Made by a program: the position numbers and the translations under genes | Assembly (NCBI RefSeq): GCF_002205635.1 | Contig: NZ_NISJ01000011.1 | Location: 1 to 64,000 of the forward strand | Length of the DNA stretch: 64,000 nucleotides | Direction: 5' to 3' | Origin: Sphingopyxis witflariensis | GTDB taxonomy: Bacteria; Pseudomonadota; Alphaproteobacteria; Sphingomonadales; Sphingomonadaceae | Shown: positions 1 to 64,000 of the stretch, piece by piece | Layout of the letters: each line of letters opens with the position of its first letter | How positions within the stretch are numbered: the first letter of the stretch is position 1 | The notes under the pieces: model-generated | The model's database searches: none | The model's input: only the letters and a program-made list of their open reading frames with translations | What the model was told of the DNA's origin: nothing

Positions 1-127
1 CTCCAAAACCAACATCCCGATCTCGCCGCCTGAAAATCCAGCCGGCTGCTTAAACCATCGAAATGAGGGGTCCCTTTTAGACGCCGATCACCCCGCTAAC
101 GGGGTCCTTTTTGCACGCCGATCCACA
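1..127 (-). mobile_element. Probable IS21-family element end with first codons of istA (runs off left edge)
   Basis: Read on the minus strand, the segment starts TGTGGATCGGCGTGC at position 127. It contains two near-identical subterminal units of about 26 bp (plus-strand 67-92 and 101-126, each GGGGTCC-T-rich followed by CGCCGATC), and an ATG at 15-13 opens MLVLE before the window ends. IS21-family elements are known for TGT ends, several subterminal direct repeats and a short leader before istA, so this assignment fits, but the transposase itself is outside the window. A dyad at 90-105 followed by a T-run (106-112) could also act as a terminator on the plus strand. Alternative: the repeats are only a tRNA-downstream terminator array. 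Confidence 0.45.
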
Positions 128-135
128 ATCTTGGA

Positions 136-220
136 TGGTGCGGGCGGTGGGAATCGAACCCACACTCCTTGCGGAACGGGATTTTGAATCCCGCGCGTCT
201 ACCAATTCCACCACGCCCGC
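136..220 (-). tRNA. tRNA-Leu (anticodon CAA), CCA encoded
   Basis: The minus strand folds into a complete class II tRNA. The acceptor stem GCGGGCG (220-214) pairs with CGCCCGC (146-140), then comes discriminator A and an encoded CCA (138-136). The anticodon stem CGGGA/TCCCG encloses the loop TTCAAAA, so the anticodon is CAA. A long variable arm follows and the T loop is GTTCGATTC. All stems pair without mismatch, so the gene should be functional. It lies 3' of the integrase gene and a few bases from the probable IS21-type end. Confidence 0.95.
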
Positions 221-281
221 GTTGGGAGATGCCTATAGCGCCGCCATCAAAACACGCAACGGCAAACATAAGCTATTTGGC

Positions 282-1568
282 TTAGGTTGCTGGCATCAAT
301 GCCTTCTTTCGGGCGGCGACTTTCGGGGGCTTAGCCTTGCGAACATTGACGGCGGATGCGTCGATGTTGTTCTTCAAATGACGCCCGTAAAACTTCTCGA
401 TCATTTCGACACTGGTGCGGCAGTTCTTGGCGACCTGATAAATGTCCGCCCCTTCGAGCAAGCGCAGACAGATATAGGTATGCCGCAGACTGTAGCAGGT
501 GCGGATGTGGCCATCGCGGTCGAACTTCAGATTCAGCTCGTCGAGAACCGTGTTCATTAACTCGCGCGGCGATTTCCCGAATATCCGGTCGGTCGGCTTG
601 AGCTGCTTGCGTTTGCGAACGCGCTCAAAGGGCAGGATCGCACCGGGCATCGACTTGCAGAAGCCGACCCCGCGCTTGCCGCGCACCTCGATCTCCAGGA
701 TGCGCTCGCCGGTCGACTCGTCATTCACGATCTTGACGTCGCGCAGCTCAAGCCGAGCGGACTCATCGGGTCGAAGTCCGGTGTTGCCCATGAACAGAAC
801 ATAATCGTGGAAGGTCTCGCAAACTTCACGCCAGCGCGGCTTCGGCGGGTTCTTCGCCCGCTCGCGCGTAGCTTCATAAAGCATCTTGTATTCCTCAGGC
901 GAGAACCACGCGCGATGCTCCACCTTGCCGGACGTCTTGTAGGGCGCTGACATATCCGGGATTGCCGAAATCCAGCCCTTGCGGTTGGCGGTTTTTAAGA
1001 CCTGCCGAAGCGTGACGATCTCGCCGTGCAAGGTCGCGCGTGCTGGCTTCTTCGGCTTGCCGGTTTTGGGATCGACCCTCGATGTCTGACGGTGCGCCCG
1101 ATACTCCTGCACTTTGCCGGCCGTTATGTCCTCAAGCGCGGTGTCGCCAAAGAAGGGTAACAGGTGAACGCGGATGTGATCTGACTTCGATGCCACATAT
1201 TCCGCGTTGCGTTCGCCCAGCGTGATTACCTCGAACTCGCTGGTGAACGCATCTGCGGCATCCTTGAAGCTTGGGCCAGTAGGCGTTCGCCGACGCCGAC
1301 CATCGGCCGGCGCGCCGGTTCCGGTGGTCGGCGGCTGGACGGTGCCGTCCCGCAAGGCAACACGACCGCGTCGGCGTTGGCGATCCTCGACGCAACGCTC
1401 CATATACCAGTCGCGCGCGAAATCCTTGGCGGCAGCAAGGCTGACCTCCTTGGTCGTCTGCCGGTAGTTGCGGCTGCCAAGATAGGTCGAGCATTGCCAG
1501 TAGCGGCTGTTCTCACGCCGATAGACGTGCAGCGCCCCATCCATCAGCAGATGGCTTTCTGTAGGCAT
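282..1568 (-). CDS. Tyrosine recombinase / phage-type integrase
   Basis: This 428-residue protein has the layout of a site-specific tyrosine recombinase: an N-terminal Arm/SAM-like part (about residues 100-200) and a C-terminal catalytic domain. Visible catalytic residues are Arg266 in NTGLRPDE, Arg362-His363 in YSLRHTY (the first His of the usual HxxR box is Tyr here) and the nucleophile Tyr394 in EKFYGRH. I chose the ATG at 1568 because GGAG lies about 11 bases upstream; a TTG 63 bases earlier keeps the frame open but lacks a ribosome site. The gene sits between a whole tRNA-Leu and a tRNA-Leu half, the usual context for a tRNA-targeting element. Nothing else of an element is left between the two tRNA sequences. 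Confidence 0.9.
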   Translation of the reverse strand: MPTESHLLMDGALHVYRRENSRYWQCSTYLGSRNYRQTTKEVSLAAAKDFARDWYMERCVEDRQRRRGRVALRDGTVQPPTTGTGAPADGRRRRTPTGPSFKDAADAFTSEFEVITLGERNAEYVASKSDHIRVHLLPFFGDTALEDITAGKVQEYRAHRQTSRVDPKTGKPKKPARATLHGEIVTLRQVLKTANRKGWISAIPDMSAPYKTSGKVEHRAWFSPEEYKMLYEATRERAKNPPKPRWREVCETFHDYVLFMGNTGLRPDESARLELRDVKIVNDESTGERILEIEVRGKRGVGFCKSMPGAILPFERVRKRKQLKPTDRIFGKSPRELMNTVLDELNLKFDRDGHIRTCYSLRHTYICLRLLEGADIYQVAKNCRTSVEMIEKFYGRHLKNNIDASAVNVRKAKPPKVAARKKALMPAT

Positions 1569-1679
1569 TGCGAAAACTCCAAAATGTGTAAGACATGTGT
1601 AAGTCTTTTTGGAGGTCTCGTCCTTGCTCAAACTATTGGTTTTGTGTGGTTTTTAGCTTACTTTTTTAGGCTAAACGCA

Positions 1680-1719
1680 ATTTTGAGTGCGGCGCGTCTA
1701 CCAATTTCACCACAGGGGC
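1680..1719 (-). pseudogene. 5' half of a second tRNA-Leu(CAA), probable attachment-site remnant
   Basis: On the minus strand GCCCCTG starts a tRNA-Leu-like sequence with D-arm GGTAGAC and anticodon-loop CTCAAAA. The match to a tRNA stops just after the loop, where TTGCG replaces the expected 3' anticodon strand TGCGG, and no variable arm or T arm follows. It shares GAATTGGTAGACGCGC-type sequence and TCAAAAT with the intact tRNA-Leu at 136-220, but its acceptor stem differs, so it is not a simple duplication. The break inside the anticodon loop is typical of tyrosine-recombinase crossover sites. Confidence 0.75.
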
Positions 1720-1775
1720 ATGCACCGCAGGCGGTGCGGCGCCTCCCCTAAAGCGAAGCGCCGCATCTTGCCAAG

Positions 1776-3221
1776 CTATTTCTTGAGCTCTTTCGCCAGA
1801 GTCTTGGCCGTCGCCTTGCCATAGGGCGGTTTGAAGCCCGCAAGCCCTGCGACGTCGAGCTTGGGCTGGCGATAAACGGCGCGCGCGTGGCTGAAGGTGC
1901 GGAACCCGTCGAGGCCGTGATAATTGCCCATTCCCGACGGGCCGACGCCGCCGAACGGCAGATCTTCCATCGCATTGTGGAACAATACGTCATTGACGGT
2001 GACCCCGCCCGAGATCGTCCGCGTCAGCACACGGTCTTCTTCGCTCTTATCCTGCCCGAAATAATAGAGGCCGAGCGGGCGGTCGTTGGCGTTCACATAG
2101 TCGATCGCGTCGTCGATGCTTTTGTATGTCTTCACAGGAAGGATCGGACCGAAGATTTCCTCCTGCATCACCTTCATATCATCGGTCGGGTTGCGGACGA
2201 TGTGGAGCGGCATCTTGTGGCCGTTCGAGCTGGCGAAATCTTCGCCGCCCGGATTGACCTCGATCACTTCGGCGCCCTTTTCGCGGGCATCGGCCAGATA
2301 GGATTGCAGCCGGTCATAATTGCGCGTGTTGACGACCGAGGTATAGTCGTCGTTGGCGAGCAGGGTCGGATAGAGCGCCGCCGCGCCCTTGGTGACGCTG
2401 TCGATCACCGCGCCCTCCTGATCCTCCGCCACGAGCAGATAGTCGGGGGCGAGACAGATTTGCCCGGCGTTCATCATCTTGCCGAGCGCGACGCGCTGGC
2501 CGACCAGATCCTTGTTCGCGCTGCGCCCGATGAAGGTCGGCGACTTCCCGCCAAGCTCGAGCGTCACCGGCACCAGATTATCGGCGGCGGCCCGCATGAT
2601 ATGCTTGCCGACGCTGGTCGCGCCCGTGAAGATCATATGGTCGAAGGCGAGTTTCGAGAAGGCGACGCCGACATCGGCCCCGCCGGTGAACACCGCCATT
2701 TCGCTCTCGTCGAAATATTCGGGCACCAGCCGCGCCATCAGCGCCGAGACATTTTCGGTGAATTCGGAGGGTTTGATCATCGCGCGATTGCCCGCCGCCA
2801 GGATGCCCGCCATCGGGACGAACACCATCCCGATCGGGAAATTCCATGGCGCGACGACGCCGACGACGCCCTTCGGCTGAAAGACGACTTCGGCCTTGGC
2901 TCCGAGCAGGCCGAGCGGAAATGTGGGCTTGCGCTTTTCGCCCTTCGACCAGCTCTCGAGGTGTTTCTTCGCATGTTTGAGCGCGCTGACCGACGGCATG
3001 ATATCGGTCATCAGCGTCTGGTCGCGACTGCGATGACCGAAGTCCTCGCTCACCGCTTTGGCGAAATCCTCGGCATGATCGACGAGCAGCGCGATCGCGC
3101 GGTCGATGCGGTCGCGGCGCACATCAAGGCTTTCGGGCATGGCCGCCGTAAAGCTTGCCTTTTGTACCGCGAGCACCTGGCTCATGCGCTGCGTTTCGCC
3201 GTCGATATTATTTGCGACCAT
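1776..3221 (-). CDS. Aldehyde dehydrogenase, coniferyl-aldehyde-dehydrogenase type
   Basis: This 481-residue NAD(P)-dependent aldehyde dehydrogenase oxidises an aldehyde to the acid in the cytoplasm. It shows the full family set: Asn127 in PWNFP, Lys150 in IKPSE, general base Glu222 in LELGGKSP and nucleophile Cys256 in NAGQICLAPD. The sequence around Cys and the C-terminal PFGGVGPSGMGNYHG place it with the CalB-like group (coniferyl aldehyde and medium-chain aldehydes); exact substrate is not decidable. The ATG at 3221 has GGGGAG upstream; an open extension to 3302 has no ribosome site. Transcribed toward the integrase remnant and divergent from the thiolase gene. Confidence 0.9.
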   Translation of the reverse strand: MVANNIDGETQRMSQVLAVQKASFTAAMPESLDVRRDRIDRAIALLVDHAEDFAKAVSEDFGHRSRDQTLMTDIMPSVSALKHAKKHLESWSKGEKRKPTFPLGLLGAKAEVVFQPKGVVGVVAPWNFPIGMVFVPMAGILAAGNRAMIKPSEFTENVSALMARLVPEYFDESEMAVFTGGADVGVAFSKLAFDHMIFTGATSVGKHIMRAAADNLVPVTLELGGKSPTFIGRSANKDLVGQRVALGKMMNAGQICLAPDYLLVAEDQEGAVIDSVTKGAAALYPTLLANDDYTSVVNTRNYDRLQSYLADAREKGAEVIEVNPGGEDFASSNGHKMPLHIVRNPTDDMKVMQEEIFGPILPVKTYKSIDDAIDYVNANDRPLGLYYFGQDKSEEDRVLTRTISGGVTVNDVLFHNAMEDLPFGGVGPSGMGNYHGLDGFRTFSHARAVYRQPKLDVAGLAGFKPPYGKATAKTLAKELKK

Positions 3222-3710
3222 TATCCCGTCTCCCCTATTCTTTGGCGATGTTTGACCATGGGCGCGGGCGGGTTGCAAGTTGAAACCCGCCGCTCCGCGC
3301 AATTTCGCAGAAGCGCGGAAAACGGCCCAACTTCACACGCGAATCCGGTTTTGCGCGATGCTGACATATGCTCGTCATCCCCGACTTGCGTCGCTGCCCG
3401 CCTGTCGTTGCGTCGAGCGCCACAGCAAGAAAGGCAGGCCCCGGGTCAAGCCCGGGGTGACGAGAAGGAAAATTGCCGGAAAACTGCGCAACTTCACACT
3501 GGAATCGATATTGCGCGCGCGTGCAAACAGGGTGTGAGGACGAGCAAGAAGGAACAATGCGTAGCATGGACGGAAGCTAACGCAGCGCAATTTTGTAGGA
3601 CAGCGCTTTTGTGATGGCGGCGTCAGCGCATGCGTCGAAGCTCTTTCGCAGGTGCAGCATTTCCGCTAACCGGACCGCCGACCACTCTTTCCCTTACGGA
3701 GTCTTTTGCC
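3222..3710. repeat. Gene-free 489-bp spacer with palindromic repeat and 45-bp direct repeat
   Basis: The spacer separates two divergent genes. It contains an imperfect palindrome (3373-3464, CGTCATCCCCGACTTG against CAAGCCCGGGGTGACG) of the family also seen near 12.5 and 21.5 kb. The palindrome is flanked by two similar segments, 3316-3357 and 3476-3518, both reading roughly CGGAAAAC-G-CCAACTTCACAC followed by GAATC and TTGCGCG. I see no credible small gene. Promoters for both flanking genes should lie near its ends. Confidence 0.6.
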
Positions 3711-4898
3711 ATGACCGCCACCGATCCCGTCGTTTTCCTCTCCTATGCCCGCACCCCGATGGGCAGCATGCAGGGCAGCCTGTCGGACGCAAGCGCGACC
3801 GATCTGGGCGCGACTGCGGTCAAGGCGGCGGTCGAGCGAGCGGGCGTTTCGGGCGATGAAATCGAGCGCATCTATATGGGCTGTGTGCTTCCCGCCGGGC
3901 TGGGTCAGGCGCCGGCGCGTCAGGCCGCGATCAAGGCCGGCCTGCCCAAGTCGGTGCAGGCGACGACCGTGAACAAGGTGTGCGGTTCGGGCATGCAGAC
4001 CGTGATCATGGGCGCCGAAGCGCTTGCCGCGGGCAGCATCGACCTGGTCGTCGCGGGCGGCATGGAATCGATGACCAACGCGCCGTATCTGCTGAAGAAG
4101 CATCGTTCGGGCGCGCGCATCGGCCATGACACCGCCTATGACCATATGTTCCTCGACGGGCTGGAAGATGCCTATGAAGCCGGCCGCGCAATGGGAACCT
4201 TTGCGCAGGATACCGCCGACGCCTATCAGCTGAGCCGTAGCGCGCAGGATGATTATACGCTCGAATCGCTGAGCCGCGCCAAGGCCGCGATCGCCGACGG
4301 GGCCTTCGCCAATGAAATTGCGCCGGTGACGATTTCGAGCCGCAAGGGCGACGTGATTATCGACACCGACGAAGCCCCCGGCAAGGCGATGCCCGACAAG
4401 ATCCCGACGCTGAAGCCCGCCTTTGCCAAGGACGGCACGATCACCGCCGCGACCAGCTCGTCGATTTCGGACGGCGCCGCCGCCGTGGTGCTGACGCGCC
4501 AGTCGGTCGCCGAAGCCAAGGGCGCGAAGCCGATCGCGAAGCTGGTTGCGCACGCCGCACACGCGCAGGAACCCAAGGACTTCACCATCGCCCCCGTCGG
4601 CGCGATCAACAAGCTGCTGGCGAAGGCTGGCTGGACGATCGGCGACGTCGACCTGTTCGAGGTCAATGAGGCCTTTGCCTGCGTCGCGATGTTCGCGATG
4701 CACGACCTGGGCATTCCGCACGACAAGATCAACGTCCATGGCGGCGCGACCGCATTGGGCCACCCGATCGGCGCCAGCGGCACGCGCATCATCACCACGC
4801 TGATCGCGGCGCTCCAGCGCCACGGCAAGACGCGCGGGATTGCGAGCCTGTGCATCGGCGGCGGCGAAGCGACCGCGGTCGCAATCGAGCTGGTCTGA
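3711..4898 (+). CDS. Acetyl-CoA C-acetyltransferase (thiolase)
   Basis: This is a 395-residue thiolase of standard length. The acylation nucleophile is Cys91 in NKVCGSGM, the second-half His lies in GGATALGHPIGASG, and the C-terminal Cys lies in CIGGGEA, so the complete catalytic triad is present. It condenses or cleaves acyl-CoA (acetoacetyl-CoA formation or the last step of beta-oxidation). The start at 3711 has GGAG 9 bases upstream; the 81-base in-frame extension has no ribosome site. It is a single gene followed by a strong hairpin terminator. An acetoacetyl-CoA or broader 3-ketoacyl-CoA role cannot be separated from sequence alone. Confidence 0.93.
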   Translation: MTATDPVVFLSYARTPMGSMQGSLSDASATDLGATAVKAAVERAGVSGDEIERIYMGCVLPAGLGQAPARQAAIKAGLPKSVQATTVNKVCGSGMQTVIMGAEALAAGSIDLVVAGGMESMTNAPYLLKKHRSGARIGHDTAYDHMFLDGLEDAYEAGRAMGTFAQDTADAYQLSRSAQDDYTLESLSRAKAAIADGAFANEIAPVTISSRKGDVIIDTDEAPGKAMPDKIPTLKPAFAKDGTITAATSSSISDGAAAVVLTRQSVAEAKGAKPIAKLVAHAAHAQEPKDFTIAPVGAINKLLAKAGWTIGDVDLFEVNEAFACVAMFAMHDLGIPHDKINVHGGATALGHPIGASGTRIITTLIAALQRHGKTRGIASLCIGGGEATAVAIELV

Positions 4899-4904
4899 TT
4901 AATA

Positions 4905-4938
4905 TCGTCGCCCCTGCCTTCGCGGGGGCGACGGTTTT
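4905..4938 (+). terminator. Rho-independent terminator of the thiolase gene
   Basis: The dyad TCGTCGCCCC / CGGGGGCGACGG encloses TGCCTTCG and is followed by five T. It begins 7 bases after the thiolase stop. The stem TCGCCCC-GCCTTCGC-GGGGGCGA recurs at 7244-7269, so this terminator belongs to a small repeat family. Confidence 0.8.
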
Positions 4939-5119
4939 TGCGGAAAAGTTCCGCACATTCACCGCGCAACGACCTCAACCCATCGTTTGTCGCGACATTT
5001 TGCGACACTCATGTCCTGAAAATAAACGACGCATTCGGGCTTCGTTCAAATCGACTCGCCTAATCCTTTAATTGTCACCGGGCATTCCCCTCCCCCTGAC
5101 GGATCGAAAGGATAGAAAA

Positions 5120-5590
5120 ATGAACACCAAATTCCTCACCGTCGGCCTGATCGCGGCCTTGATGGTCCCCGGCGTCGCTTCGGCGCAGTCGCAGCGCGAA
5201 GTGCGCGAAAGTCGTCAGGACCTTCGCGAAGAACAGCGCGACCTGCGTAACGCTCAGCGCTACGGTGACCGCGGCGATGTGCGCGATGCCAAGCGTGACG
5301 TGCGCGACGCGCGTCAGGAATATCGCGAAGACAAGCGCGACTGGCGTCAGGACCGTCGCTATTCCAATTATCGCGCGCCGTTCAAATATCAGCAGTTCCG
5401 CGTCGGGTCGCAGCTTCGCCCCAACTATTACGGATCTGCCTATCGCCCGAGCTATGACAGCCGCTGGGGTTTGCCGCGCGCGGGCCGCAACATGACCTAT
5501 GTCCGCCATTACAACGACCTGCTGCTCGTCAACGAGCGCAATGGCCGGGTGGTGAAAGTGTATCGCAACCACTTCAACTGGCGCCGCTAA
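5120..5590 (+). CDS. RcnB-family periplasmic protein with Arg/Asp-rich repeats
   Basis: This 156-residue protein has a classic signal peptide (about residues 1-22, cleavage after VASA). Residues 25-80 form a highly charged segment built of repeated RD/RE units (REVRES, DLREEQ, DVRDAK, DVRDAR), probably helical. The C-terminal part (about 90-156) has the YRPSYDSRWGLPRAG...VYRNHFNW pattern of the RcnB domain, a periplasmic family named for a nickel/cobalt homeostasis protein in E. coli. No metal-binding evidence is visible beyond family membership. ATG at 5120 follows a GAAAGGATAG ribosome-site-like stretch. Monocistronic, ended by a strong terminator. Confidence 0.8.
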   Translation: MNTKFLTVGLIAALMVPGVASAQSQREVRESRQDLREEQRDLRNAQRYGDRGDVRDAKRDVRDARQEYREDKRDWRQDRRYSNYRAPFKYQQFRVGSQLRPNYYGSAYRPSYDSRWGLPRAGRNMTYVRHYNDLLLVNERNGRVVKVYRNHFNWRR

Positions 5591-5607
5591 GCGATAGCAA
5601 AGAACAG

Positions 5608-5638
5608 GGGCCGGGTGGGAAACCACCCGGCCCTTTTT
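5608..5638 (+). terminator. Strong hairpin terminator after the RcnB-like gene
   Basis: An 11-bp perfect stem GGGCCGGGTGG / CCACCCGGCCC with a GAAA tetraloop is followed by TTTTT. It lies between two convergent genes and may serve mainly the plus-strand gene. Confidence 0.9.
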
Positions 5639-5651
5639 CTGTGGCAGCGGA

Positions 5652-6110
5652 TCAGTCGCCCCAGATATGACCGGTTTCGATCCAGCCCTTGCGGCCCTTC
5701 ACGTCGAGCAGGCACCAGCCGTCCTTACAGTCGGTGATGCGGCCGACAACGCCGGGCTCCGCGCGATAGGCAATGGCGGCCGATCCGCTCGCCGCCGCGC
5801 GCAGCGGGCGGATGCCGCCGGTGACGATCGCGGTCCGGGTGCGGCTGAGCAGGCGCGCCGCCATCCAGCCCTGTGTGCCGTCGGGATCCTCGACCTTGCG
5901 CCAGGTTTCGTGGCGCGCCACGACCTTCACCGGCAAATCCTTGCGGCGATATTCCCAGGTCACCGGCACGTCGGGTGACGGCCCCTTGCGCATCCGCGCC
6001 TCGTCGACGCTGATCGATGCCCAATAGGGAAGTTCGGGATCGGATTGGGCCGCGACGGGGCCAGCGGCGAAAAACAGGGCAAGCACGGCAACGATTGGGC
6101 GGATATTCAT
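5652..6110 (-). CDS. Exported SH3-domain protein
   Basis: This 152-residue protein has an N-terminal signal peptide (about 1-21, ending PVAAQ) and then two bacterial SH3-like repeats. Residues 30-90 carry ARMRKGPSPDVPVTWEY...WRKVEDPDGTQGWM and residues 95-150 carry LRAAASGSAAIAYRAEPGV...GWCLLDVKGRKGWI. Such alphaproteobacterial SH3_4 proteins act in the cell envelope, often with a peptidoglycan or ligand-binding role, but no enzyme domain is present. It is convergent with the RcnB-like gene and divergent from the dehydrogenase gene that starts at 6237. Confidence 0.85.
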   Translation of the reverse strand: MNIRPIVAVLALFFAAGPVAAQSDPELPYWASISVDEARMRKGPSPDVPVTWEYRRKDLPVKVVARHETWRKVEDPDGTQGWMAARLLSRTRTAIVTGGIRPLRAAASGSAAIAYRAEPGVVGRITDCKDGWCLLDVKGRKGWIETGHIWGD

Positions 6111-6236
6111 ACGCTAGCCTTGTCAAACTCCGCACCATTTATCAACCGGTCAGGCCGCGCCCTTCGCCTTCTGTCCACAGCGGCGTTCGCACCCTGCCCC
6201 TTGACCCTTGCGCGCGCACGCGCTCTATCGGCGGCC

Positions 6237-7235
6237 ATGCCCGATTCATCCCGTCCGAAACGCCCGCGCGTCATCGTCACCCGCCAGCTGATGCCGCATG
6301 TCGAAGGCCGCATGGCCGAATTGTTCGACGTCGCACTGTCCGCGCACGATCATGCCTTTACCGAAAGCGAGCTGAAGGCCGCCGTCGCCGACTGCGACGT
6401 GTTCGTCCCCACGGTGACCGACCGGATCGACGCCGACGTCATCAATGCGGCGGGCGAGCGATTGAAACTGATCGCCAATTTCGGCGCCGGGGTCGATCAT
6501 ATCGACCTGTCGGCGGCGCGCGCCAAAGGCATCATGGTATCGAACACGCCGGGGGTCTTCACCGAGGACACTGCCGACATGACGATGGCGCTGATCCTCT
6601 CGGTCCCGCGCCGGCTGGCCGAGGGCGAGAAATTGATGCGGTCCGGCCAGTGGGCCGGCTGGGCGCCGAGCACGATGCTGGGCCACCGCGTCGGCGGCAA
6701 ATTTCTGGGCATTATCGGCATGGGACGCATCGGCCTTGCGGTCGCGCGCCGCGCGCGCGCCTTTGGCCTGTCGATCCATTATCACAACCGCCGCCGCCTG
6801 CCCGCCGCGATCGAGGAAGAATTGGGCGCGAGCTATCACGCCAGCGTCGACACCTTGCTGCGGATCAGCGACATTGTGTCGGTTCACTGCCCGCACACCA
6901 GCGAGACGCACGAAATGGTCAACGCGGCGCGCATCGGCGCGATGAAGCCGACCGCCTATCTGATCAACACCGCGCGCGGCGATATCGTCGATGAAAAGGC
7001 GCTGGTCGCGGCGCTGAAAGCCGGGCGCATCGCGGGCGCCGGGCTGGACGTCTATACCCACGAACCCGCGGTCGACCCCGCGCTGCTCGCGCTCGACAAT
7101 GTCGTGCTGCTCCCGCACCTTGGATCGGCAACGATCGAGGGACGCGAGGCATCGGGCGAGAAGGTCATCGCCAACATCCGCGCCTGGTGCGACGGGCACC
7201 GCCCGCCCGATCAGGTGCTGGAGGGGTGGGCTTAA
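6237..7235 (+). CDS. D-2-hydroxyacid dehydrogenase (glyoxylate reductase type)
   Basis: This 332-residue NAD(P)-dependent enzyme reduces 2-oxo acids such as glyoxylate or hydroxypyruvate to the D-hydroxy acid. Substrate-loop NFGAGVDHID (81-90), nucleotide motif GMGRIG (161-166) and catalytic triad Arg247 (TARGD), Glu276 (YTHEP) and His294 (LPHLGSAT) are all present. HYHNRRR after the Rossmann motif suggests NADPH preference. The ATG at 6237 gives the usual length; open codons back to 6045 would overlap the SH3-protein gene on the other strand. Confidence 0.92.
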   Translation: MPDSSRPKRPRVIVTRQLMPHVEGRMAELFDVALSAHDHAFTESELKAAVADCDVFVPTVTDRIDADVINAAGERLKLIANFGAGVDHIDLSAARAKGIMVSNTPGVFTEDTADMTMALILSVPRRLAEGEKLMRSGQWAGWAPSTMLGHRVGGKFLGIIGMGRIGLAVARRARAFGLSIHYHNRRRLPAAIEEELGASYHASVDTLLRISDIVSVHCPHTSETHEMVNAARIGAMKPTAYLINTARGDIVDEKALVAALKAGRIAGAGLDVYTHEPAVDPALLALDNVVLLPHLGSATIEGREASGEKVIANIRAWCDGHRPPDQVLEGWA

Positions 7236-7243
7236 GCCGCCCC

Positions 7244-7269
7244 GTCACCCCCGCCTTCGCGGGGGCGAC
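7244..7269 (+). terminator. Hairpin between convergent genes
   Basis: GTCACCCCCGC-CTTC-GCGGGGGCGAC forms a stem-loop 8 bases past the dehydrogenase stop. It lacks a T-run on either strand, and it resembles the stem at 4905-4934, so it may be a palindromic repeat used as a transcription end. Confidence 0.5.
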
Positions 7270-7278
7270 GCTTCGGCC

Positions 7279-8682
7279 TCAATCCCCCGTCAAGATCCGG
7301 TCGACGAGTTCCTTCACCGTCGGGGTGAAGTTGTTCGAGTAAAAGGGATCGGTCTTGAAGTTGAATGCGGCATGGCCCGCAAACATCAGATTGTCCTCGG
7401 GATCGCCGCCGTGGGCGATGTCCTGGAGCGTCTTCTGGATGCAGAAGCTGCGCGGGTCGGCGAGGTAGCCGGTGGTGTAATCATCATGGTCCTTCCACGA
7501 CGAGAAACCGCAATGCGACAGGCAGCCCATGCAGTCGGTCTGATCCTTGCGGATCGTCGCCTTTGATTCCTCGGTGACGAAGACGACCGTATTGTCGGGG
7601 GTCTTCAGCGCCTCGGTATAGCCTTCGGCCGCCCAATCGCGGGCGCGGGCGCGGTCGTGCGGCGTGACCCAGAAATTCTTGCCCTTCACCCCCACGTCGA
7701 GCTGGACGATATGATCGCCCGCTTCCTGCTTCGAGTAAGGAATCTGGCGTTCCGAACGCGCTTCGAGATCGCGCAGGAAGGGCGTGCGCACTGCGCTCGA
7801 GTAAAAACCCGTCGGCGAGAAGCGATGGAGCAGCACGTCACCATCGTCGAGGGTGCGGAGGCGATCCTTCCACGCCTGCGGGATCGGGCTTTCTTCGGTG
7901 AGCAGCGGGCGGGTGCCGAACTGGAAGACGATCTGGCCCAGCTCGGGATTTTCGATCCAGTTGTCCCAATCGCGCAGATACCAGACGCCGCCGGCCATCA
8001 CGATCGGCACGCTGTCAGCAATGCCCTCGGCGCGCATGACGTCGCGCAGCGCCTTGACGCGCGGATAGGGATCCTGCGGGACCAGCGGATCTTCGGCATT
8101 CGACAGGCCATTATGGCCGCCCGCGAGCCAGGGATCTTCGTAAACCACCGCGCCCAGAAGTTGGGGCACCTTGTGATAGGCGCGCTTCCAGAGCGCGCGA
8201 AAGGCACGGCCCGAACTGACGATCGGCAAATAGAGGACATTGTGGCGCTCGGCGATTTCGCTGAGCTTATAGGGCATACCCGCGCCGCAGGTGACGCCGG
8301 CAACCATTCCCTTGGTCTGTGCCAGCACGCCTTCGAGGATCTGCTGCGCGCCGCCCATTTCCCAGAGCACGTTGATGTTGATCGCGCCCTTGCCGCCCGC
8401 GATCTCATGCGCGCGCTTGACCTGTTCGACCGCCCCGGCGATCGCATATTCGATCAGCTCTTCATGGCGTTCCTTGCGTGTCAGCGCGTTATAGATCTGC
8501 GGAACGATCTTGCCTTCGGCGTCATAGCTGTCGGCGTTGACCGCCGAAACGGTGCCGATGCCGCCCGCAGCGGCCCAGGCGCCGCTCGACATATGGTTGG
8601 TCGCCGAAACGCCCTTCCCGCCCTCGACCAGCGGCCAGACTTCGCGTCCGCCGTAAAGGATGGGCTTCAAACCTTTGAACAC
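7279..8682 (-). CDS. Nitronate-monooxygenase-family flavin oxidoreductase with C-terminal cysteine cluster
   Basis: This 467-residue protein belongs to the FMN-dependent 2-nitropropane dioxygenase/nitronate monooxygenase superfamily. Family features include the phosphate-binding glycine-rich segments (VAGVTCGAGMPYKL, IVMAGGVWYLRDW) and GAVVYEDPWLAGGHNG. It is about 100 residues longer than a typical nitronate monooxygenase. The extra C-terminal third contains TDCMGCLSHCGF followed by a Cys in RSFCIQ, a possible Fe-S or zinc site. I chose the GTG at 8682, which has AGAGG about 8 bases upstream and starts VFKGLKPILYGG; the ATG at 8769 has no ribosome site. The physiological substrate is unknown. 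Confidence 0.82.
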   Translation of the reverse strand: MFKGLKPILYGGREVWPLVEGGKGVSATNHMSSGAWAAAGGIGTVSAVNADSYDAEGKIVPQIYNALTRKERHEELIEYAIAGAVEQVKRAHEIAGGKGAININVLWEMGGAQQILEGVLAQTKGMVAGVTCGAGMPYKLSEIAERHNVLYLPIVSSGRAFRALWKRAYHKVPQLLGAVVYEDPWLAGGHNGLSNAEDPLVPQDPYPRVKALRDVMRAEGIADSVPIVMAGGVWYLRDWDNWIENPELGQIVFQFGTRPLLTEESPIPQAWKDRLRTLDDGDVLLHRFSPTGFYSSAVRTPFLRDLEARSERQIPYSKQEAGDHIVQLDVGVKGKNFWVTPHDRARARDWAAEGYTEALKTPDNTVVFVTEESKATIRKDQTDCMGCLSHCGFSSWKDHDDYTTGYLADPRSFCIQKTLQDIAHGGDPEDNLMFAGHAAFNFKTDPFYSNNFTPTVKELVDRILTGD

Positions 8683-8781
8683 GTGTAACCTCTTTCTCTC
8701 CACCGGCTGCCTGCCGCAGACCGGTCCCCGGTAGCCTTTCCGTAAGCGGAAGCCGGCCATGAAAGTCAATGGGTGCCCCGC

Positions 8782-9906
8782 CTAATTCCCCGAGAACAGG
8801 CGGCGTCCCCCAAGGGCGCGACCATAGAGATTTTCATAGGCGGCGACCATGGTAGATTCGTCGAAACGTTCGGCGGCGGCACGGCGGTTCGCGGCGCCGA
8901 TCCGCGCACGCAAGCCCGAATCGCCCACCATATCGGTCAGCGCGGCGCGGAAACCGCCCTCGTCGGCGACAATGAAGCGGCGGTTGTCGGGCGCGACCAT
9001 CGCCGCGACATCGCCGACGTCGGGGCTGACGACGGGCAGTCCCGCCGCCATCGCCTCGATCACCGCGATCGGCTGCTGCTCGCTCTGCGACGACAGCGCG
9101 AGCAGGTCGAAATGGCCGATCCAGCGCGACGGTTCAGCCATGAAACCTGGCATCACCAGCCGGTCGGCCATGCCGCAAGCGGCGGCTTCGGAAAGGATCT
9201 CCCCGCGTTCGGGCCCCTCGCCGACGATCACCAAACGGATATGCGCGGGCAGCAGCGCCACCGCGCGGACGAGGCGCGGCAGATCCTTGACCTTGCGCAG
9301 CCCGGCGACAGTGCCGACGATCACCTCGCCTTCGCGGCGTTCGAGCCCAGGAATTGCGGCGGTCGGCGCGCCCGCATAGGCAGCGACATCGATGCCGTTG
9401 CGGATCATCTGTGTGCGCCGCCGTGCGCCCCACTCATCGGCGGCGATCCGCTGCAGCAGCGCCGACGGCACCACCAGCGCCTCGGCGGTGGGCAGCGCGA
9501 GGCGACGGAACGCATTGCGTTTCCAGTTGCGGCGGACGCTTTCATCCTCGTTGAAGCCATCCTCATGGTGGATCAACGGCGGCAGATCACGGAACGGCGC
9601 GAACAGGCGGTGCGCCATCACCCCGTCCATCGATCCCCAATTATAGCTGAGCACCAGGTCGAAGCGCTGCATATAGCGCGCAAGATCGCGGTAGCGCGCC
9701 GGTCCCGGCTTGCCATGCAGCGGCGGAGCATCGGCGGGAAATGCGACGTCAATGTCGGGAGCGATCGCATCGCGCGCGCCCAGCGCGTCGGGGACCGCCG
9801 ACAGGATCGTATGGCTCGCCCGCGACCCCATCAAATTCATCAGGCGAACCGCGCGCGCTTCCTTGCCACCCAGCGAAAAGCTGGAATGGAGGTGCAGCAG
9901 GCGCAT
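8782..9906 (-). CDS. Family 4-type glycosyltransferase
   Basis: This is a 374-residue GT-B glycosyltransferase. The N-terminal domain opens with LHLHSSFSLGGKEARAV, a common donor-fold start. The C-terminal domain has IVGTVAGLRKVKDLPRLVRA, VGEGPERGEIL, and the nucleotide-sugar segment SEQQPIAVIEAMAAGLPVV with the conserved E-x7-E-like arrangement. It probably transfers a sugar to a surface glycan or lipid; acceptor unknown. The start is either ATG 9906 (chosen) or a GTG at 9927 whose GTGA overlaps the stop of the upstream hydrolase gene, which would couple the two genes. Confidence 0.85.
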   Translation of the reverse strand: MRLLHLHSSFSLGGKEARAVRLMNLMGSRASHTILSAVPDALGARDAIAPDIDVAFPADAPPLHGKPGPARYRDLARYMQRFDLVLSYNWGSMDGVMAHRLFAPFRDLPPLIHHEDGFNEDESVRRNWKRNAFRRLALPTAEALVVPSALLQRIAADEWGARRRTQMIRNGIDVAAYAGAPTAAIPGLERREGEVIVGTVAGLRKVKDLPRLVRAVALLPAHIRLVIVGEGPERGEILSEAAACGMADRLVMPGFMAEPSRWIGHFDLLALSSQSEQQPIAVIEAMAAGLPVVSPDVGDVAAMVAPDNRRFIVADEGGFRAALTDMVGDSGLRARIGAANRRAAAERFDESTMVAAYENLYGRALGGRRLFSGN

Positions 9907-9923
9907 AGGAGCGCGCGGATCGG

Positions 9924-10895
9924 TCACGCCGCGGGCAGCTCCGCCACCCACTGCCCGATCGCGGTGCGCGCCTTGGCCTCGTCCATTGTCGGCGCATGAC
10001 CGACCCCCGGCACTTCGACCAGCCGCGCCTTCGGCAGCATTTTCGCCATTTTCTGTGCCGCGGGCTTCGCCAAAATGTCCGACAAGGCTCCGCGCAGGAT
10101 CAGCACCGGAATATCGCCGAGGCTTTGCCAGGCGGGCCACAGGTCGAAACCGGCCTCGCTGCCCGCCATGCGCAGCGGCGCCGCGATCTGCTTGTCATAA
10201 TCGGCAACGATGCGCCCCTCGGCGGTCAGGCGGTGGGTACGCTTGGTGATACGCAACCAGTCGTGAAGGCCATAGGCGGGATAGATGGCGGCGTTGAGTT
10301 CGGCATAGGCGCGGGCCGCGTGCATCCAGGTCGGCTGTCCGCCGCCGACGCCGATATAGTCGCGGATGCGGTCGAGCCCCGCTTTTTCCAGTTCGGGCCC
10401 GACATCGTTGAGCAGCGCGCCAACCAGCCGCCCGGGCAGGCTCGCCGCCATCAGCATCGACACGATCCCACCGAGCGACGTCCCGACGGTCGCAAAGCGG
10501 GTGATCGCCAGTTCGTCGAGCAGCGCGACGACGTCCTGTACATAGGTCAGCGGGACATAGGTCATCGGGTCCTTGGCGAAGGCACTTTCGCCGCGGCCGC
10601 GAAATTCGATAACGATGGTACGCCGATATTGCGCAAGAAACGGCGCCAGATCTTCGAAATCGCGAGCATTGCGGGCAAGGCCGGGCATGCACAGGATCGG
10701 CGGCGCATCCTCCGCGCCCTCGGGTCCGGGATAGACGCGCGCGTGCAGGCGCACGCCGTCGCCCGACCACCAATAATGGTCCGACCAGTCGCGGCGCCCA
10801 TCACGCTGGACTTCCTGCTTGACCGAAATAGCGCGTCCCCTTCTTCGCTCGTCATCCCGGCGTCTATCGCCAACCACATGGCCGGTGCAAGCCAT
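9924..10895 (-). CDS. Alpha/beta-fold hydrolase
   Basis: This approximately 323-residue alpha/beta hydrolase has the oxyanion region PILCMPGLARNARDF, the motif EFRGRGESA, the nucleophile elbow GTSLGG and the C-terminal catalytic His in VPGVGHAPTMDE. The conserved opening is DHYWWSGDGVRLHARVYPGP. The start is uncertain: between ATG 10895 and that conserved opening there is only a GTG and no good ribosome site. It shares a short intergenic region with the divergent astD-like gene and is followed at 15-18 bases, or overlapped, by the glycosyltransferase gene. Substrate not known; a lactone or ester hydrolase is likely. Confidence 0.82.
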   Translation of the reverse strand: MACTGHVVGDRRRDDERRRGRAISVKQEVQRDGRRDWSDHYWWSGDGVRLHARVYPGPEGAEDAPPILCMPGLARNARDFEDLAPFLAQYRRTIVIEFRGRGESAFAKDPMTYVPLTYVQDVVALLDELAITRFATVGTSLGGIVSMLMAASLPGRLVGALLNDVGPELEKAGLDRIRDYIGVGGGQPTWMHAARAYAELNAAIYPAYGLHDWLRITKRTHRLTAEGRIVADYDKQIAAPLRMAGSEAGFDLWPAWQSLGDIPVLILRGALSDILAKPAAQKMAKMLPKARLVEVPGVGHAPTMDEAKARTAIGQWVAELPAA

Positions 10896-10959
10896 CCCTC
10901 GCGCTGTGCGGCCTGACAGGTTGCCGCTACCCGCTTTCACCGATAAGAGGCTTGCGACC

Positions 10960-12411
10960 ATGACCGAAATACTGGTTTCCCACGAACCCGCGACCGGCGA
11001 AGAGCTGTGGCGCCGCGCCGCCAGCGATGTCGATGCGGAGGTCGAGATCGCGCGCCGCGCCTGGCCCGAATGGGCGTCGAAATCGGTTGCTTTCCGTACG
11101 GAGACGATGCGCCGCTTTGCCAATCAGGTGAAGGCGGAGGGCGAAAAGCTGGCCGACCTGATCGCGCGCGAAACCGGCAAACCTCTGTGGGAAGCCCGCG
11201 CCGAAGTCGAATCCGTCGCGAACAAGGTCGATATTTCGGTCAAGGCCTATGCCGAACGCACCTCCAACCGCCGGATCGAGGGCGCGATGGGGCTGCGCAA
11301 TGCGGTGCGGCACAAACCGCACGGCACGCTCGCCGTCCTCGGCCCCTATAATTTCCCGGCGCATCTGCCGAACGGCCATATCGTCCCCGCGCTGATCGCG
11401 GGCAATTCGGTGCTGTTCAAGCCGTCGGAAAAGACGCCCGCGACCGGCGCGATGCTGGTCGATCTGTTCCACGCCGCGGGGGTTCCGCCGGAGGTGCTAC
11501 GCCTCGTCGTCGGCGGTCCTGAAACGGGCAAGGCGCTCGCAGGGCATCCCGATCTCGACGGACTGCTCTTCACCGGATCGGCGCGCACCGGGCTCGCGCT
11601 CAACCGCCAGTTCGCGAACCGTCCCGACAAGATTCTTGCGCTCGAAATGGGCGGAAACAACCCGATCGTCGTCTGGGACACCCCCGATCTGCGGACCGCG
11701 GCGACGATCGTCGTCCAGTCGGCTTTCCTGAGCGCCGGGCAGCGATGCAGCAATGCACGGCGGCTGATCGTCCGCGACAGCATGGCCGACCAACTGGTTG
11801 CCGAGGTGCGCGACCTGACCAATCGCCTGATCGTCGACCATCCCCACGCCGACCCAGTGCCCTATATGGGGCCGGTGATCGACAATGAGGCCGCCGACGG
11901 TCTGACCGAAAGTTTCCTGATCCTGATGTCGAATGGCGGTCAGGTGATCCGCCATATGACGCGTCCCGTCGCCGACCGCCCCTTTCTGACGCCCGGTATC
12001 ATCGACGTCACCGCGATGGCCGAGCGCCCCGATATCGAGCTGTTCGGCCCGCTTTTGCAGGTCATCCGCGTCGACAGTTTCGAGGCGGCGATCGCCGAAG
12101 CAAATAACACCGCCTTTGGCCTGTCCGCCGCGCTGATCGGCGGCACCCCGCAGCTTTACGACCAATATTGGGCCAATGCCCGCGCCGGGGTGATCAACTG
12201 GAATCGACCGACCAACGGCGCATCGTCGGCCGCGCCCTTCGGCGGCGTCGGCCTGTCGGGCAACCACCGGCCCAGCGCCTTTTACGCCGCCGATTATTGC
12301 GCCTATCCGGTCGCAAGTTCGGAAAGCGACACGCTGCGCGCATCGATCGGCGTCGGCCTGCGCGATGACGAGCGCGACGCGCCGAAGCTGGTGCGCAAGG
12401 GCTTTCTCTAG
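10960..12411 (+). CDS. astD: Succinylglutamate-semialdehyde dehydrogenase-like aldehyde dehydrogenase
   Basis: At 483 residues it has the AstD-type signatures YNFPAHLPNGHIVPALIAGN, general base Glu in LEMGGNNP, nucleophile Cys in SAGQRCSNARR and C-terminal PFGGVGLSGNHRPSAFYAADY. In arginine catabolism AstD oxidises N-succinylglutamate semialdehyde to N-succinylglutamate. No other ast genes are in the window, so either the rest of the pathway is elsewhere or this paralogue serves another semialdehyde. ATG at 10960 follows ATAAGAGGCTTGCGACC. A palindromic repeat lies just downstream. Confidence 0.85.
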   Translation: MTEILVSHEPATGEELWRRAASDVDAEVEIARRAWPEWASKSVAFRTETMRRFANQVKAEGEKLADLIARETGKPLWEARAEVESVANKVDISVKAYAERTSNRRIEGAMGLRNAVRHKPHGTLAVLGPYNFPAHLPNGHIVPALIAGNSVLFKPSEKTPATGAMLVDLFHAAGVPPEVLRLVVGGPETGKALAGHPDLDGLLFTGSARTGLALNRQFANRPDKILALEMGGNNPIVVWDTPDLRTAATIVVQSAFLSAGQRCSNARRLIVRDSMADQLVAEVRDLTNRLIVDHPHADPVPYMGPVIDNEAADGLTESFLILMSNGGQVIRHMTRPVADRPFLTPGIIDVTAMAERPDIELFGPLLQVIRVDSFEAAIAEANNTAFGLSAALIGGTPQLYDQYWANARAGVINWNRPTNGASSAAPFGGVGLSGNHRPSAFYAADYCAYPVASSESDTLRASIGVGLRDDERDAPKLVRKGFL

Positions 12412-12453
12412 CGCGGCTTCGTGGGGCACGATCTCCGCATAATTGCGCCCTTT

Positions 12454-12526
12454 CGTCACTCCGGACTTGATCCGGGGTCCACTCCTGCGCCGAAGGCATG
12501 GACCCCGGATCAAGTCCGGGGTGACG
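12454..12526. repeat. Intergenic palindrome, CCGGACTTGATCCGGGG family
   Basis: A long inverted repeat: CGTCACTCCGGACTTGATCC pairs with GGATCAAGTCCGGGGTGACG across a loop of about 30 bases. The same palindrome family appears at 3373-3464 and 21458-21533. It separates astD from cobA and may cap the astD transcript. Confidence 0.8.
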
Positions 12527-12613
12527 AAGGAAAAGGGCCCGCTGAAGTTTGCCTTCACCGGGGGCAAAAAAGCCTGCTTTGCCATCTGGACGGCGGCACG
12601 CCATTTCCGCCTC

Positions 12614-13402
12614 ATGGACAAACATTCTCTCCCTTCAGGCAAGCTGTGGCTCGTCGGCGCCGGCCCCGGCGATCCCGACCTGTTGACGCTGCGCGCCGCG
12701 CACCTGCTCGAAAGCGCCGATATCGTCGTTCATGACGGTCTGGTCGGCGATGGCGTACTCGCCTTGATCCCGCCGCATGTGGAACGGATCTCGGTCGCCA
12801 AGCAGCGCAGCCGGCACACGATGAAGCAAGAATTGATCAACGAACTGCTCGTTCGCGAAACCCTCGCGGGCAAGCAGGTCGTGCGCCTGAAGGGCGGCGA
12901 TCCGTTTATTTTCGGACGCGGCGGCGAGGAACTCGATGCCGCGCGCGAAGCCGGTGTTGCGTGCGAGGTCGTCCCCGGCATCACCGCCGCCGCGGGCTGC
13001 GCCGCGCAGGCCGGGCTCCCCCTCACCCACCGCGAAGATGCGAGCGCGGTCAGCTTCGTCGCCGGCCAGTGCAAGGATCTGACCGATCAGGACTGGTCGG
13101 GCCTTGCGGGGCATGGCCGCACGCTCGTCATTTACATGGGCCTCGCGACGGCATCGGCGATCGCCGACAAGCTGATCGCCGACGGCGTGTCGCCGGATCT
13201 GCCCGTCGCGGTGATCGAGCGCGGCACCACCGCCGACGCCCGCGTCCTGCGCTCGCTGCTCACCGATCTGGGCGACCTTGTCCTCCGCGAAAAGGTCGCC
13301 AGCCCATCGCTCATCATCGTCGGCAAGGTCGCGGCGCGCGCCGATGCCCTCGACTGCCTGGGAACGCCGGGCGTTGCCGAACTCATAAAGGATTTTTCAT
13401 GA
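12614..13402 (+). CDS. cobA: Uroporphyrinogen-III C-methyltransferase (siroheme branch)
   Basis: This is a 262-residue SUMT that transfers two methyl groups from S-adenosylmethionine to uroporphyrinogen III to make precorrin-2, the precursor of siroheme. Family motifs are VGAGPGDPDLLTLRA near the start, VRLKGGDPFIFGRGGEE, and VVPGITAAAGCAAQAGLPLTHR. The gene opens an operon whose third product, sulfite reductase, needs siroheme, which supports siroheme rather than cobalamin as the purpose. The start at 12614 follows an open but repeat-derived extension. ATGA overlap with the next gene. Confidence 0.92.
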   Translation: MDKHSLPSGKLWLVGAGPGDPDLLTLRAAHLLESADIVVHDGLVGDGVLALIPPHVERISVAKQRSRHTMKQELINELLVRETLAGKQVVRLKGGDPFIFGRGGEELDAAREAGVACEVVPGITAAAGCAAQAGLPLTHREDASAVSFVAGQCKDLTDQDWSGLAGHGRTLVIYMGLATASAIADKLIADGVSPDLPVAVIERGTTADARVLRSLLTDLGDLVLREKVASPSLIIVGKVAARADALDCLGTPGVAELIKDFS

Positions 13403-13695
13403 AACTGCTGACGGGCAATGACCTGAAAACAGGATTTGTCACCTGGTGGACCGGCGCCGACTGGTCGCTGCATATCGAGGACGCCGCCGATGTCGGCGAG
13501 CAAGGCGAAGCCATTCTGGCCGCCGAGGAAGGCGCGCGCCGCGTCAATGCGCCCTATATCATCAAGGGCGAAGCAACCCCCGAGGGTCCGCGCCCCGCGC
13601 ATATCAAGGACCGCATCCGCGCGCTCGGCCCGACCGTGCGTCCCGACCTGACATTGAAACCCGCCGATCCTGCGGCCGGCGACTGGGTGATCTGA
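13399..13695 (+). CDS. DUF2849 protein of the sulfite-reductase operon
   Basis: This 98-residue small soluble protein starts MKLLTGNDLKTGFVTWWTG and includes the family pattern AEEGARRVNAPYIIKGEA. DUF2849 genes in alphaproteobacteria habitually stand just before cysI-type nitrite/sulfite reductase genes, as here; the biochemical role is not established. An AAAGGA ribosome site precedes the ATG, which overlaps the cobA stop as ATGA, and only one base separates it from cysI. Confidence 0.85.
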   Translation: MKLLTGNDLKTGFVTWWTGADWSLHIEDAADVGEQGEAILAAEEGARRVNAPYIIKGEATPEGPRPAHIKDRIRALGPTVRPDLTLKPADPAAGDWVI

Positions 13696-13696
13696 C

Positions 13697-15328
13697 ATGT
13701 ATAAATATGACGAATATGACCATGCGATGGTCGATGCCCGCGTTGCCGAGTTCAGCGACCAGGTCCGCCGCCGCCTTGCGGGCGAGATCACCGAGGATCA
13801 GTTCAAGCCGCTGCGGCTGATGAACGGCCTCTATCTTCAGCTCCACGCCTATATGCTGCGCGTCGCGGTGCCCTATGGCACGCTCGACAGCCGCCAGATG
13901 CACATGCTCGCGCATATCGCGCGCAAATATGACCGCGATTATGGCCATTTCACCACCCGCCAGAATATCCAATATAACTGGATCAAGCTGGAAGATGCGC
14001 CCGCGATCCTCGAAGATCTGGCATCGGTCGAGATGCACGCGATCCAGACGAGCGGCAATTGCATCCGCAACATCAGTTCCGACCAGTGGGCCGGTGCCGC
14101 TGCCGACGAGATCACCGATCCGCGTCCGTGGGCCGAATTGCTGCGTCAGTGGTCGAGCTTCCACCCGGAATTCAGCTATTTGCCGCGCAAGTTTAAAATT
14201 GCGGTGATTGCGGCCGAGGAAGATCGCGCCGCGATGCGCCTCCATGACATCGGCATCCAGCTCGTCGAGAAGGACGGTGTCCATGGCGCCGCTTTCTATG
14301 TCGGCGGCGGCATGGGCCGCACCCCGATGATCGCACCGCTGATCAAGGAATTTGTGCCGCTTGAGGATATGCTGAGCTATGCCGAGGCATGCCTGCGCGT
14401 CTACAATCGCTACGGCCGCCGCGACAATATCTACAAGGCGCGGATCAAGATCCTGATCCACGAGCTGGGCGCGGATGAATATCGCCGCCAGGTCGAGGAA
14501 GAATTCGCCCATGTAAAGTCGCTGGGCATCGACCCGCCGAAGGCCGAATTCGACCGCATTGCGGCGCAATTCGCGATGCCGCCGCTCGACGCTTCGGCGC
14601 CCGACGCGATCGATCGCAGCGATCCCGACTTTGCCGTCTGGGTCGACCAGAATGTCGCGAAGCACAAGGTTTCGGGTCATGCGATCGTCAACATCAGCCT
14701 GAAGCCTGTCGACGGCATCCCCGGCGATGCCTCATCGGCGCAGATCGACCTGATGGCCGACTTGGCCGAGAAATACAGCCATGACGAGTTGCGCGTCACC
14801 CATGCGCAGAACATCGTGCTGCCGCACGTCCGCAAGGCCGATCTCTATGCCGTGTGGCAGGCACTCGACGCCGCGGGTCTCGCGACGCCGAACCTCGACC
14901 TGATCAGCGATATCATTGCCTGCCCCGGGCTCGACTATTGCAGCCTCGCCAATGCGCGCTCGATCCCGGTTGCACAGAAGATTGCAAAGCGCTTCGCCGA
15001 TCCGGTGCGCCAGCGCGATCTGGGTGAGCTCAAGCTCAAGATTTCGGGCTGCATCAACGCCTGCGGCCACCATCATGCCGGCCATATCGGCATCCTGGGC
15101 GTCGACCGCAAAGGCACCGAAAACTACCAGCTGTCGCTCGGCGGTTCGGGCGCAGAGGATGTGAGCCTCGGCACGATCACAGGCCCCGGGTTCGACGAGG
15201 ATGGCGTGGTCGATGCGATCGAGCGCGTCACGGACAAATATCTTGAGACCCGCACTGAGGGCGAACGCTTCGTCGACACCTTCCGCCGCGTCGGCATGGC
15301 CCCGTTCAAGGAGGCGATCTATGGTTGA
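13697..15328 (+). CDS. cysI: Assimilatory sulfite reductase hemoprotein (siroheme/4Fe-4S)
   Basis: At 543 residues this is a full-length nitrite/sulfite reductase family protein. It reduces sulfite to sulfide by six electrons in the cytoplasm. The sequence shows the two ferredoxin-like half-domain repeats, TTRQN at 86-90 and TSGNCIRN near 118-125. The Fe4S4-siroheme cysteines are Cys409/Cys415 (CPGLDYC) and Cys452/Cys456 (CINAC). A nitrite-reducing role cannot be excluded from sequence, but the adjoining cysH and cobA genes argue for sulfite. The DUF934 gene overlaps its end by 8 bases. Confidence 0.93.
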   Translation: MYKYDEYDHAMVDARVAEFSDQVRRRLAGEITEDQFKPLRLMNGLYLQLHAYMLRVAVPYGTLDSRQMHMLAHIARKYDRDYGHFTTRQNIQYNWIKLEDAPAILEDLASVEMHAIQTSGNCIRNISSDQWAGAAADEITDPRPWAELLRQWSSFHPEFSYLPRKFKIAVIAAEEDRAAMRLHDIGIQLVEKDGVHGAAFYVGGGMGRTPMIAPLIKEFVPLEDMLSYAEACLRVYNRYGRRDNIYKARIKILIHELGADEYRRQVEEEFAHVKSLGIDPPKAEFDRIAAQFAMPPLDASAPDAIDRSDPDFAVWVDQNVAKHKVSGHAIVNISLKPVDGIPGDASSAQIDLMADLAEKYSHDELRVTHAQNIVLPHVRKADLYAVWQALDAAGLATPNLDLISDIIACPGLDYCSLANARSIPVAQKIAKRFADPVRQRDLGELKLKISGCINACGHHHAGHIGILGVDRKGTENYQLSLGGSGAEDVSLGTITGPGFDEDGVVDAIERVTDKYLETRTEGERFVDTFRRVGMAPFKEAIYG

Positions 15329-15734
15329 GCATATCCACAGCGACGGCGAAGAACCCGCAGTCACCCTCGACGCCTTCCTCGAACAGTCGAACGCGACCGC
15401 GGTACGACTCGAGCCCGACGAGGATGCGCGCGCGCTAATCCCCTTTCTCGACCGGCTTGCGCTGATCGAGGTCGCCTTTCCCAAGTTCCGCGACGGCCGC
15501 GGCTATTCGTCGGCACGCATCCTGCGCGAGGCGGGCTACACTGGCGAATTGCGCGCGCAGGGCGACGTTCTGGTCGACCAGATCGCCTATTTGAAGCGCT
15601 GCGGCTTCGACAGCTTCGCGCCCGAAAAGTCGCTCAATCCCGACGATGTCGAAGCCGCGCTGACGCGCTGGCCCGAACATTATCAGGGCGCCGCCGATGG
15701 CGCCGTGCCGATATGGAAATTGCGTCATGGCTAG
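15321..15734 (+). CDS. DUF934 protein, cysI-cysH linked
   Basis: This 137-residue protein shows the DUF934 core LALIEVAFPKFRDGRGYSSA-RILREAGYTGELRA-GDVLVDQIAYLKRCGFDSF. The family is found next to cysI and cysH in proteobacteria and has been suggested to support electron supply to sulfite reductase, but I know of no firm mechanism. A perfect AAGGAGG ribosome site sits inside the end of cysI, and the gene overlaps both neighbours by 8 bases, so the three are translationally coupled. Confidence 0.88.
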   Translation: MVEHIHSDGEEPAVTLDAFLEQSNATAVRLEPDEDARALIPFLDRLALIEVAFPKFRDGRGYSSARILREAGYTGELRAQGDVLVDQIAYLKRCGFDSFAPEKSLNPDDVEAALTRWPEHYQGAADGAVPIWKLRHG

Positions 15735-16530
15735 CAAATCCGCCCCCCCTAAAGGCTCCGACGACCGTATCCGCGACACGATCGACGTCGCGCCGCGTTT
15801 CACGCAGGCGGACGTCATCCGCCTGAACAATCTCTTCCGCGGTCAGGACGCGGCGGAGGTGGTCGCGAGCGTCATCGGCGCGGGACTGCTCGGCGAAACC
15901 GGGATCGTGTCGAGCTTTGGTGCCGAAAGCGCGGTGCTGCTGCACCTCGTCACGCAAGCCGCGCCCGACATGCCGGTGCTGTTCCTCGACACCGGCAAGC
16001 ATTTCCCCGAAACGCTGGCATATCGCGATGAACTGGCGGCGAAGCTGGGGCTCAACATGGTCAACCTGACCCCCGATCCCGAGGATCTGGCGGCCAAGGA
16101 CGCAACCGAGCTGCGCTGGTCATATGACCCCGACGGCTGCTGCGAGATCCGCAAGGTCAAGCCGCTCGAAAAGGCGCTCGCCGAGTTCGATACGTCGATC
16201 ACCGGACGCAAGGGATTTCAGTCGTCTACGCGGCAGGGTTTGGCACGTTTCGAACTCGATGGCAGCAGCGGCCGGTTGAAGTTCAACCCGCTCGCCAACT
16301 GGACGCGCGACCAGCTTAACGCCTATTTCGAAGAATATGGCCTGCCGCGCCACCCGCTGGAGGCCGAAGGCTATCCGTCGATCGGCTGCTCGCCCTGCAC
16401 GTCGAAGGTCCAGGCCGGCGAAGACCCGCGCTCGGGCCGCTGGCGCGGCTGGGACAAGACCGAATGTGGTATTCACGAAGAGGTCGTGACCCCGATCGAT
16501 AACGATCCCGCGAACGACCCGGCGTTCTGA
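15727..16530 (+). CDS. cysH: Adenylyl-sulfate (APS) reductase, thioredoxin-dependent
   Basis: This 267-residue assimilatory reductase converts activated sulfate to sulfite. It has SSFGAESAVLLHLV as the PP-loop-like motif, LFLDTGKHFPETL, and four cysteines for a 4Fe-4S cluster: Cys138-Cys139 (CCEIRKVKPL) and Cys221-x2-Cys224 (GCSPCTSKV), plus the catalytic ECGIH near the end. The cluster cysteines mark it as APS-type rather than PAPS-type. It completes the operon that runs sulfate to sulfide. The ATG at 15727 overlaps the DUF934 end. Confidence 0.93.
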   Translation: MASKSAPPKGSDDRIRDTIDVAPRFTQADVIRLNNLFRGQDAAEVVASVIGAGLLGETGIVSSFGAESAVLLHLVTQAAPDMPVLFLDTGKHFPETLAYRDELAAKLGLNMVNLTPDPEDLAAKDATELRWSYDPDGCCEIRKVKPLEKALAEFDTSITGRKGFQSSTRQGLARFELDGSSGRLKFNPLANWTRDQLNAYFEEYGLPRHPLEAEGYPSIGCSPCTSKVQAGEDPRSGRWRGWDKTECGIHEEVVTPIDNDPANDPAF

Positions 16531-16536
16531 CACTCT

Positions 16537-16612
16537 CGTCATTGCGAGCGAAGCGAAGCAATCCAGGGCGGTTTACGCTACTCTGGATTGCTTCGCTGCG
16601 CTCGCAATGACG
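16537..16612. repeat. Intergenic palindrome of the GTCATTGCGAGCG family
   Basis: CGTCATTGCGAGCG-AAGCGAAGCAATCCAG is mirrored after a 15-base spacer, ending CGCTCGCAATGACG. This widespread alphaproteobacterial palindrome lies between convergent cysH and dnaB and would fold into a 30-bp hairpin in RNA, probably ending both transcripts. Confidence 0.85.
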
Positions 16613-16630
16613 GCGTTTGGGGGCTGGCCC

Positions 16631-18139
16631 TCACTCATAATCCTCAAACGACTGACTGCCGTCGGCGAGATCGCTGAACTTCGTCGTCTTCGCCTCGAAG
16701 TGCAGACGAACCTTGCCGATCGAGCCGTGACGGGACTTGGCGATGATCACTTCGGCGAGGCCGAAGACGCGCTCCATTTCGGCCGCCCATTCTTCATGCT
16801 GGGCGTGGATCTTGACATCGTCGCCCTCGACCGGGCGCTTGGGCTCGCGTGAGCCGACATAATAATCCTCGCGAAACACGAAGATCACCATATCGGCGTC
16901 TTGCTCGATCGAGCCCGATTCACGAAGATCGGACAGCATCGGCCGTTTATCCTCGCGCTGCTCGACAGCACGGCTGAGCTGCGACAGCGCCATCACCGGC
17001 ACATGAAGCTCCTTCGCCAGCGTCTTCAAACCACGCGAAATTTCCGAAATTTCCTGCACGCGATTGTCGCCGCTCTTCGACGAACCCTGCAACAGCTGGA
17101 GATAATCGATCACGATGAAACCGATGCCGTGACGACGCTGCAGGCGCCGCGCGCGGGTGCGCAGGCCCGCGATCGTCAGGCCGGGCGTGTCGTCGATGAA
17201 CAAGGGCAATGTCTGAAGCTGTTGCGCGGCGCGCGACAGTTGCTGAAACTGCTCCTTGCTGATCTTGCCCATGCGCAGCGCTTCGCCCGACACCCCCGAT
17301 TGTTCGGCGAGCACGCGCGTCGCGAGCTGATCGGCCGACATTTCAAGGCTGAAGAAGGCGACCTTCGCGCCCATATTCTTTTCGGGCGGAATCCCGTCAT
17401 CTTCGTCGCGGCGCCAGCGTTCGGCGGCGTTGAACGCAATGTTGGTCGCGAGCGAGGTCTTGCCCATGCCCGGACGTCCGGCGAGGATCATGAGATCCGA
17501 ATTGTGCATGCCACCGATCTTGGCGTTCATGCTCGCGATACCGGTCGTGATACCCGACAGGTGACCGCCCGAATTGAGCGCACGTTCAGCGGCTTGCAGC
17601 GCGGTCAGGCTGGCCTGGCTGAAGTTTTTGACCGAACCCATTTCGGCCTCACCCCCCGCGACGCGGTAAAGCGCGGTTTCGGCTTCCTCGATCTGCGCCT
17701 GCGGGTCGACGCGTTCGCTGGTATCGAGCGCATTTTCGACAAGCGTGCGCCCCACCCCAGCCAGTTCGCGGAGCAATGCGAGGTCGAAAATCTGCCGCGC
17801 GAAATCGCGCGCACCGATCAGGCCCGCACCGCTGCCGGTGAGCTGCGCGAGATAGCCGACGCCGCCGACCGCCTTCATCGCCTCATCGGCATCGAAATAG
17901 GGTTTGAGCGTCACCGGGGTCGCGATGCTGTTGCGCTCGATCAGCCCCATGGTGTGCTGAAAAATACGGCCGTGCAGCGGCTCGAAAAAATGATCGGGGT
18001 GAAGCGCGACAGGCAGATCCTCGACGACTCGGTTGTCGATCAGGATCGCACCCAGAAAGGCGGCTTCCGCCTCAATATTGCGCGGCAATTGGCGGTCATC
18101 CCCGGCGGGGGATGCGGAAAGTCGAACAACATCAAGCAT
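16631..18139 (-). CDS. dnaB: Replicative DNA helicase DnaB
   Basis: A 502-residue hexameric 5'-3' helicase of the replication fork. The N-terminal domain (PRNIEAEAAFLGAILIDNRVVED) and the RecA-like C-terminal domain are both complete. Walker A is GRPGMGKTS, followed by VAFFSLEMSADQL (H1a), IVIDYLQLL (Walker B) and SQLSRAVEQREDKRPMLSDLRESGSIEQDAD. No intein interrupts the gene. Start chosen at 18139; an in-frame ATG 81 bases earlier would add 27 residues. It is the only core replication gene here and argues that this part is chromosome. Confidence 0.95.
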   Translation of the reverse strand: MLDVVRLSASPAGDDRQLPRNIEAEAAFLGAILIDNRVVEDLPVALHPDHFFEPLHGRIFQHTMGLIERNSIATPVTLKPYFDADEAMKAVGGVGYLAQLTGSGAGLIGARDFARQIFDLALLRELAGVGRTLVENALDTSERVDPQAQIEEAETALYRVAGGEAEMGSVKNFSQASLTALQAAERALNSGGHLSGITTGIASMNAKIGGMHNSDLMILAGRPGMGKTSLATNIAFNAAERWRRDEDDGIPPEKNMGAKVAFFSLEMSADQLATRVLAEQSGVSGEALRMGKISKEQFQQLSRAAQQLQTLPLFIDDTPGLTIAGLRTRARRLQRRHGIGFIVIDYLQLLQGSSKSGDNRVQEISEISRGLKTLAKELHVPVMALSQLSRAVEQREDKRPMLSDLRESGSIEQDADMVIFVFREDYYVGSREPKRPVEGDDVKIHAQHEEWAAEMERVFGLAEVIIAKSRHGSIGKVRLHFEAKTTKFSDLADGSQSFEDYE

Positions 18140-18274
18140 GCCGCCATCATGCGCCGAAGCGGCGGCGGGCGCAACCGGGCGGTGGCGTATGATGTCATAT
18201 GCGATTGCCGGGTGCGTCAAGGCTGTGGAGCATCCTGTGGATAAGTTTTTGGACGCTCCCGATTACCTCAAATC

Positions 18275-18394
18275 CGTTTGTGCTGAGCTTGTCGAAGGCT
18301 CTCCTGAGCGCCTCCAAGGCAGTCGAAGGGCACTGTCCTTTTTCGCGACGTAGCAAAAGAAAGGACGGCCCTTCGACAAGCTCAGGACAAACGG
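18275..18394. repeat. Intergenic palindrome, CTTCGACAAGCTCAGG family
   Basis: CCGTTTGTGCTGAGCTTGTC and the following GAAGG are mirrored at the far end by CCTTCGACAAGCTCAGGACA and AACGG, with about 70 bases between. The same family occurs at 56563-56651. The roughly 320-bp spacer between dnaB and the UPF0262 gene otherwise shows nothing coding. Confidence 0.85.
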
Positions 18395-18459
18395 CAGAAT
18401 GATATGCAATCGGAAGGCCCCTTGCCCTTCGCGGCGGGCCAAGTAGAAGCACTGGCAGC

Positions 18460-18957
18460 ATGGCCGACGCAGACCCCTCGAAACAACGGATCATTTCGGT
18501 CGAACTCGACGAGGGTTCGATCGTCTGGCGCAATCCCGATGTCGAACAGGAACGCCGCGTCGCGATCTTTGACCTGATCGAGGATAATAAATTCGTGCCG
18601 CAGCGCGGGCATGAGGATGGCTATGCCGGGCCGTACCGGTTGATGTTGCGTGTTGAAGAAGGCCGGTTGATCTTTGAAATCTCGCGCGAAGATGGTTCTC
18701 CGCTGGAGGCGATCATCCTCGGCCTCGGGCGCTTTCGCCGCCCGATCCGCGATTATTTCGCCATCTGTGACAGCTATTATCAGGCAATCAAAACCTCGAC
18801 CGCGCAGCAGATCGAAACCGTCGATATGGCGCGGCGCGGGCTGCACAATGAGGCGGCCGAGATGCTGATGGACCGGCTCGACGGCAAGATTGCAGTCGAT
18901 TTCGACACCGCGAGACGATTGTTCACGCTCATCTGCGTCCTTCATATCAAGGGCTGA
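18460..18957 (+). CDS. UPF0262 family protein
   Basis: This 165-residue cytoplasmic protein of unknown function is conserved through Rhizobiales and Sphingomonadales. Recognisable segments are [69 protein letters not shown] and [17 protein letters not shown]. It is acidic at the start with a basic helix in the middle. It begins a three-gene set with the lysozyme-like gene (2-base gap) and cdd (overlap). Confidence 0.85.
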
Positions 18958-18959
18958 CG

Positions 18960-19715
18960 GTGGCAACGGGGGCAATCAGAAACAAAGGCGCGGCGAAACG
19001 GAGCGGCGGCTGGAAAGAGGCCGTTGCGCAAGCGCTGCGGCGCGCGGGCGCGGCGCTTGTCCTGCTCTTGCTCGCCACCGGGCTCGCACTGTGGTGGGCG
19101 GCGCGCTGGACGCCGCCGCGCGAGATTTATCCGACCCAGGGCGTGACGATCGACGCCGGCAATGGCGCGGTCCGATGGGGCTCGATCAAGGCCGCGGGCG
19201 CCGATTTTGCCTATGTGATGGCGACGCAGGGAACGCGCGGCATCGACCCGATGTATGCGCGCAACATCGCCGGCGCACGCGAGGTCGGGGTGCGAACGGG
19301 GGCCATCCACCGCTATAATCTCTGCCAGCTGGCGACAGATCAGGCCGCGAATTTCATCCGCCACATCGCGCGCCGCCCCGACGCGCTGCCTGCGGTCGTG
19401 TGGCTCGATTTCGATGACCGCTGCCCCGACCGCCCGACACGCGCGTTGCTGTTGTCCGAACTCGCGACCTTCCTCGCGCAGATCGAGGCGCATATGGGCA
19501 AGCGCAGCCTGATCGCGCCGGGACCGGCGTTCGAGGCCGAATATCGGGTGACGAGCGGCATCGCGCGCACGACATGGCTGCGCCGCGACTTTTTCGAGGC
19601 CGACTATGGCGCCCACCCATGGGCGATGTGGCAGGCGAATAATTATATCCGCCTGTCGGGTGCCGACGGCACCGTCGGCTGGAATGTGCTGCGACCCGAA
19701 GGAGACACGCGATGA
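18960..19715 (+). CDS. Membrane-anchored GH25 (lysozyme) family protein
   Basis: A 251-residue protein with a basic N terminus, one membrane segment (about 29-48, LVLLLLATGLALWWAAR) and a periplasmic GH25 domain: GVTIDAGNGAVRWGSIKAAGADFAYVMAT, VGVRTGAIHRYNLCQ and MWQANNYIRL. GH25 enzymes cut the muramyl bond of peptidoglycan. The strand that normally ends D-x-E reads WLDFDD here, so the usual Glu is an Asp. The GTG start is the only one that fits, 2 bases after the UPF0262 stop. It overlaps cdd as ATGA. Confidence 0.8.
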   Translation: MATGAIRNKGAAKRSGGWKEAVAQALRRAGAALVLLLLATGLALWWAARWTPPREIYPTQGVTIDAGNGAVRWGSIKAAGADFAYVMATQGTRGIDPMYARNIAGAREVGVRTGAIHRYNLCQLATDQAANFIRHIARRPDALPAVVWLDFDDRCPDRPTRALLLSELATFLAQIEAHMGKRSLIAPGPAFEAEYRVTSGIARTTWLRRDFFEADYGAHPWAMWQANNYIRLSGADGTVGWNVLRPEGDTR

Positions 19716-20167
19716 CCGATGATGCGACCCGCGATGAGTTAATCGCCGCCGCGCGCGACGCCGCGACCCGCGCTTATGCCCCATATTCGGGCTTCCACGT
19801 TGGCGCGGCGCTGCTGCTGAAGAACGGCGATATTGTCACCGGCGCCAATGTCGAGAATGCGAGCTATGGGCTGACGCTGTGCGCCGAAACCGCAGCCGTC
19901 GCGAAGATCGCGAACGAAGGCTGGATCGGCGAGCTCGCCGAAGTCGCGATCATCGGCGGCCGCCCCGACGGCGACGATCTCCTCGGCAGCGACCCCGTCA
20001 ATCCGTGCGGCCGCTGCCGCCAGATATTGAACGAGGCAGCCGAGCGATCGAAAACCGACATTCTGGTCCATTGCGCGTCGGGCGATGGCATGGCGGTGAA
20101 GAGCTATAAGCTCAGCGAACTGCTGCCCGCCGCCTTTGGTCCCAAGGATCTCGGGCTGATCGAATAA
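19712..20167 (+). CDS. cdd: Cytidine deaminase
   Basis: This 151-residue enzyme converts cytidine or deoxycytidine to the uridine form in pyrimidine salvage. It has [29 protein letters not shown] (zinc Cys and proton-shuttle Glu) and PCGRCRQIL (two further zinc Cys), so it is the small homotetrameric type. GAAGGAGACACGCG precedes the ATG, which overlaps the lysozyme-like gene. The dCTP deaminase gene lies shortly downstream, grouping two pyrimidine deaminations. Confidence 0.95.
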
Positions 20168-20187
20168 GTGGACATTCCTATGCCGTG

Positions 20188-20269
20188 CTCCCCGGCGAAA
20201 GCCGGGGTCCAGCAGGGACCAGGCCAGGTTGGCATTCTCACGCTCTGGGCCCCGGCTTTCGCCGGGGAA
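20188..20269. repeat. Intergenic palindrome, CCCCGGCTTTCGCCGGGG family
   Basis: CTCCCCGGCGAAAGCCGGGG is mirrored by CCCCGGCTTTCGCCGGGGA after about 40 bases. It sits between cdd and dcd. Confidence 0.8.
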
Positions 20270-20324
20270 CATCAACTTTCTACTGACCGCTTGCGCAATC
20301 GCGCTAGCCCCGACAAACAGCGCC

Positions 20325-20879
20325 ATGGCCATTCTTTCAGACCGCTGGATTCGCGAAGCCGCCCAAACGCAGGGCATGATTGAACCGTTCGTCGAGGCGC
20401 AGCGCCGCGACGGCTGTATCAGCTACGGCCTCTCCTCTTACGGCTATGACGCGCGCGTCGCGCCCGAGTTCAAGATTTTCACCAATGTCGATAGCACGAT
20501 CGTCGACCCCAAGGATTTCGATCCGAAGAATTTCGTCGATCGCGAAACCGACGTCTGCATCATCCCGCCGAACAGCTTCGCATTGGCGCGGACGGTCGAA
20601 TATTTCCGTATTCCGCGCGATGTGCTTGTCATCTGCCTTGGCAAATCGACTTATGCGCGCTGCGGCATCATCGTGAACGTCACCCCGCTCGAGCCGGGTT
20701 GGGAGGGGCATGTGACGCTGGAATTTTCCAACACAACCCCCCTGCCCGCCAAGATTTACGCCAATGAGGGCGCGTGCCAGTTCCTGTTCCTGAAGGGTAA
20801 TGAACCGTGCGAGGTCAGCTATGCCGACCGCGCGGGCAAATATATGGGGCAACAGGGCGTGACCCTGCCCAAACTGTGA
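20325..20879 (+). CDS. dcd: dCTP deaminase
   Basis: This 184-residue homotrimeric enzyme deaminates dCTP to dUTP for thymidylate synthesis. Recognisable are [14 protein letters not shown], the catalytic region [30 protein letters not shown] and the C-terminal [19 protein letters not shown]. The protein is complete and of usual length. Start at ATG 20325; open codons back to 20229 come from the palindromic repeat. Confidence 0.95.
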
Positions 20880-20948
20880 CCCGGAACCTCCCGGGCTCCC
20901 ACGCGTCCTGAAAGGACAAGCGCGGGGGCATTGAGTGGAGGATCACCC

Positions 20949-21428
20949 ATGTCCATGCTTGCCGTCTTTCTCGGACGCCTGTTTATCGCCGTCATCTTCA
21001 TCGTGTCGGGGATCAACAAGCTGATCCATGTATCCGACACCAGCGCGATGATTTCCGCCGCCGGATTGCCGGGCGGGCTCGCCATTCCGACCGGGCTGTT
21101 TGAACTGATCGCGGGCCTTTGCATCGCGCTCGGTATCGCGACGCGGCTGGTGTCGGTGTTGCTCGCGGGTTTCGTGCTGCTCACCATCCTCTTCTTCCAC
21201 CGCGATTTCGCAGATCCGATGCAGGCAATGGCGGCGATAAAGAATTTGGCGATCGCGGGCGGCCTGCTCTGCCTGTTCGGCTATGGCCATACGCGCTGGA
21301 GCTATGATGCGCTGCGCCAGCGCCGCCGCGACGAACTGGCGCTGCATGACGCGGAACTGCGTGCCGCGCGCACCGAGACCGCAGGAGAAACCGTCGTCGT
21401 CGAGAAACGCCCTTTCTGGCGCCGCTGA
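20949..21428 (+). CDS. DoxX-family membrane protein
   Basis: This 159-residue protein has four predicted membrane helices: residues about 4-22, 45-65, 67-85 and 98-115. The DoxX pattern is FIAVIFIVSGINKLIH, PTGLFELIAGLCIALGIATR and FFHRDF. The charged C-terminal tail (about 118-159) is probably cytoplasmic. Family members are inner-membrane proteins tied to quinone or thiol redox chemistry, without one agreed role. GGAGG at 20937-20941 sets the ATG at 20949. Confidence 0.82.
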   Translation: MSMLAVFLGRLFIAVIFIVSGINKLIHVSDTSAMISAAGLPGGLAIPTGLFELIAGLCIALGIATRLVSVLLAGFVLLTILFFHRDFADPMQAMAAIKNLAIAGGLLCLFGYGHTRWSYDALRQRRRDELALHDAELRAARTETAGETVVVEKRPFWRR

Positions 21429-21457
21429 TACGAGCAGCGGCATTGTCTCTCACACAT

Positions 21458-21533
21458 CGTCACCCCGGACTTGATCCGGGGCCCGCCTGTCCTGAAGGGA
21501 AAAGGCGGGTGCCGGGTCAAGCCCGACATGACG
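21458..21533. repeat. Intergenic palindrome, CCGGACTTGATCCGGGG family
   Basis: CGTCACCCCGGACTTGATCC at the left is mirrored by GGGTCAAGCCCGACATGACG at the right. Third member of the family in this window, after 3373-3464 and 12454-12526. Confidence 0.8.
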
Positions 21534-21644
21534 AAGGAAGGGAGTCCCGACGTCGAACCACCGCATGGCCCATTCTACGCGCTTGGCATCGCTTTCAGCC
21601 TGCGCTAGCCTCAGGTTAACGTTTACGTAAAAGGGAGGGATGCC

Positions 21645-22814
21645 ATGGCTACCCGCGATTTCGACATCATCATCTATGGCGCGACCGGCTTTACCGGTCG
21701 CCTTGTCGCCGAATATCTGGTCCAGCATTATGCCGACCGCGCCGACGCGCCGAAATGGGCGATGGCGGGACGCAGTGCCGACAAACTCGCCGAAATCCGC
21801 GACCTGATCGGCGCGCCGAAGGACACTGCGCTGATCGTCGCCGATGCGAGCGATCCCGCGAGCCTCGATGCGATGGCGGCGCGCGCCAAGGTCATATTGA
21901 CCACGGTCGGGCCGTACCAGCTTTATGGCGCGCCGCTCGTCGCCGCCTGTGTCCGCGCAGGCACCGCCTATGCCGATCTGTGCGGCGAGCCCGGCTGGAT
22001 GCGCGAGATGATCGACGCGCATCAGGACGCCGCCAAGGCGTCGGGCGCGCGCATCACCTTCAGCTGCGGCTTCGACTCGATCCCCTTCGACCTTGGCGTC
22101 CATTTCCTGCAGGCCGAGGCGATCAAGCGCCACGGCAAGCCCGCACCGCGCGTTAAAGGCCGTGTCCGCAAAATGTCGGGCGGCGCTTCGGGCGGCACGA
22201 TCGCCAGCCTGACCGAGACGCTGAAGGCCATTGCGAAAAAGCCTTCGCTTGCGCTGCTGCTCAAATCCAGCTTCGCACTGACCCCCGGTTTCGAAGGGCC
22301 GTCGCAGCCGACCGGGCTGGTTCCTGAATATGATCCGGCAACGGGCGCCTGGACCGCGCCATTTGTCATGGCGCCAATCAACACCAAAAATGTTCATCGC
22401 ACCAATTTCCTGCTCCGCCACGCGTGGGGCGAAGATCTGGTCTATGACGAGATGCTGGTAACGACGATCGGCGACGCCGGGAAAGCGATGGCCGAAGCAA
22501 TCGCCAAGGCGAACCCGTTCGGCGAATCGAAGCTCCAGCCCGGCGAAGGCCCGAGCAAGGAAGAGCGCGAAAAAGGCTTCTATGACGTGCTGTTCGTCGG
22601 CGAATATCCCGACGGCACCACGGTCCGTGCAAGCGTCAAGGGCGACCGCGATCCCGGCTATGGTTCGACGTCGAAGATGCTTGCCGAGACCGGAATCGCG
22701 CTGCTCGCGAACAAGGGCGAAGGCGGCGTGTGGACTCCCGGCGCGCTGCTCGGCGATGCGCTGATCGCGCGGCTGACCGAGCATGCCGGACTGACGTTCC
22801 AGATCGAGGATTGA
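21645..22814 (+). CDS. Saccharopine-dehydrogenase-like / trans-acting enoyl reductase family protein
   Basis: A 389-residue Rossmann-fold protein. The N-terminal nucleotide motif is YGATGFTGRLVAEYL (about 9-23), then AMAGRSADKL, LTTVGPYQLYGAPLV and YADLCGEPGWM. Homologues include mycobacterial trans-acting enoyl reductases and human SCCPDH-like proteins; the reaction is unlikely to be true saccharopine chemistry in a catabolic sphingomonad. AAAGGGAGGGATGCC precedes the ATG. A thioesterase-like gene follows after 7 bases, so both probably act on acyl or lipid substrates. Confidence 0.85.
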   Translation: MATRDFDIIIYGATGFTGRLVAEYLVQHYADRADAPKWAMAGRSADKLAEIRDLIGAPKDTALIVADASDPASLDAMAARAKVILTTVGPYQLYGAPLVAACVRAGTAYADLCGEPGWMREMIDAHQDAAKASGARITFSCGFDSIPFDLGVHFLQAEAIKRHGKPAPRVKGRVRKMSGGASGGTIASLTETLKAIAKKPSLALLLKSSFALTPGFEGPSQPTGLVPEYDPATGAWTAPFVMAPINTKNVHRTNFLLRHAWGEDLVYDEMLVTTIGDAGKAMAEAIAKANPFGESKLQPGEGPSKEEREKGFYDVLFVGEYPDGTTVRASVKGDRDPGYGSTSKMLAETGIALLANKGEGGVWTPGALLGDALIARLTEHAGLTFQIED

Positions 22815-22821
22815 GCACCAG

Positions 22822-23622
22822 ATGACGACCTCCCCCAGCGCGCTCGACGCGCTGCTTTCGACGCTGCGTACCGAAGAGGGCGTGGCGAAGGCGCATATCG
22901 ACGAAGGATGGATGCAGGGCCGCACCGCTTATGGCGGGATCAGCTCAGCGGTCGCGCTAGCGGGCGCGATGGAGCTGCACCCGACCGAGACGCCGCTGCG
23001 CTATGCGCAGATCAGCTTCGTCGGCCCGGTCGGCGGCGATTGCACGATCGCAACGCGCGTGCTGCGGCAGTCGAAGTCGAGCCTGTTCATCGATGCCGGG
23101 GTGTCGAGCGATGCGGGCTTTGGCACTGCGGCGGTCTTTGCCTTTTCAGGCGACCGCACGAGCCATGTCGATCATAATCGGCTGACCATGCCCGACGCGC
23201 CCGATCCGGAAACGCTCGCGCCGGTGCCCGACCATCATGCACGCCCGCCCTTCACGCGCCATTTCGACATGCGCCCGACGACCGGTCCGCGCTTTGCGTG
23301 GAAAAGCGGCGTCGGCGAATATCTGACCTGGGTGCGTTTCGTCGAGGAACCGGCGTGCCATCCCGCAGTCGCGCTGCTCGCGATGGGCGACGCGCTGCCC
23401 CCTGCGGCAATGGCGTTGTTCAGTGAGTTCGGGCCGATCAGTTCGATGAACTGGACGGTCAACATGCTGACCGGCACGCCGCAGACCGACGATGGCTGGT
23501 GGCTGCTGTCAGCGAAGGCGGGCTATGCACGCGGTGGTTTTTCGGTGCAGGACATGATGATCTGGAACCGCGCCGGTGAGCCGGTGGTCAGCGGCAGCCA
23601 GGGGATCGCGATTTACACCTAG
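22822..23622 (+). CDS. Acyl-CoA thioesterase family protein (double hotdog)
   Basis: At 266 residues it fits the double-hotdog TesB-like thioesterase family: GWMQGRTAYGGISSAVALAGAM (first hotdog), FVGPVGGDCTIATRVLRQSKSSLFIDAG, and in the second half GALLAMGDALPP-like ALLAMGDALPPAAMALF and SMNWTVNMLTG. Such enzymes release free acids from acyl-CoA. It forms a two-gene unit with the reductase upstream. Its last 4 bases overlap the end of the convergent histidine kinase gene. Confidence 0.82.
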   Translation: MTTSPSALDALLSTLRTEEGVAKAHIDEGWMQGRTAYGGISSAVALAGAMELHPTETPLRYAQISFVGPVGGDCTIATRVLRQSKSSLFIDAGVSSDAGFGTAAVFAFSGDRTSHVDHNRLTMPDAPDPETLAPVPDHHARPPFTRHFDMRPTTGPRFAWKSGVGEYLTWVRFVEEPACHPAVALLAMGDALPPAAMALFSEFGPISSMNWTVNMLTGTPQTDDGWWLLSAKAGYARGGFSVQDMMIWNRAGEPVVSGSQGIAIYT

Positions 23623-24950
23623 GCGAGCGGCAACGAAATCACTGCGTCAAGCCCGCCGCCCTCGCGGTTGGCGAGCGTCAGCGCGCCGCCTTCGCCCTCC
23701 GCAATGTCACGAGCGATCGACAGGCCGAGCCCGGCACCACCGGTCGTGCGATTGCGCGATTCCTCGCCGCGCGCGAAGGGTTCGATCAGCGTGCGGATCT
23801 GCTCGTCGGTCAAGCCAGGGCCATCGTCGGATATGATGATCCGCGCCTGCCCCCCGGCGATCGCCACCGACAGGCGCGCGCGCATGCCATAGGCGATCGC
23901 ATTGTCGGCCAGATTGCGCAGCGCGCGCTTGAGCAGCATCGGCCGCACCATGACGTCGGCGTTGGCGATCTCCGCCACCGCGACATCCTTGCCGCGCTCG
24001 TGATAGTCGGCCGCCAGTTCGCCGACCAGCGTGCGAAGCCCGACGCGCTCCTGCGCCTCGGTCCCCGCACCCGACCGCGCGAGCGCCAAAATGTCGGTGA
24101 GCATTGCGGTCATTTCCTCGATGCTCGCGATCATCTTGTCGCGCAGCACATCGTCGTCGACCTGTTCGACCCGCACGCGCAGGCTGGCGAGCGGGGTACG
24201 CAGGTCGTGCCCAACCGCGCCGAGCATCCGGTCCTTGTCCGACAGCATCGTCACGATCCGGCCGCGATAGGCGTTGAAGGCGCTGATCAGGTCGCGGACG
24301 TCCGACGGCCCTTCCTCCTTCAGCGGCTGGGCGTCACGCAGCCCCGGGTTCGTTCGCACCGCGCGCGTCAACTCGCGCAGCGGCCGCGCAACGCGCCACG
24401 CAATCAGCATGATCGGGACGAGCAGCAACAGGTAAAGCGACAGCGTCTGCCACACCAGAAATCCCTGCAATCCGTCGCCGCCCGCGGGCATGCGGGTGCG
24501 GACGACATAATAGCGGCCATCGACGTCGGCCGACACCATCACCGTCCGCCACGGATATTTTCCGGCCTTGGCATGCGGCCGCTGGGACAGTGCCCAGGCT
24601 TCGACCGTGCGCGGACGCAGGTCCGCCTCGACGAGCAGTCCCGACACATAATCGGCGAGATCGGGCAGCGCCACAGCATGCGGCGGAACGCGCGGCGGAT
24701 GATCGAGAACGCGGAAGCGCTGGCCGCGTTCGCGCGCATCGCGATGGTCGGGTTCGACGACGCCGCGCCGGTCGCGGTCGATCACATCGACGATCCGCCC
24801 GACCGCCATGCCGCCGCCATGCGCCAGCATCTGCTGCTTCTGCCCCCGCGCCAGCATGGTGAAATTGATCGCCTGCGCCACGAACAGCATCACCGCGACG
24901 GCAAAGACCAGCTGGCCGATCAGGCTTTTGGGCCACAGGCGGAGTTTCAC
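23619..24950 (-). CDS. Sensor histidine kinase
   Basis: This 443-residue inner-membrane kinase has two membrane segments (about 10-30 and 165-188) around a periplasmic sensor domain. It continues with HAMP (WRVARPLRELTRAV), the dimerisation H-box with His248 in GHDLRTPLASLRV, and the ATPase boxes NLADNAIAYG (N), DDGPGL (G1) and GAGLGLSIARDIAEGEGG (G2). It phosphorylates the response regulator encoded just upstream, with which it overlaps by ATGA. The signal is unknown; the periplasmic part is basic and Pro/Arg-rich. Confidence 0.93.
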   Translation of the reverse strand: MKLRLWPKSLIGQLVFAVAVMLFVAQAINFTMLARGQKQQMLAHGGGMAVGRIVDVIDRDRRGVVEPDHRDARERGQRFRVLDHPPRVPPHAVALPDLADYVSGLLVEADLRPRTVEAWALSQRPHAKAGKYPWRTVMVSADVDGRYYVVRTRMPAGGDGLQGFLVWQTLSLYLLLLVPIMLIAWRVARPLRELTRAVRTNPGLRDAQPLKEEGPSDVRDLISAFNAYRGRIVTMLSDKDRMLGAVGHDLRTPLASLRVRVEQVDDDVLRDKMIASIEEMTAMLTDILALARSGAGTEAQERVGLRTLVGELAADYHERGKDVAVAEIANADVMVRPMLLKRALRNLADNAIAYGMRARLSVAIAGGQARIIISDDGPGLTDEQIRTLIEPFARGEESRNRTTGGAGLGLSIARDIAEGEGGALTLANREGGGLDAVISLPLA

Positions 24951-25681
24951 GCTGCGGGGCCCATCCGCTTGACCTCACAGGCGAGCGTATAGCCACCGCC
25001 CCACACGGTCTTGACGATCTGGGGGCGTGCGGGGTCGTCCTCGATCTTCTTGCGCAGCCGACTGACCAGATTGTCGATAGCACGATCGAAAATATCGGCC
25101 TCGCGCCCGCGCACGAGGTCGAGCAGCCGGTCGCGGCTCATCACCTGACGCGGATGGCGGACCAGCGCCTGAAGCAGGTGGAACTCGCCCGACGACAGCG
25201 CGACTTCATGCCCCGCCTCATCGACCAGCACACGTTCGACCTCGCGCAGCACCCAGCGGCCAAAGGCGTAGCTGGTGCCCGTCGCATCGATCGCGCGGCC
25301 GCCCTGCTGCGTCCGGCGCAGCACGGTGCGGATACGCGCGACCAGTTCGCGGGGGTTGAAGGGTTTGACGACATAATCGTCGGCGCCGATTTCCAGCCCG
25401 ATGATCCGTTCAGTATCCTCGGCGCGCGCAGTCAGCAGGATGACGGGAATGCTGCTTGTCTCGCGCAAATGACGGGTCAGCGACAATCCGTCTTCGCCGG
25501 GCATCATGATGTCGCTGACGACCAGATCGACGCTCTGCGCGCGCAGCACCGAGCGCGCCTCGGCGGCATTTGCGGCGTCGGTGACGGCAAAGCCCTGCGC
25601 GGTCAGATATTCGGCCAGCGGTTCGCGGATCGACGGTTCGTCGTCGATCAGCAGGATGCGGGGCATGTCGCTATCGGTCAT
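24947..25681 (-). CDS. OmpR-family response regulator
   Basis: This is a 244-residue regulator. The receiver domain (about 5-120) has the acidic pair IDDEPS, phospho-acceptor Asp57 in VSDIMMPGEDG, Thr in LLTARAE and Lys in DYVVKPFNP. The winged-helix DNA-binding domain (about 135-235) ends with VWGGGYTLACEV. The start ATG at 25681 gives the usual length, though ATGs at 25699 and 25720 remain possible. It forms an operon with the kinase. The EF-hand gene next upstream lies on the same strand, 136 bases away, and could be a target or an independent unit. Confidence 0.93.
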   Translation of the reverse strand: MTDSDMPRILLIDDEPSIREPLAEYLTAQGFAVTDAANAAEARSVLRAQSVDLVVSDIMMPGEDGLSLTRHLRETSSIPVILLTARAEDTERIIGLEIGADDYVVKPFNPRELVARIRTVLRRTQQGGRAIDATGTSYAFGRWVLREVERVLVDEAGHEVALSSGEFHLLQALVRHPRQVMSRDRLLDLVRGREADIFDRAIDNLVSRLRKKIEDDPARPQIVKTVWGGGYTLACEVKRMGPAA

Positions 25682-25816
25682 CTTGCATCCGTCATTCATA
25701 CAGGTTCGCCCACCGGCCAAGGGTCGATGGGCGATACCGTGCTGGCAGGGACCGGTGGCAAAGGCAATGGCGGGAGGGGGAAAGCCTGCCCGTCGCCACC
25801 GGTCCCGGCCGAAGGC

Positions 25817-26437
25817 TTAGTTGCTCGCGGGGGGAGCCGACGGGGCGCCGCGCTTGCCGCGCATTGCCTGACGGGCGGCCTGGCGTTCCTCTGCGGTCAC
25901 CTGACCATCCTTGTTCGCGTCCAGGCGGTCGAAGCGGGCGAGCGACGCGGTGGTGAATTCAGCCTGGCTGATCGCCTTGTCGCCGTTGGTGTCCGACTTC
26001 ATCCAGCCACCCATTCCGCCGTGGTGACCGCCGCGCTTGCCATGATGGCCGCGCATTCCGTCACCGCGCTTGCCGCCGCGGGCTTCGCCGGCATCGGCAC
26101 GCTTCGCGCCACGTTCGGCACGCTTGGCGGCACGATCGGCACCATGCTGGTCCCATTCAGCCTTGCTGACGCTGCCGTCCTTATTGGCATCGAGCGTGGC
26201 AAAACGCTTCGCCTGCATTTCGGCGCGCTGCGCGGCGCGGTCGGTGGCGTCGATCTTGCCATCCTTGTTGGCGTCCATCCGGGCGAACATCTGCGTGGCC
26301 GATGCCTGCGCCTCGGCGCGGGTCAGCACTCCATTGCCGTCGGCGTCGCCCATGTGGCGGTCGCCACCCGGGGCGGCGAGAACGGGTACGGCGATCAACG
26401 CGGCACCCAGCGTAAGAAGGGAAATCTTCGTTTTCAC
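25817..26437 (-). CDS. Exported EF-hand calcium-binding protein
   Basis: A 206-residue protein starting at GTG 26437, set by CAGGAG upstream. The signal peptide is about 1-22 (ending VLAAPG). Five 12-residue EF-hand loops are visible at about 31-42 (DADGNGVLTRAE), 55-66 (DANKDGKIDATD), 83-94 (DANKDGSVSKAE), 149-160 (DTNGDKAISQAE) and 173-184 (DANKDGQVTAEE). Between the third and fourth lies a 45-residue Gly/His/Lys/Arg-rich linker with three HH or HG clusters. It probably binds calcium in the periplasm as a sensor or buffer. Downstream is the two-component system. Confidence 0.85.
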   Translation of the reverse strand: MKTKISLLTLGAALIAVPVLAAPGGDRHMGDADGNGVLTRAEAQASATQMFARMDANKDGKIDATDRAAQRAEMQAKRFATLDANKDGSVSKAEWDQHGADRAAKRAERGAKRADAGEARGGKRGDGMRGHHGKRGGHHGGMGGWMKSDTNGDKAISQAEFTTASLARFDRLDANKDGQVTAEERQAARQAMRGKRGAPSAPPASN

Positions 26438-26530
26438 GTCACGAACTCCTGTCAAAGGACCCAAAGGGGCGGTCCCGATGACAGCGTTCTAGGCGACACT
26501 TGTCCCAGCGGCTTGCCGGATTTGCGAAAA

Positions 26531-26633
26531 ATTGTCGCAAATTGTCGCAAAATCGATGCTCCGTTCATGTCGCCGCAAGCAGCGCCAGACGGATGCACCG
26601 ATCCTGCGTCTGTTATGATCCTGCGTCTGTTAT
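26531..26633. repeat. Two short exact tandem repeats
   Basis: ATTGTCGCAA is repeated exactly at 26531-26540 and 26541-26550. The 17-mer GATCCTGCGTCTGTTAT is repeated exactly at 26600-26616 and 26617-26633. Both lie in the 199-bp gap upstream of the EF-hand gene and downstream of a small membrane-protein gene. The first pair could be a regulator site for the EF-hand gene; the second ends 3 bases before the small gene's stop. Confidence 0.8.
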
Positions 26634-26636
26634 CCG

Positions 26637-26867
26637 TCAGGGGCTGACGGGCTCGTCGTCATTATCGTTGTTGTCGATGATGATCGCTGCCGTCACCCCG
26701 CCAATCAGACCGATTAATCCGATGATCCAGCTCGCATTGCCGCCCAGATCATTCTCACCGCTCACCTCCGAAGAGGCGCGGGCACCCGATGCGGCCGAAG
26801 CGGCCATCGGCGCCGCAACCATCGAGATGGCGGCGAGCGATATTGCTATTTTCCTGAATTTGGACAT
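26637..26867 (-). CDS. Small exported membrane protein, unknown function
   Basis: This 76-residue protein has a signal peptide (about 1-25, ending AASAASG), a short polar segment, one strongly hydrophobic helix (about 47-64, IIGLIGLIGGVTAAIII) and an acidic tail NDNDDEP. GGAGGATTTC stands just before the ATG, so expression is credible. I recognise the pattern of small sphingomonad proteins with a glycine-rich helix and an Asp/Asn tail, but no function is known to me. Confidence 0.72.
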   Translation of the reverse strand: MSKFRKIAISLAAISMVAAPMAASAASGARASSEVSGENDLGGNASWIIGLIGLIGGVTAAIIIDNNDNDDEPVSP

Positions 26868-27024
26868 GAAATCCTCCGTGCTGACGATAGGCTTGGACGA
26901 ACAATAGCAACGAACGTCACGGTCAATTGATCCCGCTCAAAGCCTATTGTTGCCGCCATTCGACCGCTAATCTGCACGATCCACAGATGTTGCCGATCAC
27001 GCGCACCTCGTCCACATAGCGGCG

Positions 27025-27672
27025 GTGAGCAATTCCCCAAGCACAGCTTTCGTCCCCAAACGCGGACGCCCCAAAGCCGGTCAGGTCGCGGCGATCGAAC
27101 AGACCATCCTGTCGACCGCGCGCCGCATGTTTCTGGAAGACGGTTATGATGCCGCGGCGATGGAGGGCGTGGCGGCGGCGGCTGGCGTGTCGAAAGGCAC
27201 GCTTTATGCGCGCTACCCGTCGAAACCTGCATTGTTCAAGGCCGTCGTCGAGGCGGCTGTCGAAGGCTGGTCCGAGGCCGCCGCAATCGAAGAGCAGTTG
27301 CTGACCGACGATATTGCCGTGCGACTGCACCATCATGGCCGGACAATCGCCCGTTCACTGGTCAATCCGGAGATTCAGGCGTTTCAGCGCCTGATCATCG
27401 TCAACGGCGAGCGCTTTCCCGAACTGTCTGGCGCGATGTACGCCATGGGCTATCTATATATGATTGACCTGCTGCGACGCGATATAGAGGCCGCGGCGGC
27501 ACGAGACGGCCTGAAGGTGCGCGACGCGAACGGCGTGGCGCATCATATGCTCGCGGCGATCACCGGCTGGTACTCGGCCGAGACCATTGTTCGCGAGATT
27601 CCCGCCACCGAAGTCGAGGCATTTGCTGCGCGGGTCGTCGACCTGCTGCTCCTCGCACGGTCCGCATGGTGA
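27025..27672 (+). CDS. TetR/AcrR-family transcriptional regulator
   Basis: This 215-residue repressor has its helix-turn-helix at about 45-65 (MEGVAAAAGVSKGTLYARYPSKPALF), preceded by KRGRPKAGQ, a frequent TetR opening. The C-terminal ligand domain is unlike others in the window. GTG start at 27025. It is convergent with the broken carboxylesterase gene downstream, so its original target could be that locus. Confidence 0.9.
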   Translation: MSNSPSTAFVPKRGRPKAGQVAAIEQTILSTARRMFLEDGYDAAAMEGVAAAAGVSKGTLYARYPSKPALFKAVVEAAVEGWSEAAAIEEQLLTDDIAVRLHHHGRTIARSLVNPEIQAFQRLIIVNGERFPELSGAMYAMGYLYMIDLLRRDIEAAAARDGLKVRDANGVAHHMLAAITGWYSAETIVREIPATEVEAFAARVVDLLLLARSAW

Positions 27673-27783
27673 GCGAAGCGGTATTACCGCAGCTGTTCAC
27701 CTGAGCCTCGCCTGCCGGTCGACTGGAAGGACTGATGGCTAGTCAAAACACCGCCACCGAGCGGGCGGCGGCGCTTTGACGGA

Positions 27784-28220
27784 CTATTTCCGGCTGGCAT
27801 CCTCTGCCACGGTAAAACTGGCCATGCCGAATATCGAGCGTCCCGGCCCTTCGGGCATTGCATCGAGCAAAAGTCCGAGTTTGCCGCCCTGCGGCCGATA
27901 GGGGGCAAAATGGCCGCCCAGTTCCATGACGCCCGGCTGCGCCCGGTCGAAGCGCGGCCAGTTCGGCACAGCGGACCCGTTCGGATTGCCTGACTTCACA
28001 AAATTCGCCCAATATGTGGACATATTATGTGCGATTGCGTGATCGTCGGCGGAGAAGTTTCGCCACGGCGAAGCGCCGAGCGAATTGAAGACATAGGGAA
28101 TCTCCGCCGAGTGGAAGGCCCCGAACATCGCCGACCCCGGCCCCGGTTCGCTATGCGTGAAATAATAAGCGAACAGCGGGCCACGATGGGCCTTTGCCCA
28201 GTCGATCACCGACGCGAGGC
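27784..28220 (-). pseudogene. 3' fragment of a type-B carboxylesterase gene, cut by the IS
   Basis: The open frame runs in from the IS boundary (LASVIDWAKAHRGPLF) and ends at a normal stop after about 145 residues. It matches the last quarter of a carboxylesterase: YYFTHSEPG, the catalytic His in MFGAFHSAEIPYVFN, and MSTYWANFVKSGNPNGSAVPNWPRF. The oxyanion hole and the nucleophile Ser region are missing. Without them the fragment cannot be an active esterase. The missing 5' part is not present on the other side of this IS copy, so more than simple insertion happened. Confidence 0.88.
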
Positions 28221-28254
28221 TGACCGGCCCCCACCGAGTGGTCCGGGTGGATTG

Positions 28255-29157
28255 TTAGTGCATTGACGCCTCCCTCGCCAGTGTTGGCCGTAGGTGGAGC
28301 GAAGCGGAACCGGAGGGCAACACTGGCGAGGGAACGGCCTCCGGCGCCGGTGGCCGATATCCCAGCGAGCTGTGCGGCCGGACGGTGTTGTAATGTCGCC
28401 GCCAGGCCTCGATCAGGATCCGGGCCTCGGCGAGCGAGTAGAAGATTTCGCCGTTGAGCAGTTCATCGCGCAGCGATCCGTTGAAGCTTTCGCAATAGCC
28501 ATTCTCCCAGGGCGATCCGGGCGTGATGTAGAGCGTCTTCACACCGACCTTCGCCAGCCATTCCTGCACTGCCGTGGCAATAAACTCCGGCCCATTGTCA
28601 GACCTGATATGCGCTGGTGGCCCGCGCGTGACGAACAGTTCGGCCAGCGCCGCCAGCACGTCGTCGCTCTTGAGTTTACGCGCCACGGGCAACGCCATGC
28701 ACTCCCGGCTCGCCTCGTCGATGATCGACAGGATACGATATTTGCGACCATCGTGGGTGCGGCCCTCGACGAAGTCGTAGGACCAGACATGGCCGGGATA
28801 CTCTGGCCGAAGCCGGATGCACGATCCGTCATTCAGCCAGAGCCGCCCGCGTTTCGGTTGTCTTTGCGGCACCTTCAGCCCCTCGCGTCGCCAGATGCGC
28901 TCGACTCGCTTGCGGTTCACATGCCACCCCGCATCGCGCAGCAACGCCGTCACCCGGCGATAGCCATAACGACCATATTGCCGCGCCAGCGCAATGATAT
29001 CCTCGGTAAGAGCCGCTTCGTCATCTGCCCCGCGGGGCGCCTTGCGCTGTGTCGATCGGTGCTGCCCGAGTACGCGGCAGAGCCGCCGCTCGGACACCGG
29101 AATCATCGTTCTGATGTGGTCGATACAGCGCCTTCGGCGCGCGGGGCTCAGAAGTTT
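28255..29157 (-). CDS. IS3-family transposase OrfB, made by -1 frameshift (copy 1)
   Basis: The catalytic DDE part, about 300 residues: HTH_21 region (GRYGYRRVTALLRDAGWHVNRKRVERIWRREGLKVP) and the rve integrase core with Asp in YDFVEGRTHDG, Asp in IRSDNGPEF and Glu in SPWENGYCESFNG, then RPHSSLGYRPP. No start codon with a ribosome site is present at the junction. Expression is expected as an OrfAB fusion through GGGAAAC, helped by a GCGCC-GAA-GGCGC hairpin just downstream. Confidence 0.92.
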   Translation of the reverse strand, partial: KLLSPARRRRCIDHIRTMIPVSERRLCRVLGQHRSTQRKAPRGADDEAALTEDIIALARQYGRYGYRRVTALLRDAGWHVNRKRVERIWRREGLKVPQRQPKRGRLWLNDGSCIRLRPEYPGHVWSYDFVEGRTHDGRKYRILSIIDEASRECMALPVARKLKSDDVLAALAELFVTRGPPAHIRSDNGPEFIATAVQEWLAKVGVKTLYITPGSPWENGYCESFNGSLRDELLNGEIFYSLAEARILIEAWRRHYNTVRPHSSLGYRPPAPEAVPSPVLPSGSASLHLRPTLAREASMH

Positions 29158-29426
29158 CCCCGGGCAGCTTCCTGCAATATCAGCTTGTCCAAAGTGAGGT
29201 CGGATATCGCACGCCGAAGCCGAAGATTCTCCTTCTCCAGGTCCTTCATCCGACGCGCCTGGTCGGTTTTCAGGCCGCCATATTCCTTGCGCCACCGATA
29301 ATAGGTCTGCTCGCTGACCGCGATCCGGCGACACGCTTCAGCCGTCGTGGCGCCCTGCGCCAGCACAACCTCCGCTTCACGCAGCTTGCCAATAATCTCT
29401 TCCGGGCGATGCTTCTTGCTCGGCAT
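29148..29426 (-). CDS. IS3-family transposase OrfA (copy 1)
   Basis: This 92-residue protein has a helix-turn-helix (about 25-48, TAEACRRIAVSEQTYYRWRKEYGG) followed by a leucine-zipper-like coiled coil (LEKENLRLRRAISDLTLDKLIL). It is the DNA-binding half of the transposase. A slippery heptamer GGGAAAC lies at minus-strand 29160-29154, two codons before the stop, allowing fusion to OrfB. Confidence 0.93.
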   Translation of the reverse strand: MPSKKHRPEEIIGKLREAEVVLAQGATTAEACRRIAVSEQTYYRWRKEYGGLKTDQARRMKDLEKENLRLRRAISDLTLDKLILQEAARGNF

Positions 29427-29489
29427 TCATAATCTCCTTCGTAATCCAAAATATCATCAATTTTGGACCACTCAGAAGGGGGCAGATCA

Positions 29490-30414
29490 TTGCGACCTTA
29501 CCCATTCTGTTAAATTTACTGTTTTTATATCAATGATATACCACGATATTTACGACTCACCCGTCACATTCACAAACAAATCAGCCGATCGCCAGTGAGA
29601 CTAGGTAGTGAAATGATAACATTACCCTAATGTTCTATCATCATAACATTTGAACATGATTATCATGAAATATGATGCAATATCATAAACTCGCCAGAAC
29701 TGTCTGATTCGACAAAATTTCCAGAACGATCAGATTGCCTTACCGATACAAGGCTTGCGTAGTCGCAAATCTCTAGAGAATCCGACATTGTCAAAATCCC
29801 ATTTTGATACGAACAAGAAATTAACCAGTTACGGCTTCCCTCTTCTCGTGATCTAATTCGTAACATCTATTCACGCTTATCTTATCTCGCAAGTACAATC
29901 GAATATATCGCACGAAGGGCATGTCACACCGCATGGCTGACTTACCCTGCGCTACCTTGTTCAAATGCCCAGTACGAAGTCCGCGGCACCAAAAGCAGAG
30001 ACGTGCGCGCCTGGGATTTCATGTCATTGGTAGGAAACCGCGCTGGCGACCGCAGTCCCACGGGGCGCGACACGGCTTAAAGCGCGCATCGTCGATGGTG
30101 GAGATCGCAGCCGCAACCTCTCACGCTCGCATCGACGGCTCATTGATATGGCTCTTTAGATTAAGAGCAGATGCCGCCATCACATGGTGACGCGCGAAGC
30201 CGCGACAGCTCGTCGTCCTTTTTCGGGGCCGAATGGCCGGTGACTTGCACTTCCTGCAGATCGGGGCCCGCTTGGAGCAAGGCGCGGATCCCCGGACAAA
30301 TCCGGGATGCCTGGTTATTTCGTAAAGCAGGCTGCACTTTGCGACGCGATCAAGCTGACCCGCGAAGGCCGTGATGGCGGGCGCCACCATAATGCCGCCC
30401 GCCACCCTGGTGGT
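29490..30414. other. Gene-free stretch, AT-rich in its first 440 bases
   Basis: From 29490 to about 29925 base composition drops sharply (long A/T tracts, unlike every other segment in the window). It holds a cluster of ATGATA/TATCAT motifs at 29610-29690, including AATGATAACATTA mirrored by TAATGTTCTATCAT. Short open frames there (for example 29663-29866) have no ribosome site or family resemblance. From 29925 to 30414 composition returns toward normal, with no recognisable gene. A GGCGGGCG / CGCCCGCC dyad at 30376-30403 may end the receptor transcript that comes from the right. Confidence 0.65.
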
Positions 30415-32859
30415 TTAGAATTTGAACCCGACCTCGACATAGATTTCGCGCGGATTGTCGACGAAGGCCGACATGTCGGCAAGGACGCCGGGGCCAGCGG
30501 TTCCGGTCCCCGATCCGCCCGCGAAGGGAATATCATTCGCGGCGGTGACGACCAGTTCGTTGGTCAGGTTGCGGCCGATCAGGCCGATCGTCCAGCGGTC
30601 GTCGGGACCGTTGAGCCGCAGCGCCGCATCGATCTTGGTAAAGGCGGACTGGACTCCGTCGGGACGCAACGTGTCGGTGAAATTATATTTGCCGGTGTAA
30701 GTGACGTCGCTCGACAGCTGCAGCGTCCAGCCCGACGCGTTGAGCGGCAGGTCATAGCTGGCACCGATCCGTCCCGCGAAACGCGGCGCCTTTGGCGGGG
30801 TGCGGCCGTCATAGTCCTGGCTGGTGAAGGCACCGCCCTGCCCCGCCAGCAGATTACAGCCCGCAGCCACGGTCTGCCCGCCATAGCATTGGCCGACATA
30901 GTCCTTGTACTTCGCATCATTGAATGCCGCTGCGCCGCGCAGCGAGAAGCCGCCCGAGCGCCAGTTGAAGTCGCCCTCGATGCCCTTGACGCGCAAGGTG
31001 CCGGCATTGGCGACGACCTGACCAATGGTGACCGGATCGAAATTCTGCACCTGCAGGTCAAGATAGTCATAATAATAAGCGGTGGCGTTGAGCGACAGCG
31101 CGCCCCCCATCAGGATGGCGCGCGCGCCAACCTCGCCGCCCCGAGCGCGTTCGGCGCCATATTCGCCGGCCGCGACTGTCGCCGCAGGAGTCAGCGTCTG
31201 CGAGATATTGAACCCGCCGGATTTGAAGCCTTCCTTATAAGCCGCGTAGAAGGTCAGGTCGCGTGACGGCTTGTAGCGAAGCGTGACCTGCGGCGAGAGG
31301 TCGGTCTCGCGGTAACGGTCGTCGAGACGCAAACCGGCAGGGAAAGCACCCGCAAAGGCTGCGTTTGCGGGCAAGGAAGACTGATAGCTGTTGCGCGCTT
31401 CATAGCTCCAGCGCGCACCACCCGCGAGTTCGATCGTGTCGGTCAGATTGGCCGTCACTTCGCCGAACGCCGACATCGAGCTGCCGGTAAAACCATTGTC
31501 CCGCTTAAAGGTCGTGAAGGTCGGGTTGCCGGCAGCGGCCGGCAACGGGAAGATATAAGCATCGGTGTTGAAGATGAACTTGTTGCTCGATGCAAACAGG
31601 CCGAACAGCATGTTGACCGGGCCGTCCCATTTCGACTGAAAACGCAGTTCCTCGGCGGTCTGGCGATAATCGGCAAGCTGCGAGAAGCTGGCCGGATAGG
31701 CTTCGCCCGACACGTTGCTGAGATCGGTCTGCTTGAAGCGATAATAGGAGGTGATCGACGTAACGTCGAACACGTCGCTGGTCAGCGTCGCGGTCAAAAT
31801 ACCGTAACCCGACTTCAGTCGCGAATACATATGGCCATCGCCGGCGTAACGATAATCGGCCTGCGCGACCGTCAGCGGCAGCGTCGCATTGTCCGACCGG
31901 CCATTGATCGCACAATCGGCATTGGGGCTCGGCGGGATTCCGTTGGCGGTGAAGGGCGTGGTGCGCCCACCGCCGCAGATGCGTTCGATAATATCGCTCG
32001 GGCCGCCATCTTTCTGGTCGGTGTAGCCGGTCTTGACCTGGAAGGTCAGATTGTCGGTCGCATCCCAATCGACCGTCGCACGGCCGCTGTAGGTCCGGCC
32101 GCCGCCGCGATATTTGCTGTTGCGGTGGCGCTCCAGACCGAAGGGATCGAGATAGGTCGCTGCCGCAGTGTTGGTGAAGGCGCCTTCGCTTTCAGAGACG
32201 CGGAATGCGAGGCGTGCGCGCAGGCCCTCGGCGATCGGGCCCGAGATAAAGCCCTCGCCATATTTTTCCTGCGCTTCGAAGCCGTAACCCGCCTTGAACC
32301 CGGCTTCGAACACGTCGCGCGGATTGTTGGTCGATACCGCGATCAGGCCGCCGGTCGCATTCTTGCCGAAGAACAACGCCTGTGGCCCCTTGAGCACTTC
32401 GACGCGCTGGACGTCATATTGGCTGAGGCTGATTTCGCGGCCGCGGCTCATCGGCATGCCATCAACGACGAAGGAGACCGACTGATCGAAACCGGCGCTG
32501 AGCGCGGTCGAGCCGACGCCGCGCAGGAAGATGCTGGCCGACGAACCCGATGCGGCCTTACCCGCGACCATCGTCGGGACGAGCGACGCCATGTCGCTGA
32601 ATTCGGTGACGGCATAATTGGAGAGCTGCGCGCCCCCCAGCGCGGTGATCGCAACGGGCGCGTCAATCAGGCGTTCGTCGCGGCGGCGCGCGGTAACGAT
32701 GATTTCGCCTTCGACCGGCGCATTGACGGCTTCGTCGGCAGTGGGTGCCGGATCGCTGACCTGGGCCTGCGCCTGAGCGGGGACGGCCAATCCGGCCGTA
32801 ACGATGATCGACGCCAGGCAGGCGTGGCGAATGGCACGAAGCGAAGCACTGCGATTCAT
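30415..32859 (-). CDS. TonB-dependent outer-membrane receptor
   Basis: This 814-residue receptor imports a substrate across the outer membrane using TonB energy. It has a signal peptide (about 1-32, ending AQAQAQ), a TonB-box-like EIIVTARRR (about 51-60), the plug domain (LIDAPVAITAL, SIFLRGVGST, VEVLKGPQALFFGKNATGGLI) and a beta barrel that ends in Phe (YVEVGFKF). GGAGAGG sets the ATG at 32859; the open extension to 33324 overlaps the next gene's region. No iron-siderophore hallmark stands out. It belongs to the large FecA/IroN-like catabolic receptor group of sphingomonads and probably takes up the cluster's substrate. A CTA-N6-TTAG site lies 56 bases upstream. Confidence 0.92.
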   Translation of the reverse strand: MNRSASLRAIRHACLASIIVTAGLAVPAQAQAQVSDPAPTADEAVNAPVEGEIIVTARRRDERLIDAPVAITALGGAQLSNYAVTEFSDMASLVPTMVAGKAASGSSASIFLRGVGSTALSAGFDQSVSFVVDGMPMSRGREISLSQYDVQRVEVLKGPQALFFGKNATGGLIAVSTNNPRDVFEAGFKAGYGFEAQEKYGEGFISGPIAEGLRARLAFRVSESEGAFTNTAAATYLDPFGLERHRNSKYRGGGRTYSGRATVDWDATDNLTFQVKTGYTDQKDGGPSDIIERICGGGRTTPFTANGIPPSPNADCAINGRSDNATLPLTVAQADYRYAGDGHMYSRLKSGYGILTATLTSDVFDVTSITSYYRFKQTDLSNVSGEAYPASFSQLADYRQTAEELRFQSKWDGPVNMLFGLFASSNKFIFNTDAYIFPLPAAAGNPTFTTFKRDNGFTGSSMSAFGEVTANLTDTIELAGGARWSYEARNSYQSSLPANAAFAGAFPAGLRLDDRYRETDLSPQVTLRYKPSRDLTFYAAYKEGFKSGGFNISQTLTPAATVAAGEYGAERARGGEVGARAILMGGALSLNATAYYYDYLDLQVQNFDPVTIGQVVANAGTLRVKGIEGDFNWRSGGFSLRGAAAFNDAKYKDYVGQCYGGQTVAAGCNLLAGQGGAFTSQDYDGRTPPKAPRFAGRIGASYDLPLNASGWTLQLSSDVTYTGKYNFTDTLRPDGVQSAFTKIDAALRLNGPDDRWTIGLIGRNLTNELVVTAANDIPFAGGSGTGTAGPGVLADMSAFVDNPREIYVEVGFKF

Positions 32860-32914
32860 GACGGTCCTCTCCAGATAAAAAAGCGGGCCGTCACCTGCGG
32901 CCTTGGCCATTAAC

Positions 32915-32930
32915 CTACGCTCATTAGATT
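32915..32930 (+). promoter_or_regulatory. Cluster motif CTA-N6-TTAG, site D
   Basis: CTACGCTCATTAGATT matches the form CTA-N6-TTAGAT shared with sites at 33914, 40945 and 46508. It lies between the receptor gene (minus strand, start 32859) and the 3' end of the hydrolase gene, so it would serve the receptor. This is the weakest of the four sites because its middle bases differ. Confidence 0.45.
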
Positions 32931-32989
32931 TAAAGTCAATCGCTAAAAATAACGTCGTAAGGTTTACGTGGGTGACCTCGATCTGGCTG

Positions 32990-33874
32990 TTAAGCAGTAA
33001 TTTTGCTTGGCATGGCGGGCTTGCCCTGGCCCAGAACACGCCGCGCAAAAGCGATGACACCGTCGTTGAAAGCATCGTTGCGGTCGCCCGCGACCATATG
33101 GCCGGCACCCGCCACGTCGAGCAGTTGGAGCCGCGGAACCTGCCGGCGAAAGGCTTCAACCCCCGCATCGCTGACGACATCGCTCGACAGGCCGCGCACG
33201 AGCAGCACGGACAGGTCCGAAGACGATTCGAGACTATGCGCCGCCTCGCGAACGACGCTTTGATGAAACTCGGACTGCGTTTCGAGAATCCGGGGGTCCC
33301 AGTGCCAGCGCAGCCGGCCATCATTCCCCTCGCGCAGATTCTTCATGAGGCCGCGGCCCGCGGCCGGGCGCGCACGCTCAGGATTATAGGCAGCGACCGC
33401 ATCCGCCGCCTCATCCACCGAGGCAAAGCCATCGGGATGGCCGCGCATGAAGGAAATAATGCGATCGATGCCCCGCGCATCGGGTTCGGGGACAATATCG
33501 ACAAGGACAAGGCCGGCCGGCTTTAGCCCCTGCGCGATCGCAACGATCGAAGTCGCCCCGCCGAGCGAGGCGCCGACGAGAATGAAAGGCGCGTTGAGGT
33601 CGGCAGTCACGGCCGCCAGATCGGCCGCCCGATCCGATAGCGCATAGGCGCCGGTCGGCGACCAGTCGCTTTCGCCATGCCCGCGCGCGTCGAAATTGAT
33701 GACCTGAAAGCCCTCGGCCAGCAGCCGCTCGACCGCCCTGCTCCAGCTGTGCCGCGTCTGCCCGCCACCATGGAGAAAAATGACCGCCGGCGCGGCCGGG
33801 TCGCCGCCCCGGTCGGCAACCAATTTGACGCCATCCTGCGCGACGAAAACCATATGCTGCAAACCGTTCGTCAT
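32990..33874 (-). CDS. Alpha/beta-fold hydrolase
   Basis: This 294-residue hydrolase has FLHGGGQTRHSW (oxyanion hole), INFDARGHGESDWS, nucleophile Ser in LVGASLGGATS and C-terminal His in DVAGAGHMVAGDRNDAF. The layout matches epoxide/lactone/ester hydrolases of this superfamily, and WSPTGAYALSDRAADLAAV is typical of the esterase branch. The ATG at 33874 follows GGAGCCCCG. It is divergent from the SDR gene across an 82-bp control region that holds regulatory site A. Likely opens a ring lactone or ester in the cluster's pathway, which is inference. Confidence 0.88.
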   Translation of the reverse strand: MTNGLQHMVFVAQDGVKLVADRGGDPAAPAVIFLHGGGQTRHSWSRAVERLLAEGFQVINFDARGHGESDWSPTGAYALSDRAADLAAVTADLNAPFILVGASLGGATSIVAIAQGLKPAGLVLVDIVPEPDARGIDRIISFMRGHPDGFASVDEAADAVAAYNPERARPAAGRGLMKNLREGNDGRLRWHWDPRILETQSEFHQSVVREAAHSLESSSDLSVLLVRGLSSDVVSDAGVEAFRRQVPRLQLLDVAGAGHMVAGDRNDAFNDGVIAFARRVLGQGKPAMPSKITA

Positions 33875-33913
33875 CGGGGCTCCACTCCTGCTTGCCAAAG
33901 CCTTGCGCTCGGC

Positions 33914-33931
33914 CTTATCTAACATCAATAG
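33914..33931 (-). promoter_or_regulatory. Cluster motif CTA-N6-TTAG, site A
   Basis: On the minus strand this reads CTATTGATGTTAGATAAG. It sits between the divergent hydrolase (start 33874) and SDR (start 33957) genes. It aligns without gaps to site C (CTAATGGCGTTAGATAAAAG) and site B (CTATTGTCATTAGGTAAAGG). Confidence 0.6.
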
Positions 33932-33956
33932 TTTTATTGCTAATGGGAGAGAGTGC

Positions 33957-34676
33957 ATGATCCAATTCGACTTCAGCGGCAAGACCACGCTGGTCACCGG
34001 CGGCACGCAGGGGATCGGCCTGGGCATCGCGACCGCCTTTGCCGACAGCGGCGCCCATGTGATCATCAGCGGGACGCGCCCAGAGGCCAGCGACTATGCC
34101 GACGACCTGTCGCGCTTCAACTATATCCAGGCGCGCCTCGATCAACCTGCCGATCGTGCCAAACTGGTCGAGGCGGCTGGGCCAATCGATATCCTCATCA
34201 ACAACGCCGGCCAGTCGCATCCCGATGAATATTCGATGGAGGGCTATGGCCGGGTCATCGACGTCAATCTGAATGCCGCGGTCGAGCTTTGCTATCTTTG
34301 CCATCCCGGCCTGCGCGAACGCGGCGGAACGATCGTCAATATCGGGTCCTGCGCCAGCTTCATCGCGATCGGCTATGCCCCCGCCTACACCGCCAGCAAG
34401 ACGGGGCTGCTTGGCTTCACCCGCGCGGTCGCCGACCAGTGGGCGCGTGACGGCGTGCGCGTCAACATGGTCGCACCCGGCTTTATCGAAACGCGCATGA
34501 CCGCCGGAGTTCGCGAAGATGAGCGGAAGAGCGAGGCGATGCTGCGCGCCATTCCCGCGCGGCGTTACGGAACGCCCGCCGAGGTTGCGGCCGCGACGCT
34601 GTTTCTCGCCGCGCCGCAAGCTTCCTATATCACGGGCCAGAGCATCGTGGTGGATGGCGGGCTGTTGATCCGCTGA
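33957..34676 (+). CDS. Short-chain dehydrogenase/reductase
   Basis: This 239-residue classical SDR carries out NAD(P)-linked alcohol/ketone oxidoreduction. It has the cofactor motif TGGTQGIG, NNAG, the catalytic Tyr144-x3-Lys148 (YTASK) and the C-terminal ITGQSIVVDGGLLIR. Arg after the Gly motif (GTRPEASDY) favours NADP(H). GGGAGAGAG precedes the ATG. It probably oxidises a secondary alcohol in the cluster's pathway. The TetR gene follows 79 bases later. Confidence 0.92.
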   Translation: MIQFDFSGKTTLVTGGTQGIGLGIATAFADSGAHVIISGTRPEASDYADDLSRFNYIQARLDQPADRAKLVEAAGPIDILINNAGQSHPDEYSMEGYGRVIDVNLNAAVELCYLCHPGLRERGGTIVNIGSCASFIAIGYAPAYTASKTGLLGFTRAVADQWARDGVRVNMVAPGFIETRMTAGVREDERKSEAMLRAIPARRYGTPAEVAAATLFLAAPQASYITGQSIVVDGGLLIR

Positions 34677-34755
34677 CGATCCAAAACCTTCTTCTTTTAG
34701 GCTGGCCCTTCGCCGCCCGCGCTGCCATGAGCAGCTAAAGCAACAGGAAATAGCC

Positions 34756-35388
34756 GTGGCACGACCTTCGAAACCCCTGATCTCGCGTAGCGGTGCGGCG
34801 CAGGCCGCGCTCGACGTCATCGACGAGCATGGTCTTGAAGAATTGAGCCTGGGCCTCGTCGCGAAGAAGCTCGGCGTCCGCCCGCCCTCGCTCTATCATC
34901 ATTTCAAGGACAAGTCGGAGCTGTTGCAGGAGGTCGCGCGCATCATGCTGGTGCGGATGCCGGTGATCGCGGCGACGGGCCAGTCGTTCGAGGAACAGAT
35001 TATCGCGCGCTGCGTCGCGACGCGGCAGACCTTGCTCCAACACACGAACGCCGCGCCGCTGATCCTGCGCTACTTCCCCCGCCACATGCTGCTCGCCGCC
35101 TATGACCGCGCCACGTCGGAAGAGCCGTATCCGACAGCGATCCAGATGACCGTCCTCGATGCGGTCGAAAAATACACCTATGGTGCCGCGCTGTTCGAAG
35201 CATCTGCGCGCGCACGCGGGATCGACCCGATGCCGCCGGTCGATAGCGAAAAATATCCGAGTCTGGCGCAAGCCGTCGCCGACAATCCATTCGACGACGA
35301 ACAGCTTTTCGTCGAATCGCTGCGGCTCTTTCTCGCCGGGGTGCGCGAACGCATCCGCACGGGCAGCATCGGCCAACCGCTCGAATAA
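34756..35388 (+). CDS. TetR/AcrR-family regulator, candidate controller of the cluster
   Basis: This 210-residue repressor has its HTH at about 26-46 (LSLGLVAKKLGVRPPSLYHHFKDKSELL) and a TetR_C-type C-terminal domain (about 80-205) that resembles the tetracycline-repressor side of the family. GTG start with ACAGGAAAT upstream. It stands within the catabolic cluster, downstream of the SDR and convergent with the thiolase-like gene. It is the only regulator between 30 and 56 kb, so it is the natural candidate for the CTA-N6-TTAG sites; that link is inference. Confidence 0.9.
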   Translation: MARPSKPLISRSGAAQAALDVIDEHGLEELSLGLVAKKLGVRPPSLYHHFKDKSELLQEVARIMLVRMPVIAATGQSFEEQIIARCVATRQTLLQHTNAAPLILRYFPRHMLLAAYDRATSEEPYPTAIQMTVLDAVEKYTYGAALFEASARARGIDPMPPVDSEKYPSLAQAVADNPFDDEQLFVESLRLFLAGVRERIRTGSIGQPLE

Positions 35389-35403
35389 CGCGCCCCCTCC
35401 CCC

Positions 35404-36570
35404 CTATGGGACGATATTGCCGAAGATCGCCGAGCTGACCGTCGGCGCACCGGGACCACCCGCGAGCAGACCGATTTTCGCGTCGGGCACCGGGTTCGCC
35501 GACTCCCCGCGCAATTGCTTCACCGCCTCGATCGCGGTTCCGATGCCGTGGATGAAGCCTTGCGCGAAATTTCCGCCGCCGGTGTTGGCCGGCAGCTTGC
35601 CGGTCGGCGCGATCAGATTGTCGAAGCGGATGACCTCGGCGACATTTTCATAGGTGCAAAAGCCATGGTCGATGAGCGACGCGACGCCTTGGGCGCTGAA
35701 ATTCTCGTAAAGCTGGACGACGTCGATATCGGCGGGTGACAGCCCGGTATCGGCATAGAGCCGCCGCGCGATCGGGCGGAAGCCGGCGGTCGGATAGAGC
35801 GCCTCATCGTCATTTTCGAGCAGGTCGCCCCAGCCCTTTTCGGCGCCGTTGGCGCAGCCGAGCAGATAGACCGGCGGCTTTTTCAGGTCGCGCGCGCGTT
35901 CGGCCGACACCATCAAGAAAGCCCCTGCCCCGTCATTTTCACGGCTGCAATCGAACAGACGGAAGGGCTCGGCGATCCAGCGCGAGTTTCGCATCGCGTC
36001 GAGATCAAGCTCGCGGCCATAGGCCACCGCATCGGGATTGCGCGATCCATGATAATAGGAAGCGCGGACCAGTTCCTCGGCGACCGCGCGCGAAACGCCA
36101 TGATGCTCGTACATCCGGTTGGCGCGGATCGCGCAGACCTGTGCCGGCGCAACGATGCCCGCCGCGAGCATATGATCGTTGAGGTGATGCGCCATCACCG
36201 CCGCCGACAAGCGCCCGCTCGATCCTTCGACCAGCGCCCGGAAGACGATGACCGCGCTCGCCTGTCCCGATATGATTGCCGCCGCAGCCAACCCGAATGC
36301 GCCGGCGATGCCGCCGCCCCCGCCGCCCCAGACCATGCTCGACCATTTAAGCTCGCGCGTGCCGAGATCGGACATCAACCGCACGGGTTCGTTATGGTCG
36401 TCGCCATAAGAGACGAAGCCGTCGACATCGGCGGGGTCGAAGCCCGCGTCGGCGCAGGCGTCGATCACAGCCTGAGTCAGAACGCCGCGTTCGGGAAGCG
36501 GCGATGTGCCGCGCTTATACTGCCGCACGCCAATGCCCGCGACGGCGGTGCTGCCATAGAGCGGGGTCAT
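35404..36570 (-). CDS. SCP2-thiolase-like protein (lipid-transfer/aldolase type)
   Basis: A 388-residue thiolase-superfamily protein. It resembles the SCP-x/Ltp branch: AGIGVRQYKRG, SSMVWGGGGGGIAGAF, QLYENFSAQGVASL and NTGGGNFAQGFIHGIGTAIEAVKQLRG. The usual Cys of degradative thiolases is not where expected; the glycine-rich stretch replaces it. In Ltp2-like proteins, paired with a DUF35 partner, such enzymes perform retro-aldol cleavage of a CoA thioester side chain. The DUF35 gene directly upstream overlaps this one by ATGA, exactly that pairing. Aldolase or thiolase activity remains to be shown. Confidence 0.85.
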   Translation of the reverse strand: MTPLYGSTAVAGIGVRQYKRGTSPLPERGVLTQAVIDACADAGFDPADVDGFVSYGDDHNEPVRLMSDLGTRELKWSSMVWGGGGGGIAGAFGLAAAAIISGQASAVIVFRALVEGSSGRLSAAVMAHHLNDHMLAAGIVAPAQVCAIRANRMYEHHGVSRAVAEELVRASYYHGSRNPDAVAYGRELDLDAMRNSRWIAEPFRLFDCSRENDGAGAFLMVSAERARDLKKPPVYLLGCANGAEKGWGDLLENDDEALYPTAGFRPIARRLYADTGLSPADIDVVQLYENFSAQGVASLIDHGFCTYENVAEVIRFDNLIAPTGKLPANTGGGNFAQGFIHGIGTAIEAVKQLRGESANPVPDAKIGLLAGGPGAPTVSSAIFGNIVP

Positions 36571-36968
36571 GCGTTGCGGCTCCAGATGATCGTGGGAATG
36601 TCGCGGTTTTCGACGCGCGTGCTGCCGATACGGCCGCTGATCGCCTCGCCAATCTGCGGGTCGAGCTGATCGGGATCGTCGAGCCGCCCAAGCAGGCGGA
36701 TATCGCAATCATCGACGGTGGCGACGATCGACACGAACGGCAGGTCGAGCGCTTCGGTAAAGCCAAAGCGATGCCAGGTTCGTGTCCAGGAGAATATCGT
36801 GCCCGTCATCGCGCGTTCGATCCACGCGACCTGGATGCTGCCACAAGAGCCGCATCGGTCGCTCGCCGGCCACAGCCAGGTGCCGCAAGCCTCACAGCGC
36901 GGCAGCATCAGGGCGCCGTCGGCGAGGCCATTCCAATAAGGCGCGTCGGCGCCGTCGATCAACAACAT
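36567..36968 (-). CDS. DUF35 OB-fold/zinc-ribbon protein
   Basis: This 133-residue partner protein has an N-terminal rubredoxin-like zinc ribbon with CEACG and CGSCG (about residues 25-42) and a C-terminal OB fold (GTIFSWTRTWHRFGF, PFVSIVATVDDCDIRLLGRL). DUF35 proteins form complexes with thiolase-like enzymes in CoA-ester metabolism, including the steroid side-chain aldolase Ltp2. It overlaps the thiolase-like gene and is one base from the P450 gene, so these are co-translated. Confidence 0.9.
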   Translation of the reverse strand: MLLIDGADAPYWNGLADGALMLPRCEACGTWLWPASDRCGSCGSIQVAWIERAMTGTIFSWTRTWHRFGFTEALDLPFVSIVATVDDCDIRLLGRLDDPDQLDPQIGEAISGRIGSTRVENRDIPTIIWSRNA

Positions 36969-36969
36969 A

Positions 36970-38187
36970 TCAGGCTGGATTCCATTCGATGGGCAAGGAT
37001 TCGAGCGCCATCACCGTGCCGATACGAAAGGCATGGCGTTCGCCGGGTGTCGCGCGAAAGGCGGGGATGCGCTTCACCCACTCCTCGGTCAGGATACGCA
37101 ATTCGGCGCGCCCCAGGACATGGCCGATGCACAGATGCGGTCCCGATGAGAAGGTCAGATGCGCGGTCTTTTTGCGATCGAGGTCAAAGGCGTTAGGTGA
37201 CGCGAATTTCGCCGGATCGCGGCTGCCGAGGCAAAGGATGTTGAGCAGCATCTCGCCCTCGCGAAACTTCGCCTCGCCGATGTCGCGATCCTTGACCACC
37301 AGCCGCGGCGTGTTGACGACCCCGTAGAGGCGTATCGCTTCGTCGGTGAAGGCGGGGATCAGCGACCGGTCCGCGGCAAGCCGCGCCTGCACGTCGGGCA
37401 TTTGCGCGAGCTGCTGAAAGGCAAAGCCGGTCACATTGGTCACCGTGTCCATGCCGCCGAGGAAGAGCACGAAGCTCATCGCCAAAATCTCGTCGTCGCT
37501 CATCGTCCGGTCGCCGACATCGACCTGGATGAAATGCGACATCAGCTTGTCATCGGGCGCGGCTTTTTTCGCCGCGATCAGCGCTTTGAGTTCACCGAGG
37601 ATCAGTGCGCTGAGACGGCCCAATTCGGCTTCGTCATTCTGCGCCGAGAAGAAATTTTCGGCGAGATGGCGGAAATCCTGAAGCCGTGACAGGTCCATGC
37701 CCATCAATTCCATGAACACGCTGACCGGAAAGATTTTCGACACATCAGCCTGAAAGTCGCATGCGCCCTTCGCAGCAACCGCCTCGACCAGTTCGGCCGC
37801 CCATTCGCGGATGCGCGGTTCGAGCGCCTTGATCGCGTTCGGTCCGAACATCGGCATCATTGCCTTGCGATACGGCAAGTTTTCGGGCGGATCGAGGCTC
37901 AGCGGGATGAAGAAGGGCGGGTTTTCGACACGCGGAATCTGCATTTCGCGGACCGAAAAATGCTCGAAATCGAGGACGACCTGACTAATCGCGTCAAAGC
38001 TTTTGACGATCCAATGGCCGCCGTTGAGCCGGGTCCAGAAGATATCGGGTGCGTCGGCCAACGCGGTGGCATAGCTGCCCTGCACATCCTCACCGATGCG
38101 CGGATCGGCATAAATGTCGAAATCGAACACCAGATGCGGTGCAATATGCGGCGGCACTGGCGAACCGGCAGCAAGGGGTGCGGTCAT
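36970..38187 (-). CDS. Cytochrome P450 monooxygenase
   Basis: A 405-residue soluble bacterial P450. It has the I-helix LFLGGMDTVTN (oxygen-activating Asp-Thr in GGMDT), the ExxR motif DEAIRL and the heme ligand Cys353 in FSSGPHLCIGH. It hydroxylates a hydrophobic substrate with electrons from a ferredoxin system; no ferredoxin or ferredoxin reductase gene is in the window, so these come from elsewhere. CYP numbering cannot be assigned by eye. It overlaps the acyl-CoA ligase gene upstream by ATGA. Confidence 0.95.
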   Translation of the reverse strand: MTAPLAAGSPVPPHIAPHLVFDFDIYADPRIGEDVQGSYATALADAPDIFWTRLNGGHWIVKSFDAISQVVLDFEHFSVREMQIPRVENPPFFIPLSLDPPENLPYRKAMMPMFGPNAIKALEPRIREWAAELVEAVAAKGACDFQADVSKIFPVSVFMELMGMDLSRLQDFRHLAENFFSAQNDEAELGRLSALILGELKALIAAKKAAPDDKLMSHFIQVDVGDRTMSDDEILAMSFVLFLGGMDTVTNVTGFAFQQLAQMPDVQARLAADRSLIPAFTDEAIRLYGVVNTPRLVVKDRDIGEAKFREGEMLLNILCLGSRDPAKFASPNAFDLDRKKTAHLTFSSGPHLCIGHVLGRAELRILTEEWVKRIPAFRATPGERHAFRIGTVMALESLPIEWNPA

Positions 38188-39683
38188 CGTACGCGCTCCA
38201 TATGTTCATGGGCGCCGGCATAGGCTTCGCGCACCGCCGGCTTCGACAATTTCCCGGTCGCGAGACGCGGCAAGGGTTCGGGCGAAAAGGCGACGTAGCG
38301 CGGCACCTTATAGTTCGAGAGATTGCAGTTGCAGTGCGCGATCAGCGCCGCGACATCGACCTCGGCCGCAGCGTGATAGACGACAAACGGGGTCTCGCCG
38401 AACTTCGCGTCGGGCGCCGCAATCGCGAGCGCCTCGACGATGCCAGGAAATTCGCACACCACCCGCTCGACTTCAGCGGCCGAAATGTTGAGCCCGCCCG
38501 AAATGATCAAATCCTTGAGCCGATCGACGAAGGTCAGCAAGCCGCGCTCGTCGAGCGTTCCGATGTCGCCCGAATGAAGCCAGCCCCGCTTGATGACCTT
38601 CGCAGTCTCTTCGGGGTTGCGCCAATAGCCCTGCATCATGCCGGGCGAACGCATCAGTATCTCGCCCGCCTCACCGGGATCACAATCGCTTCCGTCGGGA
38701 CGCACGACGCGCAACTCCATGAAGATGCCGCCCCAGCCGCATTTCTCCGGCTCTTCCAGCGCGAGATGTTCGGGCATCATCGTCGCATTGCCACCGACTT
38801 CAGTCTGGCCATAGATTTGCCGGATCGTGATGCCCTTCGCCTTATAGGCGTCGAGCAATTGACGGCTGACCCGCGCCCCGCCCGCGGTCGCAAGGCGGAT
38901 CGACGACAGATCGGCGTCGGCAAAGCCATCGCAGCGCGCGATGGCCTCGAAAAAGGTCGGCACCGCGCCGAAGCAGTTGATCTTCTCATCCTGCAACAGG
39001 CGCAGCATCGCCTCGGGAACGAAGGCGGGTTCCATGAAGATGGTGCAGCCCTGCGTCGTATAATGGATCAGCTGGACGAAACCCGCCGAGGTGTTGAGGG
39101 GTGCGAGGCTGATGACGCGCGCGCCCGGCGACGAGGCGGTTTCCTCAAGCGCCCAGTTCGCGGCATAGGCGGTCATCGAACGATTGGTATAGACGACGCC
39201 CTTGGGCTTCGCCGTCGAGCCGCTGGTCGCGATGATGACGACCGGTGCATCGGGATCGGGATCATGCGCGACCTTGCCTGGGTCGCCGTGGCGCAGCGCC
39301 TCGACCTCGGCCATCGGACGCGGCTCGAGGCCGGCGGCGGTCATATTGCCCACAAACTCGGGCGCGGCGAAGGCAAAGCGCGGCTCGCTCGTTTCGCACA
39401 GATCGCGGATTTCGCGCGGGGTGAAGCGAAAATTGACCGGATTGACTATCCCGCCCGCGCGGATGACCCCCATGATCAGCGCGCAATAGGCAAGGCTGTT
39501 GGCCGCGCAAATCGCGACGCGGTCGCCGGGTTGCAGCCCGTCGGCCTCCAGCATCGCGGCAACGCGGTCGGACCAGCGCTTGTAATCGCCATAGCTCAGC
39601 CGATCGCCGCCTAGCACCACGGCGGGCTGGTCAGGACGCATTCGCGCCCACCATGCAATCGCGCTCGACAAGGTTTGCGCCAT
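38184..39683 (-). CDS. Acyl-CoA synthetase (AMP-forming ligase)
   Basis: This 499-residue ANL-superfamily ligase activates a carboxylic acid with ATP and CoA. It has the P-loop-like IIATSGSTAKPKGVVYTN, the A5 motif IYGQTEVGGN, GWLHSGDIGTLDERGLLTFVDRLKDLIISGGLNI, and the catalytic Lys in LPRLATGKLSKPAV. The ATG at 39683 has GAGGGATTAT before it; an ATG 15 bases upstream has no such site. The substrate is not readable, but the partner genes suggest an alicyclic or side-chain acid. Confidence 0.93.
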   Translation of the reverse strand: MAQTLSSAIAWWARMRPDQPAVVLGGDRLSYGDYKRWSDRVAAMLEADGLQPGDRVAICAANSLAYCALIMGVIRAGGIVNPVNFRFTPREIRDLCETSEPRFAFAAPEFVGNMTAAGLEPRPMAEVEALRHGDPGKVAHDPDPDAPVVIIATSGSTAKPKGVVYTNRSMTAYAANWALEETASSPGARVISLAPLNTSAGFVQLIHYTTQGCTIFMEPAFVPEAMLRLLQDEKINCFGAVPTFFEAIARCDGFADADLSSIRLATAGGARVSRQLLDAYKAKGITIRQIYGQTEVGGNATMMPEHLALEEPEKCGWGGIFMELRVVRPDGSDCDPGEAGEILMRSPGMMQGYWRNPEETAKVIKRGWLHSGDIGTLDERGLLTFVDRLKDLIISGGLNISAAEVERVVCEFPGIVEALAIAAPDAKFGETPFVVYHAAAEVDVAALIAHCNCNLSNYKVPRYVAFSPEPLPRLATGKLSKPAVREAYAGAHEHMERVR

Positions 39684-39721
39684 ATAATCCCTCTCCATCC
39701 GGTCTGTCGCCGGTTTGCCAA

Positions 39722-40900
39722 TTACAGCAGCGCTTCGATCGCTTCATAATAGCGGACAATATTCGTCTCGAGCCCGCAATAGATGGTTGCTTCAGGCACG
39801 CCCGCATTGAGGCCCGCCTGGCTGATCTCCGCAGCGCGGAAATCCTCGTTGCCGAAAACACCGAGGATCAGTTCGTAGGAGCGCGCGAACACTTCCTCGG
39901 CCTTCGGCGTCGTCGCCGGCCCCGGGGTCAGCATGAAATATTCGACCACCGTCCGGTCGGCGTCGCGCGGCATGAGCAGCATGATGCTGGTATAATATTG
40001 GCTGGTGATGACGACACAGTTGGGGAAAGCCGTATAGGCGTGGGTCACCAGCTTGTGGACATTCGCCCCCGCATCCTCGTCGAGCATTTCGGGGACATAA
40101 CCGATGCGCCCCGATACCTGACGGATATTGGGCCCGAACATATCGACGATGTTCGGTGCGTCCTGGAATTTGTCGCCGATCGAAGCCGCGTGGAGCCGCT
40201 GGACATGATAGCCCTCGAGAAAGGGTTCGAGCACGACCTTCCAGTTCGCCTTGAGGTCAAACGCCTTGCGGCCATAGACATGCGCAGCGGGGATGCCGAT
40301 CGCGGTAAAGTCCTCGGCGACCTGGCTCGACAGCTGCGACCAGTCGGCGGCTATGTCGCGATTGAGCTGGACATAGACGATCCCGCCCCACTCGCGCGCT
40401 TCGAGTTCGACAAGCCCGCGCTGACTCTTGTCGAGGCCCTCGAACGCCTCGCTCCGCGACACGCCGATCAGCTTGCCGTCGATGCCATAGGTCCAGGCAT
40501 GATAGGGACAGGTCATGCGGCCCTGTTTGTGGACCGCGCAATCCTCGATGATCTTCGATCCCTTGTGCTGACAGGCGTTGATGAACGCCTTGATCGTGCC
40601 GTCGCGGGTACGCGAGACGAGCATCGGGACGCCATAGCTGTCGTTCGCCACAACGCTGCCGGGTTCGAGCAGCGCCGATACCGTGACCGGGACCGGATAG
40701 CGACGGAAGATTTTTTCCTGTTCGAGGTCGAAGCGTTCGCGGCCGGTGAAGATCGCATTAGGACGCGTCGCGCCGAAGGGGACGACGACGGCGTCCTTCT
40801 CGGCCGGGATTTTGCGGATCGCCTCAATCTGGCTGGGCGTCAGTTCAGCCAGCGTCGTCACCTTGCGGGCGGGGCGCGCAACGTCTGCAACATCGCTCAT
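39722..40900 (-). CDS. Rieske-type oxygenase, large subunit
   Basis: This 392-residue ring-hydroxylating or demethylating oxygenase has the Rieske ligands Cys110-x-His112 (CQH) and Cys131-x2-His134 (CPYH). The catalytic domain carries the bridging and mononuclear iron region NWKVVLEPFLEGYHVQRLHAAS (ligand His in EGYHVQRLH). No small subunit, ferredoxin or reductase gene is adjacent, so it resembles stand-alone alpha-subunit oxygenases served by a generic reductase. It heads a five-gene minus-strand run (oxygenase, ligase, P450, DUF35, thiolase-like). Site B lies 45 bases upstream. Confidence 0.93.
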   Translation of the reverse strand: MSDVADVARPARKVTTLAELTPSQIEAIRKIPAEKDAVVVPFGATRPNAIFTGRERFDLEQEKIFRRYPVPVTVSALLEPGSVVANDSYGVPMLVSRTRDGTIKAFINACQHKGSKIIEDCAVHKQGRMTCPYHAWTYGIDGKLIGVSRSEAFEGLDKSQRGLVELEAREWGGIVYVQLNRDIAADWSQLSSQVAEDFTAIGIPAAHVYGRKAFDLKANWKVVLEPFLEGYHVQRLHAASIGDKFQDAPNIVDMFGPNIRQVSGRIGYVPEMLDEDAGANVHKLVTHAYTAFPNCVVITSQYYTSIMLLMPRDADRTVVEYFMLTPGPATTPKAEEVFARSYELILGVFGNEDFRAAEISQAGLNAGVPEATIYCGLETNIVRYYEAIEALL

Positions 40901-40944
40901 ATCGACGATTCCTCTCCTTATCGTGGCCTGACCCTATTCGACCC

Positions 40945-40962
40945 TTTACCTAATGACAATAG
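40945..40962 (-). promoter_or_regulatory. Cluster motif CTA-N6-TTAG, site B
   Basis: The minus strand reads CTATTGTCATTAGGTAAAG. It sits in the divergent region between the Rieske oxygenase (start 40900) and the GMC oxidoreductase (start 41043), aligned with sites A and C in the CTA and TTAG-x-TAA blocks. Confidence 0.6.
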
Positions 40963-41042
40963 TTTTTTATGAAGAGCGTATCGACGGGCTCCGTTCGATA
41001 GGATGGACCGGAAAAATACCGGCAGATCAAAGGGAAGAGTGT

Positions 41043-42659
41043 ATGCGCTTCGATTATGTCATCTGCGGCGCCGGGGCGGCGGGCTGTGTTCTGGCCTATC
41101 GCCTCTCCGAAAATCCGGCGATCCGCGTCGCGTTGATCGAAGCGGGGCCGCGCGACCGCCATCCGTTCATTTCGATGCCCAAGGGGCTGGCCAAGGTGAT
41201 GCAGGACCCCAAGCATCTGTGGGTCCATATGAGCGAGCCCGAAGCCGCGACCGCGGGCCAGTCCGAAGCCTGGGTGCGCGGGCGCGTGCTCGGCGGATCG
41301 ACCTCGGTCAACGGGATGATGTATGTGCGCGGCCAGCCCGCCGATTTCGACGCGATCGCCGAACAGTCGAGCAAGGACTGGAGCTGGGAGCATATCGGCG
41401 CCGCTTACCGCGCGCTGGAAAGTCACGAACTGGGCGGAGACGAGACGCGCGGCGATGCGGGGCCGCTGAAGGTGTCGATGCCGACGCAGCGCATGCCGGT
41501 TTCCGACGCGCAGGTCGCGGCGGGCGAAGCGATGGGCTGGACGCGCAAGGCCGACGTCAACGCTCCCGACGATCAGGTCGCGATCGGCTATACCCCGCGC
41601 ACCATCTTCAAGGGCAAGCGCCAGAGCGCGGCGCAGGCCTTCCTGCGGCCCGCCGAGAAGCGCCCCAACCTCACCGTCCTGACCGACCGCACCGTCGATC
41701 GCATCCTGTTCGCCGGCACGCGCGCGGTCGGGGTCGAGGTCGTCCACAAGGCCGCGCGCGAGCGGATCGACGCGGGCCATGAAGTCATCGTCTGCGGCGG
41801 CGCGATGGCGAGCCCCGCGATCCTCGAACGATCGGGGGTCGGCGATGAAAGCCGTCTCGCCGCGCTGGGCATCCCGGTCGTCCATCACAATCCGGCGGTC
41901 GGCGAAGGCCTGATCGAGCATCGGGGGATCATTCTGCAGTGGAAACTCACCAAGGCGGCCTTGTCGCAGAACCGGGTGTTCGGTGGCTGGCGGCTGCTGC
42001 TCGCAAGCTTGCGCTATTACCTCACCGGCGACGGCCCGATGGCGGCGGCGGCCTATGAGATCGGCGGCTGGTTCAAGACGCGGCCGGGGCTCAACCGCCC
42101 CGACGCGCAAATGCTGATCGCGCCGTTCAGCTTTGATATGGAAAAGCAGCGCACCGCGCTGGAGAAGCATCCGGGGATCAACGCCGTCGTCTATCCGCTG
42201 CGCCCGACATCGCGCGGCAGCATCCATATCGCGACGCGCGATCCCGATGCAGCCGCAAGCTTCCAGCCCAATTACCGGTCAACCGAAGAGGATCGCGCGG
42301 CGATGATCGGCGCGGTGCGGGTGATGCGCGATTATGCGAGCCAGGCGCCGCTCGCCGCGATGATCGACTGCGAGACGATGCCTGGCCCCGCGTTCGAAAG
42401 CGATGCCGAGATCATGGACGCTTACGACCGTTTCGGCACCTGCGGCTATCATGCCGTCGGCAGTTGCCGCATGGGCAAAGATACCGCGTCGGTGGTCGAT
42501 CCCTCCCTCAAAGTGCGCGGTATCGAGGGGGTGCGGGTGATCGACACGTCGATCATGCCCGCAATCCCGTCGGGCAACACCAATGGCCCGACGATGGCGA
42601 TGGCGTGGCGCGCCGCCGACATCATCCTGCGCGATGCGCCGCAAACAAAGGCGGGTTGA
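41043..42659 (+). CDS. GMC-family FAD alcohol dehydrogenase
   Basis: This 538-residue choline-dehydrogenase-like flavoprotein has the FAD motif CGAGAAGCVLA with Glu in LIEAG, the first GMC signature region VRGRVLGGSTSVNGMMYVRG, the second signature GGAMASPAILERSGVG, and the active-site His470 in CGYHAVGSCRMG followed by SGNTNGPTMAMAW. It oxidises a primary or secondary alcohol, probably the product of hydroxylation. GGGAAGAGTGT precedes the chosen ATG; the open 30-codon extension overlaps site B. The acyl-CoA dehydrogenase gene starts one base after its stop. Confidence 0.93.
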   Translation: MRFDYVICGAGAAGCVLAYRLSENPAIRVALIEAGPRDRHPFISMPKGLAKVMQDPKHLWVHMSEPEAATAGQSEAWVRGRVLGGSTSVNGMMYVRGQPADFDAIAEQSSKDWSWEHIGAAYRALESHELGGDETRGDAGPLKVSMPTQRMPVSDAQVAAGEAMGWTRKADVNAPDDQVAIGYTPRTIFKGKRQSAAQAFLRPAEKRPNLTVLTDRTVDRILFAGTRAVGVEVVHKAARERIDAGHEVIVCGGAMASPAILERSGVGDESRLAALGIPVVHHNPAVGEGLIEHRGIILQWKLTKAALSQNRVFGGWRLLLASLRYYLTGDGPMAAAAYEIGGWFKTRPGLNRPDAQMLIAPFSFDMEKQRTALEKHPGINAVVYPLRPTSRGSIHIATRDPDAAASFQPNYRSTEEDRAAMIGAVRVMRDYASQAPLAAMIDCETMPGPAFESDAEIMDAYDRFGTCGYHAVGSCRMGKDTASVVDPSLKVRGIEGVRVIDTSIMPAIPSGNTNGPTMAMAWRAADIILRDAPQTKAG

Positions 42660-42660
42660 G

Positions 42661-43677
42661 ATGAGCATGACGAGTGAATTGAAGGACGCGCTGGGCGCGC
42701 GGTTCGACGGCATGAAGTCCGGCGATGACGGCTGGCAGGCGCTCGCCGACGCCGGCGTCCTCGGCCTGCCCTTTTCGCAAGCGCATGGCGGGCTGGGCCT
42801 CGCGCCGCGCGACGGGTTTGCCGTGCTCGAAACGCTGGGCGAACGGGCGACCGCCCTGCCCTATCTCGAATGCGTGTTGCTGGCGGGCGTATTGCTCGAC
42901 CGCGCCGAAGGCGAGCATGCGGCCGCATGGCTGCCGCGTATCGCGCGCGGCGAAGCGAAGCTGGCGTTCGCGTGGCTCGACGACAAGGATGCGGCGCGCG
43001 CAGAAGCCGACAGCAATGGCTGGCGCCTGTCGGGCGGCAAGCTGCTCGCGATCGGTGCGGCCGAGGCCGATGCCGTGATCGCCACCGCAGAGGCCATCGA
43101 AGGTGTGGCCGCCTTTCTGCTACCCCGCGATGCAGTCGCGATGAAGGCCTATCCGACGATCGACGGGCGGCGCGCCGCCGACATTTTGCTCGACGACGTA
43201 TCGCTGCCCGCGGCCGCGCGGCTTGCGCTGACCCCCAACGACATTGCCGAAATCCTCGATCTGGGCGCCGCCGCCATCGCTGCCGAAGCCGCCGCGATCA
43301 TGGCGCGGTTGGTCACCGACACCCGCGACTATTGTCGTCAGCGCGAACAGTTTGGGCAGGCGATTTCAAGTTTTCAGGCGGTGCAGCACCGGCTGGTCGA
43401 TATGCACATCGAGGCGCGCCGCGCCGCCGCCGCCGCCGCACTCGCTGCCGATGCGCTCGATCTGGAAGCCGCCGCGCGCGCGAAAGCGATCAGCGCCGCG
43501 AAGGTCACGATTGCCGATGCGGGGCGGTTCGTCGGGCAAAATGCGGTGCAATTGCACGGCGGCATGGGGATGACCGAGGAACTGCCGGTGTCGGCGCTAT
43601 TCAAACGGCTGACGGTGATCGAAAGCGAGTTTGGGACGCGCGATGAACATCTGGCGCGGTATATAGCCCTAAGTTGA
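42661..43677 (+). CDS. Acyl-CoA dehydrogenase, short form (possible alpha-type subunit)
   Basis: This 338-residue flavoprotein has the acyl-CoA dehydrogenase fold: LGLPFSQAHGGLGLAPRDGF, REQFGQAISSFQAVQHRLVDMHIEARRA and LHGGMGMTEELPVSALFKRL. It is shorter than the usual 380-400 residues, is Ala-rich and lacks the middle-domain GSD motif. Partnership with the second acyl-CoA dehydrogenase at 43819 fits the heterotetrameric type known from steroid side-chain degradation, in which one subunit lacks part of the FAD or catalytic site; that pairing is inference. Confidence 0.86.
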   Translation: MSMTSELKDALGARFDGMKSGDDGWQALADAGVLGLPFSQAHGGLGLAPRDGFAVLETLGERATALPYLECVLLAGVLLDRAEGEHAAAWLPRIARGEAKLAFAWLDDKDAARAEADSNGWRLSGGKLLAIGAAEADAVIATAEAIEGVAAFLLPRDAVAMKAYPTIDGRRAADILLDDVSLPAAARLALTPNDIAEILDLGAAAIAAEAAAIMARLVTDTRDYCRQREQFGQAISSFQAVQHRLVDMHIEARRAAAAAALAADALDLEAAARAKAISAAKVTIADAGRFVGQNAVQLHGGMGMTEELPVSALFKRLTVIESEFGTRDEHLARYIALS

Positions 43678-43680
43678 CAG

Positions 43681-43739
43681 CTCCTCCCTGTCGCGCAGCG
43701 ATGGGGAGGTGGCAGCGGCGCAGCCGCTGACGGAGGGGC
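43681..43739. repeat. Intergenic repeat with CTCCC / GGGGAGG palindromic core
   Basis: CTCCTCCCTGTCGCGCAGCG is followed by ATGGGGAGGTGGCAGCGGCG and a CAGCCGCTG dyad. This composition is a familiar sphingomonad intergenic repeat. The remaining bases to 43818 hold a second dyad (TCCGCTTCGCGGA) and no gene. It separates convergent genes. Confidence 0.65.
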
Positions 43740-43818
43740 TATGGCGCGGTCCCTCCACCATCCGCTTCGCGGACGGTCCCCCTCTTCATGCCTTCGGCAC
43801 AGGGAGGATTGATTGTGG

Positions 43819-45027
43819 CTAAATCCCCAGCTCGGCCTTCGCCAATATGTTGCGCTGAATCTCGTTCGTCCCGGCGTAGATCGTGCTCGCGCGTTCGTTG
43901 AGATAGTGGAGCGGCGCGATCGCCTGCCACACTTCTCCGCTGCAATAATCGTCGGCGATCAGGCCGGGGATCGGCCCGCCGGGCATTGCGACACCGGGCT
44001 GGAAGGCGCGCGCCAGCGGCCCGGCTGCTTCGAGCGCCAATTCGGTCACGCACTGTTGCAATTCGGTGCCGAGGATCTTCATCATCGAGGCGTCGGTTCC
44101 CGCCGGCGACCCCGCCGACAGGCGCGAAAGAATGTCGCTCTCGAGCCGCGCGAGAATGTCGCAGCGGATGCGCGCCTCGGCAATCCGCGCGTCGAGCAGC
44201 GCGCGCGCTGGCCCCGCAGGCTGCGCGGCGACCTGCTGTGCCAGCTCGTCCAGTCCGACCTCGATCTCGGGCGCATAGGCGCTGCCCCCGCGTTCGAATT
44301 CGAGCAGATATTTGGCGACGGTCCAGCCCTGGTCGATTTCACCCAATATATTCGCGACCGGCACACGGACATTGTCGAAGAAAATCTCGTTCTGGATATG
44401 CTCGCCCGACGCCATGATGATCGGGCGGACCTCGACCCCCGGCGACGTCATGTCGATCAGCAGGAAGGTGATGCCCTGTTGCTTGCGCTCCGCTCTCGTC
44501 GTGCGGACGAGGCAGAAGATCCAGTTCGCGACATTGGCGTGGGTCGTCCAGATTTTGGTGCCGGTGCAGATCAGATCATCGCCGTCGCGGACCGCCTTCA
44601 TCTGCAAAGCGGCGAGGTCCGACCCCGCGCCGGGCTCGGAATAGCCCTGGCACCAGAAATGTTCGCCCGACAGCATGCGCGGCAGGAAGAAGGCCTTTTG
44701 TTCGTCGGTCCCGAAACCGATGATCGCGGGGCCGCACATCTTGATCCCCATTGGCGACACCGGCGGCGCGCCCGCGCGGACGCGCTCGCTGGCGAAAATA
44801 TGATGCTGAACGACGCTCCAGTCGCAGCCGCCATATTCGGTCGGCCAGGCGGGCGCGGCCCAGCCTTTGGCGTGAAGCTTGGCCTGCCACGCCATTTGCG
44901 ATTCATGGTCGGCATAGACGCTCGTCATCAGCTGGCCCGCGCGGCGAAGCTCGGGGGTCAGTTCGACGGCGAAGAAGGCGCGGACTTCGTCCCGGAACGC
45001 TTCGTCGGCGGGGCTCAGCTGCGCCAT
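43819..45027 (-). CDS. Acyl-CoA dehydrogenase, full length
   Basis: This 402-residue enzyme introduces a double bond into a CoA thioester. It has the FAD-binding CQGYSEPGAGSDLAALQ, TGTKIWTTHANVANW, GERGGSAYAPEI-like arginine segment FERGGSAYAPE, and at the C terminus STIYAGTNEIQRNILAKAELG, whose Glu is the catalytic base in many members. It is encoded on the strand opposite to the short acyl-CoA dehydrogenase and 1 base after the aldehyde dehydrogenase stop. Likely works with the short form or alone on a bulky substrate. Confidence 0.93.
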   Translation of the reverse strand: MAQLSPADEAFRDEVRAFFAVELTPELRRAGQLMTSVYADHESQMAWQAKLHAKGWAAPAWPTEYGGCDWSVVQHHIFASERVRAGAPPVSPMGIKMCGPAIIGFGTDEQKAFFLPRMLSGEHFWCQGYSEPGAGSDLAALQMKAVRDGDDLICTGTKIWTTHANVANWIFCLVRTTRAERKQQGITFLLIDMTSPGVEVRPIIMASGEHIQNEIFFDNVRVPVANILGEIDQGWTVAKYLLEFERGGSAYAPEIEVGLDELAQQVAAQPAGPARALLDARIAEARIRCDILARLESDILSRLSAGSPAGTDASMMKILGTELQQCVTELALEAAGPLARAFQPGVAMPGGPIPGLIADDYCSGEVWQAIAPLHYLNERASTIYAGTNEIQRNILAKAELGI

Positions 45028-45028
45028 G

Positions 45029-46441
45029 TCACCCCGCCTTCGGGATAAAGATCGCCTTGGGCCGCGTGAATTCGAGCAGGCCGGGAACGCCATTTTCCTG
45101 TCCAAAGCCCGACTGTTTTGCGCCCGCGAGCGGGGTGAAGGGGGTCGATTGCAGATTCTGATTGATCCAGACTGTCCCGGTGTCGAGCCGGTGCGCGATC
45201 GCGGTCGCCGCCGCGATATCGGCCGACCAAACCGCGCCCGCGAGGCCATATTCGCTGTCGTTAGCGCGCATGATAACATCGTCAACATTATCGAATTTCA
45301 GCAGCGGCAGCACCGGGCCAAATGCTTCCTCGACGACGACACGGCTATCTTCGGGCGGATTGTCGACGAGAGTCAGCGGGACGAAATAGCCTACATCGGG
45401 AACCGGGCCGCCTTCGAGCAATGTCAGTCCCTTGGCGCGCGCATCGTCGAGGAGGGCTCGGACGCGGCGGTATTGGGGTTCGTTCTGGACCGGGCCGTAG
45501 CGATTGCCCTGCTCTGCGCCGTCGCCGACGGGGAGTTCCTTCGCCAGTTGGTGGAGGCGGTCGCGCAGCTGGTCGTAGATATCGGCGTGGATATACAGGC
45601 GCTTGGTCGCGACGCAGACTTGCGCGGTGTTGTGGAAGGCGCCCTCGAACAATTGCGCCGCGACCGCGTCGACATCGACATCGGGCAGAACGATCGCGGC
45701 ATCATTTCCGCCGAGTTCGAGCGTAATCCGCTTCAAATCCTTCGCCGCCGACTCCATCACGCGGCGCCCGGTCGCGGTCGATCCGGTGAAGCTGATCTTG
45801 GCGAAGCCCGGGTGCGCGGTCATCAGCGGGCCGAGTGCGTCACCGCCGCAGATGATGTTGAAGACCCCCGCCGGGAAGACGTCGCGGATCAATTCGCCGA
45901 TGCGCAGCGTGCAGAGCGGGGTGAAGGGCGAGGGTTTGAGCACGAGCGTATTGCCCGCCATCAGCGCCGGGCCGATCTTCCACGACGCGAGCAGCACCGG
46001 GAAATTCCACGGCACGATCCCGCACACCACGCCGAGCGGCACATGGTGGACCTCGACCCGGCGGGTGTCGCTGTCCTCGGTGACGTCGACCGGGATATCG
46101 AGCATTGTCGTCGCCTTCAGCCACATCGCGGCGCCGCGGATTTCGGCCTTGGCGCCGGGGAGCGGGCGCCCCTGTTCGCGGACGAACAACGCCGCGAGTT
46201 CGTCGGCATGCGCGTCGATGATGTCGGCGGCCTTGACGAGACACGCCTTGCGGTCGGCGATCGGGGTATCGCGCCACGCGGGGAAAGCGCGCGTTGCGGC
46301 GGCGACCGCCGCGTCGAGGTCGGCAGCGGTGGCATCGGGCGCCTGAGCGAAAACTTCACCTGTCGCCGGATTGCGCACATCGATCGTCGCGGCCGCATGG
46401 ACCGCATGTCCGTCGATCGTCATCGCAAGATTGTCGCTCAT
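45029..46441 (-). CDS. NAD-dependent aldehyde dehydrogenase
   Basis: This 470-residue enzyme has Asn in PWNFPVLL, Lys in LKPSPFTP, Glu in TLELGGNDAA, and nucleophile Cys in NTAQVCVATKR; NTAQVC differs slightly from the common NAGQVC. It would oxidise the aldehyde made by the GMC oxidoreductase to the acid that the ligase activates. The ATG at 46441 follows GTGGAGAGACGA. It is divergent from the GFA gene across the region with site C. Confidence 0.92.
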   Translation of the reverse strand: MSDNLAMTIDGHAVHAAATIDVRNPATGEVFAQAPDATAADLDAAVAAATRAFPAWRDTPIADRKACLVKAADIIDAHADELAALFVREQGRPLPGAKAEIRGAAMWLKATTMLDIPVDVTEDSDTRRVEVHHVPLGVVCGIVPWNFPVLLASWKIGPALMAGNTLVLKPSPFTPLCTLRIGELIRDVFPAGVFNIICGGDALGPLMTAHPGFAKISFTGSTATGRRVMESAAKDLKRITLELGGNDAAIVLPDVDVDAVAAQLFEGAFHNTAQVCVATKRLYIHADIYDQLRDRLHQLAKELPVGDGAEQGNRYGPVQNEPQYRRVRALLDDARAKGLTLLEGGPVPDVGYFVPLTLVDNPPEDSRVVVEEAFGPVLPLLKFDNVDDVIMRANDSEYGLAGAVWSADIAAATAIAHRLDTGTVWINQNLQSTPFTPLAGAKQSGFGQENGVPGLLEFTRPKAIFIPKAG

Positions 46442-46507
46442 TCGTCTCTCCACCACATTGCCGGCCCGCTTATCACAAGGCCTGGTCGTCCATACGGACT
46501 TTACAAA

Positions 46508-46527
46508 CTAATGGCGTTAGATAAAAG
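46508..46527 (+). promoter_or_regulatory. Cluster motif CTA-N6-TTAG, site C
   Basis: CTAATGGCGTTAGATAAAAG lies between the aldehyde dehydrogenase (minus, start 46441) and GFA (plus, start 46554) genes. Its core CTAATGGCGTTAG is an inverted repeat (CTAA/TTAG). It shares 13 of the first 17 bases with site A. Confidence 0.6.
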
Positions 46528-46553
46528 CGCAACCAGAAAAGCGCAACGGGAGA

Positions 46554-46976
46554 ATGACGGTGTCGGAGGCTGAAATCGAAGGCGGATGCAATTGCGGATC
46601 GGTGCGATACCGCGTGGCGGGCGCCCCGCTGGCGGTTGCGGTCTGTCATTGCAGCAATTGCCGCCGCCAGTCGGGCAGCGCCTTTTCGGTCAATATCGTG
46701 GTGCGCGCCGATGCGATGGAGCTGACCGGCGAGCTTACCACCTATGAGGATCGCGACACCGAAAGCGGCGCCCCGGTCCTTCGCCAGTTCTGCGCGACCT
46801 GCAGTTCGCCGATCCAGTCCTTGTCGGCGGCATCGCCCAAGATCGCAATCGTCAAGGCGGGCACCGCCGACGATCCGGCGCGCTTCACACCCGCAGTGCA
46901 TGTGTGGACCGCCTCGGCGCTGCCATGGGTCGAAATTCCCGCCGGCCTGCCGCAATTTGAGCGCAACGCGCCATGA
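46554..46976 (+). CDS. GFA (CENP-V/GFA) zinc-binding family protein
   Basis: This 140-residue protein has three cysteine pairs: CNCGSVRY (about 12-14), CHCSNCRRQSGSAF (about 31-36) and CATCSSPI (about 80-83), plus the glycine-poor beta scaffold of the family. GFA-family proteins bind zinc; some react with glutathione adducts, but most have no proven activity. AACGGGAGA precedes the ATG. It overlaps the CoA-transferase gene as ATGA, so it belongs to that transcript. Confidence 0.88.
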   Translation: MTVSEAEIEGGCNCGSVRYRVAGAPLAVAVCHCSNCRRQSGSAFSVNIVVRADAMELTGELTTYEDRDTESGAPVLRQFCATCSSPIQSLSAASPKIAIVKAGTADDPARFTPAVHVWTASALPWVEIPAGLPQFERNAP

Positions 46977-49246
46977 GCGTCGATCGCCCGCTGTCGGGGG
47001 TGCGCATCGTCGATCTGGTCGCGGGTCCGATGGCACCAATCACTCGCTATCTCGCCGAACTCGGCGCGCGCGTCGATCGCTTCGTGCCGCCGCCGGCGGC
47101 GCCCGATGCCGCCGATATCGCCGCCAATGCCGGAAAAATTGTCCATGCCGAAGCGCTGAGCAGCGAAGTCTTGCGGGCCGCCGACATCATCGTCGCGCTG
47201 CCCGAAGCGCCGCTAGACTATGCCGAGCTGGCCGCGGCCAACCCGGCGCTCGTCCTGATGCACGTCAGCGATTTCGGCACTGGCAACAGCCTCAGCGACT
47301 GGCAGGCGAGCGACGCGGTGCTCCACGCGCTGTCGGGCGGGCTGTCGCGATCGGGCATTCGCGGCCGGGCGCCGCTGTTGCCGCCGGGCGAACTCGCGTG
47401 GCAATGCGCGGCGTCGCAGGGCGCTTATGTGTTGGCCGCCGCCTATTATCGCGCGCTGCGTTCGGGACGCGGCGACCTCATCGATTTTTCGGCGCTCGAC
47501 GGTGCGATGCAGGCGCTCGACCCCGGCTATGGCATCAACGGCAGCGCGACGATGGGGCGCCCCGCGCATCTGCTGTCGCGCGACCGGCCCGCGAAGGGCA
47601 CGCAATATCCGATTTTTGCCTGCGCCGACGGCCAGATCCGCATTTGCCTGCTCGCGCCGCGCCAGTGGCAGGGCATGTTCCGCTGGATGGGCGAACCCGC
47701 AGCCTTTGCGGCGCCCGAATTTGCGAAGATGAACGTCCGCCAGCAGTCGGAAGAATTGCGGGCGGCACTGGGCGCGTTCTTTGCACCGCGGTTGCGCGCC
47801 GACCTCGAGGCCGAGGGTCAGGCGCATGGCGTTCCCATCGCGGCGATGTTGAGCTTCGCCGAATTTGCGGCAAGCGAACAGGTCGCGGCGCGAAACGCGC
47901 TCACCGAAATCACCCTCGCCGACAGCCGCCGCGTGACGCTGCCCAATGGCGTCCTCACTATCGATGGCACGCGCATGGGTCCGCAGGGCGAAACTGCCGC
48001 AGCGGCGCCCCCGGTATCGGGAACGGCGGCGATGGCCCTGCCCTTTGAAGGGCTGAAAGTGCTCGACCTCGGCGTCATCGTCGTGGGCGCCGAGGCAGGA
48101 CGGATGTTCGCCGATGGCGGCGCCGACGTCATCAAGGTCGAAAGCGCGGCCTTTCCCGACGGATCGCGCCAATCCTATCTGCCCTATGGCCTGTCGACGA
48201 GCTTTGCCGCGGGGCACCGGGGCAAGCGCAGCCTGGGGCTCGACCTGCGGCACGAAAAGGGCCGCGCGCTGTTCCTCGATCTGGTGAAACAGGCCGACGT
48301 GCTGCTGTCGAATTTCAAGCCCGGCACGCTGGATTCGCTCGGCATCGGCCCCGACCTGCTCGCCGCGACCAACTCGCGGCTGGTGATGGCCGATAGTTCG
48401 GCGTTCGGGCCGACCGGGCCGTGGGCGAAGCGGCTGGGCTATGGCCCGCTGGTACGCGCCGCGACCGGCCTGACCGCGATGTGGCGCTATGACGATGATC
48501 CCGACAGCTTCAGTGACGCCGTGACGGTCTATCCCGACCATGTCGCGGGCCGGGTGAGCGCGCTGGGCGCGGTCGCACTGCTCATCCGCCGCGAACGCAC
48601 CGGGAGAGGCGGGGTCGCCAGCGTCTCGCAGGCCGAGGTGATGCTGGCGCAGTTCGCATCGCATCTGGTGGCGCGCGACCTGCCCGAATCGAGCGGCCAA
48701 CCGTGCGGCGCCTCCATTCTGTTTCCCGCCGCCGGAGACGATGAATGGTGCGTCGTCACGATCCGCGGCGCGGGCGACGAGGCGAAGCTGGAGGCGATCC
48801 TGGGCAAGCAGCCGTCCGATCTGCATGACCGGCTGGCCGAATGGATCGCCGCCCGCGACGCCATGGATAGCGCCCGCGCCTTGCAGGCCGCCGGAATCGC
48901 TGCGGCGCCGATGCTGCGCGTCGCCGACCTTCCCGATTCCGTCTATGCCCGCGAACGCGACTGCTATCGCCGCGACGCCCATCCCCATCTGGCCGACCCG
49001 GTTGTATCGGAACGCCGCGCCGCCCGGCATCGCGACCAGCCGGTGCTGTCGCCCGCCCCTGCCCCCCTGATGGGAGAGCAGACCGGCGCCATTATCCCGG
49101 AATGGCTCGATCGGGATGGCGAAGACATGGCCCGCCTGATCGAAGAGGGAATCCTTCATCCCGTCAGCCAGTCCGAACTATCGCAAATTCAAAAGCATCT
49201 TGCGAAAGTCGGGCACGATACAAGAGACGCGGCCACAGTCCGGTAG
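46973..49246 (+). CDS. Double-domain CaiB/BaiF family CoA transferase
   Basis: This 757-residue protein joins two class III CoA-transferase domains. The first (about 5-340) carries GVRIVDLVAGPMAPITRYLAELGA and Asp176 in FSALDGAMQ, which aligns with the catalytic Asp of formyl-CoA transferase. The second (about 357-700) carries LKVLDLGVIVVGAEAGRMFADGGADVIKVES and RGKRSLGLDLRHEKGR, but the corresponding residue is Glu555 in VSQAEVMLAQ. It would move CoA between a donor thioester and the pathway acid. Fused tandem CaiB proteins are known from steroid and other alicyclic catabolism. Confidence 0.88.
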   Translation: MSVDRPLSGVRIVDLVAGPMAPITRYLAELGARVDRFVPPPAAPDAADIAANAGKIVHAEALSSEVLRAADIIVALPEAPLDYAELAAANPALVLMHVSDFGTGNSLSDWQASDAVLHALSGGLSRSGIRGRAPLLPPGELAWQCAASQGAYVLAAAYYRALRSGRGDLIDFSALDGAMQALDPGYGINGSATMGRPAHLLSRDRPAKGTQYPIFACADGQIRICLLAPRQWQGMFRWMGEPAAFAAPEFAKMNVRQQSEELRAALGAFFAPRLRADLEAEGQAHGVPIAAMLSFAEFAASEQVAARNALTEITLADSRRVTLPNGVLTIDGTRMGPQGETAAAAPPVSGTAAMALPFEGLKVLDLGVIVVGAEAGRMFADGGADVIKVESAAFPDGSRQSYLPYGLSTSFAAGHRGKRSLGLDLRHEKGRALFLDLVKQADVLLSNFKPGTLDSLGIGPDLLAATNSRLVMADSSAFGPTGPWAKRLGYGPLVRAATGLTAMWRYDDDPDSFSDAVTVYPDHVAGRVSALGAVALLIRRERTGRGGVASVSQAEVMLAQFASHLVARDLPESSGQPCGASILFPAAGDDEWCVVTIRGAGDEAKLEAILGKQPSDLHDRLAEWIAARDAMDSARALQAAGIAAAPMLRVADLPDSVYARERDCYRRDAHPHLADPVVSERRAARHRDQPVLSPAPAPLMGEQTGAIIPEWLDRDGEDMARLIEEGILHPVSQSELSQIQKHLAKVGHDTRDAATVR

Positions 49247-49249
49247 CGC

Positions 49250-50326
49250 CTATTCCACAGTGGCCGGCACCGGAACATCGCGAAGCATGTCGGCATTGGT
49301 GCTGGCTGAAAGCGAAGGCATGTCGTCCGCCTTCGGCGTTTCAGTTCCCGTCGGCTCCCCTGCAAGGGGGATTGCGGGACCAGACAAGGGTTCGGCCGGA
49401 CGGACCGTGGTTTCGGCTTGGGGAGCAGCAACGACGGCGTCGCGGCTCTTGCCCTTCAGCGCGTCGATTTCGCGCTGGCGCATTTCGAGATAGAGGGTGC
49501 GCGTTTCGACGTAAGGATCCAGGCTTTCTTCCTGCAGGCGTTCGATCTCGGCATCATTTTCGATGCGTTCATTGAGCTGCCTGATCACATTTGTCGGAAC
49601 CGAATAGGCCAAGCGGTCGAAAGGCGCGCCGGCGGTGGTCGGCACGACGAGCAGATCGATGCTGTTGCCGACCATGTCGCGCAAAGTTGTCGGCCCGAGA
49701 AGCGGAAGGTAGAAATAGGGGCCGGGCTCGACGCCGTAAAAACCCAATGTATTGGCAAAGCCATTGCGGCGATAGGGCAGGTCGAACGGCTTCGTCTTGG
49801 CGACATCGAAAAGCCCCCCGACGCCAAAGGTCGTGTTGACGACGAACCGGCCGAGCGTCTCGACGGCTTTGCCAATCTTGAACTGCAACAGAAAGTTCAG
49901 GAAATTCACGGGCTCAGTCAGGTTCCGCAGCGCATTGCCAAGCCCGTCACGAACAGGTTCGGGGACGATGCCCTGATAGCCCGAGGCGACCGGAGCGACG
50001 AGCGCCCTGTCGACCGACTGAACCATTCGATACGACGTGATATTGACGTCTTGCATCGGATCGCCCGGCGGTGCCTCTCCCCGTGCGGTCACCACAATAT
50101 CATCCGGCGACGACGGCATCTCAGCCGACGGTTCATCACCGACTGTTGCGGGCATATCCGAAACGGGAGGCGGGGTGATTTCGACTGTTGGCACGACCAC
50201 CGGCGGCACCGGCTCCGCCTCGACCCGCCGCGGTTCGACTGTTACCAGACTTTCGGGTGCAATATCGGCAGGAGCAGGCTGTGCCCCGGACAGCAAGAGA
50301 AACGCAGCGACGGTCGTAATACTCAT
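49250..50326 (-). CDS. MlaA (VacJ)-family phospholipid-transport protein
   Basis: This 358-residue outer-membrane-associated protein has the MlaA core EPVNFLNFLLQFKIGKAVETLGRFVVNTTFGVGGLFDVA and GPYFYLPLLGPTTLRDMVGNSIDLL (about 135-270). MlaA removes phospholipids from the outer leaflet. The N-terminal region (about 1-17) is hydrophobic, but I see no lipobox Cys. It is followed by a 70-residue Pro/Glu/Val-rich segment absent from ordinary MlaA proteins; the C-terminal 60 residues are also low complexity. The ATG at 50326 is chosen by signal-peptide position; ribosome site weak. It is convergent with the CoA-transferase gene. Confidence 0.85.
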   Translation of the reverse strand: MSITTVAAFLLLSGAQPAPADIAPESLVTVEPRRVEAEPVPPVVVPTVEITPPPVSDMPATVGDEPSAEMPSSPDDIVVTARGEAPPGDPMQDVNITSYRMVQSVDRALVAPVASGYQGIVPEPVRDGLGNALRNLTEPVNFLNFLLQFKIGKAVETLGRFVVNTTFGVGGLFDVAKTKPFDLPYRRNGFANTLGFYGVEPGPYFYLPLLGPTTLRDMVGNSIDLLVVPTTAGAPFDRLAYSVPTNVIRQLNERIENDAEIERLQEESLDPYVETRTLYLEMRQREIDALKGKSRDAVVAAPQAETTVRPAEPLSGPAIPLAGEPTGTETPKADDMPSLSASTNADMLRDVPVPATVE

Positions 50327-50600
50327 CGCGTCTGAAATCCCGCTATCACGAGATTCGTGAGCGTCGCTCGCATATGTCAAACTCCTGCCCGGGCCGTCAG
50401 CCCGAAACCATGACCAAAGGGCGCCCCTCCCCTCCATCCAACGCTGTTAAACCCGCTATCGCGGACAAAGCTGCTTTACCCGTCCCTTATCAAGAAGGAA
50501 GCGGAAAAAGAAACCATGGCTGCTGCACAAGCCCGGTGCATCGGTCAGCGCACGGAACGCTGACCATATTATCATCGTCGATACGCCGTGGCGGCACGGG

Positions 50601-52088
50601 TCAAACCGGCGGCACACCGAGGTTTGCGGTGTCACCGGACACCTCCACCGCCACCGCAGTGCCAACCGGATCGGAGCAAGGACCGGCGAAGGTCAGCAGC
50701 AAATCCGGTCCACGTCGCTGCAAGGTGACCGGACTGCCATCGCCGAGGCGCAAGGCGGTGCCCATGATGGACAGATGCTTCACCACCAATTGAGTGGATG
50801 AAATGGGGCCCTTGAAGATCAAATTCACGCGTCCCGGCGCGGCGGTAAAGCGCACCGCCTGTCCACATTCGGTCTCGCCATCCGATTGCGTCCACGGCCT
50901 TGTGCCATAAATCGCGTCGCCGTTCGCGCGCAGCCAGGCGCCAAACTGCTTGAGTCGGCGGAGCTGTTCGCCCGGAATCCCCGCATCGGTCGCGCGCGGC
51001 CCGACGTTGAGCAACAGATTGCCGTTGCGCGACACGGCATCGATGAAATCATGGATCAGCGTTTCGGCGCTGGCATAATCGGCTTCGCTATCGTTGCGGT
51101 TGAAGCCGAAGCTATGGCTCATCCCGCGGGTCGCTTCCCATTTCTTGACCTGAATTTCGGCGAAGGCGGCATATTCGGGGGTGCGAAAGTCGCTGTGCGG
51201 GACCGGCGGCGGGATGATGCCCTTGGAATCCTCATCGCTCAGCTTGCTCAGCGCCGCTTTGAACTTGCGATCGACATAGCGCCGCATCGGCGGAAATTTG
51301 AGCAGGTCGCGCTGCAGGCTGCCGGCGACCCAGCGGTCGTTGACCACCCCTTCGGGCACCGCGCGATAATAGTCGGCGAACAGGCGGTACAGGGGACCGG
51401 GCCGGGTCGGCCATGAAATGTCATTCCACAGCACCGATGGCTCGTAACGGTCGATCAGTTCGCGAACCTGCGCCATCGCATAGGCCGGATAGTCGCCGCC
51501 GGGGGTCGATGCGATAAAGTCGCCGAGCGTCCGCATCGGACGCCGGTTGAAGGTCCAGTCGATCCCGCCCGAATAATAGACCCCGAAGCGCAGGCCCACA
51601 GCGCGTACCGCTGCGGCGAGTTCGCCGACGAGATCGCGCCGGGTGGTCCAGTCCTTCTGATGCCGGTTGGCGACTTCGCTCGGCCAGAGGCAAAGCCCGT
51701 CATGATGTTTGGTGACGAGCACGACATAGCGCGCGCCGGCGTCGCGAAACGCCTCGGCCCAAGCGGCGGGGTCCCATTGTTTCAGCCCTTCCTCGAACGG
51801 CTGCTTGAAGTCGGTGTAGGGCGCGTCGCCGTAATTTTCCGCGTGAAACTCGGCCGAGGGCGTTCCCGGTACCTTGATCGCGTTCCAATACCATTCGGTA
51901 TAGGGCGCCATCGCGACGGCGCGGTCATAGTCCTTGGAAAAAGCCTCGCCGATCGAGCCGCCGCGCGGGGCGAAAGCCGGAATGGCGAAGGCGCCCCAAT
52001 GGATGAAAATTCCGAATTTGGCGTCATGATACCAGTCAGGCACAGCGCGCGCATTGAGATCGGACAGCGCGGAACCGGCGGCGGCCAT
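50601..52088 (-). CDS. Alpha-L-fucosidase, GH29
   Basis: This 495-residue glycosidase hydrolyses alpha-L-fucosides with retention. It has WYHDAKFGIFIHWGAFAIPAF near the start, YVVLVTKHHDGLCLWPS, FGVYYSGGIDWTF, the nucleophile Asp223 in SVLWNDISWP, and GNLLLNVGPRATDAGIPGEQLRRL. There is no convincing signal peptide (MAAAGSALSDLNA), so it may be cytoplasmic and act on imported oligosaccharides. GGGAGCG precedes the ATG at 52088. The divergent receptor and symporter genes fit glycan uptake. Confidence 0.93.
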   Translation of the reverse strand: MAAAGSALSDLNARAVPDWYHDAKFGIFIHWGAFAIPAFAPRGGSIGEAFSKDYDRAVAMAPYTEWYWNAIKVPGTPSAEFHAENYGDAPYTDFKQPFEEGLKQWDPAAWAEAFRDAGARYVVLVTKHHDGLCLWPSEVANRHQKDWTTRRDLVGELAAAVRAVGLRFGVYYSGGIDWTFNRRPMRTLGDFIASTPGGDYPAYAMAQVRELIDRYEPSVLWNDISWPTRPGPLYRLFADYYRAVPEGVVNDRWVAGSLQRDLLKFPPMRRYVDRKFKAALSKLSDEDSKGIIPPPVPHSDFRTPEYAAFAEIQVKKWEATRGMSHSFGFNRNDSEADYASAETLIHDFIDAVSRNGNLLLNVGPRATDAGIPGEQLRRLKQFGAWLRANGDAIYGTRPWTQSDGETECGQAVRFTAAPGRVNLIFKGPISSTQLVVKHLSIMGTALRLGDGSPVTLQRRGPDLLLTFAGPCSDPVGTAVAVEVSGDTANLGVPPV

Positions 52089-52526
52089 CAGTGGGCGCTC
52101 CCGCATTTTGATAAGCCCGTCGAGCGGAGCCGTCCGTCCATCCTGTCTCTCCCACTATCCCGCCATCTTCATCGTGGCGCCCGTCGATTCACAGTTGATT
52201 CTATCGTCATAGAAAAATCAATCTTATAATTGCAATGTAGGGAAGATCTGGAGCCGCGCGGACCAACTCTCCCCGCTTGCCAGAGGGATAGGATGGCGTC
52301 GTCAATCCTTGAAAACCCGCGCAAATGCACCAGAATGACATGGATTTTCCCGCAAATGACGCATGTTCAATATATGGTTATAGACTAATATATAAAACAC
52401 CGATAACAATGTCTCCGGGGGGATGCTGTGAGGGCATTTCGCTGTAAATAGCGTGGGATCCGTATCAGCGGGCCCATCGCGCCAATAATCGACCAGCAGG
52501 ATCGCTGGCGGCGGGAGAGGCGTGGT
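52089..52526. promoter_or_regulatory. 438-bp divergent control region, fucosidase / receptor
   Basis: No gene is supported here. Two dyads stand out. TTGATTCTAT at 52196 onward is mirrored by ATAGAAAAATCAA, centred near 52207, just upstream of the fucosidase. GGTTATAGACTAATATATAA followed by ACCGATAAC at about 52376-52408 is AT-rich and lies upstream of the receptor. Both are candidates for promoter or operator elements of the divergent genes. Confidence 0.5.
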
Positions 52527-55046
52527 ATGCGAAATAATTCTTGGATGTTTGCGAGCGTCGCATTCATTGCGATGCCGGTTGCAGCGCAGACGCAAGGGAC
52601 GGCACCGGCGGCGGATCAAACCGCAGCCACGGAGGGGGCTTCGGGCCTCGCCGAAATCGTCGTCACCGCGGAAAAACGCAGCGTCAATTTGCAGGATGTG
52701 CCGCTGGCCATATCGGCCTATACCGCCGATGCCCGCCAACTTGCCGGCATCACCACGCTTCAGGATGTTGCGAATTTCACCCCGGGGCTCAGCTATTCGG
52801 CGAGCAATGACCGCGTTTTCATTCGCGGCATCGGACGCCAGACCAACACCAATGGCAGCGATCCCGGTGTCTCGACCTATACCGATGGCATTTACGATGC
52901 GTCGACCAGTTCGATCGCCGCGTCCGATTTCTTCATCGAGCGCATCGAAGTGCTGCGCGGCCCGCAAGGCACGCTGTACGGGCGCAATTCGATCGGCGGT
53001 GCGATCAACGCCATTTCCAAACGGCCGACCGACGAGTTTCAAGCCGATTTGCGCGGCACCGTCGGCAACTACGGCCTCTACACGGTGGAAGCCGCGGTTT
53101 CAGGGGAGCTGACCAACGGGCTGCGTTCGCGGCTGGCGGGGGCTTTCTCCAACCAGAACCGCGGCTATTTCAAGAATGACGCGGGCGGAGTCAGCGAAGG
53201 CGGCCGCGGCAAGCGCCGTTATGTGGAGCTCCAGCTGGAGGCCGATCTCGGCCCCGATATCGTCGCATGGGCGAAGGTCTTCACCGGCAGCACCGACCTC
53301 AATCCGCGCAATCTCAACCGGATCGGCGCCTATGATTTCGCCCCCTACCCCACCGGGTCGATCACCCCGGGCGCGGGCTTTGGCTATCTGATCCCGGGGG
53401 TCGTCGCGCTCGATCCCAGCCCGCTAACGCCGGGCGCGACCAACATCAGGCATTTCAGCGCCGACACGACGCAGACCGAAAAGATGCGCGGCAATTTCGG
53501 TGCTGCCGGCGACATTAAATGGAGCCTGCCGGGCTTCGACGTCCGCCTGCTTGGCGGCTATCAGAAATATCGCATCGACAACATCTACGAGCTCGATGGC
53601 ACCAGCGTGATTTCCTATGATTTTCCGTCGGCCTCCGTCGGTCTCCCGCCGCTCACCGTCTTTCCGTCAACGCAGCTTGGCCTGCACAACAAGAAAAGCT
53701 TTGGCAGCGGCGAACTCAACCTAACGTCCAACACCGACGGGCCGTTCCAATGGGTCGCCGGCGTCTATTATTATCAGGAAAAGCTGGCGCAGGAATCGCA
53801 CTTCAACGCGCCCAACCAGTTGCAGCTTCGCGCGCCGATCAATGGCCCGGCCAACCCGCTCGGCGATTTCGTCTATGCCGCGTCGACGCTGACCACCAAA
53901 TCCGCCGCCGTGTTCGGCCAGGTCGATTACCGGATCACCGACACGCTGCGGCTGACCGGTGGACTGCGCTACACGCACGACAAGAAGAGCGGCGACGAAT
54001 TTTTCCGTATCGTCTGCCTCGGCTGCGTCCCGGGTTTCACCCCCGATCTCGCGGGCTCGTTTACGCCTGCGTTCGACATCACCGCGTCGCAAATCTCGCT
54101 CGCGGCCGCGCCGGGTATCGCCTCGCCCGTCACGATCGATCCGGCGACGGGCATCGCGCGCCGCGGTCTGGCGAACAGCTGGGATGCGGTGACCGGCACC
54201 GTCGCGGTCGAATGGCAACCGACCGAGGATCAGCTGGCTTTCCTGCGCTACAGCCGCGGCTATAAATCGGGCGGTTTCAACGCCGGGGGCATTTCGGCGC
54301 TGCCGCAGACCGGGGCCGAGCATATCGACGCCTTCGAAGCCGGGTACAAGCATACGATCGGCAAGCAGCTGCGCGTCAATCTGGCGGGCTTCTATTATGA
54401 CTATCAGGGGCTTCAGGTGCCGCTGACCGTCTCGCAACCGGGCGGCGCGCAGCTCACCCAATTCTTCAACCTCGCCAAGTCAAAAAGCTATGGCGCCGAG
54501 GTCGAGGTGGCTTGGCAACCGGTGAATCCACTGCAACTGTCGTTCAACTATGGCTTTGGCCATTCGCGGATCGACGACGGATGCTGCTTTGTCGACGGTC
54601 AGGATCCGCTCGCGATCCAGCCGGGCGCACAGCCATCGGGCCCAGCCGTCGGCATCCAGCAACCGCAAAGCGTCGACGGCGCACGCCTGTCCGACACGCC
54701 GCGCCACAAGATCGCGCTGAACGCGATGTACAGCATCGCGTTCGAGCCGGGCACCTTCTCGCTGTCGGGCAATTATGTCTGGCGCAGTTCGGCGTACAGC
54801 AACATCTTCAATCGCGATTATAACCGCATGCCGTCGTGGGATCAGGTCGACCTGCGCGCGATCTGGTCGGGTCGCGACGACCGCTACCGCGTCATCGCCT
54901 ATGTAAAGAATCTGTTCGACAGCACCGGCTATGACAGCGCGCTGGGCAATCTGCTCGCCTCGTCGCCGACGCTGGCGGTCGCGCAAAGCTATTCGCTAAC
55001 GCCGCCGCGAACCTATGGCGTCCAGATCGAATATCGGTTCCGATAG
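52527..55046 (+). CDS. TonB-dependent outer-membrane receptor, probably glycan-linked
   Basis: This 839-residue receptor has a signal peptide (about 1-20, ending PVAAQ), a TonB-box-like EIVVTAEKR (about 43-51), the plug domain (VPLAISAYTADARQLAG, VFIRGIGRQT, IEVLRGPQGTLYGRNSIGGAIN) and a barrel ending in YGVQIEYRFR with the expected aromatic pattern. GGAGAGGCGTGGT precedes the ATG. Neighbours are a fucosidase and a sugar-type symporter, so it may import fucosylated oligosaccharides. The symporter gene follows 9 bases after the stop. Confidence 0.93.
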   Translation: MRNNSWMFASVAFIAMPVAAQTQGTAPAADQTAATEGASGLAEIVVTAEKRSVNLQDVPLAISAYTADARQLAGITTLQDVANFTPGLSYSASNDRVFIRGIGRQTNTNGSDPGVSTYTDGIYDASTSSIAASDFFIERIEVLRGPQGTLYGRNSIGGAINAISKRPTDEFQADLRGTVGNYGLYTVEAAVSGELTNGLRSRLAGAFSNQNRGYFKNDAGGVSEGGRGKRRYVELQLEADLGPDIVAWAKVFTGSTDLNPRNLNRIGAYDFAPYPTGSITPGAGFGYLIPGVVALDPSPLTPGATNIRHFSADTTQTEKMRGNFGAAGDIKWSLPGFDVRLLGGYQKYRIDNIYELDGTSVISYDFPSASVGLPPLTVFPSTQLGLHNKKSFGSGELNLTSNTDGPFQWVAGVYYYQEKLAQESHFNAPNQLQLRAPINGPANPLGDFVYAASTLTTKSAAVFGQVDYRITDTLRLTGGLRYTHDKKSGDEFFRIVCLGCVPGFTPDLAGSFTPAFDITASQISLAAAPGIASPVTIDPATGIARRGLANSWDAVTGTVAVEWQPTEDQLAFLRYSRGYKSGGFNAGGISALPQTGAEHIDAFEAGYKHTIGKQLRVNLAGFYYDYQGLQVPLTVSQPGGAQLTQFFNLAKSKSYGAEVEVAWQPVNPLQLSFNYGFGHSRIDDGCCFVDGQDPLAIQPGAQPSGPAVGIQQPQSVDGARLSDTPRHKIALNAMYSIAFEPGTFSLSGNYVWRSSAYSNIFNRDYNRMPSWDQVDLRAIWSGRDDRYRVIAYVKNLFDSTGYDSALGNLLASSPTLAVAQSYSLTPPRTYGVQIEYRFR

Positions 55047-55055
55047 GCGCGGCGG

Positions 55056-56495
55056 GTGGCAAACTCCCCCTCGCGTCCCGCCGGTGCGCTGCCGCTTTCG
55101 ACGCGGCTTCTCTATGGATCCGGCACGATCGCCTTCGGCGTCAAGGATCAGGGCTTCAACGCGCTGTTGATGCTGTTCTACAATCAGGTCGTAGGGCTTC
55201 CCGCTGCGTGGGTGGGGTCGGCGATCATGATCGCGATGATCGCCGATGCGCTGTTCGATCCGTTGCTGGGGCAATATTCGGACAATGTACGGACGCGCTG
55301 GGGGCGGCGCCACCCCTTCATGTATGCGGCGGCGCTGCCGATCGCGGCCTCTTATCTGCTGCTCTGGATGCCGCCCGAAATGCCGCACGGCGCGCAATTT
55401 GGGTGGCTGGTCGTCACCGCGATCATCGTGCGCTTTTCGATCAGTCTCTATGAAATCCCGTCGACCGCGCTGCTCGCCGAATTCACCAGCGACTATGACG
55501 AGCGCACCAAGCTGGTCGCCGCGCGCTATTTCTTTGGCGTGTGCGGCGGCATCGGGATGACGGTCGTGACCTTCGGCTATTTCCTGCAACCGACCCCGAC
55601 GCAGCCCGTCGGGCATCTCAACGTCGGCGGATATGTCACCTATGCGTGGGTGGCGGCAGCGATCATGTTGGTGTCGGTGCTGATCTCCTCCCTTGGCACA
55701 CAAAAGGAGGTACTGAAACGTCCGCCGCCACCGCCGGCCGTCAAGCTTCCGGTCGGGCAGATGCTGCGCGAGATGCTGGGGATATTGGTGCATCCGGCCT
55801 ATATCTCGATCCTGCTCGCGAGCCTGTTCTTCGCGGTGGCGTCGGGGCTCAACATGTCGCTCGCGGTCTATTTCTCGACCTATTTCTGGGAATTGAGCGC
55901 CACTCAGATCGCCACCGTGGCATCGAGCAGCATTGTCGGCATCATCCTCGCCTTCGTCGTGGTGCTGCCGCTGTCGGCGCGCTTCGGTAAAAAGCCATCG
56001 GCGATGCTGATGTTCGGCCTGTCGCTGCTGTCGAGCGTGACGCCGTTGATCCTGCGCCTGACGGGCCTGTTCCCGGTCAACGGCGATCCGCTGCTGATCT
56101 GGCTGTTGATGGGGCAGCTCGCCTTCGGGATGATGACGACGATCGCGGGCGGAATCCTCGCGGTGTCAATGGTCGCCGACGTGACCGACCAGATCCAGCT
56201 CGAGACCGGCCGCCGTTCCGAAGGGCTGTTGTTTTCCGCCGCCACGATGGTCAACAAGGCGATATCGGGCATGGGGATCATGCTCGCGGGCCTCTTGCTG
56301 GCCTTTGTCAAATTCCCTGAGAATGCACAGCCCGGCCATGTCACCGCCGACACGCTGCGCGGGCTGGCGAGCATCTATATGGGAGTGCTGTCGATCGCGA
56401 CCATCATCGCGATCATCTGCCTCGCCTATTATCCGATCAGCCGGTCGCGCCATCTGGAGAATATCCGGCAGCTGGGCGAGGCGGCGGCGGAGTGA
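55056..56495 (+). CDS. MFS transporter, GPH-like (sugar:cation symporter) type
   Basis: A 479-residue inner-membrane protein with about 12 hydrophobic helices. The glycoside-pentoside-hexuronide:cation symporter pattern is clear: LLYGSGTIAFGVKDQGFN, ADALFDPLLGQYSDNVRTRWGRRHPFMYAAALP and DYDERTKLVAARYFFG. Another GPH-like segment is MVADVTDQIQLETGRRSEGLLFSAATMVNKA. It likely imports fucose-type sugars or oligosaccharides with a cation. A GTG start is used, in the same transcript as the receptor. A palindromic repeat follows. Confidence 0.9.
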   Translation: MANSPSRPAGALPLSTRLLYGSGTIAFGVKDQGFNALLMLFYNQVVGLPAAWVGSAIMIAMIADALFDPLLGQYSDNVRTRWGRRHPFMYAAALPIAASYLLLWMPPEMPHGAQFGWLVVTAIIVRFSISLYEIPSTALLAEFTSDYDERTKLVAARYFFGVCGGIGMTVVTFGYFLQPTPTQPVGHLNVGGYVTYAWVAAAIMLVSVLISSLGTQKEVLKRPPPPPAVKLPVGQMLREMLGILVHPAYISILLASLFFAVASGLNMSLAVYFSTYFWELSATQIATVASSSIVGIILAFVVVLPLSARFGKKPSAMLMFGLSLLSSVTPLILRLTGLFPVNGDPLLIWLLMGQLAFGMMTTIAGGILAVSMVADVTDQIQLETGRRSEGLLFSAATMVNKAISGMGIMLAGLLLAFVKFPENAQPGHVTADTLRGLASIYMGVLSIATIIAIICLAYYPISRSRHLENIRQLGEAAAE

Positions 56496-56562
56496 TGGGG
56501 TGGGTTGGCGTTGTCAGGTGCTCTTTTCACGCGTCGGGCGCGAAATCAGAACCGTTCCAAAT

Positions 56563-56651
56563 CCGTTCGTGCCGAGCTTGTCGAAGCACCCCTCTTTTCT
56601 CTTTTGTCGCGGAAAGAAAGAACGGCCCTTCGACAAGCTCAGGGCGAATGG
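56563..56651. repeat. Intergenic palindrome, CTTCGACAAGCTCAGG family
   Basis: CCGTTCGTGCCGAGCTTGTC plus GAAG is mirrored by CTTCGACAAGCTCAGGGCGA followed by ATGG. Second copy of the family seen at 18275-18394. Its presence inside the IS-bounded block shows that this block, or at least this part, has been in a related sphingomonad background. Confidence 0.85.
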
Positions 56652-56672
56652 TTCATAGGGTCGGAGACTGTT

Positions 56673-57314
56673 TTAAAGCGCCTCACGCCGGATCAGCGGC
56701 AAGCCGCCAGCGAGTAGCGCCTCGGCGGCGTCGAGCAGCCGCTCATTCTCGGCGACCAGATCGCCTGCCCTGCCGCTCTCCATCCAGCTGTCGAACGCCA
56801 TGCGGCCGCCCGCGACCAGCATCGCGGCGGCCATTTGCGCGCGGCGATCTTTCGCCGGGTCGATGCCAAGCTCGTCGGCAATATAGTCGGTCATCAAATC
56901 GATCTGAAGCCGCTGATGCCCATACCATACCGGCAAGAGCTCGGGCTCTCCGGCGAGTGCGCGCCCGAGGTTGATCTGACCATCCCCATCGCGTTCATAG
57001 GCGTGCGCGATCCGCGCGACCTGATTACGCCAGAAGGACAGCACCGGCACGCCTTGCGCGCGCTGCATCGTAACGACCTCTCCGAAACGCTCCCCTGCCC
57101 GGACCGCGATCGCGGCGGCGAGTTCGCGCTTCGACGCAAAATGGGTGAACAGGGTAGTGATGTGGATGTCGGCCGCATCGGCAATCGCCGCCATCGTCGC
57201 ATCGCCATAGCCGAGCGTCACGAACAGCCGCCGTGCGGCCTCTTCGATACGCTGGCGCGTCCGCGCTTTCGCCGCGGTTCGCCTTGGAAAACTGACTTTG
57301 GATGCTTCGCTCAT
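56673..57314 (-). CDS. TetR/AcrR-family regulator, divergent from the Coq4-like gene
   Basis: This 213-residue repressor has its HTH at about 40-60 (MAAIADAADIHITTLFTHFASKRELA). Its C-terminal domain continues GDLVAENERLLDAAEALLAGGLP. A perfect-start ATG lies at 57314, 102 bases from the Coq4-like start. The operator-like TATATAAGTTGAT at 57351 in the gap is a good site for self-regulation and control of that gene. Confidence 0.9.
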   Translation of the reverse strand: MSEASKVSFPRRTAAKARTRQRIEEAARRLFVTLGYGDATMAAIADAADIHITTLFTHFASKRELAAAIAVRAGERFGEVVTMQRAQGVPVLSFWRNQVARIAHAYERDGDGQINLGRALAGEPELLPVWYGHQRLQIDLMTDYIADELGIDPAKDRRAQMAAAMLVAGGRMAFDSWMESGRAGDLVAENERLLDAAEALLAGGLPLIRREAL

Positions 57315-57350
57315 GCCCGGATTATAATCATTGCAGCGCGAAGCGCCAGC

Positions 57351-57378
57351 TATATAAGTTGATCATTCTATTCTTATA
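57351..57378. promoter_or_regulatory. Operator-like dyad upstream of the Coq4-like gene
   Basis: TATATAAGTTGATCAT starts at 57351 and TATAAG at 57353-57358 is mirrored by CTTATA at 57373-57378. It shares TATAT-x-AGTTGAT with the perfect palindrome at 59781-59796, upstream of the second TetR/oxygenase pair. Confidence 0.55.
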
Positions 57379-57416
57379 GTGCAATCTCGAAAGAGATGAA
57401 CAGGGAGGCTATGGCC

Positions 57417-58367
57417 ATGATCGACGTGTCGATGCGAAACGAGTTTGAAAAATGGGTCGAAACGGGTCGGCCACCGCTGGCGGAGGAGCCGGCACTGGGG
57501 CTCGCCGCGCTGATGACGACCGCAGCCTTTGTCGATCCCGTCGCGCAGGTGCCGATCTTCGACGCCATCGCGGCGGCCACCGCAGCGACCAGCGACGGCG
57601 CCGAGCGCGCCGCGCAGATCACAGCGGCTTTGCCATGGGTGATCGACGGCAAGCCGCGCATCGCGCTGCCGCGCGCCTTGTGGGACGCGTTCTGGACCAT
57701 CATTGAGCGACCACGGTCGACAGAGGATGGCGAACTCGACCTGACGCTGGCCGTCGTCGCGCTCGGCCATCATTATGACCAGCGGATGATCGATGGCTGC
57801 GAGGCCGCACTGCTTGAATTCGACGGGGTCCACGACCTCATCGCCCAGCCCGAGGTGCGGTTGACCACCGCCGATCTCGAAAGCCATGCGACCGACAGCC
57901 TCGCCAAGGATCTGCTGTCGATGCTCAACGCCAATGGCTATGACATTGAGGTGATCGACGCCGACACCGTCGTCCTGCCCGGCGACTATCCGGCGCAAAA
58001 CCGCACCAACCGCCGCATCCTCCAGCTTCACGATATCTGGCATCTCGTCGGCGGCTATGGCTTCACGCCTGCAGGCGAAGTCGCGATTTCGGGTTTTCAG
58101 ATGGCGCAGTTCGGCCAGAATTACTCGACGCGTTTTCTGGCGACGGTGGCAACCAAGGCCGCGGTCGATGCGCCGGAACTGATCGACATATTGCTGACCG
58201 TGATGTTCGACGGCTGGCGGCACGGCCGCGCCACCAAGGAACTGATCGCGGTTCCCTGGCACCAACGCATCGCCGATCCGATCAGTCGCATTCGCGCAGA
58301 CCTGAACATTCAGCCGATCGACAGCGACGCGGTGCGGATGATGGAAGCCTTCACGCCCGCGGTGTGA
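57417..58367 (+). CDS. Coq4-family protein
   Basis: This approximately 316-residue protein has the Coq4 hallmark HDIWHLVGGYGFTPAGE, i.e. the metal-binding HDxxH-x11-E, then ISGFQMAQFGQN. Coq4 acts on the quinone ring in ubiquinone synthesis; the bacterial homologues are often catabolic or of unknown role. The N-terminal 150 residues are not typical of Coq4 and contain an Ala-rich helical stretch. ATG at 57417 has GGGAGG 8 bases upstream; ATGs at 57411 and 57396 are less well placed. No ubiquinone biosynthesis gene is nearby, so it is likely part of a degradative locus. Confidence 0.82.
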   Translation: MIDVSMRNEFEKWVETGRPPLAEEPALGLAALMTTAAFVDPVAQVPIFDAIAAATAATSDGAERAAQITAALPWVIDGKPRIALPRALWDAFWTIIERPRSTEDGELDLTLAVVALGHHYDQRMIDGCEAALLEFDGVHDLIAQPEVRLTTADLESHATDSLAKDLLSMLNANGYDIEVIDADTVVLPGDYPAQNRTNRRILQLHDIWHLVGGYGFTPAGEVAISGFQMAQFGQNYSTRFLATVATKAAVDAPELIDILLTVMFDGWRHGRATKELIAVPWHQRIADPISRIRADLNIQPIDSDAVRMMEAFTPAV

Positions 58368-58396
58368 GTTGGGGGCGCCCCGGTGGGCGCCTCGCA

Positions 58397-59740
58397 TCAC
58401 TCGGCCGGAACGGGGGCTGCCGACGGGCGATATTGCGCGGCGTCGGTGGTGAATTCGGCGTGGCCATAGCTGACGAGCTGCGCCTTGAGCTTCGCGACCA
58501 ACCGGCGGTCGGCAATGCCGCGCACTCCGGGAATATAGGCCGCGAGTGCGTAGAGGCGCATCCGGGCATAGATAAACAGTCCCGCGACCGCCGCGAGCGC
58601 GACATCGCCCGAGGTCAGCTTCACGCCGATCGACGCCGCCTTTGCCTTGTCGCCGCCCATGAAGCTTTTGACGAAGAACAGTTTGGCAAAAGCCAGCTCG
58701 AAGATCTCATGGACGCGTGCGCCCCGCGAGTCATCCGGTCTCAGATCGGCCGCCATCGTCGCGCGCAGCAATTCGCCGCAGGTGCTGTCGTCATAGCCGC
58801 TGCGCAATGTGCCGCTGCGGGCGTTCATCAGGTTGACGATGCCCTGCGGCGTATCGGCAAGCAGTTCCTCGGGCAGGCCGAGCAGGAAGCAGCGATAGCG
58901 CGCAAGTTCGACCATCGCGCGTTCGCGCGGCGTGAACTGGGTACGCCCCTCCTCGATCATCTTGTATGACAGAAGGAAGACCGAAATCAGCCCCGCGGGC
59001 ATCTGGTCGACCTGCGGAATGGGGATGCCATAGACGCCCATGTCCCAGTCCTTCGGTCGCCGCAGCACGTTCGCGCGCACCATCGAATGCATCAGCCGGA
59101 CCATCGCCGCCGATTTGAAGCCGGGACCAAAGCGCTCCAGCGCGCCGGGCAGCACCGAGGTGGTGAAGAAGGTCGCGGTATCCTTGACGCGCCGCCCAGC
59201 CGTCTGACTCGACAGCGTGCCGGTGACCGCCATCGGCAGCGCGGCATATTTGTTCATGAAGGTCGCGATGAAGGCGCCGCGGATGATGAAAGGGCCAAGG
59301 TTCGCCGCCGCATTGCGATCGACCCGCGCGCCCTCCTCGACCAGCTTCATGTCGAGCCAGTCGGGAATACGCTCCATATCCTTGATGAAGGCGACGAGCT
59401 CGGGCGGTGCGCCCGGCACATTCTCGACACCATGGTCGCAGGCGTTGGTCAGCATATCGACCAGCGCACGAAAGCCATGTTCGCGCATCAGGGCAGCATA
59501 GGCGTCCGCGGTGACATCGCCGATCATCGTATAGGCACGGATGAACTCGACCCGGTCGGCGTCCGCGAGCAGCGCATCGCGGTCGCGATCATATTTCCCC
59601 GACAGAGCGGTCGCATCGCCCGGCGTCGCGGTAAAGCGTTCGGGGATGGCGCGAAAATCGACCTTCCCATACATAGCGGGCACGCGTTCGCGTTGCGATT
59701 CCACCCTGGCCCAAAGATTGTCGAGCGCCGCACGTGTCAT
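58397..59740 (-). CDS. MpaB-like (DUF2236) oxygenase-family protein
   Basis: This 447-residue protein belongs to the oxygenase MpaB / latex-clearing-protein superfamily. Known members bind heme b. The conserved residues seen here are Arg and Thr in GRRVKDTATFF, and a His in VRLMHSMVRANVLRR that aligns with the axial heme ligand of rubber oxygenases. Further family segments are FIIRGAFIATFMNKYAALP and GIPIPQVDQMPAGLISVFLLSYKMIEE. The substrate is unknown. ATG at 59740 is set by the usual N terminus; open codons to 60340 overlap the TetR gene on the other strand. It is convergent with the Coq4-like gene. Confidence 0.85.
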   Translation of the reverse strand: MTRAALDNLWARVESQRERVPAMYGKVDFRAIPERFTATPGDATALSGKYDRDRDALLADADRVEFIRAYTMIGDVTADAYAALMREHGFRALVDMLTNACDHGVENVPGAPPELVAFIKDMERIPDWLDMKLVEEGARVDRNAAANLGPFIIRGAFIATFMNKYAALPMAVTGTLSSQTAGRRVKDTATFFTTSVLPGALERFGPGFKSAAMVRLMHSMVRANVLRRPKDWDMGVYGIPIPQVDQMPAGLISVFLLSYKMIEEGRTQFTPRERAMVELARYRCFLLGLPEELLADTPQGIVNLMNARSGTLRSGYDDSTCGELLRATMAADLRPDDSRGARVHEIFELAFAKLFFVKSFMGGDKAKAASIGVKLTSGDVALAAVAGLFIYARMRLYALAAYIPGVRGIADRRLVAKLKAQLVSYGHAEFTTDAAQYRPSAAPVPAE

Positions 59741-59780
59741 CAATGTCCATCTCCCTCTCGACGAGATGGCGCCCCTCATA

Positions 59781-59796
59781 TATATCAGTTGATATA
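59781..59796. promoter_or_regulatory. Perfect 16-bp palindrome, probable TetR operator
   Basis: TATATCAGTTGATATA is a perfect inverted repeat (TATATCA / TGATATA around GT) in the 87-bp gap between the MpaB-like gene (minus, start 59740) and the TetR gene (plus, start 59828). Position and symmetry are typical of an autoregulated divergent TetR pair. Confidence 0.75.
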
Positions 59797-59827
59797 AATT
59801 CAAGCGAAACGGACGAAGCCCTTGCCG

Positions 59828-60508
59828 ATGGCCCGCACGACAACCCCGATCACTCCGCTCCGCACCGCCGCCGACGGCTATCGCAAGGGCGAGGAGACGC
59901 GCACGCGCATCCTCGACGTTGCGCTGACCGCCTTTGGCAACAGCGGCTTCGCCAGCGTCACGACGCGGCAAATCGCAAAGGAAGCGGGCGTAAACCTGCC
60001 CGCCCTCACCTATTATTTCGGGAACAAGCGCGGCCTCTATCTTGCCTGTGCGCACGCGATCGTCGCGCGCTATCGCGAAGGCATGGGTGCGGTGGCCGAA
60101 GTATCTTATGCGGCGCTCTGCGGACCGCTGACGCCCGATGAAGCTCGCACCCTGCTCAAGCGTCTGTTCGCGGCGCTCGCCCGCTTCCTTCTCGCGGCAC
60201 CCGAAGCGCAAAATCCGTCGCTGTTCGTCCAGCGCGAGATCGCGAGCCCCGGCCCTGCCTTCGAAATTCTCTATGCCGAGCTTTGGCGCCCGGGGATCGA
60301 GCTTGCCACCAATCTGATCATCCAGACGGCGAACGGGCAACTGGCAGAAACCGAGGCGCAGGTGCGTGCGATCCTGATGATATCGAGCCTGACGGGCTTC
60401 CTCTCAGGGCTTCCCGTGGTCGCACGCACGTCAGGCAAAGCCGATTACACCGCGCTCGTCATCGCCGCACTGGAGGGGCAGATCGATTCCCTTGGACGAG
60501 GAAATTGA
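59828..60508 (+). CDS. TetR/AcrR-family regulator, divergent from the MpaB-like gene
   Basis: This 226-residue repressor has an HTH at about 42-62 (SVTTRQIAKEAGVNLPALTYYFGNKRGLY). The C-terminal domain (about 90-220) resembles the CecR/DUF1956 side of the family. The ATG at 59828 is used in preference to a TTG 6 bases upstream. It should bind the palindrome at 59781. Confidence 0.9.
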   Translation: MARTTTPITPLRTAADGYRKGEETRTRILDVALTAFGNSGFASVTTRQIAKEAGVNLPALTYYFGNKRGLYLACAHAIVARYREGMGAVAEVSYAALCGPLTPDEARTLLKRLFAALARFLLAAPEAQNPSLFVQREIASPGPAFEILYAELWRPGIELATNLIIQTANGQLAETEAQVRAILMISSLTGFLSGLPVVARTSGKADYTALVIAALEGQIDSLGRGN

Positions 60509-60659
60509 CGGCTTTTGGCAAGCGCGGTGCAATCGGAAGTGGCAGACAGGCTGCGCAGTGTGAGATAATGGCTGCACACCCGGCGTTTTGTCGGCACTGA
60601 ACCAGAAAGAAGTGCCGGCCCAGCACTGGCGTTAAACAATTTTGTTCAAGGAAAATCAT

Positions 60660-61370
60660 GTGAGCGACGAAGTCGAATGGTGGGAATATGATGACGCGGC
60701 GGAGATGGCGGCAGCAGTAGCAGGCGATATCGGCTTCATCATCGAAAGCGCGATCGAGGCGCGCGGTGCCGCGGTGATCGCGCTCGCTGGCGGGAAGACG
60801 CCCGTACCCATATACGAAAAGCTGTCGTCTGCGAAATTGGACTGGAAGCGCGTGACGATCATCCCCGGAGATGAACGCATCGTGCCGCTGGGCGACCCGC
60901 TCAGCAACGTGACGGTCCTCGCCAAATATTTCTTGCCCAAAGGCGCGCGCGTCATGCCGATCGTTCCGAACGCGATCGCGGACTATAAGGCGGCTGGACG
61001 TTCTGCTGACGCACTGATGCGCGATCTGCATTGGCCGCTCGATCTATGCCTCCTCGGGGTAGGAAATGACGGACATACAGCCTCGATTTTCCCAGGCCCC
61101 GATTTCGACGAAGCCGTAAATGGCCCAAAAGATACCCGGGCGCTGGGCGTGATGCCGGATCCCATGCCTGGCGATGCACCGGTTCCACGCGTCACCCTCA
61201 GCCTTGCTGCGATCACCGAAGCGCGCGCCCTGATAATCGCCGTGCGGGGCGACGAAAAGCGCGCTGTGATCGAGACCGCCATCAAGCAGGGGCGGACCTC
61301 GGCCTATCCCATAGGGCGCGCATTGGCTGGTACAGAGCTGCCCGTCGATATCCATTGGGCGCCAGGGTGA
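60660..61370 (+). CDS. pgl: 6-phosphogluconolactonase (DevB type)
   Basis: This 236-residue enzyme hydrolyses 6-phosphogluconolactone in the pentose phosphate or Entner-Doudoroff pathway. It shows ALAGGKTPVPIYEKL, the GDERIVPLGDPLSN region and GVGNDGHTASIFPGPDF, with the active-site His in GNDGHTASIF. GTG at 60660 has AAGGAAA upstream; a TTG at 60642 is less likely. It stands alone at the right end of the IS-bounded block, with no zwf or edd nearby, so it may be an imported or extra copy. Confidence 0.9.
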   Translation: MSDEVEWWEYDDAAEMAAAVAGDIGFIIESAIEARGAAVIALAGGKTPVPIYEKLSSAKLDWKRVTIIPGDERIVPLGDPLSNVTVLAKYFLPKGARVMPIVPNAIADYKAAGRSADALMRDLHWPLDLCLLGVGNDGHTASIFPGPDFDEAVNGPKDTRALGVMPDPMPGDAPVPRVTLSLAAITEARALIIAVRGDEKRAVIETAIKQGRTSAYPIGRALAGTELPVDIHWAPG

Positions 61371-61535
61371 AGGCTGACGGCGCGGTAACGCTCAGGGCAA
61401 ATTAGGACCGTTTGCGGACCGCCCGCTTTTGGGCGCAGATCGTGAACAGGCGGCTTTGCGCGCCGGCCACCGGTTGCAGATGAGCTTCAAACGGGGCTCG
61501 CGCAACCGGGCCAAATTCCCGTCCCCACATCCGGA

Positions 61536-61554
61536 AATGCGAATGCGTTGCATT
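61536..61554. promoter_or_regulatory. 19-bp dyad, possible Fur-type box
   Basis: AATGCGAATGCGTTGCATT has AATGC mirrored by GCATT at 19-bp Fur-box size. It lies 49 bases before the truncated membrane-protein gene, and iron control fits a gene of that type beside a TonB receptor. Recognition is by eye only; conventional Fur consensus GATAATGATAATCATTATC is only partly matched. Confidence 0.35.
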
Positions 61555-61602
61555 AGTTAGTGGTCCGTGCCACTAGGCGCCGGTCATTCGAAGGGGAACG
61601 CC

Positions 61603-61783
61603 GTGCTGCTGCAACTTCCGGGTGGCGCCGTCCTTGCATTGGCCGGCGCGCTCCTGTTTTACATTTCGGCATCGCATCAAAGGCTCGTTCCCGCCTTTGG
61701 ATCGAAAGTGGCCGCCCGGAGTGGCGGGCTCCTGGCGCTTATCGTTTCCGCAATCCTGCTATCCCGAGCGCTCAGCGCCACCG
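61603..61783 (+). pseudogene. 5' part of a small membrane-protein gene, cut by IS copy 2
   Basis: The frame starts at GTG 61603 (AAGGGGAACGCC upstream) and encodes two hydrophobic helices around YISASHQRLVPAFG. This resembles DUF3325-type small proteins often found beside iron-related TonB receptors. The reading frame then runs into the IS and stops at 61821. The natural 3' end is missing. Low certainty on family. Confidence 0.45.
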
Positions 61784-61817
61784 TGACCGGCCCCCACCGA
61801 GTGGTCCGGGTGGATTG

Positions 61818-62720
61818 TTAGTGCATTGACGCCTCCCTCGCCAGTGTTGGCCGTAGGTGGAGCGAAGCGGAACCGGAGGGCAACACTGGCGAGGGAACGG
61901 CCTCCGGCGCCGGTGGCCGATATCCCAGCGAGCTGTGCGGCCGGACGGTGTTGTAATGTCGCCGCCAGGCCTCGATCAGGATCCGGGCCTCGGCGAGCGA
62001 GTAGAAGATTTCGCCGTTGAGCAGTTCATCGCGCAGCGATCCGTTGAAGCTTTCGCAATAGCCATTCTCCCAGGGCGATCCGGGCGTGATGTAGAGCGTC
62101 TTCACACCGACCTTCGCCAGCCATTCCTGCACTGCCGTGGCAATAAACTCCGGCCCATTGTCAGACCTGATATGCGCTGGTGGCCCGCGCGTGACGAACA
62201 GTTCGGCCAGCGCCGCCAGCACGTCGTCGCTCTTGAGTTTACGCGCCACGGGCAACGCCATGCACTCCCGGCTCGCCTCGTCGATGATCGACAGGATACG
62301 ATATTTGCGACCATCGTGGGTGCGGCCCTCGACGAAGTCGTAGGACCAGACATGGCCGGGATACTCTGGCCGAAGCCGGATGCACGATCCGTCATTCAGC
62401 CAGAGCCGCCCGCGTTTCGGTTGTCTTTGCGGCACCTTCAGCCCCTCGCGTCGCCAGATGCGCTCGACTCGCTTGCGGTTCACATGCCACCCCGCATCGC
62501 GCAGCAACGCCGTCACCCGGCGATAGCCATAACGACCATATTGCCGCGCCAGCGCAATGATATCCTCGGTAAGAGCCGCTTCGTCATCTGCCCCGCGGGG
62601 CGCCTTGCGCTGTGTCGATCGGTGCTGCCCGAGTACGCGGCAGAGCCGCCGCTCGGACACCGGAATCATCGTTCTGATGTGGTCGATACAGCGCCTTCGG
62701 CGCGCGGGGCTCAGAAGTTT
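61818..62720 (-). CDS. IS3-family transposase OrfB, made by -1 frameshift (copy 2)
   Basis: Identical to OrfB of copy 1 with the same DDE residues in YDFVEGR, IRSDNGPEF and SPWENGYCESFNG. Both copies therefore look able to make an active transposase. Confidence 0.92.
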   Translation of the reverse strand, partial: KLLSPARRRRCIDHIRTMIPVSERRLCRVLGQHRSTQRKAPRGADDEAALTEDIIALARQYGRYGYRRVTALLRDAGWHVNRKRVERIWRREGLKVPQRQPKRGRLWLNDGSCIRLRPEYPGHVWSYDFVEGRTHDGRKYRILSIIDEASRECMALPVARKLKSDDVLAALAELFVTRGPPAHIRSDNGPEFIATAVQEWLAKVGVKTLYITPGSPWENGYCESFNGSLRDELLNGEIFYSLAEARILIEAWRRHYNTVRPHSSLGYRPPAPEAVPSPVLPSGSASLHLRPTLAREASMH

Positions 62721-62989
62721 CCCCGGGCAGCTTCCTGCAATATCAGCTTGTCCAAAGTGAGGTCGGATATCGCACGCCGAAGCCGAAGATTCTCCTTCTC
62801 CAGGTCCTTCATCCGACGCGCCTGGTCGGTTTTCAGGCCGCCATATTCCTTGCGCCACCGATAATAGGTCTGCTCGCTGACCGCGATCCGGCGACACGCT
62901 TCAGCCGTCGTGGCGCCCTGCGCCAGCACAACCTCCGCTTCACGCAGCTTGCCAATAATCTCTTCCGGGCGATGCTTCTTGCTCGGCAT
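62711..62989 (-). CDS. IS3-family transposase OrfA (copy 2)
   Basis: Identical to the 92-residue OrfA of copy 1: helix-turn-helix, leucine-zipper-like coiled coil, and a GGGAAAC slippery site at minus-strand 62723-62717, two codons before the stop. Confidence 0.93.
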   Translation of the reverse strand: MPSKKHRPEEIIGKLREAEVVLAQGATTAEACRRIAVSEQTYYRWRKEYGGLKTDQARRMKDLEKENLRLRRAISDLTLDKLILQEAARGNF

Positions 62990-63052
62990 TCATAATCTCC
63001 TTCGTAATCCAAAATATCATCAATTTTGGACCACTCAGAAGGGGGCAGATCA

Positions 63053-64000
63053 TCATGATGTCGTCAGTCCATTGATAGCTGATATTGGCGAGCCAGTTCA
63101 GGCGCGTGAATTTGCGCGTCAGTTCGCGCGGCGCGGGCGGTGTCGGCGATGTCTGGATCAGATGCTTCTTGTCCTCAGTATAGCGGATGCCGCCGGTGAC
63201 GCTCAGCCGGTTGTCGAGCCCGCCGGGTTTCCAGGTCAGCTGGCTGAACGCCGCGGCCGAGCGCGAGACGTGGCGATAAGCCAGGAGCGTTTCGAGGTTG
63301 AGCCCGATGCTGTTCAGCGTGATCCCCGGCCCGATCGGCAGTGTCGTGGCTCCGGGGATGACGGCGCCCACCGGCAGGATCGCCGTGAAGCCCTGCGGAT
63401 TGACTTCGGTCGCGCGCTCGCGGAAATAATAGGCGCCGACGACATATTCAAATTCATCGCCGATCGAGCCGATCAGGTTGAGCTCCTGCGAGAATTGCTT
63501 TTGATGGCGTTCGTTGCTGGTGTGGAACAGGTCGATCGGCGCAACGCCAAAGGTCGGGACGGCGACGACGCCAAGCAAGCCGCCATTGCCGTCGAGATCG
63601 GACCCGTCGATCTTGTTGTCCCACTGGCGAAAGCCGGTGATCGAGCGCAAGGTCGCGTCGCCGATTTCAAGGTTGAGGGTCAGCGCATGTCCCTTCACCC
63701 TGTCGCTCACATTGCCGTCGCGATCGAGCCGGACCTCCGACAATCTCTCGGACGAGACCTGCGGCGCGGTGCCGCCGAAGGCCGGCGAGAAGCTGATATA
63801 GTCGAGAATGTCAGGGCGGATAGCGCGCAACTGAAAGGCGTTCGCCCGGCCGTTGCGGTCGCTATAATCATAGACATAGTCGGCGGTAAAACCCGTGCCG
63901 CGATCGAAGCGGATCGCGGCGCGAACCGCGTCGGTGTTGCGGGCCCCCGGATCGCGCTTGTTGGATGGCTCGAGCAGATTGTCGACCGTGCCGTCGCGTT
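63053..64000 (-). pseudogene. TonB-dependent receptor, 3'-truncated at IS copy 2 and running off the right edge
   Basis: The frame enters from the right edge (DGTVDNLLEPSNKRDPGARN) and shows typical barrel strands: FSQELNLIG, YVVGAYYFRERATEVNPQG, AAFSQLTWKPGGLDNRLSVTGGIRYTEDKK and LNWLANISYQWTDDIM. It stops at the IS boundary, just where the next barrel strand would start, and continues into IS sequence for about 35 foreign codons. The remaining C-terminal barrel strands, needed for membrane insertion, are not found elsewhere in the window. The start of the gene lies beyond 64000. Confidence 0.88.

Follow-up and report, generated by a model that had tools for sequence, protein, structure and literature searches.

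Probable operators of a TetR-type repressor at four promoter regions of a catabolic gene cluster in Sphingopyxis witflariensis

The operator of the tetracycline repressor, tetO, is built of CTAT half-sites that are separated by a five-base spacer, as outlined in PMC2723105. Recognition of tetO is described in PMC7102968, according to which Arg28 and Gln38 of the repressor contact operator bases +2 and +3, and Pro39, Thr40, Tyr42 and Trp43 interact with bases through van der Waals contacts. EdcR, from the estradiol edc cluster of Caenibius tardaugens, is a TetR-like protein that represses a degradation cluster in a sphingomonad; a palindrome has been proposed for it in four promoters, with lower conservation before edcR and edcT (PMC8700777). 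For the bile-salt clusters of Caenibius, a TetR with other palindromes is named in PMC12882949.

The locus considered here lies in a stretch of 64,000 nucleotides from Sphingopyxis witflariensis (contig NZ_NISJ01000011.1), which is referred to as the window. It comprises a run of presumed catabolic genes, one of them encoding a TetR-type protein, with four related sites in its promoter regions (Table 1). None of the matches listed in a search of the open-licence literature deals with the cluster, with its TetR or with this operator, and in the same literature the six 13-base operator words turn up in 4 papers, which judged by title all concern human or cancer-cell biology.

The gene cluster and its four shared sites

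The initial annotation aligned sites A, B and C without gaps and placed each of them in a divergent promoter, with a weaker site D before the receptor gene. This description is borne out by a scan of the window, in which CTAWTGNNNTTAGRTAA matches exactly at A (33915-33931, minus strand), B (40946-40962, minus strand) and C (46508-46524, plus strand), the coordinates first given being off by one base. Each of these three sites is located between divergent genes, and site D, which reads CTAATGAGCGTAGGTTA (32911-32927) and has two mismatches to CTAWTGNNNTTAGRTAA, is located upstream of the receptor gene; the full pattern fits there better on the minus strand than in the direction first assumed. 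The form CTA-N6-TTAG, in which the motif was originally worded, is present at the sites, but the symmetric core is CTA-N7-TAG, and the sites are better described as a 21-bp pseudo-palindrome, TTAYCTAAYGWCAWTAGWTTW, that contains this core.

Table 1. Genes of the cluster and candidate operators, in coordinates of the window
Feature	Coordinates	Strand	Sequence	Context
TonB-dependent receptor	30415..32859	-		unit of D
Candidate operator D	32911..32931		TAACCTACGCTCATTAGATTT	upstream side of TonB-dependent receptor
Alpha/beta hydrolase	32990..33874	-		unit of A
Candidate operator A	33915..33935		TTATCTAACATCAATAGTTTT, core CTAACATCAATAG	hydrolase (-) / SDR-TetR (+) spacer
SDR dehydrogenase	33957..34676	+		unit of A, upstream of TetR
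TetR-type repressor	34756..35388	+		TetR_N and marginal TetR_C_1; proposed binder of the four sites
Thiolase-like, lipid-transfer-type enzyme	35404..36708	-		true start probably internal, at onset of homology
Small protein	36567..36968	-		homologues adjoin thiolase in many loci
Cytochrome P450	36970..38187	-		closest solved relatives P450cam and other CYP101
Acyl-CoA synthetase	38184..39698	-
Rieske oxygenase	39722..40900	-		first gene of B minus-strand unit
Candidate operator B	40946..40966		TTACCTAATGACAATAGTTTT	Rieske operon (-) / GMC-ACAD (+) spacer
GMC oxidoreductase	41043..42659	+		unit of B
Acyl-CoA dehydrogenase (ACAD)	42583..43677	+		unit of B
Acyl-CoA dehydrogenase (ACAD)	43819..45288	-		unit of C
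Aldehyde dehydrogenase (ALDH)	45029..46456	-		unit of C; start more probably the ATG at 46441
Candidate operator C	46504..46524		CAAACTAATGGCGTTAGATAA	ALDH-ACAD (-) / GFA-CoA-transferase (+) spacer
GFA-domain protein	46554..46976	+		unit of C
CoA-transferase family III	46973..49246	+		unit of C

The substrate classes weighed for the cluster were those of steroid, bile-salt and estrogen clusters; as with P450cam, a CYP101-type P450 would also fit a terpenoid-like ring compound. The small protein is taken, from its context, to be a putative DUF35/OB-fold partner of the thiolase-like enzyme.

When up to three mismatches to CTAWTGNNNTTAGRTAA are allowed, the window holds 8 matches against a chance mean of 2.0, and 8 was reached in none of 100 shuffles. 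The form CTA-N6-TTAG yields 6 matches at 5 places (C is matched on both strands) against a chance mean of 0.53, and 6 was again reached by none of 100 shuffles. The initial annotation saw this form in no other long gap of the window, which has to be amended by one further occurrence at 273-285; it adjoins a tRNA-Leu gene that is remote from the cluster and is probably due to chance.

Across the source genome (4,306,761 bases in 38 contigs) the exact matches to CTAWTGNNNTTAGRTAA are A, B and C only. The scan of the whole genome that had been proposed at the outset as a possible refutation gave none when carried out with the strict pattern, every exact match lying inside the cluster. One match with a single mismatch occurs away from A, B and C, on contig C11, where a single clean half-site stands just before a possible start codon; it was taken as chance. 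With up to two mismatches, 10 matches are obtained with the forward pattern and 10 with the reversed control, so that loose versions are unspecific, a whole-genome scan at this level has no power to test specificity, and only strict or extended forms of the pattern were used. The extended form TTAYCTAAYGWCAWTAGWTTW, with up to three mismatches, returned 50 rows from the 14 cluster-bearing genomes against 2 for its reversed control; 6 of the 50 do not belong to the cluster, and among the rows are two palindromic sites that were counted on both strands. In the source genome it recovers three sites, which are A, B and C, site D being too weak.

Conservation of the sites and their co-occurrence with the TetR orthologue

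Orthologues of the cluster TetR, with 72-86% identity, were found in 13 of 59 other genomes of the genus, and the related clusters were examined as 20-kb stretches around the orthologue, or up to the contig end. Site B is exact in all 13, site A has at most one mismatch in all 13, and a D-like site with at most two mismatches is present in 11 of 13. Site C is found with at most one mismatch in 6 of the 13 clusters, and these are the ones whose stretch holds the aldehyde dehydrogenase and GFA genes. With the window included, CTA and TAG are seven bases apart in 14/14 clusters at A, 14/14 at B, 7/7 at C and 14/14 at D, and in these 14 Sphingopyxis clusters none of the 49 sites examined departs from the six outer bases. 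The 13-base core exceeds the rest of its spacer in conservation at all four sites, ranking 1 of 70 at A, 7 of 130 at B, 10 of 100 at C and 38 of 118 at D, where conservation extends over the whole receptor promoter and so keeps the rank low. The SDR gene is missing in 8 of the 13 related clusters, and site A is there directly upstream of the TetR gene, which points to autoregulation.

The strict pattern was then applied to 80 genomes of the genus, 16 of which carry a TetR orthologue of at least 72% identity (14 among the first 60, the source genome included, and 2 of 20 further ones). It gave 35 matches in 16 genomes, and the reversed pattern gave 2. The 16 genomes with matches are exactly the 16 with the orthologue, the other 64 having none, and all 35 matches are within 12 kb of the orthologue. 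Of this TetR group the source genome contains a single member, and the sole other match there reaches 31% over the helix-turn-helix.

TetR genes at large were used as a strand-corrected control. Of the 32 TetR_N matches in the source genome, 31 are other than the cluster TetR, and 28 of these were used, two having no locus and one a cut locus. In the 360 bases that precede the helix-turn-helix, CTA-N7-TAG was found at none of these 28 genes and at none of 16 distant TetRs in relatives; other CTA/TAG spacings are also rare at the same control genes, with 0-2 each.

The TetR protein and its distant relatives

The cluster TetR matches TetR_N (PF00440), a domain found in all 22 aligned members, with 47.6 bits against a cut-off of 24, and TetR_C_1 (PF02909) with 23.3 bits against a cut-off of 21 (E 6e-5), a model that 21 of the 22 aligned members match at E 0.1 or better. 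A six-frame search of the source genome with the TetR_C_1 model alone did not recover the cluster TetR, and the protein is therefore regarded as a marginal member. By sequence its closest solved relatives are the tetracycline repressors, headed by class D (E 2e-13). The predicted fold, from the best of five models (mean pLDDT 80, the others 64-77), likewise has its best matches among tetracycline repressors, with BioQ of Mycobacterium smegmatis third. The score against the tetracycline-repressor equivalog NF010319, 65.6 bits, is far below the cut-off of 265.

In a gap-free alignment to the tetracycline repressor, numbered by hand, the cluster TetR has Gly28 and Pro38 in place of Arg28 and Gln38, keeps Pro39, Tyr42 and His44, and has Ser for Thr40. 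The operators in turn keep outer bases 4-6 of tetO and differ at inner bases 1-3. This pattern of residues and bases would agree with direct reading of the operators by the cluster TetR.

Relatives of the cluster TetR were fetched with a pair of peptide patterns, of which one was the recognition helix; 143 were confirmed with a TetR alignment, and the best 80 were kept. In these 80 (best of 143) the helix has the form PSLY-H/Y-H, a sameness that is partly built in because the helix served as search pattern; none of the 80 has Arg at position 28 or Gln at position 38, whereas Arg is frequent at position 29 in Actinobacteria. Removal of 9 orthologues leaves 71 loci with 38-59% identity, which by their record titles are 24 proteobacterial (unplaced MAGs included) and 47 actinobacterial ones.

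In the 300 bp that precede the start of the TetR match, CTA-N7-TAG occurs 22 times in 20 of the 71 loci (from the best 80 of 143) and is absent from the other 51, each other spacing from N0 to N15 being found in 0-4 loci. Over the whole loci there are 162 N7 sites in 64 of the 71 (from the best 80 of 143), seven having none, against 5-18 sites for each other spacing from N1 to N15 except N13, with 51, a peak that is partly due to nested half-sites in Actinobacteria; N0 (CTATAG) has 46. Inside cluster-gene homologues, which make up 49% of the bases, there are 4 of the 162 N7 sites and 30 of 239 sites of the other spacings N1-N15 pooled (best 80 of 143), so that the latter avoid these homologues too, though less. 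Outside the searched core, 79% of the half-sites with N7 have A at position -8 and 76% a pyrimidine at position -7, the figures for other spacings being 30% and 41% (best 80 of 143); the A at -8 is common to the two phyla (0.74 and 0.84). As 25-base stretches, 158 of the 162 N7 sites are distinct (best 80 of 143), but the counts are not independent events, since many of the 80 relatives are close kin.

Two relatives show what such loci look like. In Tsuneonella flava (TetR 45%) sites are found between the GFA and ALDH genes, upstream of the Rieske gene, between the hydrolase and TetR genes and upstream of the receptor gene, with two further sites between the GMC and ligase genes; this is the same site logic with the genes shuffled. 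In Caulobacter vibrioides OR37 the core of site B recurs letter for letter just upstream of the Rieske homologue. When all three-base half-sites were ranked by the number of loci that contain them, GC-rich words dominated the list and nothing was gained. As a further control, other TetR_C_1 proteins were sampled in 200 genomes of the phylum, 9 of which gave 18 matches, a rough set because several are frames without a clear helix-turn-helix. CTA-N7-TAG was upstream at one of these loci, which is tetracycline-repressor-like and has it twice, as CTATCACTGATAG; upstream of four TetR_C_1 matches with a TetR-like QPALYWH helix it was not found.

Proposed regulation and relation to known systems

The conservation of the sites at these promoters, the co-occurrence across 80 genomes and the core beside distant relatives together indicate the TetR encoded at 34756, and they support the view of the initial annotation that one regulator controls all units. 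The four sites are very probably operators of this autoregulated repressor (34756-35388), which would act as a dimer and be released by a compound of the pathway. On the best reading, the units under its control would be the receptor, the hydrolase, SDR-TetR, Rieske-ligase-P450, GMC-ACAD, ALDH-ACAD and GFA-CoA-transferase. From sequence we infer binding, repression rather than activation, the geometry of the dimer, the limits of the operons and the inducer. Each subunit of the dimer would hold one CTA half-site, the two being seven bases apart, and dimers would cover the receptor promoter as well as the three divergent ones. Without substrate, the receptor, the hydrolase, the SDR, tetR itself and the enzyme operons would be off; a pathway compound or its CoA thioester would bind the C-terminal domain, the dimer would leave the DNA, and all units would come on together. 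Through site A, the SDR-TetR transcript would be subject to negative autoregulation. TetR proteins can also act as activators, an option for which the sequence leaves room. Some observations weigh against the proposed reading: a simple scan saw no sigma-70-like promoter at the four sites, D strays from the strict pattern, 7 of the 71 distant loci (from the best 80 of 143) lack CTA-N7-TAG, N0 and N13 are raised in these loci, and the 21-base form has 6 of its 50 rows outside the cluster.

The motif might instead be a core promoter element common to the units, for example of one sigma factor, as its AT-richness, its distance of about 30-90 bases from the start codons and the longer conserved promoter stretches that accompany it at B and D would suggest. 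Its two-fold symmetry and its service in both directions speak against this, and so does the absence of exact sites from the 64 genomes of the genus without the TetR, since the distribution of a general promoter element should be independent of any single regulator. A simple scan for sigma-70-like promoters, the one type covered, found none at any of the four sites, and this explanation is regarded as very improbable. Chance, or plain common ancestry of AT-rich spacers, is harder still to credit: AT-rich gaps in a GC-rich genome favour similar words, and the loose pattern is indeed no commoner than its reversed control, but the strict pattern's 35 matches against 2, the excess conservation of the 13-base core over the remaining spacer at all four sites and the N7 peak in the distant loci (71, from the best 80 of 143) leave this reading next to no probability.

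A different regulator, or a TetR paralogue from another locus, is also improbable as the protein that binds the sites. Seven of the first 60 genomes do have paralogues of 45-51% identity, and in some of these cases a related site immediately precedes the paralogue's gene, yet the source genome has all four sites without such a paralogue. One genome (77% complete) with a 47% paralogue and without the orthologue has no strict match, and the same core is found near relatives of the cluster TetR in two phyla.

Read as the target of the putative cluster repressor, a run of unrelated-looking genes becomes one probable substrate-induced regulon with a predicted operator that can be tested, and the motif can be used for finding further members. 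For the putative repressor-operator pair, the inducer would point to the substrate of the cluster. The common half-sites and spacing furnish first regulon predictions for the 71 distant relatives (from the best 80 of 143), and the operator frame that these relatives share may interest students of DNA choice by TetR proteins.

Several described regulators resemble parts of this system. For EdcR, the proposed operator TnnCnnTACnAnTnGTAnnGnnA and the domain TetR_C_11 both differ from those of the cluster TetR (PMC8700777), which places EdcR in another TetR branch; by eye, none of sites A-D fits the EdcR consensus. PheR of Sphingobium, from phenanthrene degradation, represses a catabolic operon and its deletion also raises TonB-dependent receptors, but it belongs to the IclR family and has an unrelated motif (PMC13273656). 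AmtR of Corynebacterium glutamicum is TetR-type, with CTAT half-sites and a Ser-Leu-Tyr-Tyr-His helix, whereas its half-sites are one base wider apart (six-base spacer) and it serves nitrogen control (PMC2723105).

The likeness is greatest to the tetracycline repressors, to which the cluster TetR is closest among solved proteins in sequence, which also rank among its nearest neighbours in predicted fold, and with which it shares the TetR_C_1 domain and the operator frame CTA-N7-TAG. The inner bases differ, being ATCAnTGAT in tetO and AAYGWCAWT-like in the cluster operators, the Arg28 and Gln38 of the tetracycline repressor are both lacking in the cluster TetR, and the cluster system is catabolic and embraces several operons. 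It is conceivable, if doubtful, that a TetR_C_1-like clade of Proteobacteria and Actinobacteria runs multi-operon degradation clusters through ancient WWAYCTAA-rich CTA-N7-TAG palindromes; tetracycline repressors would have the CTA-N7-TAG frame in common with this clade and depart from it at the three inner base pairs of each half-site, where residues 28 and 38 do the reading, and would thus look like a specialised offshoot of catabolic repressors.

Conserved sequence beside site D and the TetR gene

The putative operator upstream of the TonB-dependent receptor (site D) is adjoined, on the side facing away from the receptor, by a long stretch that is kept in most of the 14 Sphingopyxis clusters; this conservation is more than an operator would need. 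A further element lies directly upstream of the TetR gene, and both its CTGG and its CTGCC are retained in 14/14 aligned clusters, where it adjoins the TetR gene whether the SDR gene stands in front or not. This element may be the promoter of the TetR gene itself or the site of another regulator.

Features of the window
Feature	Position	Sequence
tRNA-Leu	136-220	
Lone match beside tRNA-Leu	273-285	CTATTTGGCTTAG
Insertion sequence, first copy	28221-29490	
Stretch adjoining site D	32928-32966	TTTAAWGTCAAT...TAACG..GTAAGGTTT
Element upstream of TetR gene	34695-34732	TTTTaGgCTGG...CTGCCATGAGC
Insertion sequence, second copy	61784-63053	

Related sites in other genomes

A CTA-N7-TTG-like variant (ATCTAATATCATTTGAT and similar) is found near 3491 in loci of three genomes (L203, L204 and L205), upstream of an aldehyde dehydrogenase gene whose product is about 65% identical to that of the cluster; the divergent gene opposite it in L203 encodes what we take to be a molybdopterin-type oxidoreductase. 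This aldehyde dehydrogenase site is perhaps a further member of the regulon of the cluster TetR, or of that of the paralogous TetR. In L112, L119 and L116 a paralogous TetR (45-46%) adjoins a GFA gene. A well-conserved site that belongs to this paralogue, CTAATGCCGATAG or CTAACGCCAATAG, lies upstream of the TetR match at a distance of about 62 bases.

Among actinobacterial loci, including L136, L153, L145 and L169, the half-sites often recur six bases further out (CTAAATCTATAGTTGTTAG), which produces a second peak at CTA-N13-TAG. Such repetition could allow two dimers to be bound, offset from each other, on one operator.

Surroundings of the cluster

The isolated match beside tRNA-Leu is probably due to chance. 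The cluster-bearing stretch is flanked on both sides by identical copies of a 1,270-base insertion sequence, which lie in the same orientation and both contain rve integrase domains. Together, the stretch and its two flanking copies form an arrangement that resembles a large composite transposon.
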